A DNA stretch of 32,798 bases from a virus. This document shows, piece after piece, positions 1 through 32,798 of the stretch. Where the stretch lies: IMG/VR virus record IMGVR_UViG_3300030103_004907, positions 1-32,798 of that record. The stretch is one strand, 5' to 3'. The position numbers and the translations under genes are program-made. Numbering within the stretch: position 1 is the first letter of the stretch; every line of letters begins with the position of its first letter. A model generated the notes under the pieces. It saw nothing but the letters and a program-made list of their open reading frames with translations. It did not search any database and was not told the DNA's origin.

Positions 1-1
1 A

Positions 2-310
2 TTTAAAACTGGAATGTTAAAGATATACAAAGGTAATGAAGAAGATAAATTAGTTAGAGAATTAGAGACAATGCTCTTAACTGGAGACAAACGTAAAGCA
101 AAAGATGATCTTATCGATGCTTTAAGATATGCATTGATGCAAATCCCGATTGATTGGGAGAAGGTTTCTGGGCTTGATTCAGGTTCTGATACGGAAAAAA
201 CATCCACTAAACAACACAGGAGACCAAATGAATACTGGGAAGACGACGAAGGCCAAAACATGCAAGATGAAATCGACGAAGAACTTGAATTCTGGGATGA
301 CCTCTACTGA
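2..310 (+). CDS. terL: Terminase large subunit, C-terminal end (5' truncated)
   Basis: The frame is open to the left edge of the window, so this is the last ~102 codons of a longer gene; the first ATG at 14 is internal. The visible part reads FKTGMLKIYKGNEED, then a K-D-D-L-I-D-A-L-R-Y-A stretch, which matches the end of the RNase H-like nuclease domain of phage large terminases (an acidic pair followed by a hydrophobic ALxYA helix, where the last metal-binding Asp normally sits). An acidic, poorly structured tail ends at 310. Position directly before a portal gene supports the call. Role: ATP-driven genome packaging and cutting. The ATPase motor half lies outside the window. Family call is from a short fragment plus gene order. 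Confidence 0.72.
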   Translation, partial: FKTGMLKIYKGNEEDKLVRELETMLLTGDKRKAKDDLIDALRYALMQIPIDWEKVSGLDSGSDTEKTSTKQHRRPNEYWEDDEGQNMQDEIDEELEFWDDLY

Positions 311-596
311 AGTATGTAGAATCATTAAGTCTTGCAAAGAAAATAATGTTGGAGAATTCTCATGGAATGGGCTGAAATTAAGCTTACATTCTGAAAATAT
401 AGACAATTATACTGCAAAAGATCATTTTATTCAATATCCTGTTGAACAGAAAGAAAAAGTAGGTGATAATGTTATGGATACATTTGATTTAACAGAGGCC
501 TCTGAGAGTGCTGAAAGAGATCTAGAGGAACTGAAACTATCAGATCCGTTAGCTTACGAAAAGATCCTTCAGCAAGGAGAATATATAAATGCCTAA
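297..596 (+). CDS. Small conserved-type protein between terminase and portal
   Basis: 99 aa from ATG 297. The frame is open further upstream, but that part runs inside the terminase gene, so I chose the Met that gives a 14-nt overlap with the terminase end. The N-terminus (MTSTEVCRIIKSCKENNVGE followed by FSWNGLKLSL) is a helix plus beta-hairpin of a type I recall from small proteins between terminase and portal genes in other podophages. The C-terminus is acidic and ends in DPLAYEKILQQGEY. The stop overlaps the portal start by 8 nt, so translation is probably coupled. Function unknown; a portal- or terminase-associated role is inferred only from position. Confidence 0.7.
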   Translation: MTSTEVCRIIKSCKENNVGEFSWNGLKLSLHSENIDNYTAKDHFIQYPVEQKEKVGDNVMDTFDLTEASESAERDLEELKLSDPLAYEKILQQGEYINA

Positions 597-2655
597 TTTT
601 ACCGTAGACAAATTAAGAAGCATGTATAGTGCAGGAAAACAATGTGACGAAAAAGTTTTTGCTGAACAAAGAACTAATATACTTCTAAGGTCGGGAGACC
701 ATTATAATAATACCAAGTCAAGTAGTATTGACCCCCGTAGAAGAGGGGCTTCAAGACCTTCAGGTGGACAAAAAATTCGCCTTGTTAAGAATCATATTCA
801 TAGAATAACAAATCTATTTATCAATTCTGTACTAGAGGCTAATCCCTCAGTATCTACAGTTCCTTATAACGATCAGGAACTCTCGGATGTTAAAGCTGCT
901 CAGCTTGCACAAGCCGTTATTGATTGGGTAAAAGATTCTTGCAATTGGTCTAAAAAGCAATCTAAATTTGTTCATGACTTTATAGTCGTAGGTGAATGTT
1001 GGGGAAAGATTAGATTTGATTATGATAAGGGTCCTGTTATTGGACAAGATGAAGAAGGGAAGCCTTTAAAAGCAGGTGAGTTTGTTATTGATAGAATCTT
1101 TGGATTCGATTTAAAACGAGATCCTTCTGCTAGAGATAATGATGAATGCAAGTGGTGGATACACGAACAGATGATTGACCTTGATGAGTTTAAAAATACT
1201 GTAAGGTCATTGAATCCAGATGAGTTAGATAATGTTTCTAAATCACAAACACCAAGCCATTACAAAATCTTTGATGGAAACACTGGTGATTATAAAGATG
1301 TTTCCGAACAAATATCAGTTAGAGAATTATATTATAAACCAGATAGCATATATCCAAATGGATATTATGTTTTATTTACAGATGACTTTATAGTTACTGA
1401 GGGTGAATTACCTTTTGGTGTATTCCCTTTAGTAGGTGAAGGTTTTGACGAGATGACTACATCTCCGAGAGCTACTTCTATTATAAAAGTCTGTAGACCT
1501 TATCAAGTAGAAATCAATAGAGCCTCAAGCAAGGTGGCTGAACACCAAGTAACATTAGGGGATGACAAGGTTTTTATTCAAAAGGGAACGAAACTAAGCT
1601 CTGGTGGAGTGTTAAATGGCGTGAGGGCGATGCAGTTCTCAGGTCAACCTCCAATAATACAGCCGGGTCGGACAGGAACTCAGTTTATTGAGTACTTAAG
1701 ATCTCAAGTACAAGAGATGTATGAGGCTGTAGGGCTTGCCGATCAAATGGTGGATAAGCAACCACAAGGCGATCCATATCATCTTCTTTATAGTTCAATG
1801 AAACATAAGAAGAAATTTGTTAAATATGCAGAGAAGTACGAGCGTTTCGAAGTTCAACTCTTTAAAAAGATGTTGCAAATGGCGAAGCACTACTTAGTAC
1901 CTCAGCATATCATAAGAACTGCCGGTATTACTGAAGCGGTAAATGTTGACGAGTTTAAGAATAATAACTTTGAAGGATTTGAAATCAAAGTTGTTCCTCA
2001 AACTGGTGATGTTGAAACTAAGTTTGGCCAAGTTCTTTCTATGTCTCATATATTACAGTTTGCAGGTAGTAGTCTTGCTCCAGATCAACTCGGACAAGTA
2101 ATAAGACAAATGCCTTTTGGTAATAGTGAGATTGCTTTTGATTCACTTACTCTTGATACGGATAATGCTACTAATGACATTTTAGCATTAGACAAAGGAG
2201 AGATGGTAGGCGTGAGTCCATCTGATAATCATACTTTTATGGTTAAGTCTTTAATTAATAGAACAAAGAAATCAGATTTTAGATTCTTGCACCCACAAGC
2301 ACAACAAGCTTACGGGCAAAAAATTCAACAGCATGAGATGTTTATAAAACAACAAGCACTTCAGTTGGAACAACAGAAATTAGGTATGGTTCCATCGGGA
2401 GGATTTTTAACAACTGTTAACGCTTCTTTCTTTAACCCACAGACAAACAGGGTTGAGAGAATTAAAGTACCATCGGAAGCAATACAGTGGTTAGTAGGTA
2501 AACTAAACACACAAGGAGTCTTTTCTAGTCAAGTCAGTCAACTTCCACCTGATTCTCAAGCCAGAGTAGCAGAGGGGTTAGCCCCGGAAGCGAATGAAAT
2601 GCCAGGAATAGATCCCAGTGAATTAGGTTTAGTGTCCGAAGGTCAGGGACAGTAA
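589..2655 (+). CDS. Portal protein (P22-like)
   Basis: 688 aa, close to the size of P22-type portals. AAGGAG lies 9 nt before ATG 589. The N-terminal third has the features usual in this family: KIRLVKNHIHRITN, followed by an alpha-helical segment and a region with VGECWGKIRFDYD and FVIDRIFGFDLKRDP, then a stem/wing segment with PYQVEINRASSK. The last ~120 residues are Gln-rich and helical, which fits the barrel or crown of long portals. The portal forms the dodecameric ring through which DNA is packaged and ejected and is the docking site for the adaptor encoded at 15901. It sits between terminase and scaffold genes, the usual order. Assignment rests on motif recognition and order, not on a search. 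Confidence 0.82.
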   Translation: MPNFTVDKLRSMYSAGKQCDEKVFAEQRTNILLRSGDHYNNTKSSSIDPRRRGASRPSGGQKIRLVKNHIHRITNLFINSVLEANPSVSTVPYNDQELSDVKAAQLAQAVIDWVKDSCNWSKKQSKFVHDFIVVGECWGKIRFDYDKGPVIGQDEEGKPLKAGEFVIDRIFGFDLKRDPSARDNDECKWWIHEQMIDLDEFKNTVRSLNPDELDNVSKSQTPSHYKIFDGNTGDYKDVSEQISVRELYYKPDSIYPNGYYVLFTDDFIVTEGELPFGVFPLVGEGFDEMTTSPRATSIIKVCRPYQVEINRASSKVAEHQVTLGDDKVFIQKGTKLSSGGVLNGVRAMQFSGQPPIIQPGRTGTQFIEYLRSQVQEMYEAVGLADQMVDKQPQGDPYHLLYSSMKHKKKFVKYAEKYERFEVQLFKKMLQMAKHYLVPQHIIRTAGITEAVNVDEFKNNNFEGFEIKVVPQTGDVETKFGQVLSMSHILQFAGSSLAPDQLGQVIRQMPFGNSEIAFDSLTLDTDNATNDILALDKGEMVGVSPSDNHTFMVKSLINRTKKSDFRFLHPQAQQAYGQKIQQHEMFIKQQALQLEQQKLGMVPSGGFLTTVNASFFNPQTNRVERIKVPSEAIQWLVGKLNTQGVFSSQVSQLPPDSQARVAEGLAPEANEMPGIDPSELGLVSEGQGQ

Positions 2656-2701
2656 ACAATATAACTTCAATCGAAGGCCAATGATTGAACAGGAGAAGAA
2701 A

Positions 2702-3592
2702 ATGAGTGACGAAAACGAAATGGAAAACGAAGGACTAATGGAACCAGAAGTTACTACTGATATGGGTGACACCGTAGAAGCAAGTGCTAATGAGAGTGTT
2801 GAAGTAGCAGAGGAGTATATGCCAAATTTCTCTTATACACATCACGACAAGGAACATGAGTTTCCTGAATGGGTACGTTCAGCAGTTCAAAGCAAAGAAC
2901 AAGAAGATCAACTTCGAGAGTGGGCTACTGCTACAGCAGGGCTACCAGAGCTTAAAGAAAAGCTTACCTCTAGATCAAGCAAGTCTAAAGAGTTAGAAGA
3001 TCAGTTAATTAATTTAACTGGTGGTTTATCTGACATAAAAGAACTTAGAGATGCAGGTGATTTAAGGGGAGTGTTCGGAAGGCTAGGAATTAAAGAAGAA
3101 GATTTTATGAAGTTTGCCGTAGAACTTGCCAAGGAAGATGAGCTACCTGAAGAACAAAGAGACTTCGTTAAGCAGAAAAGAGAGTTCGAAACTCAGCAAA
3201 AAGATTGGGAACAAAAGCAGATGCAGGAACAACAAAGACAATTTACTCATCAAGTTGAGGACGACTACAACCGACTAATGGGCACCATTACAACAGGTAA
3301 GTACGGCGAATTAAATAAAGCCATGGCCAAAAATAAAATTAATATGGCCGAAGAGATTTGCTTAGTTGGAAGGCACCATGAAGTTGCAAGTGGAACAGTC
3401 CCAGCTATAGAGGATTGTGTTCACAGAGTGTATGAAAAATACAGCCATCTGTTAAACAATAAACCAGAGACAGTTGTTCAGCAAGCGACCTTACCATCTT
3501 TGAAAGGAAATAACTCTACGGCCGTAAAGCCAAAAGTTAAATCTATTGAAGATATTGAGAAAGCTTACTTAGCACTCTCTAATAATAATTAA
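2702..3592 (+). CDS. Scaffolding protein
   Basis: 296 aa. An in-frame ATG at 2681 exists, but AGGAG at 2691-2695 lies 6 nt before ATG 2702, so the shorter start is preferred. The protein is very acidic at the N-terminus (many Glu/Asp in the first 50 residues), has long charged helices with a Gln/Glu/Lys coiled coil around residues 150-185 (EQQRQFTHQVEDD) and a basic C-terminal patch (KPKVKSIEDIEKAY). This composition is typical of phage scaffolds, whose basic C-terminal helix binds the capsid protein. It lies immediately upstream of the capsid gene, as expected. There is no sign of a fused protease. It probably guides procapsid assembly and is then lost. Confidence 0.75.
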   Translation: MSDENEMENEGLMEPEVTTDMGDTVEASANESVEVAEEYMPNFSYTHHDKEHEFPEWVRSAVQSKEQEDQLREWATATAGLPELKEKLTSRSSKSKELEDQLINLTGGLSDIKELRDAGDLRGVFGRLGIKEEDFMKFAVELAKEDELPEEQRDFVKQKREFETQQKDWEQKQMQEQQRQFTHQVEDDYNRLMGTITTGKYGELNKAMAKNKINMAEEICLVGRHHEVASGTVPAIEDCVHRVYEKYSHLLNNKPETVVQQATLPSLKGNNSTAVKPKVKSIEDIEKAYLALSNNN

Positions 3593-3605
3593 CTAGGAGA
3601 ATAAA

Positions 3606-4871
3606 ATGGTAGCAAGTACTACTGCAACTTTCGACTCACTTCTTAAGGAATATCTTCCTTATGATTTGTTGGTAGAAGAAGTAATTAAGAGAGATTTCTT
3701 ACTCTCAAACGTAAAAAAAGATAACAGCTGGAAAGGTGGGGATTTAAAAGTTCCTTTCGTTGGAAATTCAGCAAGCTCAATGGCTTTCGGTAAATTGCCG
3801 GGATTCACTGGATCTGCAGCCGGAACAAACATTGTAGAAGATAACTATGTTGTAGGATCTATTTCTGCACAGAAAGAACTATGGGGATCAATGATTTTCA
3901 ATGACAGAGATTTATCTGCTCATGGAAGTTTAGAGCAATCATTCCTTAAAATTCTTCCTGATAGAATTAACGCTTTTACAGCAGCTATGAGAGATTCTTT
4001 AAGTGGATGTTTATTAACAGGCGGGCATATTGATACTATAACTGATCAATCAGATGCTTCTGATACTATTACAGTAAACAGACCAGAAAGATTTCAGATT
4101 GGACAATTAATTGAAATCCAAGCTGATGGAGGATCTGATGCTGTTGTTAGTGCTTATGTTAAGACTATTAATATGACTACTAAGGTTTTAAGCCTTGATG
4201 CAAACTTTGCATTAGACGATGGAGACAATTCAGTAGACTTGAGCAACGTAGAAATAGGCGATAAGGTTTTTCATGAAAATGGTGCAACTGATAATACATC
4301 AGTTTTCTCTTCATTAGCTTCTCAGTTGATGGCAGCAGAATCAGCAACTATTTTTGGTCAAACTAAAGCTAACTATCCACACTTACAAGCATATGAAAAT
4401 GCTTCTGTTGGTGATGTTGCTTCAGGAAACACTGCTCTTTCAGAGATTTTAGATGCTATGACTCAGGTTAGAAGAATCGGAAAAGGTGATCCAACTGATT
4501 GTGTTATGAGCTACGAGCTGTACTCTCAATGTTTGAAAGAACTTAACACTGATGTTCAGTACCAATCAGAGGCTGGAAAAGCTTCTAGGTATGGATGGAG
4601 TGAAATTAGTGTTGGTGGACCTAAAGGTTCAATCAAGCTTGTTGCAGTTCCAGAAATGGACAAAGACAAAGCTTTCATCATTGATTGGAATGCTGTTAAA
4701 TTACACTCAAATGGAATGATCGAAAGAAGATCTGCTCCAGATGGGAAGCAATTTTATGAAGTAAGGAATCAAACTGGTTACCAATATATTGTTGACCATA
4801 GATTTTTTGGTGAATTAGTTGTTAGTAAGCCATCACATTGTGGTGCTTTATCTGGTATTTCAGGTATCTAG
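3606..4871 (+). CDS. Major capsid protein
   Basis: 421 aa, start set by AGGAG 6 nt upstream of ATG 3606, the strongest-looking ribosome binding site in the head region. The N-terminus (TTATFDSLLKEYLPYDLLVEEVIKR) and later GKLPGFTGSAAGTNIVEDN resemble N-terminal arm and E-loop regions of HK97-fold capsid proteins. Residues ~155-225 look like an inserted beta-rich domain (RFQIGQLIEIQADGG, then VLSLDANFAL). The C-terminal part (NGMIERRSAPDGKQFYEVRN and YQYIVDHRFFGELVVSKP) looks like the capsid A/P-domain end. Position after portal and scaffold and before a terminator-like hairpin fits an abundantly expressed shell protein. Family inferred from context and motifs. Confidence 0.82.
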   Translation: MVASTTATFDSLLKEYLPYDLLVEEVIKRDFLLSNVKKDNSWKGGDLKVPFVGNSASSMAFGKLPGFTGSAAGTNIVEDNYVVGSISAQKELWGSMIFNDRDLSAHGSLEQSFLKILPDRINAFTAAMRDSLSGCLLTGGHIDTITDQSDASDTITVNRPERFQIGQLIEIQADGGSDAVVSAYVKTINMTTKVLSLDANFALDDGDNSVDLSNVEIGDKVFHENGATDNTSVFSSLASQLMAAESATIFGQTKANYPHLQAYENASVGDVASGNTALSEILDAMTQVRRIGKGDPTDCVMSYELYSQCLKELNTDVQYQSEAGKASRYGWSEISVGGPKGSIKLVAVPEMDKDKAFIIDWNAVKLHSNGMIERRSAPDGKQFYEVRNQTGYQYIVDHRFFGELVVSKPSHCGALSGISGI

Positions 4872-4885
4872 TAATTAAGATTAAT

Positions 4886-4907
4886 AGGGGGTCGGTAACG
4901 GCCCTCT
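4886..4907 (+). terminator. Terminator-like hairpin after the capsid gene
   Basis: AGGGGGTC (4886-4893), loop GGTAAC, then GGCCCTCT (4900-4907) pair over 8 bp with two G-U wobbles, followed by TCTTCTTACAGG. The U-tract is weak, so this is more likely a partial terminator or an mRNA 3'-end stabiliser. It would keep capsid mRNA high relative to the surface-protein genes downstream. Confidence 0.5.
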
Positions 4908-4923
4908 TCTTACAGGGAAGTAA

Positions 4924-7900
4924 ATGGCAAAGTTAAGCACATATTTAACCATGCACCAAGAAGGACTTTTAGGTAGGGCGGCTCGTACATTTAATTCAGG
5001 GAATCTTGTTTCAACTGAGTATCTTGCTCCTTCTGGAACTGTGGTAGGAGAACAATGTCTTTTTATAGAATATATATACGATGCTAACGGGAATATTGTG
5101 TCTGAAGATAAGTCTATTGAAATATGGGGTTCAACTCAGGAGACTATAGCCGAATCAACAACAAATCCTTCTCCAGCAACACAAGCAAATTCTATCGTTT
5201 CAACAGATGGTAATGAGGCAGGTGTTACGGTTGGTGGTCGATTAAAGGTTGATGCCGATCTTACCGGTGGTACAGTTAATGTAACTGCTACCAGTTTAGA
5301 TATTGAAGACATTACAATAACTGATGTTGGAACTACTGATGATTCACTTAAAGTAAAACATACAGGTGATGTTTCAACAAAAAACCAAACTCAATACTCA
5401 GACTCAACTAGTAATACACAATACTGGTTAGGGCTTGAAGAAGATAATCAACTGACTCTACAATATGTAGATGATTCGGTTTCAAATCAAAAAACTATAT
5501 TCTATGCACTTCCTTCAGTTTCAATTGATGGTAGTTGTTTAGCACGAAGATATTATTTAGCAGATGATGAAGTTACAGGTGAACATACTTATATAGGCAC
5601 TTGGACTCAAGCAATGAACGACAGAATTAAACCACCGCCAACTGATATAACGGTGGCAAGTGGTTCACTTACTACAGTAGAAGATCAAGTTGCAACAACG
5701 GTTCTTGCAGGTCTCGGCGTTGTCGGAGGCGAGTCCCCCGTAACATTATCTATGACTTCTAACGGAGGTTTAAGCGTAGAAATTTCAGGAGCTAACTTAG
5801 TAGTTGCTTCTGGAGGAATTGACGGAAGTGCTTCTGGTAGTAGTCCTTTTACAGTAGGTATTAGAGCGACAGATGTATTTGGTGCAATCTACGATGAAAA
5901 TCTTAGCGTCACTGTCACAACAAATGATATTACAGACATAGCACTTAGTGCATTAACAGTACTTAATAATGCCGTAGACGGTGATGATATTGGAAACCTT
6001 ACCTGCACAGGTGGAGTAGGTGATGTTTCCTATGCAATCACAAGTAATGGAGGTTTAGATAACTTAAAGATTACAGATACTGGAACATCAACAGCAACAC
6101 TCGAGGTTGATACCGGTGGAATTATAGATTCTACAGGAACCTACACTATTCGGATAACAGCAACCGATACTATAGCTCAAACTTATTATGAGGATTTTGA
6201 TATTACAGTTACTCCTTCATATACAAATTCAAAATCATTAGACTTAAATGCTAATGGTGTTGATCCTGATTTTAAAAGCAACCATATACAAGAGACTTCT
6301 GGGTTATTCAATAGCCATTTAACGGCAAGTACACCATTTGGTGTAAGTACTTGGCTTAAAACCAATACAGACCCAGCAACAACACCTGCAGTTGTATATC
6401 CTACAAGGTACTTTGATATACCAACTGATGCTTCATGGAATGGGAGTCAACACGGTAACGGTATTGGAATCACCGACCTAGGTATAGAAGACGGCGGCAT
6501 TTTACATTCTGGGCCGGTGGGTGAAAAAAAACCTTGGTCTTTTAGTTTTTGGTGTAAAGATCCTACTACAGACAGATACTTTATGACTATGAATGGGGAT
6601 CAAAGTAATTTTGAGTTACATTTTAGAATATCCTCAAATGGTCAATTAAGGATTGAAAAAGATTTTATAGGTTCAATCGGGGCGGAATTTCTTGGGTCTT
6701 TAGACGACGGAGATTGGCATCATGTTATAGTTTCATACAAACATACAGATGCAAGCGATAATATCTGGGATGGGTCAACATATAATTGGTATGTAGATCC
6801 CTATCTGAATGGGCCTAATACTGGTACCTACGATGATATGGGTTTCACAGTTTTTATAGATGGAGCTAGAGCAGCATACGATACAGTTAATAGTACAGGC
6901 TTGACTCAATGGGAAGATGATGTTTACTACTGCCCTAATGAAAGCTCAACAGTTGATACTATGGTGCTAGGTCAGTACTTTCATTCATGGAAAAGACATT
7001 ACAAAGGGAAAGCTGCAAACGTAGCCTTCCATGATGAAACAATAAGTGCAGCTAAAGCAGCAACCTTATATAATAGTGGAAACCCCACAGATTTATCGGC
7101 AGATCCAAATTGTATTGTACTCTTAAACCCAGAAGGACTTTCAGCAGGTGCTTCCATTGCATATGATACAGTTTTAACTAATAATGGAGGAGCTTCTAGC
7201 TCTAGTGACCATACATGTACTGTACTACATAATTCCGGCGATACTATCCCATGGACTTTAGAGGCTGAAGATGCATCGGGCGAATCTTTATATTATGAGA
7301 TGACACCTGCAGTAACAACCTCTGCACCAGTAATTTTCAGAAACGGTGGAAAAACTGGAACTGCTCCCAATGAAGTTTTCGGTGAAGGAATAACAGTTTC
7401 TATATCAGATAAATATGCAGATTCTACTGGAGCTTATGTTTCAGCAGGTGCCCAAGATCCAAAATTAGTAATATCTTTTGATGGGTTTGAGGATGATGCT
7501 GATAAAGTATTGGTATATGATAATGACGTAACAGATAACACTTGGAAAAATATTGTTGTTACATACGACAGTTCCGCTACAGATAATAAAGACAGAATTT
7601 CATTATATGTAAACAATGTTGAACAAACTCCATTAGGGACACCTTCAATCACATTTACAGGTAATGATAACTATTTCAAAAATGTTTCAGATACAGCAAC
7701 TAACACAACTATTGGTGGCTCAGGTTTTGATGCCGCTAGTGCAAATAGTATCTATGCACTTCAGGCTGAAATAGATTCTATATCACTTCATAGTGAAGCA
7801 CTGTCTTCAGCTATGGTAACTGAATTGTACGACTCTGGAGTACCTGCAAACCTATTAGACGAGTCACTTACCTCTGACCACACCAAAATTGAAACATGGG

Positions 7901-8040
7901 TAAGTTTCGAGGATGAAACAGATAACGGTACTACAGCACAGGACGAAACTGACAATAATAAAGATATGACTTTAGTTAATATGGCAAGTGGTGATTATGT
8001 AACACTAACTGTATTGGACTCGATATATTATAATCCATAA
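4924..8040 (+). CDS. Large Ig-like/LamG multidomain virion surface protein
   Basis: 1038 aa, AGGGAAG just before ATG 4924. Visible regions: a unique N-terminal domain (1-~85); a module at ~148-236 with DVSTK, YSDST, YWLGL, DNQL and TWTQA, shared with the protein at 8311; two Ig/cadherin-like repeats (~237-336 and ~337-435), each ending in an alternating Thr/Val strand such as ITATD; then two LamG/concanavalin-like jelly-roll domains (~440-720 and ~800-975) with the usual WHHVIVSY or WKNIVVTYD strand and a closing IDSISLHSEALSS-type strand plus LYDSG. Ser/Thr/Gly/Asp-rich and Lys-poor. LamG domains commonly bind carbohydrates, so a receptor-binding fibre or capsid decoration role is likely. 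Which virion site it occupies cannot be read from sequence. Confidence 0.72.
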   Translation: MAKLSTYLTMHQEGLLGRAARTFNSGNLVSTEYLAPSGTVVGEQCLFIEYIYDANGNIVSEDKSIEIWGSTQETIAESTTNPSPATQANSIVSTDGNEAGVTVGGRLKVDADLTGGTVNVTATSLDIEDITITDVGTTDDSLKVKHTGDVSTKNQTQYSDSTSNTQYWLGLEEDNQLTLQYVDDSVSNQKTIFYALPSVSIDGSCLARRYYLADDEVTGEHTYIGTWTQAMNDRIKPPPTDITVASGSLTTVEDQVATTVLAGLGVVGGESPVTLSMTSNGGLSVEISGANLVVASGGIDGSASGSSPFTVGIRATDVFGAIYDENLSVTVTTNDITDIALSALTVLNNAVDGDDIGNLTCTGGVGDVSYAITSNGGLDNLKITDTGTSTATLEVDTGGIIDSTGTYTIRITATDTIAQTYYEDFDITVTPSYTNSKSLDLNANGVDPDFKSNHIQETSGLFNSHLTASTPFGVSTWLKTNTDPATTPAVVYPTRYFDIPTDASWNGSQHGNGIGITDLGIEDGGILHSGPVGEKKPWSFSFWCKDPTTDRYFMTMNGDQSNFELHFRISSNGQLRIEKDFIGSIGAEFLGSLDDGDWHHVIVSYKHTDASDNIWDGSTYNWYVDPYLNGPNTGTYDDMGFTVFIDGARAAYDTVNSTGLTQWEDDVYYCPNESSTVDTMVLGQYFHSWKRHYKGKAANVAFHDETISAAKAATLYNSGNPTDLSADPNCIVLLNPEGLSAGASIAYDTVLTNNGGASSSSDHTCTVLHNSGDTIPWTLEAEDASGESLYYEMTPAVTTSAPVIFRNGGKTGTAPNEVFGEGITVSISDKYADSTGAYVSAGAQDPKLVISFDGFEDDADKVLVYDNDVTDNTWKNIVVTYDSSATDNKDRISLYVNNVEQTPLGTPSITFTGNDNYFKNVSDTATNTTIGGSGFDAASANSIYALQAEIDSISLHSEALSSAMVTELYDSGVPANLLDESLTSDHTKIETWVSFEDETDNGTTAQDETDNNKDMTLVNMASGDYVTLTVLDSIYYNP

Positions 8041-8049
8041 AGGAATGAT

Positions 8050-8304
8050 ATGAGATTATCACGAAATGAATTAGAACAGCTTTGTATTAAATACTTAAAT
8101 CACAAAGAGCAGAATATTAATTGTTGTGATTGTGAATTTGGTGCAGGTGAGGTGTTATATACGGTTAACAAGAATAGGTTCAGAATTGAACTAAGTAAGT
8201 ATATTAAAAAATTATTAAAAGCTGGAATAATTAAAGAATCAACTAATGGATATGACATTGTTGTATCTAAAAAGATTGTAGAGCTATTTCAATATATAAG
8301 CTAG
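8050..8304 (+). CDS. Small helical protein paired with the LamG protein
   Basis: 84 aa, AAGGA 5 nt before ATG 8050. Not a family I recognise. The C-terminal half is helix-strand-helix (LSKYIKKLLKAGIIKES, YDIVVSKKIVELFQY), reminiscent of a small winged-helix. It shares the pattern GII-x-E, aromatic-x-I-x-V, E-x-F-x-x-Y with the protein at 9925. A Cys-rich patch (CCDC, residues ~29-32) is not shared. The 12-nt junction CCATAAAGGAAT linking the LamG gene to this one is identical to the junction before the 9925 gene, so gene and partner seem to have been duplicated as a unit. A chaperone or assembly partner for the upstream surface protein is a guess. Confidence 0.65.
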   Translation: MRLSRNELEQLCIKYLNHKEQNINCCDCEFGAGEVLYTVNKNRFRIELSKYIKKLLKAGIIKESTNGYDIVVSKKIVELFQYIS

Positions 8305-8310
8305 GTAATT

Positions 8311-9915
8311 ATGGCAAATGAAACTAAAATAATTAACAAACCTAAAGTCACAGTTGATGGCAACATTTCCATAGATGACAGTACACCAATAGACACTGCT
8401 ATTACAGGAACACCTAGTGTGAGTGTAACAAATACACCTACAGTAACGGCAAACTCAACGATACAGAATGCAACACTAGCAGTAACAAAAAGTGGAACTT
8501 GGGCAGTTGATTCTATCACTGCTGATGTTAGCACTAAAAGCAAAACGAGTTATTCAGATTCTACAACTAGTGTGGATTACTGGTTAGGTCTTTACAATGA
8601 TAATCAATTAATTAAAAAAGCAGTTACTATTTCAGCTAGTACAATAGTTACAGTATCTACATTTCAAACTACTAGTGTAGACACTGCAAATGGATGTATA
8701 CAAATTACAGAGTTTTTGGACGGTTCCAGTAATGTAACTGGTCGAAGTAGCCAAGTTATTACTTGGACACAAGCTCATGAGGATTTAAGCCTTCCAAGTT
8801 TAGGAACATTAAGTTTAAATACAACAACAATTGTTGAGGATTCTATAGAAGGAGTTGATATAGGTACGTTAAGTGCTGCCGATGCCGTTGGAGCAGTGGA
8901 TTGGTCGATAGAGACTAACCCTAGTTCACTTGAAAACGTAAGGATCGTAGGGGATGTATTAGAGGCAGACTCAGGTGGAATTGATAGTAGTTCAGGAACT
9001 TATGTTTTAGGAATTAAAGCGATTGATTCGGTAGGGCAAACTAGAACTAGTAATTTCACGATTACGGTTTCTAGTGCATTTGGTTCAACGAAAAGTTTAA
9101 ATATTACAACAGCAGCAGCAGCTCATGGTTGGCCATCACAAGCAAATAAGATACAAACAACAACAACCTTTAGTGGGCCTAACGAGGATTCAACTATAAG
9201 TTTTTTCTGGAAATTGAATGCAACAACATATACTGCATCAACATCAACCTCTGATGGACATGCAAATATAATATATTTTGGCACTCATTGGAGTTCTTAT
9301 ATAAGGGTTGGTATGGCCCCTTCGGGATTAGGAGGGGATGCAGGTGATCTTAAGGTACAAGTTAGAGCAAGTGCAATTCACTCAGCGACTTATACCCTCC
9401 CAGTAGGGCAACCAGAAACTAGTAATTGGCATCATTGTGCACTTGTATTGAAAGGTGTGAATGGTGTTACAAATAACGGGGATCAAATGGAATTATGGTG
9501 GGATGGCGTTGAGTTGGCCATTAATAATTCTCATACTATGTCTGGGACATGGGGGACTGGTGCAGCATCTACATTTGCAGTTGGTAGTGGTTCTTACCCT
9601 TCAACGGGACATATAGATGAAGTAACACTTTGGGATAGGGCTTTTGATTCAGATGAAATAGCTGAAATATATAACTCTGGATCTGTAAGTGATTACAATA
9701 GTCATTCAGCAGCTAGTGATCTTTTATTATGGTGGCGATTCGGGGAAGGATCTGATGCCGCCGATGGTACAGGAGTAGCTGGTGCAGGGAATATAATTAA
9801 TGACATGAGTTCAGCATCAAGTGGTGCAAATGACGGACTTCCTGCTATTAACGTAGGTGATGGTGCAGGTAGTGCTGAATTACTTTATTTAGACGATACA
9901 ACTTATGCACCATAA
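8311..9915 (+). CDS. Ig-like/LamG virion surface protein, paralogue of the 4924 product
   Basis: 534 aa, AGGT 4 nt before ATG 8311. The region at ~73-160 (DVSTK, YSDST, YWLGL, DNQL, TWTQA) aligns with residues ~148-236 of the larger protein; the N-terminal ~85-residue domain of the larger protein is absent. One Ig/cadherin-like repeat follows (~163-257, GTYVLGIKAIDSVGQ), then one LamG-like jelly-roll (~258-520) with WHHCALVLKG, IDEVTLWDRAFDSDEIAEIY and LLLWWRFGEG. It is thus a shorter relative that has one Ig and one LamG unit where the larger has two of each. The probable function is a second receptor- or glycan-binding surface protein. Both paralogues end in aromatic-x-Pro before the stop. 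Confidence 0.72.
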   Translation: MANETKIINKPKVTVDGNISIDDSTPIDTAITGTPSVSVTNTPTVTANSTIQNATLAVTKSGTWAVDSITADVSTKSKTSYSDSTTSVDYWLGLYNDNQLIKKAVTISASTIVTVSTFQTTSVDTANGCIQITEFLDGSSNVTGRSSQVITWTQAHEDLSLPSLGTLSLNTTTIVEDSIEGVDIGTLSAADAVGAVDWSIETNPSSLENVRIVGDVLEADSGGIDSSSGTYVLGIKAIDSVGQTRTSNFTITVSSAFGSTKSLNITTAAAAHGWPSQANKIQTTTTFSGPNEDSTISFFWKLNATTYTASTSTSDGHANIIYFGTHWSSYIRVGMAPSGLGGDAGDLKVQVRASAIHSATYTLPVGQPETSNWHHCALVLKGVNGVTNNGDQMELWWDGVELAINNSHTMSGTWGTGAASTFAVGSGSYPSTGHIDEVTLWDRAFDSDEIAEIYNSGSVSDYNSHSAASDLLLWWRFGEGSDAADGTGVAGAGNIINDMSSASSGANDGLPAINVGDGAGSAELLYLDDTTYAP

Positions 9916-9924
9916 AGGAATATG

Positions 9925-10197
9925 ATGAAACAAGAGATATCTGTAGAAAAACTGTATGATGTAATAGAGGAACGTATTAATAATGCCCACCCACCAATTA
10001 GTATAGGTGGTAAGAAAGTAAAAGCTGGTTCAGCTTTAAGAGGATTAGATGAAGGTACGTGGAACTCATTAGTGAGTATGGATCTTCATATCATGCAAGA
10101 ACTAGGTATCATTAATGAAGTTGATGAGGTTTTTACAATCAATGTAAATGAAGATGTCATACTTGAAATGTTTAAAAAATATGATGCAAAAGAGTAA
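9925..10197 (+). CDS. Small helical protein, probable paralogue of the 8050 product
   Basis: 90 aa. ATGs at 9922 and 9925 are adjacent; 9925 gives AAGGA a 5-nt spacing, matching the gene at 8050. The C-terminal half (LGIINEVDEVFTINVNEDV, LEMFKKY) repeats the GII-x-E, aromatic-x-I-x-V and E-x-F-x-x-Y pattern of the 8050 product, while the N-terminal half differs (ISIGGKKVKAGSALRGLDEG). No Cys cluster and no known motif. Position after a LamG protein is the same as for its relative. Function unknown. Confidence 0.65.
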   Translation: MKQEISVEKLYDVIEERINNAHPPISIGGKKVKAGSALRGLDEGTWNSLVSMDLHIMQELGIINEVDEVFTINVNEDVILEMFKKYDAKE

Positions 10198-10200
10198 ACT

Positions 10201-10407
10201 ATGAACACAAAAGCGGTTATTACAGGTTTGGTTACAGCGGCGATTATAGCTGTGGTTTCTGTAGTAGGAGCTAACTATTCAGAGATAGGTAAATTAAGTG
10301 AAAGAGATAGGTCTACAGAGGCTTCTCTTAAAAGAATAGAGGACAAAGTGGATAATATTCACCGGTTCCTTATGAAACGAAACAATGATACAATGATAAA
10401 ATATTGA
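10201..10407 (+). CDS. Membrane-anchored coiled-coil small protein
   Basis: 68 aa, starting 3 nt after the previous stop. Residues ~6-24 form one hydrophobic transmembrane helix (VITGLVTAAIIAVVSVVGA), followed by a charged, coiled-coil-forming segment (ERDRSTEASLKRIEDKVDNI) and a basic tail. The layout (one N-terminal helix plus a coiled coil) resembles inner-membrane spanins or XhlA-type accessory lysis proteins, but the gene is far from the lysis genes and among tail genes. It could equally be a membrane-targeted virion component. There is no lipobox. Function open. Confidence 0.65.
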   Translation: MNTKAVITGLVTAAIIAVVSVVGANYSEIGKLSERDRSTEASLKRIEDKVDNIHRFLMKRNNDTMIKY

Positions 10408-10414
10408 GGTATTT

Positions 10415-11131
10415 ATGCATATAAACGGGCAACTTAAAGGGGCACAGGTAGAAGCGGTCACTGATACTGCAGCTAGGCCAAGTGCTGGGAGTAAGGGTAG
10501 AATTCTTTACGACATAGCTTTAGGGCAACTAATATATGATAACGGCTCAGCATGGGTAGTATTACCTAAACAAAGCGATACTTATACTAAAACAGAAATT
10601 GATACAGCTTTAACAAGCTCTACTAGGGTTATATATGAAGAAAAATTAATGGCCAGTGATAAAGATTTAACAAACACTGCAGCTTATATTACAGAATTTG
10701 ATAATTCTACATTCCCAAACACGGGTTTGTATAGAATTACAACAGATTTTAATATATTTATTGATGGAAATGATGGTGGTTATGCTGCAGGTTTACTTAA
10801 CTATTTAGAGTTCTATATCACTAATGCAGCAGATGATGCTAGGGTACAGCTAGACCAAAGTGATGGTGATACGCTTACCCTTGGTACTACTATTTCTGAT
10901 TTTGCAGACGTTCGGATGGAATACTTAATATTGAATGCAGGTATGAGTTTTTTGATAGACTTAAGCGATTCGGCATATTCTGGTGTTTTAGTAGGTGGCT
11001 GTAGGTTTAGGGTTAAAGCAAACCACTCCGGAAGTACAAAGGGAGCAACGATAAGAAAGGGATCCTCTGTTAGGATTGAAAAACTACCTAATCACTTATC
11101 ATATGCAGACAATAGTAATAGCTGGACTTAA
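10415..11131 (+). CDS. Fibre-like virion protein A
   Basis: 238 aa, GAGGT 5 nt before ATG 10415. The N-terminal ~60 residues (MHINGQLKGAQVEAV, AARPSAG, GRILYD, YDNGSAWVVLPKQSDT) are a module commonly seen at the start of phage tail or head fibre proteins, where it attaches to the virion. A short linker (TYTKTEIDTAL) leads to a beta-rich C-terminal domain with FIDGNDGGYAAGL and a closing VRIEKLPNH. The N-terminus is nearly the same as in the 11258 product, and the C-terminus shares signatures with both 11258 and 15234. Probably a small receptor-binding fibre. The exact attachment site is not visible. Confidence 0.68.
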   Translation: MHINGQLKGAQVEAVTDTAARPSAGSKGRILYDIALGQLIYDNGSAWVVLPKQSDTYTKTEIDTALTSSTRVIYEEKLMASDKDLTNTAAYITEFDNSTFPNTGLYRITTDFNIFIDGNDGGYAAGLLNYLEFYITNAADDARVQLDQSDGDTLTLGTTISDFADVRMEYLILNAGMSFLIDLSDSAYSGVLVGGCRFRVKANHSGSTKGATIRKGSSVRIEKLPNHLSYADNSNSWT

Positions 11132-11148
11132 TTATTTAGGAGAATAAA

Positions 11149-11199
11149 ATGGCAAAAGATATTAACGAAACTTCAAGTTATTCAAATGGTGCCTACCAA
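11149..11199 (+). repeat. 51-nt direct repeat, copy 1
   Basis: 50 of 51 positions match 11934-11984; the single difference is at codon 7 (GAA here, GGA there). It marks the start of the truncated duplicate. Confidence 0.9.
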
Positions 11200-11250
11200 A
11201 TAATAGAAGAACTACATCATCATTCAGTTACAACAGATTTTACACCTTAG
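11149..11250 (+). pseudogene. Truncated duplicate of the 11934 gene
   Basis: A 33-codon frame with an excellent ribosome binding site (AGGAGAATAAAATG, identical to that of the capsid gene). Its first 51 nt differ by one base from the first 51 nt of the gene at 11934 (MAKDIN-x-TSSYSNGAYQ); then the sequences diverge, although IIEEL and HHHS echo ILEEF and HDHNG further along the full-length protein. It stops after TTDFTP. Best read as a remnant of a tandem duplication of the fibre plus MAKDIN unit, with an internal deletion. It may still be translated as a 33-aa peptide. Confidence 0.65.
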
Positions 11251-11257
11251 GATTGAT

Positions 11258-11920
11258 ATGAAAGTAAACGGACAATTACATAATGCACAGGTGGAGGCAG
11301 TTACTAATACGGCCGCTAGACCTGCAGCAGGACAGAAAGGTAGAATCCTTTATGATTTAGCACTTAGTCAATTAATATATGACAATGGTTCAGCATGGGA
11401 ATTACTCCCAAAACAGAGTGATACAAATACTAAAAGTGAAGTAATAACATACCATGAAAGGCATACTAATGATGCTCAAACAAACATATTTTCCAGCGGT
11501 ACGTATATTCCTGATCTACAATTTAATGCTTTGCCTGTTGGTAGATATAGATTGACGGGCCGTTTAAAAACAAGACTTGACGGAGACCTTTCCGGTGATA
11601 CTGTTGATGCAACATATATTAATAACACCGCCTATATCGAATCTTTCAATTCTTCGGATGTTTCCCAAGGGAACTTGTTAACTGTGAAAACCACTCATCA
11701 CGGTATAACTATCAGTGGTTACAACTTTTATACGGATATAGTTCACATATGGGATAATGCAATCGCCAATGCTAAACTTAAAGTTAAAGTACTTGGCCCA
11801 TATTCGGGTGGTGATACAGGTGATAGTTATGTTTATGCACACTCAGCTACAGAACCTGTCTATTTAACATTAGAATTATTACCACCAGCTACTTATGTAG
11901 CAACCACGGATTGGGCTTAA
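11258..11920 (+). CDS. Fibre-like virion protein B
   Basis: 220 aa, AGGATTG just upstream of ATG 11258. The N-terminal module is nearly that of the 10415 product (MKVNGQLHNAQVEAV, AARPAAG, GRILYD, YDNGSAWELLPKQSDT), and the linker changes at TNTKSE. The C-terminal domain is beta-rich and differs strongly from A in the middle (RYRLTGRLKTRLDGDLSGD, YAHSATEPVYLTLELLP) but ends with the same strand-LELLP/LEQLP-type closure. This conserved anchor plus variable tip is the pattern expected of diversified receptor-binding proteins. The DNA similarity of the first ~60 codons indicates a fairly recent duplication with 10415. Confidence 0.68.
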   Translation: MKVNGQLHNAQVEAVTNTAARPAAGQKGRILYDLALSQLIYDNGSAWELLPKQSDTNTKSEVITYHERHTNDAQTNIFSSGTYIPDLQFNALPVGRYRLTGRLKTRLDGDLSGDTVDATYINNTAYIESFNSSDVSQGNLLTVKTTHHGITISGYNFYTDIVHIWDNAIANAKLKVKVLGPYSGGDTGDSYVYAHSATEPVYLTLELLPPATYVATTDWA

Positions 11921-11933
11921 TAGGAGATAAGAG

Positions 11934-11984
11934 ATGGCAAAAGATATTAACGGAACTTCAAGTTATTCAAATGGTGCCTACCAA
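11934..11984 (+). repeat. 51-nt direct repeat, copy 2
   Basis: Start of the full-length MAKDIN gene; matches 11149-11199 at 50 of 51 positions. Confidence 0.9.
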
Positions 11985-12467
11985 GTGCCACAAGACGATG
12001 ATTCAGGAAGTACAGTATTTACAATATTAGAAGAATTCATGACAAGAATAGCAACTCATGATCATAATGGGGTTGATTCCAAGAAAATTCAAGCCAACTT
12101 CGCTAAGATTAATGTTATTATCACACCTGTTTGGGGAACAACAAATGAGCCAGCAGGAAGTCTGGCAGCAGAATCAGACATAGGTTCAAAGATTTGTACA
12201 GTACAGGTGTCAACGACAGCAGAAATACAATCAAACAAATTAGACAATACTGCAACTCTAGAAAGAGAGGCAACAGACTCAGATGCTGACAGCAAAACAG
12301 TGTATACATATGCACCCGTATTCAGTTTTTATTATCTAGAACAGGTTTCGGGCACTACCAATTATTACTGGCAACCTTTCCATCCTGATTGGATATGGAC
12401 AGGTGACCAAGAAATAAAAGTATATTCTAACGTTGAGCACTCGAAACTAAGGATAGTACAATACTAA
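11934..12467 (+). CDS. Structural protein of unknown role (MAKDIN protein)
   Basis: 177 aa, AGGAGATAAGAG before ATG 11934. Begins MAKDINGTSSYSNGAYQ, then an acidic loop, a helix with ILEEFMTRIATHDHNGVDS and a beta-rich C-terminus rich in aromatics (FSFYYLEQV, YYWQPFHPDWIW). The T-H-D-H-N-G-V-D segment resembles a short collar found in phage fibre-associated proteins, but I do not recognise a named family. Its stop overlaps the nozzle start by one base (TAATG), so it is translationally coupled to the nozzle gene. A truncated copy lies at 11149. It may be a connector between fibre and nozzle; this is inference from position. Confidence 0.68.
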   Translation: MAKDINGTSSYSNGAYQVPQDDDSGSTVFTILEEFMTRIATHDHNGVDSKKIQANFAKINVIITPVWGTTNEPAGSLAAESDIGSKICTVQVSTTAEIQSNKLDNTATLEREATDSDADSKTVYTYAPVFSFYYLEQVSGTTNYYWQPFHPDWIWTGDQEIKVYSNVEHSKLRIVQY

Positions 12468-15241
12468 TGGCAACTGAACCAACAAGGACATTAAGGTATT
12501 CAGAAGTTAAGATAGATAACTTCGGTGGCGGTATTACTGATAGGTATATTGCTTCTGATTTGTCTAAATATAAAACTGCTGACAATTTAATCATATCAAA
12601 CGTAGGGCCAACAACTAGACCAACTTTAAAAGTTAGACCCGGATTTAGAGGTTATTGTTTTGATAAAGCAAATACTGCAGAATCTGCACTATCTGATTTT
12701 AGTATGAATTCTACATACCCTTTTATGGGGGTTTTAAAAGATGATACATATCTAGCATCAGATTCTTTATTTTACAGGTTGGAAGATGAGATAGAAAACT
12801 CTGCTTCATCAGAAGCTTCTATAGTGGCTAACAGGATAGTCATGACAGCTCATGGACTTACCGACAATAGACTTTGCTATGTAGTAGGGTCTAATTTACC
12901 AACAGGTATTTCGGAGAAAACAACTTACAGAATAAACTATGTAGATGCTAATAACATAGAACTTTATTCTTATGACGTCGAAGCCCATACAGATGCAGGT
13001 TCATTAGTTACATTAACCCCTTCAACGGTGAACTCAACTTTCAAAGTTATTCAAAAAGCTTATATGAAAGAAATAACTAAAACACAAACAGGTAGTATAT
13101 TTAACAGCATGGGTAACCTTTACCCAGTCTCGTTTTCAATGAGAACTAATCAGTTATTAGCAGTGGCAAGAAATAGTTCGGCCCTAGAAAAGCCGGTTAG
13201 GATATATCAAAAATGTGATGATGATGGGAGTAATCCTGTATATATAGTTGAAGGGATGGAATTACCTAACTGCTATGATGCTGTAGATACACCTCTAGTA
13301 GAGTGGGGTTCTGCTACAGCTGCAGATTTTGGTAAAATTGCCGGGGAAGGAGCAGCTCCAGATAAGGCATATCAATATGCTGTATGTTTTACTAGAAGAT
13401 TTAACATTAAAACAGAAACGGGTGTTGTTAAAAGAAAACAATTTGGGCGAGTGTCTTATTCTAAAACAATTAATATGGAAGACCCGGGAACAGATAGTGT
13501 AACCGTTACACTTCCGGGTATCCCTGATGATTTTGAAGTAATGCAAAACCCATATACTCCGGGTTCAACACTTGTGGTTGAATTATATAGAACCGTGAAC
13601 GGGGGTACAGAATTCTTTAAAGTAGGAAGTGATACTGCTACAGAATTTAATAACAATACAATATCAGATACTGTTTCTGATGCTAACCTTGTAATGAACA
13701 CTCCCTTATATACTAGCGGGGGATATCTTAACCATCATAATCCACCACCATGTAAATATATGACTACGGTGGGTAACTTAACTTATTATGGTTATGTTCA
13801 AGAAACAGTTGATGGTACGGATTTCGAGAAACCAGAGAGAGTTATGCAATCTATTCCGGGAACATCAGGAGAGGTTGGTAGTTCAAGTTATGTTGATGTG
13901 GATGATACAATTGTAGGTTTAGGCCAAGCAGGTGCATTCCCAATGGTGTTCACTGAAACGTATGTATATAGAATAGAAGGTAAGATAGATAGTTTTGGAG
14001 TGGGTTCAGTAAGAGTAAAGGCTGTAAGTGAACATGTAGGCTGTGCAAGTAATGAAGCCATAGTTTCTACACAGCAAGGTGTATATTGGATGGGTAACGA
14101 TGGATTCTATTTTTCTGATGGATATCAATTAGTGGAATTAACAACAGGTTTAAAAGAAAGCTTTGATGAACTTGTTAACAAATCAAAAGCCGTTGCTACA
14201 TATGATAAAACTAATAATATGGTATATTGGGGAGTTTGTGATAATGCTTCAATAACTGAAAACAATCACATGTGGGTGCTAAATACAAAGACAGGCGGTT
14301 TCACAAAAGCAACATCAAAGAAAGATGACCTTGATATAGTGTCAATAATAGAAAAAAATGGATCAATATATCGAAGCGATACATCTGGTTATGTTTATAA
14401 ACACCATGAAGATATTAAAAAAGATACTATCAGAAGTGTTACGGCAGGGGAACAAGATTTCACTACGTGGAATAACACTCATATACCTTTTGAATATCTT
14501 TCTTCTGCAACTGACTTTGGCACTGCAGGTGTTCGAAAGTGGGTTAAGGATGCAACGATAACAGTTAAATCCAATACTAATATAGGTATAATGCCTTATT
14601 CTAATAACGATGATTCTGCTCGTGTAAGAGATATGAAAGAGATAAGAGAACTTGGTACCGTACTTTGGGGTAGTGAAACATTTGTTTGGGGTAACCCTGA
14701 TATTGAATGGAGAACACCTGAGACTGTATCTAATGTTAGAAGATTTCCAAGGTCTTCAATGAGATGCAGAAGGAAGCAGATAGGGTTAAAACCTGCTCCT
14801 ATATCAGTCCTTAGGTCAGATATTTATGGAGGAGATGCATTAGTAAGTGTTATTCAAGACCCTTCAGATGCTACTTTATATACAATAACTCTTAACCCAT
14901 TAAAGACTGATGGCTTAACAGCGAACACTGTCATATGGCCAACGGCTGATTTCTTATTTGAATCTCAATTATGTTTTCCAGAAACGGCTACTCAATATAG
15001 TGAAACAAGCACTGAATATACTCACGAACTTGAGTTTGTAAGTAGAACCAGTGATTCAGTTATAATAGTACAAGGTGGAACCTTAACGGGGTTAGCTGCA
15101 GGAACTTATGATAGAAAATGGGTTCTTAAAGTATACCAGAAAGACCAAGAGATAGAATTGACAGGGATTAATATAAGATTTGCTCCTATGTCAAATGCAT
15201 ACGATAGATACCAAAGTGAAGAAGAGGGCGTGAATGAGTAA
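12467..15241 (+). CDS. Tail nozzle/tubular protein (beta-propeller-like)
   Basis: 924 aa. Begins VKIDNFGGGITDRYIAS, a typical opening of podovirus tail tubular B/nozzle-type proteins. The middle (~residues 480-640) has repeated short beta-strand blades characteristic of a propeller: MVFTETYVYRIEG, GVYWMGNDGFYFSDG, NNMVYWGV, HMWVLNTKTGGF and GSIYRSDTSGYVY. These correspond to the platform propeller of T7 gp12 or P22 gp10 relatives. The C-terminus is beta-rich (WVLKVYQKDQEIELTGI). It would form the distal conduit of the short tail below the adaptor encoded at 15901. The start overlaps the upstream stop by 1 nt and the end overlaps the 15234 gene by 8 nt. Named by recognition of the blade pattern and gene order. 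Confidence 0.68.
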   Translation: MATEPTRTLRYSEVKIDNFGGGITDRYIASDLSKYKTADNLIISNVGPTTRPTLKVRPGFRGYCFDKANTAESALSDFSMNSTYPFMGVLKDDTYLASDSLFYRLEDEIENSASSEASIVANRIVMTAHGLTDNRLCYVVGSNLPTGISEKTTYRINYVDANNIELYSYDVEAHTDAGSLVTLTPSTVNSTFKVIQKAYMKEITKTQTGSIFNSMGNLYPVSFSMRTNQLLAVARNSSALEKPVRIYQKCDDDGSNPVYIVEGMELPNCYDAVDTPLVEWGSATAADFGKIAGEGAAPDKAYQYAVCFTRRFNIKTETGVVKRKQFGRVSYSKTINMEDPGTDSVTVTLPGIPDDFEVMQNPYTPGSTLVVELYRTVNGGTEFFKVGSDTATEFNNNTISDTVSDANLVMNTPLYTSGGYLNHHNPPPCKYMTTVGNLTYYGYVQETVDGTDFEKPERVMQSIPGTSGEVGSSSYVDVDDTIVGLGQAGAFPMVFTETYVYRIEGKIDSFGVGSVRVKAVSEHVGCASNEAIVSTQQGVYWMGNDGFYFSDGYQLVELTTGLKESFDELVNKSKAVATYDKTNNMVYWGVCDNASITENNHMWVLNTKTGGFTKATSKKDDLDIVSIIEKNGSIYRSDTSGYVYKHHEDIKKDTIRSVTAGEQDFTTWNNTHIPFEYLSSATDFGTAGVRKWVKDATITVKSNTNIGIMPYSNNDDSARVRDMKEIRELGTVLWGSETFVWGNPDIEWRTPETVSNVRRFPRSSMRCRRKQIGLKPAPISVLRSDIYGGDALVSVIQDPSDATLYTITLNPLKTDGLTANTVIWPTADFLFESQLCFPETATQYSETSTEYTHELEFVSRTSDSVIIVQGGTLTGLAAGTYDRKWVLKVYQKDQEIELTGINIRFAPMSNAYDRYQSEEEGVNE

Positions 15242-15899
15242 GTTAAATCTAGAGATAGACAGGCTAGATTCATCCCTTGGGCTGAAAGAAGGCATGTCTG
15301 CTGTGGAAAATTCTTTATCTAGGACAGAAAGGATAATAAGTGATATCGATAAAAGAATATCAAATCTTAATGTTTCTAGTGATACTATTTTTTGGGAAAA
15401 GAAATCTCCGGGATCAGATGTTACCTCCTTTGCTTCAGATACTGCTATAATAGATTTTAATAACCTACAATTAGCGACATATAGGTGGTCTCTTGTATGT
15501 TATTTTTTCATAGATGGTAATGATGGTGGTTGGAGTGCCGGTCTTGATACAGATTTTATCGTAAAATTATATAATTCATCAGACGTTTATACTTCTAAGG
15601 AATGGGAAGTTCAATGGCGTTGGAATACTAACAATAATTTAATTGATATAACTGACGATAGTAGTCCTGTTACAGATGGTACTTTTACGTATAACAATGA
15701 AGGGCCATTATCAGAAATTTATGGGACAGTCTCAGCGTCAGGAATATTTGTCAATCCTAATTTAAATGGCAAACTAAAATTTATAGTAGATGAAGATTCA
15801 TCTTATGATCATCGAATCTACGGTGATGCTGATGAAACCTATTTAATATTAGAACAATTACCGAATCATAAATTAGTAACCGACGGAAGGTGGGATTAA
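15234..15899 (+). CDS. Fibre-like virion protein C, coiled-coil N-terminus
   Basis: 221 aa, overlapping the nozzle gene by 8 nt (ATGAGTAA). Residues ~1-45 form a coiled coil (LDSSLGLKEGMSAVENSL, RIISDIDKRISNL) replacing the NGQL-type anchor of the products at 10415 and 11258. The C-terminal domain shares with them FIDGNDGGWSAGL (A has FIDGNDGGYAAGL) and the ending YLILEQLPNH (A has VRIEKLPNH, B has LTLELLP). It therefore combines the same distal domain with another anchor, probably attaching near the nozzle or adaptor whose genes flank it. A tail fibre or spike is likely. Confidence 0.65.
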   Translation: MSKLNLEIDRLDSSLGLKEGMSAVENSLSRTERIISDIDKRISNLNVSSDTIFWEKKSPGSDVTSFASDTAIIDFNNLQLATYRWSLVCYFFIDGNDGGWSAGLDTDFIVKLYNSSDVYTSKEWEVQWRWNTNNNLIDITDDSSPVTDGTFTYNNEGPLSEIYGTVSASGIFVNPNLNGKLKFIVDEDSSYDHRIYGDADETYLILEQLPNHKLVTDGRWD

Positions 15900-15900
15900 T

Positions 15901-16584
15901 ATGAGTACATTAAAGACATTAAGAGAAGATATACAAGCAGATCTAGACCTTGAAGATGAGGTATTCATTAGTGATGCTGATATAAACCGATGGATTAACC
16001 AAGGGATACGGAGTGCCGAACGGATTATCCATGGCTTATATGAGGATTACTTCTTAAGCAATACTGATACTTCAATAACAACTGCTAGTAATCTAGTTAG
16101 TTATCCAAGTGATATATTCGCTAATAAAATCAGAAAGATAATATTCAAAAATAGCAGCAAGGAAGTACAAGAGGTAAGGAGAGTAACCAACCTAGTAGCT
16201 GCAACTGACCGAGATGTTAACGAAACAGGTGCTAATCCGACGTTGGAATGGAGTCCTACTAATGACTCTGTAAACGGTAAAAAGATACGCCTATTCCCCT
16301 CAGCCTCACGAGATGGTACTCTATCTATATGGTATATTAGGAACGCTCTACAGTTATCAGCGGATGATAGTGAGTGTGATATAGATGAATTTGAGGTTTA
16401 CGTTAAGCAATATACTAAAGTACAATGTTACCTAAAAGAAGGTGACCCAAGAGCTGATTCCGCTAAGGCTTTAGAACAACAATATAAAGTGGAAATGATT
16501 GAGGTGCTCACGAATATGTCACCTGATAATAATGATGAAATACCATTAGATATGTCGTTTTATGATGACAGTATAGGAGAATAA
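15901..16584 (+). CDS. Tail adaptor protein (tubular A/gp4-like)
   Basis: 227 aa, ATG two nt after the previous stop. The helical N-terminus (LREDIQADLDLED, SDADINRWINQGIRSAERI) followed by a beta domain (ISYPSD-like LVSYPSDIFANKIRKIIFK) and a helical C-terminus (FEVYVKQYTKVQCYLKEGD, ALEQQYKVEM) is the standard arrangement of podovirus head-to-tail adaptors (T7 gp11 and P22 gp4-type). Such proteins dock under the portal ring and hold the nozzle. Its gene lies between nozzle/fibre and internal virion genes. Good fit by pattern and context; exact family untested. Confidence 0.72.
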   Translation: MSTLKTLREDIQADLDLEDEVFISDADINRWINQGIRSAERIIHGLYEDYFLSNTDTSITTASNLVSYPSDIFANKIRKIIFKNSSKEVQEVRRVTNLVAATDRDVNETGANPTLEWSPTNDSVNGKKIRLFPSASRDGTLSIWYIRNALQLSADDSECDIDEFEVYVKQYTKVQCYLKEGDPRADSAKALEQQYKVEMIEVLTNMSPDNNDEIPLDMSFYDDSIGE

Positions 16585-16585
16585 T

Positions 16586-17521
16586 ATGGGTGGACTTACA
16601 GCAACTTTTGATAGGACTTTTGGGACAAATGTTTCAGGAGATAACCCTCATGGATATACTGCAGGAACTACTGCTAAGAAAGTTGGGAGAAATACTTTAA
16701 AGGCAGTTGATGACATATTGGATGTGCCACTAAACATGATCGGAATGGATTCAAATCTAAGTGGTTGGAGTAAATCAGAATTAGATCAACTTAAAGAAAT
16801 AGACCCTGCTAGGTACGAGGCAGTTACATCTGCTAAGGAAGCTCAGGCTGCAAGATCAGATTTCAGGCAATATCAAGATGAGATGGGTGAGCTATTCGGA
16901 TGGAAGCGTGGTGAAGGTTTTACTAAACCAACAGAGATGAGTGAATCCGGTGTGGCTATGCAAAAGGGTGCTAGAGACCAAAGAGCTAGAGATCTTTCAA
17001 GTGTTAAAGGAAGGCAAGCTGGTAGATACGGAGCTTTATCCGACAGGCTTATGATGTCAGGAGCTGACCAAGGTGCACTAGAAAGAGCGTCACTGGCCAA
17101 TGAAAGAACTAGCGGAATGGAAGAACAACAAACGATGGGTCAATATAGTAACTTACTTAACAAGATTCAATCTGAAAATATACTGCAACAAGAACAAGCA
17201 CAAAGGCAATTCGCTCAAGGTGCTGGATTACAAGCACCTCAATACCAAGCAACAATGGCAGAAGGTGGAAGACAGTTCGATGCAGGAATGAAAGCTAAAT
17301 ATGACATTGCAAATATGCAAACACAATTAGGCCAACAGGCAGGTAAATCTGCAGCTTTTGGTAACCTAGGTAACTTATTAGGAATGGGAGCTACTTACTT
17401 GGCCGGCGGCGGTCCTATGGCAATGATGTTAGGTGGTATGGGTGGAAGTACTCTTTTAGGAGGGGGTTCAACCTTAACAAGTGGTTCAGTAAGTAGACCA
17501 ACATACGATATGAATTATTAG
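16586..17521 (+). CDS. Internal virion protein 1 (ejection protein candidate)
   Basis: 311 aa, AGGAG 6 nt upstream of ATG 16586. Central helical, Gln/Ala/Arg-rich part (RYGALSDRLMMSGADQG, RASLANERTSGMEEQQ) and a C-terminal Gly/Met/Leu-rich hydrophobic segment (LGNLLGMGATYLAGGGPM) that could insert in a membrane. This resembles the first of the three ejection proteins of podophages (T7 gp14 or P22 gp7 class), which are released with the DNA and form an outer-membrane pore. It is followed by three further large or coiled-coil genes, as in other ejection clusters. Assigned by composition and position. Confidence 0.6.
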   Translation: MGGLTATFDRTFGTNVSGDNPHGYTAGTTAKKVGRNTLKAVDDILDVPLNMIGMDSNLSGWSKSELDQLKEIDPARYEAVTSAKEAQAARSDFRQYQDEMGELFGWKRGEGFTKPTEMSESGVAMQKGARDQRARDLSSVKGRQAGRYGALSDRLMMSGADQGALERASLANERTSGMEEQQTMGQYSNLLNKIQSENILQQEQAQRQFAQGAGLQAPQYQATMAEGGRQFDAGMKAKYDIANMQTQLGQQAGKSAAFGNLGNLLGMGATYLAGGGPMAMMLGGMGGSTLLGGGSTLTSGSVSRPTYDMNY

Positions 17522-17530
17522 GAGAGAGGA

Positions 17531-18865
17531 ATGGCTAGAGAAAGTAGAGATAGAATTGAGCAGCTTGATCAGGAGATGGCAAATCTAAGGAGACAAGGTT
17601 ACTATGTTCCGAGTATCCCTTATAGTGGGAGACAGGATCTTGATAACCCCGGTGCTCCAGTTAATAGTGCTGCTTACAGAGAGGCTGTAATAGAGAAAGC
17701 AAGGTCAGCAGGAAGAAACCCAAGCTTTGAAGCTCAGCAAGAAGTGAGAGATTATGCTCAACAACTAGCTTATAACACAGCAGAAAGAAGTCCTGCTTCA
17801 GTGCCAACAGGTGAAGAATCATCAAGTAGTGCAGGTAGGAAAGCTGAATATTTTGATAAAGATGCTAGACAAGGTTTGTATGAAAAAATAAACGAAAGAG
17901 TCCAAGATGCATTTCATGAGAATTGGGACAATACTGAGAAACGGGAATACAATGAACATATAAAAAGAATAAACGAATTGAGGGCAGAAGCTGACAAAGG
18001 TGTTGTTGACTTAACTAGAGAAGGCAAGACTGATTACATGGAATATGGCACAGTCGATAATCGTTTAACTCAAATAGAAGAAGAAGCAAAAGCTATTGAA
18101 AAACTAAAAGACGAGCAGGATAAAGATGATAGAGCTGCATTAGAGGATACAGGGTTCAATGTCGAAGGAAGTATGACTCAAGAAGAACAAGATCAGCTTC
18201 GTGACATATTAAACCAAAGAACCGGTGGGTCAGCAGACTATTTAGGTGTTGATGAATTAGATCCAAGGGCAGTTGATCAGGATACATCAGTTGATGATTC
18301 TGAAAGAGCAACTCAAGATGATTTTAGATTCTATGAGCACCCGGGAGTACAAGATCCGGAAAAGAAATCCTCGGATGTATTAAAAGAAATAATAAAAGGT
18401 AATAAGCCTAGTGATTTAAAATTCCTCACCGAAGGTATAGATGAAGATAAAGATGAATCTATTTTTGGTGGTGATTCTAGCGGTAAAATAAATAGAGGAC
18501 AGCTTTTAGCATTACTTGGTCTTAGAACTTTAGATCAAGGAGCTAAAGATTATGCTAGAGCAAGATCTTCAGAAGGTGACCCATATGCAGCTATGTTTGG
18601 CTCTAATTACAGAGTTGGGGATCAGGGATTTGAAAGGCCTAGAAACCCTTTAGGGGCGACTAATGCCCTATTAAGGGTAAGTGCAATTAGTGATGATCCA
18701 GATACAAGGAAGCTGTCAAGAGCGTTACTTGGTGGGAAGCTTAAAGCTGGGGCCAAGGATGAATATGAAGTTCCGGCAGCGGTAACAGATGCTAGAGATG
18801 AGTCAATGAGTTTACTTGATCGATTATTAGCAGAAAATGTATTTAAGTTTAAAGGGGATTTCTAA
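17531..18865 (+). CDS. Internal virion protein 2 candidate, acidic coiled coil
   Basis: 444 aa, AGGAGAGAGGA directly before ATG 17531. Mostly charged helices with long heptad-like stretches (~110-220: KREYNEHIKRINELRAEAD, LTQIEEEAKAIEKLKDEQD), a low-complexity acidic middle (~220-300) and a Gly/Leu-containing helical segment (RGQLLALLGLRTLDQGAKD) near the C-terminus. No catalytic motif was seen. The 3' end overlaps the next start by 1 nt (TAATG). Probably an internal core or ejection protein by position. No family recognised. Confidence 0.58.
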   Translation: MARESRDRIEQLDQEMANLRRQGYYVPSIPYSGRQDLDNPGAPVNSAAYREAVIEKARSAGRNPSFEAQQEVRDYAQQLAYNTAERSPASVPTGEESSSSAGRKAEYFDKDARQGLYEKINERVQDAFHENWDNTEKREYNEHIKRINELRAEADKGVVDLTREGKTDYMEYGTVDNRLTQIEEEAKAIEKLKDEQDKDDRAALEDTGFNVEGSMTQEEQDQLRDILNQRTGGSADYLGVDELDPRAVDQDTSVDDSERATQDDFRFYEHPGVQDPEKKSSDVLKEIIKGNKPSDLKFLTEGIDEDKDESIFGGDSSGKINRGQLLALLGLRTLDQGAKDYARARSSEGDPYAAMFGSNYRVGDQGFERPRNPLGATNALLRVSAISDDPDTRKLSRALLGGKLKAGAKDEYEVPAAVTDARDESMSLLDRLLAENVFKFKGDF

Positions 18866-19482
18866 TGGCCATAATAGATGATGCTGAGGCAATCAAGAGA
18901 TTATTAGTTGAATCTGAGGAAGCCAAAGAGCTTGATCCAACAGAACAACTAGCTAACTTATTTGATATTGGTGACTTGATAGGAACTTATGGTTCCAATG
19001 CTGCCGGTTTAATAAGTGCTTTAGGTCTAACTACATCAAGAGTAAAACCAAAGCGTTCGGCAAATATCCCTCAAGCGGAACTTACAGGTGAGTTAACTCA
19101 ACGTAAGATGGCACAAGAGAAAGCTAAGAGTGAAGCTGCTTATAGAAAAGAAGCTAGAGAAATGAAATCGAAAGAGATCCAAGATCAAAAGAATTTACTG
19201 GATATGATTTCTACTCGTAGTAAATTAGAAGATTCCCAGACAGCTCAAGAGAAGCAAATTGATAGTAATCTACAAGTATTAGAAAAAAGATTGAATTCTT
19301 ATATTAAAGCAGAAGACAAGGATAAGGTTGCCAAAACGGAAGACCGTATCGAGAGTGTACAACAAGCTAGGGCTTTAATAGATTCCAAATATGGCAAAGT
19401 TGATAAGAAAAACTATAGAGAATACCTAATCGTTTTAGAAGATTTTCAAGCCAATAAAGCTAATAAAGATAAAGAAGATTAA
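18865..19482 (+). CDS. Internal virion protein 3 candidate, coiled coil
   Basis: 205 aa, start coupled by TAATG to the preceding gene. The N-terminus contains a mild hydrophobic segment (LIGTYGSNAAGLISALGL, ~37-54); from ~75 onward it is a long basic/acidic coiled coil (KMAQEKAKSEAAYRKEAREM, DSNLQVLEKRLNSYI). It ends directly before the 973-aa gene. Probably a structural partner of that protein. No recognised family. Confidence 0.58.
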   Translation: MAIIDDAEAIKRLLVESEEAKELDPTEQLANLFDIGDLIGTYGSNAAGLISALGLTTSRVKPKRSANIPQAELTGELTQRKMAQEKAKSEAAYRKEAREMKSKEIQDQKNLLDMISTRSKLEDSQTAQEKQIDSNLQVLEKRLNSYIKAEDKDKVAKTEDRIESVQQARALIDSKYGKVDKKNYREYLIVLEDFQANKANKDKED

Positions 19483-22404
19483 ATGGCTGAAGAAGATAAA
19501 CCTTATGATACTCCTCTGGGACCACTTGAGACAATCAGTGAAGTCTTAGATAAAAGTAGTACCCTTTCTAGGGAGCTAATCAAACAAGTTTTATTAGAAC
19601 AAGAGCTAGATGCTAGAAAGTTAAAAGGTTCCTTCACAGGTGCTCACAAATATCCTCCTTCTGATTTCAGACAGGATGTATATAAAGAACTTGGAGTTGG
19701 GGACGTAGAAGAAAACTGGCCTGAATGGTTAAAAACAGGTGCAGACTTTGCTACTGAGTTCTTATCAGTAGATGCTTTATTACTTGCTCCAGCTAAGGGA
19801 ATGACTAAATTAGGTGCAAAAGGACTTGATGTTCTTAAAACTACAAGAGTTGCAGACAGCGCTACATCTAAATGGCTTTTGAAACAGAATCCTAAGAATT
19901 TAGGAAGGATGTCGGTAGGAGCTATAGGTGGGCTTATGGCCCAAGATGAGGACGATAGTGCAGGTGATATAGCAAAGAAGATGTTACTAGGTAGTGGAGT
20001 AGTAGCAGGTGGTCTTGCTTTAGGTGCAGGTTTTAGAGAAGCGATAAAAGCAGGTGATGCAACACTTGACTGGTTTAACAAAGTTCATAGACCTAAGATC
20101 CACGAAGATATGCAAAGGTTGCTCCCTGATATTGTCAGGACTGGTAAAGGTAGTACTGTTAGTATTAATGATTTAATCAGAGAAGCTGGCCAGAATAATA
20201 AAAACCTTAAGATTATAAAGAGTGACTATCTGGCAGGATTAGAGAAAATAGAGAAGGGCTTACTACCTGATGAACTTGAACTTTATAACCGAATCCGTAT
20301 GGAGTCAGCAGCACTCACCACTAAAACAAGAACTAATTTACTTAAAGCAAAAAAAGCTAAGATCCAAAAGGCAGGAATAAAACTAAGAGGAGCTTCGAAA
20401 CAAAGAGCTTTAAACAACTTAAACGATTTAACGAATACGTTTGTTGGTCGTGAAACTGTTAAAAGGTTAATTGACCTAGATGCACCTGATGCTGTTGTTG
20501 ATGCTATGACAAAATTTAAACAGCATAACATTGATGCTATTAAAGCGTATAATAAGCACACACCAAATGATTTTATGGTGGGGTTTGATTTCTATATGCC
20601 AAGTAAAGCAAAATCTATAGATGAGATAATAGATAGTGCCGAAGAAATGACGAGAGCAAACGAAGGATTTAGAATGATGAGGAAAGGCGAGATTGATTTC
20701 GCTGGGATGACATCAGGACAAATCAGGGAACTTACTGCAGAAAGATTTATAGCAGGGTTTATGACATCTCAACAGAAAACTTCAAGAGCACTACTCAAAA
20801 AGATGCAAGACACTCCTATAAATGAGGGAGGATTCTTTGCAAGTATATTAAAAGGCTATGATGCTATAACAAAGAACATAGTTATCGGTCATTTATTTAT
20901 GCACCATTCTTGGATTGTTACTAACTATGCAGACAATATTCTTAGAGCATACACAGGTGTTAAAAAAGCAGGTGGCTCTGGAACTAGAGCTGTATTAACT
21001 GCAGCGAAAGCGGCAGGGTCTGGGGCAACTGGGGCCATAGCAGGAGCACCTAAAGTATTACTTGAAAGTAATCTGTTAAGAGCAACTAAGTTGGCTGACA
21101 ATTTCAAAGGAACTAACACGTTCAATGATTTATTAGATGCTTCTCATCCTGTTAAAGGGTCAGGGAAAGCTTATGTTAATAATGAATTAATGGAAGTTGC
21201 AAATATAACTGGTGTTATTGATAACAGTTTGGCCAGAGATATGTATATGCACTTAGATGGTGGAGAATATATCAAGCAATTCAAAGGGATAGATGCATTA
21301 CCTAAGGGTAAGATAGAAAACTTTTTTGAATTCTTCCAACAAACAACAGGGCGGCTAGGTGCTGCTATGGAAGCTGATGCTAGATTACGTACATTCAAGG
21401 GAGTTTTAGATTCTCTAATGACTGACTCTACTAAGAAGTTTGTTAATAATAAGAAAGTAGGAATATTAAAAGCGTATAAAGCAGGAACTATTGTAACTAG
21501 GACTGGCCCTGTTAATATAAGGAAGATTGTAGATAAAGCATCTGAGATAGTAGAAGATACTTTCTTTGATTATTCAAACATTACTAACTTTGAAAAACAA
21601 GTAATGAAAAGAGTAGCTCCTTATTATACATTCGCTGCTAAGAACACAAAGTTTTGGTTTGATGTTATGACTGATCCGGATATGGTAAGGACTGCTAATC
21701 AAGCATTCAGAGCAATGGATGGTTTTGGAAGAACACCTACAAAAGAAGAACGTAGACGTATACCTAAATATTTATTAGAGGAAGGTGTTAAAGTTCTAGG
21801 TGAAGATAAGAATGGAAGATTAATATTAACTTCTACTCCTACTATGTCACAAAGAGAAGCTATCAAAGAAGTTGCAGGTGCTCTGAGCACTGTGATACCC
21901 GGGATTGAATCAGATAATCCTACAAAGATAGCGAACAAATTAAACCCCTTGATCAGGGCTGCTACTGAACTAACAATGAATAAAGACTTTTTCACAGGAA
22001 GAAGGATAAGAGGGACAGAAGATTCACCTTTAAAAAGAAGAGTGTTTAATGATGCCCTTGTTACTGAAGCTATATTCAACAAGATACCTCTACTTGATAC
22101 AGATGTTATTAAAGATAAAAGAGGTGGCCTATGGGTTAAAGACAATGAGTCTTCTACTTGGGTTACGGTTCGTAAGAATGTATTCCCATTAAGATTACCT
22201 GAGGCTATGGTAGGTGCTTATCGAGATATTAAAACAGGGAAACGAACACCGAAAGAAACTCTGTTACAATACTTAACCCCTATAAAAGTAAAAGGGTTAA
22301 CACCCAAGCAGCAGAAATATGAAAAAAGCAGAAAGAAAGCAGCTTACACTTTAAGAAAAAGAATAGAAAAAGAACGGAAACAACGCCGTGAAGAGAGGAA
22401 CTAA
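19483..22404 (+). CDS. Large internal virion/ejection protein
   Basis: 973 aa. ATG follows the previous TAA without spacing. Gly/Ala-rich hydrophobic patches near ~140-185 (GAIGGLMAQ, LLGSGVVAGGLALGAG) and ~510-525 (AAKAAGSGATGAIAGAPK) alternate with long basic helices. The segment ~460-480 (GHLFMHHSWIVTNYADNILR) and the segment FFDYSNITNFEKQVMKRVAP, followed by YYTFAAKNTKFWFDVM (~690-730), are signatures I associate with very large phage virion proteins thought to be ejected. The C-terminal ~50 residues are extremely Lys/Arg-rich. No lysozyme or transglycosylase catalytic motif is apparent. It probably lines the ejection conduit; enzymatic activity cannot be claimed. Confidence 0.65.
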   Translation: MAEEDKPYDTPLGPLETISEVLDKSSTLSRELIKQVLLEQELDARKLKGSFTGAHKYPPSDFRQDVYKELGVGDVEENWPEWLKTGADFATEFLSVDALLLAPAKGMTKLGAKGLDVLKTTRVADSATSKWLLKQNPKNLGRMSVGAIGGLMAQDEDDSAGDIAKKMLLGSGVVAGGLALGAGFREAIKAGDATLDWFNKVHRPKIHEDMQRLLPDIVRTGKGSTVSINDLIREAGQNNKNLKIIKSDYLAGLEKIEKGLLPDELELYNRIRMESAALTTKTRTNLLKAKKAKIQKAGIKLRGASKQRALNNLNDLTNTFVGRETVKRLIDLDAPDAVVDAMTKFKQHNIDAIKAYNKHTPNDFMVGFDFYMPSKAKSIDEIIDSAEEMTRANEGFRMMRKGEIDFAGMTSGQIRELTAERFIAGFMTSQQKTSRALLKKMQDTPINEGGFFASILKGYDAITKNIVIGHLFMHHSWIVTNYADNILRAYTGVKKAGGSGTRAVLTAAKAAGSGATGAIAGAPKVLLESNLLRATKLADNFKGTNTFNDLLDASHPVKGSGKAYVNNELMEVANITGVIDNSLARDMYMHLDGGEYIKQFKGIDALPKGKIENFFEFFQQTTGRLGAAMEADARLRTFKGVLDSLMTDSTKKFVNNKKVGILKAYKAGTIVTRTGPVNIRKIVDKASEIVEDTFFDYSNITNFEKQVMKRVAPYYTFAAKNTKFWFDVMTDPDMVRTANQAFRAMDGFGRTPTKEERRRIPKYLLEEGVKVLGEDKNGRLILTSTPTMSQREAIKEVAGALSTVIPGIESDNPTKIANKLNPLIRAATELTMNKDFFTGRRIRGTEDSPLKRRVFNDALVTEAIFNKIPLLDTDVIKDKRGGLWVKDNESSTWVTVRKNVFPLRLPEAMVGAYRDIKTGKRTPKETLLQYLTPIKVKGLTPKQQKYEKSRKKAAYTLRKRIEKERKQRREERN

Positions 22405-22679
22405 TGATTAAAGAAATGGAAAAATCTGAGCATCAAGAGTTTGGAGACATCGAAGAGATGGACAAGGAAACTGCCAAGACTGTTAAGCGAGTTGATGGGT
22501 TACCTACTTTAGAGGACTTAAAAGGATTAATCGGAGACTCTTTACAAGAGGGCGAACCAAAGGGCATGATGGTTATAAAGAAAACAACTAGTCATTCACC
22601 TATGGAGCACTCATGTGGCGAAAGCAGAGTAGATTCATTACAAAAATTCTTAGATGGTCTTATGGGATTATTACGTTAA
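22404..22679 (+). CDS. Small acidic protein before the endolysin
   Basis: 91 aa, start overlaps the previous stop by 1 nt (TAATG). Acidic N-terminus (MIKEMEKSEHQEFGDIEEMD), a Lys/Arg patch (KTVKRVDGLPTLEDLKGL) and an amphipathic C-terminal helix (SLQKFLDGLMGLLR). The last 67 nt encode, in another frame, the N-terminus of the peptidase at 22613. No signal peptide or recognised domain. Virion or lysis-accessory roles are both possible. Confidence 0.6.
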   Translation: MIKEMEKSEHQEFGDIEEMDKETAKTVKRVDGLPTLEDLKGLIGDSLQEGEPKGMMVIKKTTSHSPMEHSCGESRVDSLQKFLDGLMGLLR

Positions 22680-23155
22680 CATACTCAGCAACGGCCATTG
22701 CAACTATAGATCCTAGTTTCAAAGAAACAGTCACCAATATAAGTGCAAGAACGGGTTTTGAATTAAATATAACATCAGGATATCGCTCACCTACTCATCC
22801 ATTAGAATCAATTAAAGAACAACCCGGGGATCACTCGAAAGGTTTAGCAATAGACTTCTCTGGAGTATATATAAATGTTGAGTTTTTAAAGCATGGAGAT
22901 TTTAAAAAACACCCTAAGTATGAATTGTTTGTACGTAGAATTGTGGAAGCAGGATTCTTGTATATAAATGAGGGGGATCATTCACATATAGCAAACACCC
23001 CCACGGCAAAAGATAAATTACATATGGCCGTAAAAAGTAATAATGGTTTAATTTATAGTTTAGGTAAAAATAGAACTAAGTATTTTGAAACTGTTACCAA
23101 AGAACATCCTGACTATAACGTAGCAAAAGAACTTATAAGTCACTCTCATAAATAA
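22613..23155 (+). CDS. M15-type peptidoglycan peptidase (endolysin) with signal sequence
   Basis: 180 aa. The ATG has GGAG 5 nt upstream, within the preceding gene. Residues 1-30 form a basic n-region plus hydrophobic stretch (MWRKQSRF, then WSYGIITLTYSATAIA), which can be a signal peptide or a signal anchor. The catalytic domain has SGYRSPTHPLES, then HSKGLAID giving H74 and D81, and KLHM giving H137: the HxxGxAxD plus C-terminal His zinc triad of M15/VanY-like peptidases (D-Ala or L-Ala-D-Glu cutters). D122/H123 may assist. With its own export signal, it may not need a holin to reach the cell wall. The 3' end overlaps the opposite-strand phosphoesterase by 23 nt. Confidence 0.75.
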   Translation: MWRKQSRFITKILRWSYGIITLTYSATAIATIDPSFKETVTNISARTGFELNITSGYRSPTHPLESIKEQPGDHSKGLAIDFSGVYINVEFLKHGDFKKHPKYELFVRRIVEAGFLYINEGDHSHIANTPTAKDKLHMAVKSNNGLIYSLGKNRTKYFETVTKEHPDYNVAKELISHSHK

Positions 23156-23912
23156 TACCGTTATAAACAGCTCTTTTCTTTTTAATCTTAATAGTATCAA
23201 TGAACCAATCTTTCTTAGATAAAGCAGTAACTACTTGAAATGATTGCACCCAATTATCATGGTCCATATATGAAAACACGGGTGCCGATTCATCACCAAG
23301 CCAACCCATTGAATAACAACATATCTCCCTGCCCAGAGCATCCTTGCTTGAGTACGACTGATGTCGGTGGGTATGTCCGAACCCCAGAGAAATATGTTTG
23401 GCATGGGCAGTTCCTGCAGCACAGTGCTTACCCATATTGAATGGCTGATGTCTCAACATATAGTCAGTGCCAAGGCAGCTAACTAGTTGATTTTTCCCGA
23501 AGGGATGGAACTTAATTCCAAGCTCCTTAAAGTGCAACAGCTCTGGTAACTTGATGATGTCAAATAACTCGGGGGCTTTTTTAGTAAGCCATCTCATTAA
23601 ACGATATTCATGGTTACCTTCTATAAAGTTTATCACAGCATTTGGGAAGGTGTGTCTAATTTCTTCTAACTTTTCAATCCCCTGAGCAATTTCATCTCTC
23701 ATTGTTTCTTTAATGCTCATTGCCTCAGGTAGACGAGGGTGGAGGCTACACCAATAGAAGTCTAAAAAATCTCCCATGACATTAACCTCATCCACACCAC
23801 CGTCATACGTAGATTCTAGATCACCTCCTATATTCATGAGAATTTCCCAACTAGACTTCGAGTGCCACGGAACGTGACAGTCAGGTATGTTTATTGATAT
23901 TTTGGAAGTCAT
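23133..23912 (-). CDS. Calcineurin-like metallophosphoesterase
   Basis: 259 aa from ATG 23912; a longer start at 23930 (6 more residues, MCYNKC) is possible. Neither has a clear Shine-Dalgarno. The full metal-binding motif set is present: DCH near residue 12, GDFLDF (~47-52), GNHEYR (~98-103) and GHTHRH (~190-195). This family hydrolyses phosphoesters with two metal ions. In phages the targets range from DNA (Mre11/SbcD-like) to nucleotides and peptides, and nothing here fixes which. No partner ATPase (SbcC/Rad50) is visible. It is the last gene of the minus-strand unit and is separated from the spanin-like genes by a structured intergenic element. Confidence 0.82.
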   Translation of the reverse strand: MTSKISINIPDCHVPWHSKSSWEILMNIGGDLESTYDGGVDEVNVMGDFLDFYWCSLHPRLPEAMSIKETMRDEIAQGIEKLEEIRHTFPNAVINFIEGNHEYRLMRWLTKKAPELFDIIKLPELLHFKELGIKFHPFGKNQLVSCLGTDYMLRHQPFNMGKHCAAGTAHAKHISLGFGHTHRHQSYSSKDALGREICCYSMGWLGDESAPVFSYMDHDNWVQSFQVVTALSKKDWFIDTIKIKKKRAVYNGIIYESDL

Positions 23913-23918
23913 GCACTT

Positions 23919-23946
23919 ATTGTAGCACATCCACTATATCTGATAA
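23919..23946 (-). promoter_or_regulatory. Candidate promoter over the start of the phosphoesterase
   Basis: On the minus strand, TTATCA (23946-23941), a 16-nt spacer and the extended -10 TGCTACAAT (-10 TACAAT at 23924-23919). The predicted start point falls at about 23912, the A of the ATG chosen for the phosphoesterase, so its mRNA could be leaderless. The ATG at 23930 would lie inside the spacer. Pattern only. Confidence 0.3.
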
Positions 23947-23966
23947 TGTTGAGGATTTTTTTACCT

Positions 23967-24044
23967 AGGTGACACCCATGGTATCCATTGTGGCTTGGAG
24001 AGACACTACTCAAGGAGTTGAATACCATAGGCGTTATGTCACCT
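23967..24044. repeat. Nested inverted repeat, 78 nt, intergenic
   Basis: Outer arms AGGTGACA (23967-23974) and TGTCACCT (24037-24044) pair perfectly. After a 5-nt bulge on one side, CCCATGGTAT (23975-23984) pairs with ATACCATAGG (24022-24031) except one base. Inside, CTTGGAG (23994-24000) faces CTCAAG (24008-24013) with one bulge. The 123-nt gap between the lipoprotein and phosphoesterase genes contains nothing else apart from the promoter candidate. There is no U-tract, so it is not an ordinary terminator. It may be an RNA structure, protein-binding site or processing signal. Confidence 0.7.
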
Positions 24045-24053
24045 TAACATATT

Positions 24054-24359
24054 TTATCTGTTTTTCCTACATTCAATTAATTTTTGTCTAAGATCCGTGC
24101 AATAATTATAGAGTCGGTCATAATCTGCAGGGTTGGTGCAGATATTATTCATTTCATATTCTTTATCGTATTCTTGTTCACCTTCGGGTAGACGTTTATC
24201 TACACAGGCTGACATATAATCACTTGAGGTAATACATACTTCTGTTTTTGGTGGTGGGAAAGATTCACAACTACTTATCCATAGCATCACTAAGACGACG
24301 AGCAAGTTCCTTCCTACTAGTATGATCGGGTGCTGATTCGATTCGTTTGGTAACTTCAT
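24054..24359 (-). CDS. Outer-membrane spanin-like lipoprotein (Rz1-like)
   Basis: 101 aa. GGGAGG 6 nt before ATG 24359 fixes the start inside the upstream coiled-coil gene. Residues ~12-30 form a signal sequence (RNLLVVLVMLWISS) ending in the lipobox I-S-S-C with Cys31 as the lipid-anchored residue; a Pro-rich stretch (FPPPK) follows. The mature ~70 residues contain several more Cys (VCITSSDYMSACVDKR, NNICTNPADYDRLYNYC) and a C-terminal helix. An 89-nt out-of-frame overlap with a coiled-coil membrane gene is the hallmark of Rz/Rz1 pairs, which fuse inner and outer membrane in the last step of lysis. The Cys-rich body is less typical of Rz1. Confidence 0.62.
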   Translation of the reverse strand: MKLPNESNQHPIILVGRNLLVVLVMLWISSCESFPPPKTEVCITSSDYMSACVDKRLPEGEQEYDKEYEMNNICTNPADYDRLYNYCTDLRQKLIECRKNR

Positions 24360-24495
24360 TCATTTCCTCCCTGAGTTTAGCGAACTTTCTCTCAATGGCT
24401 TGAGTTTGAAGTTGGTGATATATCTGACCTAGTTCCCTTATCCCATCTACAATAAGTGGGACGGCCTTTAGGGCCGCCACGAGTGCTGCATACAT
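24271..24495 (-). CDS. Inner-membrane spanin-like coiled-coil protein (Rz-like)
   Basis: 74 aa; its ATG overlaps the stop of the holin candidate by one base (TAATG). Residues ~1-22 form a short, moderately hydrophobic helix (AALVAALKAVPLIVDGI), then a charged coiled coil (AIERKFAKLREEMNEVTKRI) and a polar tail (DHTSRKELARRL). Order after a holin-type gene and an out-of-frame nested lipoprotein gene fit an i-spanin, although it is short for one and its membrane segment is weak. Alternatively it is another small membrane-associated lysis accessory. Confidence 0.55.
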   Translation of the reverse strand: MYAALVAALKAVPLIVDGIRELGQIYHQLQTQAIERKFAKLREEMNEVTKRIESAPDHTSRKELARRLSDAMDK

Positions 24496-24671
24496 TATTC
24501 GAGTAATCCTACTTTATCCTTAGTAACTAGTCTTAAGACCATATTTACTACTGATAAAACCATAAGTACTTGGTCAGCACCTACGCCTAATTTTTCTCTT
24601 AGACCTGATACAGCTAATACACCTACTAAACAGTTTGCCCATAATGTCTTTGATTGCCATGGCTTTTTCAT
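24495..24671 (-). CDS. Holin candidate, 58 aa with two membrane helices
   Basis: The gene begins directly after the helicase stop (the helicase stop TAA is followed by ATG); AAGGAG for it lies in the last helicase codons. The protein starts MKKPWQSKTLWANC, has a first hydrophobic helix (LWANCLVGVLAVSGL), a short loop with REKLGVGAD, and a second (QVLMVLSVVNMVLRLV) followed by TKDKVGLLE. A basic start, an aromatic SKTLW entry, two helices and a V-x-N-x-V-L-R-L-V-T-K ending are typical of small phage holins I recall. Its position before spanin-like genes strengthens the call. The gene is tightly coupled on both sides. Confidence 0.62.
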   Translation of the reverse strand: MKKPWQSKTLWANCLVGVLAVSGLREKLGVGADQVLMVLSVVNMVLRLVTKDKVGLLE

Positions 24672-26231
24672 TTAAGATCTCCTTATCTTATCCTTGTATT
24701 CAAGGTATGATTTATAAACTCCAGAACTTGGAGCTTTACTTCCTAAAATTTTCCAATACATAAAAGGTACTTGTTTAAAATGTTTACCTGCATGTATCCC
24801 ACTCGGTACTATCTCATCTTTAGGATACTCATATCCCTGTGACCTTTTATATGAGTCAATGATATATGAACATTCTCTTTTACTCAACCCATCATGATAC
24901 AACCCCAAGCTAATAAGCATATCATATTGTTTTCTCGAAGGTTGCTCGAACTTTTTCCTTGATTTTAAAGGTGGCTCTTTCACGAAGATATCTAATAGAT
25001 CCCTAGGGAATTCTTTGTTCATAATTATTTCAGCTAGTTGTGAGCAACCAGCATCTCTTACTTGTTTGGCCATATCGACTACTTCTTTAGTCCACTTGTA
25101 TACCTCTTCGGATAATCCCTCATTGTACTCTAATTCATCGTCTAATCGATCATACTCAGTCTTCCCTGCATGTAGCATCCTATCGTTTATTTTTTCCCAG
25201 AAGCCTTTCTGAATCCCCGGACTATCGGCACCAACGTACAAGTGACAGCATTCTTTACCTTCAAGTATTCGTAAACCTCGCCCAACTCTTTGTAAGTACG
25301 TAGTAACGGAGTTAACTTTAAAGGGCATATATATTACTTCAATATTAGGAGAGTCGAACCCTGCAGTTAGAACATCACAAGTCACTAATATCTGTATGTT
25401 AGGAGTGTTTCTAAACTCGGTTAATATTTTATCTCTTACTTCTTTATCAACATCACTAGTAACTGCAGAGGTAGAAAGCCCTGCTTCTTCTAGGATATTA
25501 CGTAATGTTTTGCAATCATCTATTGTTTTTAAATAGACAACTCCTTTTGAATTACCGTGATATCTTTTATGGATATCAACAATATTTAAATACATACCAA
25601 CAACATCTAATGCATTGAATTCAGTTAGGTGCAATTTAGGAGGGACTAGATAGTTCTTATCTATTAGCTCTTGCATACTCATAGTGAATGCAACCTTGTC
25701 AAACATGTTAGTCATTAACTTATTTTCTCTAAAGGGTGTTGCTGTGAAACCTATAACTTGAGCATCTGTACTACCAAAGTACCCCATGATTTTTTCATAA
25801 CTTTCACACCCCATATAGTGACACTCATCAATTATAATCATCTTAACTTGAAGGTCATTCATATTGGTAGTCTTCCCAAAAGTCCTTTGGTTATTCATCC
25901 ACCTAGTTAACTTGTCGAAAACTCTAAATGATTGCATTGTTGTGATAACTACTCTGTCATCTTCTTTGGGCATATTGGTACCTTGTAAGATACCAGACTC
26001 TAAACCCCAATCTTGTTTGAATCTCTCTTGTGTTTGTGACACCAGCAAAGATAAATGGCTGACCACTATAACTTTACCGTATTTATTATCTTCTAAAAAT
26101 TTCCTGACCATAGCTCCGAATACTGCAGTCTTGCCTGAACCTGTTGGCATTACTACCGCTACATTCTTATGATCTTCTAGTGCTGCATATGTATTAAGAA
26201 GGCAAGCTTCTTGGTAATCTCTTAGCTTCAT
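24672..26231 (-). CDS. Superfamily 2 DNA/RNA helicase (DEAD/DEAH-like)
   Basis: 519 aa, AAGGAG 7 nt before ATG 26231. Motifs in order: Q-like start KLRDYQ; Walker A MPTGSGKT (28-35); Walker B DECH (135-138); motif III TATP (163-166); C-terminal RecA-like domain with VVYLKTIDD (~231-239), TAGFDSPNIE (~289-298) and motif VI QRVGRGLR (314-321). The C-terminal ~170 residues are a helical/charged extension. This is the COG1061/RadD-type architecture found in many phage replication modules; it may unwind DNA or remodel replication or recombination intermediates. The start overlaps the VRR-NUC gene by 38 nt, suggesting co-translation with the nuclease. Confidence 0.85.
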   Translation of the reverse strand: MKLRDYQEACLLNTYAALEDHKNVAVVMPTGSGKTAVFGAMVRKFLEDNKYGKVIVVSHLSLLVSQTQERFKQDWGLESGILQGTNMPKEDDRVVITTMQSFRVFDKLTRWMNNQRTFGKTTNMNDLQVKMIIIDECHYMGCESYEKIMGYFGSTDAQVIGFTATPFRENKLMTNMFDKVAFTMSMQELIDKNYLVPPKLHLTEFNALDVVGMYLNIVDIHKRYHGNSKGVVYLKTIDDCKTLRNILEEAGLSTSAVTSDVDKEVRDKILTEFRNTPNIQILVTCDVLTAGFDSPNIEVIYMPFKVNSVTTYLQRVGRGLRILEGKECCHLYVGADSPGIQKGFWEKINDRMLHAGKTEYDRLDDELEYNEGLSEEVYKWTKEVVDMAKQVRDAGCSQLAEIIMNKEFPRDLLDIFVKEPPLKSRKKFEQPSRKQYDMLISLGLYHDGLSKRECSYIIDSYKRSQGYEYPKDEIVPSGIHAGKHFKQVPFMYWKILGSKAPSSGVYKSYLEYKDKIRRS

Positions 26232-26583
26232 CGGGTCTCTCCTTTTCGAATAGCTCTATGACTTCTTGGACTGAGGTAACAACTCCGGCTATACCACCGA
26301 AGGTTTTAACACGGGAAAGAAAATTCTGCTGGTCTCTACTTGTCCGACCCCCGGGCCGCTTGACTTCAAGGCAGATGATTTGTCCTTCATTAGTGACACC
26401 AAGTATATCTGCCACTCCTTTAATGCTGAATTTTCCGGTAGATCTATATCGACCACGTTTGGCATCATATATTCCAGTGGTATTGTTTCTCCAGACAAAT
26501 ACATCTCGTCGGTAACTGAGATAGGTAAGGATAGCATTCTGGATGGATGTCTCATTTGGTGCCTTTGGTTTTGAACTTTTCAT
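26194..26583 (-). CDS. VRR-NUC domain nuclease
   Basis: 129 aa. A TTG one codon upstream is also in frame, but the Shine-Dalgarno GAGGTGAT sits 5 nt from ATG 26583. The core is complete: KGVADILGV (metal-binding Asp59), then ICLEVKRPGG with E73 and K75 and RDQQNFLSRV (Gln86), the D-ExK-Q set of the VRR-NUC/PD-(D/E)XK fold. Phage members are stand-alone, structure-specific nucleases. It precedes a superfamily 2 helicase in an overlap, an arrangement often seen, and probably resolves replication or recombination structures. Length (~130 aa) is usual for the stand-alone form. Confidence 0.82.
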   Translation of the reverse strand: MKSSKPKAPNETSIQNAILTYLSYRRDVFVWRNNTTGIYDAKRGRYRSTGKFSIKGVADILGVTNEGQIICLEVKRPGGRTSRDQQNFLSRVKTFGGIAGVVTSVQEVIELFEKERPDEAKRLPRSLPS

Positions 26584-26818
26584 CAATGATCACCTCTATA
26601 ACTTTCTTCTTAAGTTTCAATAAGTTTTTTCTAACTTCTTTGTCCTTAACATACATCAACTCTTCAATTACAGTACTGTATAATCCTTGTAGTTCTTTCG
26701 ATGAAAATTTACGAAGATGTCTTTTATTCCAGAGGGCAAGTATGACCTCTCTCCCTAGGCTTAACTCGAATTCTTTATTAATAACATTCAAGCAATCTCT
26801 TAGGGTGTTTAACATCAT
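26552..26818 (-). CDS. Small helical protein between primase and nuclease
   Basis: 88 aa (ATG at 26815 also possible). All-alpha, basic C-terminus (RKNLLKLKKKVIEVIIDEKF), with ALWNKRHLRKFSSKEL in the centre. Not recognised. It overlaps the downstream nuclease by 32 nt and follows the primase stop by 2 nt. A DNA-binding or replication accessory role is only suggested by neighbours. Confidence 0.6.
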   Translation of the reverse strand: MMLNTLRDCLNVINKEFELSLGREVILALWNKRHLRKFSSKELQGLYSTVIEELMYVKDKEVRKNLLKLKKKVIEVIIDEKFKTKGTK

Positions 26819-26820
26819 CC

Positions 26821-27810
26821 TTATATTCTCACACAGGTTCCCTTTTCGTTCAATCCAATAACAAAGTCTCTATGAAAAAAACAAGTCCTGCCTATACAGT
26901 TGTCTGCTAACATGTCGTAATCGCTGCCTCTATGACAATTCCATCTACTATGACCTGCATTATGTGTGGAATAAACTACCTTGTTTACAAGATTTTTAGG
27001 GTAGCTTTTTCCCCAATACTTATGATTAAAAAATAGGGCCAATGATTCATCGAGATTAAGCCCTGCCGCTACGGTTGTTCTTGCTAGTAAGTACAAAGTG
27101 TTATGCCTGTCACCATCTGCAATCTCAGTCTTATTCCATAGTGCTTGAATACAAGGTTTAAGATTATCTATGTTCAATGGTTTAGCTAAACTCGATATCT
27201 TTTGTATAGGTCTACTTTTTAAAAAGTCGCTTTCTTCTTTAACTAGATCATTAAAAAAGTCATGTGAATAAAATTTAAACTCATGCTCTTTAAATCTTTC
27301 CTTCTCCCCTTTCTTTGATAGTTCGACTATCTCATCAAGCGAAAGTTTTATTGAAGGTACTTTGATTTTATACATGCCTGTCTTAGCATTGACACTACCG
27401 TTGCATCTCCATAATCTTCTAGAAGTATAAACTGATTTATCTAGGTCAGTACAATAATCCTTTGCAATAGTTCCGGCTATCTCATGGCAAAACTCATGCT
27501 GTATTAAGAAGGGCATAATGATATGAAAGCCCTTACTTCCACTAAAGAATATATGTGGTTCAATATCAAAATCAGATTTTAAATTAGCCCAAGTATTTTT
27601 TGCTTCGGTCCAAGCATCATACAAAGAAGAGGAATCTATATCAATATACAAAGGACAGCTAATAATTTTCCCTAGAGCGTCGTAGTTTTGTATCGAGGCA
27701 AAGGCTGCCCAATCAAGGGGCAGATTATTAAATGTTTCTTTTATTCTTGCTGTAGTAAGTAAAGAATTAATACACCACTTTTCACCTGCTACATAAGAAA
27801 AATATCTCAT
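26821..27810 (-). CDS. Archaeo-eukaryotic-type primase (AEP)
   Basis: 329 aa, GGAG 3 nt before ATG 27810. The catalytic core is visible: motif I Y-I-D-I-D (D57, D59), motif II SGSKGFHI (90-97, with H96), then D122/D124 and a basic R-R-L-W-R-C-N-G-S-V-N motif (131-141), the usual third part of PrimPol/small-primase-like AEPs. The C-terminal part carries Cys and His residues (RWNCHRGSDYD, NCIGRTCFFHRDF) likely binding zinc. No helicase domain is fused. It would make RNA or DNA primers for phage replication together with the helicase and ssDNA-binding protein encoded nearby. No DNA polymerase gene is in the window. Confidence 0.78.
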   Translation of the reverse strand: MRYFSYVAGEKWCINSLLTTARIKETFNNLPLDWAAFASIQNYDALGKIISCPLYIDIDSSSLYDAWTEAKNTWANLKSDFDIEPHIFFSGSKGFHIIMPFLIQHEFCHEIAGTIAKDYCTDLDKSVYTSRRLWRCNGSVNAKTGMYKIKVPSIKLSLDEIVELSKKGEKERFKEHEFKFYSHDFFNDLVKEESDFLKSRPIQKISSLAKPLNIDNLKPCIQALWNKTEIADGDRHNTLYLLARTTVAAGLNLDESLALFFNHKYWGKSYPKNLVNKVVYSTHNAGHSRWNCHRGSDYDMLADNCIGRTCFFHRDFVIGLNEKGTCVRI

Positions 27811-27826
27811 AGACTCCTCAACTAAA

Positions 27827-28300
27827 TTAAATTAATGGTTGCCAATTATGCCAGTTAGTATAATGACCATCACCAGTTTTCTTTGGTACTTGATTACAGG
27901 TAGCAGTAAGTGACCTACCAACTGCAGAGCCTAATGCTTCTGTTACTGGTTTAGTTAGTAACTCTTCAGGGATACCAAGATTCTTTAATGCTGTCGTTAA
28001 GAATGACAACGACCGGCCAGGTTTGTTTTGATCACCCGGCTCTAATACATCCCACCAAGTGTAAGTATATTCTTTACCTTTAAATTCACCTGAAAGAACC
28101 ATCATCTTTTGTTGAGCATGAAACCTTGGCACTTGAGTTTTCTTATCTTTCATTTCCATTAAAGCAAAATCTACGATATTAAAATCTACAGTCTCACCAT
28201 TTTTAAAATGCTTATCGTTCACCCAAGCTTTCTCTTTCTTCTCTGCACTGCCACCACCAAACGAGTCGTTCGCTAAATCTTCTCTTGTTAACTGATACAT
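27827..28300 (-). CDS. ssb: Single-stranded DNA-binding protein candidate
   Basis: 157 aa, AAGGAG 7 nt before ATG 28300. The first ~25 residues form a Gly/charged start; then a beta-rich domain with VDFNIVDFALMEMKDKKTQ, RFHAQQKMMVLSGEFKGKEY and TYTWWDVLEP, a helical linker, and an ending GDGHYTNWHNWQPLI with clustered aromatics. Placement between an annealing protein and a primase and the aromatic strand pattern fit an OB-fold ssDNA-binding protein. However, the acidic tail typical of SSB is absent, so the name is from context more than from a motif. Confidence 0.55.
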   Translation of the reverse strand: MYQLTREDLANDSFGGGSAEKKEKAWVNDKHFKNGETVDFNIVDFALMEMKDKKTQVPRFHAQQKMMVLSGEFKGKEYTYTWWDVLEPGDQNKPGRSLSFLTTALKNLGIPEELLTKPVTEALGSAVGRSLTATCNQVPKKTGDGHYTNWHNWQPLI

Positions 28301-28317
28301 AAAATCTCTCCTTGTTG

Positions 28318-28791
28318 TTATAGTCTTCGACTATTGTTATTACTACCGCCTCTTTGTTTTGTTACACTTTCACCATCATCATCAAGTTTCTTTTCAGGTA
28401 TCAAGTTAAATAAACATAACAAGTTATACCTTCTGTAATAAGTTTGATAACTACCCATTGACTGAGGGTCATCAGAGTTAGTTAAGTGAGAAAATTCAAC
28501 TGACATTTCCATACCAGTAACCATTGAAGTTAAGATTGTTTTAACTCCAACAAATGATTTCTCTGTACCTAACTTTCCAACTGGCTCATGTCTTAGATCA
28601 ATATAATACTTATCAAGGATAGGTTGGATCTTTTCCATCATCGTACCCAAGTTTGCATAAGTATAATTATATCCATCTGTCTCTTTGTAGATCTTAGGAA
28701 ACTCTTGTTTGGCCAGATAAATTGCCTGTGCTAAACTTAAATCTAAGATAGCCACATCCTTACCTAAAAACTTAACCTTCTCTTTGCTCAT
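28318..28791 (-). CDS. erf: ERF-family ssDNA annealing recombinase
   Basis: 157 aa, AAGGAG 7 nt before ATG 28791. Key pattern: YNYTYANLGTMMEKIQPILD (~41-60), then HEPVGKLGTE, VKTILTSMVTGMEM and MGSYQTYYRRYNLLCLFNL (~113-131), equivalent to the YxYA...P-x-L and GSxxTYxRRYxL signatures of ERF proteins from P22 and relatives. ERF proteins form rings on single-stranded DNA and promote annealing during recombination and replication of phage ends. The C-terminal tail is Asn/Arg-rich and short. It sits with primase, nuclease and SSB candidate, a coherent replication-recombination module. Confidence 0.8.
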   Translation of the reverse strand: MSKEKVKFLGKDVAILDLSLAQAIYLAKQEFPKIYKETDGYNYTYANLGTMMEKIQPILDKYYIDLRHEPVGKLGTEKSFVGVKTILTSMVTGMEMSVEFSHLTNSDDPQSMGSYQTYYRRYNLLCLFNLIPEKKLDDDGESVTKQRGGSNNNSRRL

Positions 28792-28792
28792 A

Positions 28793-29026
28793 CTATTTCT
28801 CCTTTGACCATCTTGTTCTGTCGTTTCTTAGTTTTAATTCCGTCCTGTAAAGTTTATCCCCTAACTTATAAATAACTACGGCATACTTAGTTGCTTCTTG
28901 TATACCATTGGCCGGTTGACTTCTTTCACTTACTTCTATTGGCACTCCCTCTTTTGGTAAGTGTGCTTTAAGCATGTACCTAATCCACTTGTTTCCACGC
29001 CAGTTAGGGATTGGTGTTATTACCAT
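28793..29026 (-). CDS. Hypothetical small protein before ERF
   Basis: 77 aa. The start overlaps the lipoprotein stop by 7 nt (ATGGTAA). Begins MVITPIPNWRGNKWIRYM; then a mixed alpha/beta basic fold ending with two strands (KYAVVIYKLGDKLYRTELKL). No recognised family. The downstream gene follows 1 nt after its stop, so both are likely co-translated. Confidence 0.6.
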   Translation of the reverse strand: MVITPIPNWRGNKWIRYMLKAHLPKEGVPIEVSERSQPANGIQEATKYAVVIYKLGDKLYRTELKLRNDRTRWSKEK

Positions 29027-29283
29027 CTTACTACTTCTCCCTCTAACTCTCTGTTTACGGTTAACGGGTTTGGCTGTCGACTCCCATCCTTTGTAATAAC
29101 TGTAATCCTACAGTTTAAACTTGGTGATCTAAATTGTTGCTTACATTGAATTCCGTCACCAACACATTGAATACCAGTGTGTGTTCTAAAGCATTGCATC
29201 TTTGTTTCAAAAGATTGTACTTTCACATCCTTACCACATCCAATTAAACTCAATAAACTAATGCAAATAATCGCTGTCTTCAT
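29020..29283 (-). CDS. Small lipoprotein
   Basis: 87 aa. The frame is open further upstream, but AAGGAGG 5-6 nt before ATG 29283 and a signal peptide start here. MKTAIICISLLSLIGCGKD is a textbook lipoprotein signal with lipobox L-I-G-C and lipidated Cys16. The mature part has several Cys (MQCFRTHTGIQCVGDGIQC, SLNC) that may form disulfides in the periplasm. An early-operon lipoprotein could block superinfection or act as an outer-membrane factor; neither is shown. It overlaps the genes on both sides. Confidence 0.68.
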   Translation of the reverse strand: MKTAIICISLLSLIGCGKDVKVQSFETKMQCFRTHTGIQCVGDGIQCKQQFRSPSLNCRITVITKDGSRQPNPLTVNRELEGEVVRW

Positions 29284-29401
29284 CGTAATCCTCCTTATAT
29301 TCCTTAAATAATTTATTATCCCAAAAGATAAAGTCATCTATCGTTTGTATCTTTGGGTCTTTCTTAAAATATTTCCACATCAAAAACTTTAACCACCTCA
29401 T
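29258..29401 (-). CDS. Microprotein, 47 aa, basic-acidic
   Basis: ATG 29401 overlaps the stop of the membrane microprotein upstream by 4 nt (ATGA), with GGGAG 8 nt before it. Starts MRWLKFLMWKYFKKD, then QTIDDFIFWDNKLFKEYK and an acidic tail (EDYDEDSDYLH) read in another frame over the lipoprotein start. Amphipathic N-terminus; no recognised family. Gene reality is supported by the overlap chain only. Confidence 0.5.
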   Translation of the reverse strand: MRWLKFLMWKYFKKDPKIQTIDDFIFWDNKLFKEYKEDYDEDSDYLH

Positions 29402-29499
29402 GGTTTTAACTCCCACCAAAAACATAAATAAAGCTCAAAGATTAACAAGAGTATTCCTAATAATCCCAATATAAGCCATTCACTATTATCTTTTTTCAT
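29398..29499 (-). CDS. Single-pass membrane microprotein, 33 aa
   Basis: ATG 29499 lies inside the last codons of the 29755 gene. MKKDNSEW is followed by a strongly hydrophobic helix (LILGLLGILLLIFELYLCFW) and ends WELKP; positive N-terminus and one transmembrane helix. Overlaps on both sides (14 and 4 nt) place it in the same translational chain as its neighbours. Unknown function. Confidence 0.5.
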   Translation of the reverse strand: MKKDNSEWLILGLLGILLLIFELYLCFWWELKP

Positions 29500-29755
29500 A
29501 ATCTACTTCTTCTCCAAGCTGTCTTATTTCATCAAGCATATCAATTAAAGTATGTTCAACCGATCTATATCTATATTCAAGATGGGTTTGTATCCTTAGC
29601 ACGTCCATTTCTTTAACTGGAAATTCGTAAGGCACAGTACAAGATTTCTCTGCATCATTAAAAACAGATAAGGCATGGTCACAAGCTTGCTTTAAATAAT
29701 TCACTTGAGTTTTAAGTAAAGATACCCTTGCATAAATCATGTCACATTCTTTCAT
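29486..29755 (-). CDS. Helical small protein
   Basis: 89 aa, GGAG 8 nt before ATG 29755, and a 4-nt ATGA overlap with the preceding gene. Predicted all-helical (YARVSLLKTQVNYLKQACDH, LEYRYRSVEHTLIDMLDEIR), likely a coiled coil. Not recognised. Confidence 0.6.
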   Translation of the reverse strand: MKECDMIYARVSLLKTQVNYLKQACDHALSVFNDAEKSCTVPYEFPVKEMDVLRIQTHLEYRYRSVEHTLIDMLDEIRQLGEEVDYEKR

Positions 29756-29931
29756 AGGTTATTCTCCTTTAACCAAAGTTTTAATTTCTCTATTGCTTCC
29801 TTAAACTTTTTGATGTCAACCTTTGTTTCCGTACCAGATATTCTATCTAAAGCATGTTGTAATTCTCCGGCACTAGTAGCAGTACGTTCTATTAAATCTT
29901 TCTCTTCTTTTTTATATTTATGTTGATCCAT
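29752..29931 (-). CDS. Small charged helical protein
   Basis: 59 aa from ATG 29931, chosen because GGGGAG stands 8 nt upstream; an ATG at 29955 that overlaps the previous stop (TAATG) would add 8 residues. Sequence is Lys/Glu-rich (KYKKEEKDLIERTATSAGEL, KKFKEAIEKLKLWLKE), two helices with no motif. Unknown. Confidence 0.58.
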   Translation of the reverse strand: MDQHKYKKEEKDLIERTATSAGELQHALDRISGTETKVDIKKFKEAIEKLKLWLKENNL

Positions 29932-29954
29932 TTGTATTACTCCCCATTCCTTCA

Positions 29955-30230
29955 TTAATGGTTTTCCTCTTTAAGAATATGTTTATCGTGATTACTTAAC
30001 ATCACATAAGTAAAATTTTTATCTTCGCTATAACAGATAATTTCTTCGTGCTTGAAACCTAACTTGCTTATAAGTAAAAGTTCCACCTGATCATGCATAT
30101 CATTGGCAGTTCTTTTATCCCAAAAGTATTGTATCCATTCATCATGCAACGGACATTTAACACTTAACCGTTTCCAATTAAATTTAGTCGGTGCAATTAA
30201 TCTGAATTTTAAAATTCTAGCTTGCTTCAT
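29955..30230 (-). CDS. Hypothetical small protein
   Basis: 91 aa, GGAGAGACAT upstream of ATG 30230. Mixed alpha/beta: ARILKFRLIAPTKFNWKRL, CPLHDEWIQYFWDKRTANDM, then strands IICYSEDKNFTYVMLSN. The single Cys-Pro-Leu-His does not make a metal site alone. No recognised family. Ends one base into the next start (TAATG). Confidence 0.58.
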   Translation of the reverse strand: MKQARILKFRLIAPTKFNWKRLSVKCPLHDEWIQYFWDKRTANDMHDQVELLLISKLGFKHEEIICYSEDKNFTYVMLSNHDKHILKEENH

Positions 30231-30268
30231 TTATATGTCTCTCCAATAAACATTGTTCAATCGTTAAC

Positions 30269-30574
30269 TTAACAAGTCAAGGAATTATTTTTATTAAATT
30301 TTCTAATTGCCAACTGCTCTTTTTCATTAAGACATACACCACATAATTTATACTGATGAATAATCTCATCCCACGATTGACACTTACAACACTGGGATAC
30401 TCCCCTTTCTTTTAACCACACGTTTGTGTTTATCTTTCCTTCGGAATAAGCTTTATAAGTAATTTTATAAAATTCTCGTTTGATGTAGATACTTGATAGT
30501 GTAGGATTTTCTTTTTTGATTACATTCATTATCGCTTGCTTCTTTGTTACTCTTAATTTTTGTGGGTGTGCCAT
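30269..30574 (-). CDS. Small zinc-finger protein
   Basis: 101 aa, AAGGA upstream of ATG 30574. N-terminus basic (PQKLRVTKKQAIMNVIKKE); then VSQCCKCQSWDEIIHQYKL and CGVCL, giving two CxxC pairs separated by ~15 residues, enough for one zinc. Such proteins in phages are often DNA- or RNA-binding or HNH-like accessory proteins, but no HNH residues are seen. The first 110 nt overlap the end of the nuclease-like gene in another frame. Confidence 0.6.
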   Translation of the reverse strand: MAHPQKLRVTKKQAIMNVIKKENPTLSSIYIKREFYKITYKAYSEGKINTNVWLKERGVSQCCKCQSWDEIIHQYKLCGVCLNEKEQLAIRKFNKNNSLTC

Positions 30575-31034
30575 TATCGTTCCTTAATAATTGAGTTAAA
30601 TCATTTCGATGAATATCATTTAGGTTTACATCATAAAAAAATTCGTTTGAACTTATGTATCTGTTAGGTATTTCTTTAAGTGATGAGGCAAGCATTGTTT
30701 TATTATCACAAGCAACGTAACCAGTGCAATCTGCATTAAAGGTAATAAAGATAGTTTGCTTACCAAGGTTGGCAAATTTATTCTTCCTTTGTGGCACGTG
30801 CATACTTTTAAACGGCCATACATTATCATGCCAATCTTCTTTTACCTCAACCTCTACATAACAATATGGCGTTCCAGTAGAATCTAAAACTGTAATGTCT
30901 ACAGCATATCTATCTTCTGTTTCTTTGATGGTGTAGTTAGAAGGGAAATACTTTTGCAATTCTTTAATGACACCATCTTTTCCTAAAGCATCAGTTCTTT
31001 TATATAAGTCTAAGTCGAATGGTTTACTGATCAT
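30465..31034 (-). CDS. PD-(D/E)XK-like nuclease candidate
   Basis: 189 aa, 4-nt overlap (ATGA) with the preceding gene. Residues ~41-65 show RYAVDITVLD (Asp46), then YVEVEVKEDW, giving E61/E63 and Lys65, a D...ExEVK arrangement of the PD-(D/E)XK fold, followed by KSMHVPQRKNKFA and FITFNADCTGY. Similar core segments occur in stand-alone phage nuclease-like proteins. The last ~37 residues (rich in Lys/Asn) overlap the next gene and look unconstrained. Catalytic activity and target unproven. Confidence 0.6.
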   Translation of the reverse strand: MISKPFDLDLYKRTDALGKDGVIKELQKYFPSNYTIKETEDRYAVDITVLDSTGTPYCYVEVEVKEDWHDNVWPFKSMHVPQRKNKFANLGKQTIFITFNADCTGYVACDNKTMLASSLKEIPNRYISSNEFFYDVNLNDIHRNDLTQLLRNDNGTPTKIKSNKEASDNECNQKRKSYTIKYLHQTRIL

Positions 31035-31276
31035 TCTACAAACTTATGTAATTGATTCCTTATATGACCACCTGAAAATGTAGCTTTAACATGGTCTCTA
31101 TTTTCTTTTACAAAGATAACTTCTACATGAGTAGTTGGATGATAGTCGCCTTCAACTAGTGTTACCTTATCAATGTCCCAACCTTTAGGTGTATTTGTAT
31201 CTACAATTTTTTTTAATGGTAGGTACTTATCCCAATTAGGGACTACTCTCTTCTCGCCCTTCTTTAATCTTTTCAT
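31031..31276 (-). CDS. Hypothetical small basic protein
   Basis: 81 aa, AAGGAATTATAAA before ATG 31276. Begins MKRLKKGEKRVVPNWDKYL; later TPKGWDIDKVTLVEGDYHPT and VEVIFVKENRDHVKATFSGG, consistent with a small beta-rich fold. Not recognised. A candidate promoter lies 46-75 nt upstream. Confidence 0.58.
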   Translation of the reverse strand: MKRLKKGEKRVVPNWDKYLPLKKIVDTNTPKGWDIDKVTLVEGDYHPTTHVEVIFVKENRDHVKATFSGGHIRNQLHKFVE

Positions 31277-31321
31277 TTTATAATTCCTTTTATTTAATTT
31301 CCGTGATTACTATTACGCTCA

Positions 31322-31351
31322 AGGTTACCAACGGTTTTAAAACTGTGTCAA
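31322..31351 (-). promoter_or_regulatory. Candidate promoter for the downstream minus-strand genes
   Basis: TTGACA (31351-31346) overlaps the stop of the preceding gene; an 18-nt spacer and a weak -10, TAACCT (31327-31322), follow, ending 45 nt before ATG 31276. The gap 31277-31347 holds no gene. Confidence 0.35.
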
Positions 31352-31575
31352 CACTTATGACTAGCCTTGTTATCCCAAAATACTCGCTCGTTTAAAAGAT
31401 CTTCTTCTGTTACAGTATCCTCTTCGTTATATTCTAGTATTTCTTTTCTTGACCTCTCAACATCAAACTCACCATTCAATATTGAGAGAAAATATTCAAT
31501 TAAATCATCGTGTTGTGTCCAAATATCTGCACCGCCTTCCCAATTCATAAACATATTTCTAGTTATCTTTTTCAC
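31348..31575 (-). CDS. Small acidic protein, GTG start
   Basis: 75 aa starting at GTG 31575, with AGGAG 6 nt upstream inside the end of the zinc-ribbon gene. Acidic: IWTQHDDLIEYFLSILNGEF, RKEILEYNEEDTVTEEDLLN. ATGs at codons 8 and 10 are alternatives, but the ribosome binding site fits the GTG. Function unknown. Confidence 0.58.
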   Translation of the reverse strand: MKKITRNMFMNWEGGADIWTQHDDLIEYFLSILNGEFDVERSRKEILEYNEEDTVTEEDLLNERVFWDNKASHKC

Positions 31576-31693
31576 TTTCTTCTCCTAATAGTTCCAAACA
31601 AGTTGAACAATACACTGGATAATTCCCGTATTGATTATATTCTGTGACAACTAGATCCTCTTCTACGCCACAATTAGAGCACTCTAACCTCAT
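31559..31693 (-). CDS. Zinc-ribbon microprotein
   Basis: 44 aa. The frame is open upstream to 31753, but ATG 31693 has AGGGGAT at 5-6 nt and starts a compact zinc ribbon: MRLECSNCGVEED, then YPVYCSTCLELLGEESE, giving two CxxC pairs ~20 residues apart. The upstream part covers a promoter-like region and is not coding-like. Such tiny zinc ribbons are common in phage early operons; partner unknown. Confidence 0.6.
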   Translation of the reverse strand: MRLECSNCGVEEDLVVTEYNQYGNYPVYCSTCLELLGEESEKDN

Positions 31694-31731
31694 AATATCC
31701 CCTAGTCGTGTAAATCGGCGATTGAACTGCC

Positions 31732-31758
31732 ATATTACACGGTTAATCGGCAAGTCAA
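31732..31758 (-). promoter_or_regulatory. Candidate promoter with inverted-repeat operator
   Basis: TTGACT (31758-31753), 15-nt spacer, TAATAT (31737-31732). A 7-bp inverted repeat TTACACG (31735-31741)/CGTGTAA (31707-31713) brackets the predicted start point, and AATCGGC occurs twice (31713-31719, 31744-31750). This 70-nt gene-free interval is one of the few in the minus-strand unit, which suits a promoter with a regulator site. Confidence 0.35.
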
Positions 31759-31763
31759 TGCCA

Positions 31764-31856
31764 TTAATATGTTAAGTAAGCATTAACAATTACAACTAGA
31801 TACAGGATAAACCCATATGCTAGTAAATATATTAATACTCTATCTTCTTTATTCAT
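31764..31856 (-). CDS. Membrane microprotein, 30 aa
   Basis: ATG 31856 overlaps the stop of the upstream gene by 8 nt (ATGAATAA). MNKEDRV precedes a hydrophobic helix (LIYLLAYGFILYLVVIVNAY), one transmembrane pass. There is no Shine-Dalgarno, so expression would depend on coupling. Its stop lies just before the promoter-like region. Confidence 0.42.
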   Translation of the reverse strand: MNKEDRVLIYLLAYGFILYLVVIVNAYLTY

Positions 31857-32079
31857 CTTGTATTTCAAATAGATCATTGTTGAGTTGTGCAACATCTATC
31901 TCCTTATCGCTGTATTTGACTCCGTCAGGAGTTTCAAACAAGTCAAAATCAGCTAACCATTGCACAAAGTTCTGATAACTACCTTGTTCATTAGCTATTT
32001 CGTGCATCATTTGATCGTTCCCTATCCATAGTGCTACGTTCCAAGTCTTTTTATTTGTCCATCCGTTGTAATTACTCAT
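31849..32079 (-). CDS. Phage NGWTN-type protein
   Basis: 76 aa. A longer frame exists, but ATG 32079 overlaps the preceding stop by 8 nt (ATGAGTAA) and yields MSNYNGWTNKKTWNVALWIG, the N-terminal signature of a small protein widespread in phage early regions (N-G-W-T-N-x-x-T-W-N-V-A-L-W). The remainder holds WLADFDLFETPDGVKYSD and an acidic end. Function unknown. Confidence 0.68.
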   Translation of the reverse strand: MSNYNGWTNKKTWNVALWIGNDQMMHEIANEQGSYQNFVQWLADFDLFETPDGVKYSDKEIDVAQLNNDLFEIQDE

Positions 32080-32227
32080 TATCAAACTCACATTCTGATT
32101 TATAAAACTCTTTAACTTCATCTTCCGACATCCATCCAAGTAAGCTTTCAACTAACTTGCTAGCGTTCCAAAACCCCACATCCATTTCGTCCAATAGTTT
32201 AATTGTGTATTCTCTTACGTCACTCAT
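32072..32227 (-). CDS. Small acidic protein, 51 aa
   Basis: AGGAGAATACAAATG provides a clear ribosome binding site for ATG 32227. The protein starts MSDVREYTIKLLDEMDVGFW and ends with a helix (ESLLGWMSEDEVKEFYKSE). Short proteins with a LLGWMSEDEVK-like motif are familiar from phage early regions. The stop overlaps the following start by 8 nt. Confidence 0.62.
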   Translation of the reverse strand: MSDVREYTIKLLDEMDVGFWNASKLVESLLGWMSEDEVKEFYKSECEFDNE

Positions 32228-32241
32228 TTGTATTCTCCTTT

Positions 32242-32466
32242 TTAGTAACCATGGTAGTTATCTAATATTTTCTTAGTATTATGATTTCTAATTTGCCAAT
32301 TCATGTCTTTATTATCTTCTACTAGTTCGTCAAATTTACTCTTTGCTTGTTCATAGGTAGGCCAAAAGACCGCTTTAATTAGGTTTATCTCAAAGTCTCT
32401 ATCGCCTAATGGCCTATATTTTTTCATGCTCATATTGTTTTTTCCGTAAATTAAATAATTAAACAT
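32242..32466 (-). CDS. Hypothetical small protein
   Basis: 74 aa from ATG 32466, which follows the upstream stop by one base with AAGGG 6-7 nt before it; frames open further upstream overlap the preceding gene and are rejected. Sequence: KYRPLGDRDFEINLIKAVFW, AKSKFDELVEDNKDMNWQIR and an Asn/His-rich end. Alpha/beta character; not recognised. Confidence 0.58.
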   Translation of the reverse strand: MFNYLIYGKNNMSMKKYRPLGDRDFEINLIKAVFWPTYEQAKSKFDELVEDNKDMNWQIRNHNTKKILDNYHGY

Positions 32467-32467
32467 A

Positions 32468-32662
32468 TTAACACCCTTCCATTCTGATATATGTATTAAG
32501 TTCAATCGTTTGAGTTTCAATCTTCCCGTAAAGATCGAGCAACTCTTTCTCGGCTTGTTTACTATCATCTAATTGGTCACACTTCTGTAGTGCACAACCG
32601 ACACTAGTTAATAATAAATCATACTCACCATTAGTTAGTTTTGGTAATAGATTAGTTTTCAT
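32468..32662 (-). CDS. Hypothetical small helical protein
   Basis: 64 aa, AAGGAGAGACAT before ATG 32662. Helical (GEYDLLLTSVGCALQKCDQL, QAEKELLDLYGKIETQTIEL), two Cys close together (residues ~23 and 28). No recognised family. It lies just after a strong hairpin, which may protect or regulate the mRNA that starts with this gene. Confidence 0.58.
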   Translation of the reverse strand: MKTNLLPKLTNGEYDLLLTSVGCALQKCDQLDDSKQAEKELLDLYGKIETQTIELNTYIRMEGC

Positions 32663-32679
32663 ATGTCTCTCCTTGTTGA

Positions 32680-32710
32680 GGCAATGAGACAACCAATAGT
32701 CTCAATTGCC
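32680..32710 (-). promoter_or_regulatory. Strong stem-loop in the intergenic leader
   Basis: On the minus strand GGCAATTGAGAC (32710-32699), an 8-nt loop and GTCTCATTGCC (32690-32680) pair over 11 bp with one bulged T. No U-tract follows on this strand, and the ribosome binding site of the 32662 gene comes 6-12 nt later. Likely an mRNA processing, stability or attenuation element rather than a terminator. Confidence 0.55.
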
Positions 32711-32715
32711 GTTTG

Positions 32716-32798
32716 TTATTGTTGTGATTCTTTTTGTAGTTTTTCTTTTCTTTCTGTTACTAAGTCGTCAGCAATATAGACAATAAGCGACATCAAAA
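32716..32798 (-). CDS. C-terminal fragment of a small gene (cut by window edge)
   Basis: The open frame continues beyond the right edge; the visible end reads MSLIVYIADDLVTERKEKLQ and a Gln-rich finish. The first ATG visible is at 32793 and could be the true start, giving a 25-aa peptide, but a longer gene is equally possible. No function can be given. Confidence 0.4.
   Translation of the reverse strand, partial: LMSLIVYIADDLVTERKEKLQKESQQ

Follow-up and report, generated by a model that had tools for sequence, protein, structure and literature searches.

A LamG/Ig surface-protein gene followed by a small partner gene: a candidate mobile head-appendage module in uncultured phages

Directly behind the capsid gene of an uncultured phage lie two gene pairs, each consisting of a large gene for a LamG/Ig-type protein and a small gene at its 3' end. 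Does such a pair constitute a unit, and if so, what might the small protein do for the large one? The DNA analysed here (the window) comprises the complete 32,798 bases of one uncultured virus record, and its source is a phage of the short-tailed type, i.e. a virus of bacteria; all the other data used in this work are likewise contigs from uncultured sources. The record begins within the terminase gene (1-310), and was thus cut or opened there. The terminase end is followed by the portal gene (589-2655), the scaffold gene (2681-3592), the major capsid protein gene (3606..4871, + strand) and then the two pairs. The capsid gene shows weak SU10-type profile matches (PF17236, E 0.0055; phrog_14242, E 0.0016), and proteins 42-78% identical to its product are encoded 3' of the portal and scaffold genes in related phages.

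Layout of the locus and make-up of the large proteins

The two pairs of the same layout described in the initial annotation were recovered exactly, all on the + strand, as LARGE1 (4924..8040, 1038 aa), small1 (8050..8304, 84 aa), LARGE2 (8311..9915, 534 aa) and small2 (9922..10197, 91 aa). A gene for a short membrane/coiled-coil protein (10201..10407, +), about 90% identical in DNA to its counterparts in the related contigs L006 and L014, marks the downstream edge of the module, and fibre-like genes follow it. The fibre-like products of 10415-11131 and 11258-11920 are 37% identical over their length, and the product of 15234-15899 has a 60-aa stretch in common with that of 10415; several surface-type genes are thus multiplied in the window phage.

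LARGE1 is composed of module A (aa 1-74, 4924..5145, +), a linker, module B (aa 167-232, 5422..5619, +), two Ig-like domains (aa ~240-432, 5641..6219, +) and a C-terminal LamG half (aa 433-1038, 6220..8037, +) with two LamG-type domains. LARGE2 begins with a linker, which is followed by module B (aa 90-157, 8578..8781, +), predicted with low confidence to be a five-stranded beta meander, a predicted Ig/cadherin-like domain (aa 166-256, 8806..9078, +) and one LamG domain (aa 280-451, 9148..9663, +; Pfam E 9.7e-7, above the cut-off). The motifs DVSTK, YSDST, YWLGL, DNQL and TWTQA, which were said to be common to both proteins, are indeed present in the same order in each; those from YWLGL to TWTQA characterize module B, a module of ~66 aa whose profile matches LARGE1 167-232 and LARGE2 90-157 at E < 1e-29. 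The proposed Ig and LamG numbers of 2+2 and 1+1 also hold, as the alignments contain two and one Ig repeats, and Laminin_G_3 (PF13385) scores above its cut-off in two stretches of LARGE1 (aa 529-608 and 835-933) and in one of LARGE2. For LARGE2, AlphaFold was run on 16 aligned rows; the model is weak as a whole (mean pLDDT 56), with values of 70-92 in the Ig region. Its residues 281-486 are modelled as a LamG/ConA-like jelly roll, which matches the PAPP-A LamG domain with a VIA Z of 12.2 (rmsd 3.5 across 170 residues). Both large proteins are thus LamG/Laminin_G_3 (ConA-like) domain proteins, by the profile cut-off for both and by the jelly-roll fold for LARGE2. The LamG model of LARGE2 also matches many unrelated ConA-like lectin domains, from which no function was inferred, since this fold is merely common.

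Module A is homologous to the N-terminus of a ~225-aa protein that seven relatives encode directly 3' of their capsid gene (L002, L017, L018, L019, L020, L024 and L025, the genes of L018 and L025 being truncated by the contig end), with E values of 1e-8 to 1e-10. Taken as the first 74-80 residues of LARGE1, module A is furthermore a distant relative of module B (hhalign probability 96%, E 6e-9). This distribution fits a presumed virion anchor of the short-tailed clade that was joined later to Ig and LamG domains. Proteins of 77-97 aa encoded just upstream of spike-like ~700-aa genes in L003 (15898-16131), L020 (12196-12447) and L019 (17166-17459) match module A weakly (E 0.01-0.04), and are possibly stand-alone copies of it. 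As for module B, window positions 5377-5555 are 97.8% identical over 179 bases to 10615-10793 of contig L001, compared with ~78% for the other shared DNA, so that, judging from this stretch of sequence, module B looks like a recombination spot.

The small-protein family

Small1 and small2 share no more than ~20% identity, and a direct comparison of the two gives a marginal score, which 33 of 2000 shuffles reach. Nevertheless, leave-one-out profiles run against more than 2600 ORFs recovered both: small2, a divergent member, scored E 4e-4 against E 1 for the next ORF, and small1 scored E 6e-15 against 0.11. The two are by their profiles true relatives. The small family, whose members range from 84 to 96 aa, is under purifying selection (dN/dS about 0.11-0.13). 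The sequence patterns first described for the two need correcting: E-x-F-x-x-Y fits small2 (EMFKKY) and fails in small1 (ELFQYI), and GII-x-E is not conserved across the wider family. Unrelated folds of the two proteins, which would speak against the proposed pairing, were not seen, in so far as small1 was folded and small2 was joined to it by profile homology.

The AlphaFold model of small1 (pLDDT 88.6) has the order H-(hairpin)-H-H-E-E-H, in which the second hairpin corresponds to the wing, and its nearest solved folds are mostly winged-helix domains, with weak scores (Z up to 4.8). Small1 is therefore predicted with good confidence to be a winged-helix-type domain, having three helices and a beta-hairpin wing; this prediction covers small1, and the membership of small2 in the family comes from its sequence profile. 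No solved chaperone or virion protein is prominent among the fold matches of small1, and Foldseek against the PDB and viral models gave no match at E <= 0.001. PDB sequence profiles returned chance-level matches only for the small proteins and for modules A and B, and for the small proteins no family in Pfam or PHROGs scored convincingly and the phage records gave no match, so that any relation to known chaperone families would be a distant one.

One alternative is that the small protein binds DNA as a winged-helix regulator, acting on the late operon or on a host gene and merely riding with the appendage gene. The predicted fold of small1 and its basic third helix, with a net charge of +6, would suit such a role. 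However, the other five members have a third helix with a net charge of -3 to 0, and each of them is net negative overall. Because the third helix is strongly basic only in small1, a DNA-binding role is disfavoured for the small family, which has no conserved basic recognition surface.

Co-occurrence, transfer and exchange of the pair

Scans of 2.9 million viral contigs yielded 21 portal relatives, among which L001 (with a truncated gene), L004, L006 and L014 have LamG-type large genes; L035 joined these carriers through a scan with the Ig domain. A small-family gene is located 1-9 nt 3' of the large gene in all six cases with a readable 3' end, which come from five contigs (the window twice, L004, L006, L014 and L035). 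The suggestion that each LamG protein has a dedicated small partner is thus borne out for the LARGE1/LARGE2 family: LamG relatives without a small partner were looked for, and none was seen among the six readable large genes. Neither a LamG nor a small gene was found in L002, L003, L019 and L020, which are long records of the same wider group. No match was found in 50,697 annotated phage records for LARGE1, LARGE2, the portal, the terminase, the small proteins or the ~225-aa protein, a scan of genome contigs with the portal was likewise negative, and PHROGs has no convincing family for the large or small proteins. In L006, the tail protein (14836-21612) that matches window 12467-15241 is 2258 aa long versus 924, and contains a weak LamG-like stretch, behind which no small-family partner is found.

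The number of cassettes varies: the window has two, L006 and L014 have one each, and L004 has a large-small-large arrangement in which the second large gene is cut. In L006, the short membrane-type gene lies directly 3' of the small gene via the spacer TAGGTAATT, which in the window and in L004 leads into LARGE2 instead, as expected if whole large-small units were gained or lost at that point. The word 'duplicated', originally applied to the two cassettes, is apt in that they are paralogues at one locus; however, the paralogy is old, the small proteins being ~20% identical, and the relatives have one or two cassettes, so that independent acquisition of the two is as likely as tandem duplication.

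The junctions between the members had been cited as a further shared feature. The 12-mer CCATAAAGGAAT is indeed identical before small1 (8035..8046, +) and before small2 (9910..9921, +) and occurs nowhere else in the window, but it carries little weight on its own, because it consists of the terminal Pro codon, the TAA stop and the ribosome-binding site. The same composition accounts for it without a role as a recombination site, and L006 and L014 differ at this position. LARGE1, small1, LARGE2 and small2 also share one reading frame in window 4924-10194, separated only by stops and 2-3 codons. Read-through of the stop codon, by which large and small proteins would be fused, was considered; the pairs are in frame in both window cassettes and in L004, and read-through is not a general mechanism, because they are out of frame in L006, L014 and L035.

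The pair has also moved into a phage of an unrelated type. L035 is a long-tailed phage, and its terminase, portal, capsid, tail tube and tape measure are different ones; the capsid, of the phrog_267 type, distantly resembles that of Pelagibacter phage HTVC026P. Its large protein (954 aa) is 76% identical to LARGE1 over LARGE1 residues 77-442, has another N-terminus and no module A, and its small protein is 88% identical to that of L006. The pair is located inside the head-gene block, after the capsid gene and before the tail tube and tape measure genes, where HTVC026P has short unnamed genes only. An assembly join in L035 is unlikely, because the large ORF starts at a codon that overlaps the ORF before it and stays in frame from there, and because the identity of its DNA to that of the other contigs is no more than 72-88%. 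Present in every readable relative and found in an unrelated phage type, the pair behaves as the two-gene module that had been supposed, and from these sequences it appears to be traded between viruses as a unit.

Which part of the large protein does the small one follow? For the six large-small pairs, the small proteins were scored by alignment, three parts of the large proteins were scored separately, and the scores were then compared. Similarity of the small proteins correlates with that of the LamG part at the C-terminus (r 0.92, a value equalled or exceeded in 15 of 720 label permutations), and not with that of the N-terminal part (r -0.01) or of module B plus Ig (r 0.03). The value of 0.92 is driven by two similar pairs, L004-L014 and L006-L035, and by rank the correlation with the LamG part falls to 0.17, since the remaining pairs are all near the floor. 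Module B and the Ig domains are near-identical in LARGE1, L004 and L035 (0.86-0.91), and the LamG halves and the small proteins differ (0.19-0.29); likewise, L006 and L014 share module B and Ig (0.82), and not LamG and the small protein (0.07 and 0.19, respectively). The DNA similarity of LARGE1 to L035, L004 and L006 (81-88%) ends at 6203-6210, i.e. at the Ig/LamG border. A second exchange edge lies 3' of the small gene, because the gene downstream does not track the small type. In L004-L014, DNA similarity covers the stretch for the last ~55 residues of the large protein and continues unbroken through the small gene, and the silent divergences of the small and large genes agree (0.64 and 0.68). 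In L006-L035, the pS of the small gene is 0.40 versus 0.60 for the large gene, and the DNA match begins at the small start codon, which suggests that the small gene may at times have been exchanged alone. The shared history of the small gene and the LamG half can be explained by linkage alone, as they are neighbours in the DNA.

It might accordingly be supposed that mobile phage DNA carries both genes by chance, with the small protein serving something else: neighbours at 1-9 nt are seldom separated by recombination, and few contigs are known. Against this stand the six of six occurrences, two of them in the window genome and one in the unrelated L035, the exchange edges, which flank the LamG-small block with none between the two in L004-L014, and the purifying selection on the small genes. 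We regard chance linkage as rather improbable. The regulator introduced above is a shade less probable still, since neither tracking of the LamG half nor presence twice, behind each LamG gene, would be expected of it.

Proposed role and comparison with known systems

We consider it about an even call that the pair encodes a mobile head appendage (a fibre or decoration) together with a small protein matched to its LamG tip, and that this small protein is probably an assembly chaperone or cap. The large gene would encode a modular surface appendage. Its N-terminus would be a virion anchor (module A in LARGE1, the linker in LARGE2), followed by the small beta module B and by Ig-like domains as spacers, and its C-terminal tip would consist of one or two LamG (ConA-like) domains of lectin type, which probably bind cell-surface glycans or proteins. 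The small winged-helix-type protein would be the matched partner of the LamG half, most probably aiding the folding or assembly of this half, or capping it until release, in the manner of fibre chaperones. The LamG half and the small gene would then form an exchangeable tip cassette, and module B-Ig-LamG plus the small gene a cassette that jumps between phages; the window phage has two cassettes, perhaps for two kinds of receptor. The head location, the receptor binding, the contact between large and small proteins and the chaperone or cap role are what we infer here.

The large protein is most likely placed on the head, as a decoration protein or head fibre, because the pair lies directly 3' of the capsid gene in two unrelated phage types, and because of module A. 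For an Ig-like capsid decoration, an Ig/cadherin-like domain is predicted and the gene is in the head block, the binding to the capsid being putative. That the large proteins are instead tail fibres, a reading that differs in location only, is unlikely, though it deserves the most weight among the alternatives: relatives without LamG have spike- or fibre-like proteins of ~700 aa further downstream in the same block, and a fibre-chaperone layout is typical of tail fibres (PMC10579305), but the L035 pair is within the head block ahead of the tail tube and tape measure, and fibre-like genes occur separately in the window, at 10415, 11258 and 15234.

On the role of the small protein, our order of preference is a chaperone or cap for the LamG tip, then a stable virion subunit, and last a regulator or mere linkage. 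For a chaperone-type partner, the small gene is directly behind the LamG tip and exchanged with it, the exchange resting on six pairs. The same linkage and co-transfer would be seen if the small protein were a structural subunit of the virion (an adaptor or tip), permanently bound, so that the pair formed a two-component appendage; there is one small gene for each large gene, and most small members are acidic or neutral small domains. An adaptor to the capsid is unlikely, however, since the similarity of the small proteins tracks the LamG half and not the N-terminal anchor. A tip subunit would not be touched by this argument; the subunit reading as a whole appears improbable, less so than chance linkage. 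The fullest form of the preferred reading is put forward tentatively, at somewhat less than even confidence: a new winged-helix-type family would provide LamG-tipped head appendages with chaperones or caps that are matched to them and exchangeable, in a two-gene cassette traded between short- and long-tailed phages, with two cassettes giving two specificities per virion. If true, this would be a head-borne, lectin-tipped counterpart of the tail fibre-chaperone pairs, with a small-partner fold rarely tied to such a job, and a defined two-gene unit by which unrelated uncultured phages alter their binding targets. Two cassettes in one phage provide a clear test case for partner specificity, and the small genes are ones that would otherwise be left among the unannotated short ORFs.

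The layout of a receptor-binding protein and its chaperone is known; the head-block position, the LamG/Ig make-up and the winged-helix-type small protein set the present pairs apart. In the fibre assembly proteins of the Tfa / T4 gp38 type, the fibre gene precedes the helper gene, and tip and helper are exchanged together. The present pairs have the same large-then-small gene order and the same joint exchange of tip and small gene, but show no detected sequence relation to these proteins and are located in the head block. A tail fibre with a cognate chaperone is common to Alteromonas phages of different morphologies and families, such as gp8/gp9 of A5 and gp26/gp27 of V22, in a study that also mentions Tfa of Mu (PMC10579305). 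As in these modules, a long receptor-binding-type protein is followed directly 3' by a small gene linked to the C-terminal tip, and the pair is found in morphologically distinct phages. On the other hand, LamG and Ig domains are present here and a trimeric fibre knob there, the pair here is directly 3' of the capsid gene, and the small proteins of 84-96 aa with a winged-helix-type prediction differ from the Alteromonas chaperones of 195-240 aa, which have helical bodies and beta-hairpins and resemble intramolecular chaperones.

Ig-type head decorations and head fibres are known to aid attachment (PMC7602432). T4 Hoc, T5 pb10 and N4 gp17 are, like the large proteins, surface proteins, several of them with Ig-like domains, and are thought to bind cell surfaces or glycans; the head fibres gp8.5 of phi29 (PMC7602432) share the placement on the head, which is here deduced from the gene position. 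The present proteins, whose capsid binding is putative, differ from these four in their LamG tip, modules A and B and dedicated small partner. Finally, domain shuffling of receptor-binding proteins (PMC10684548) is likewise a recent mosaicism of domains across unrelated phages; here, in contrast, the exchanged tip brings with it a separate partner gene.
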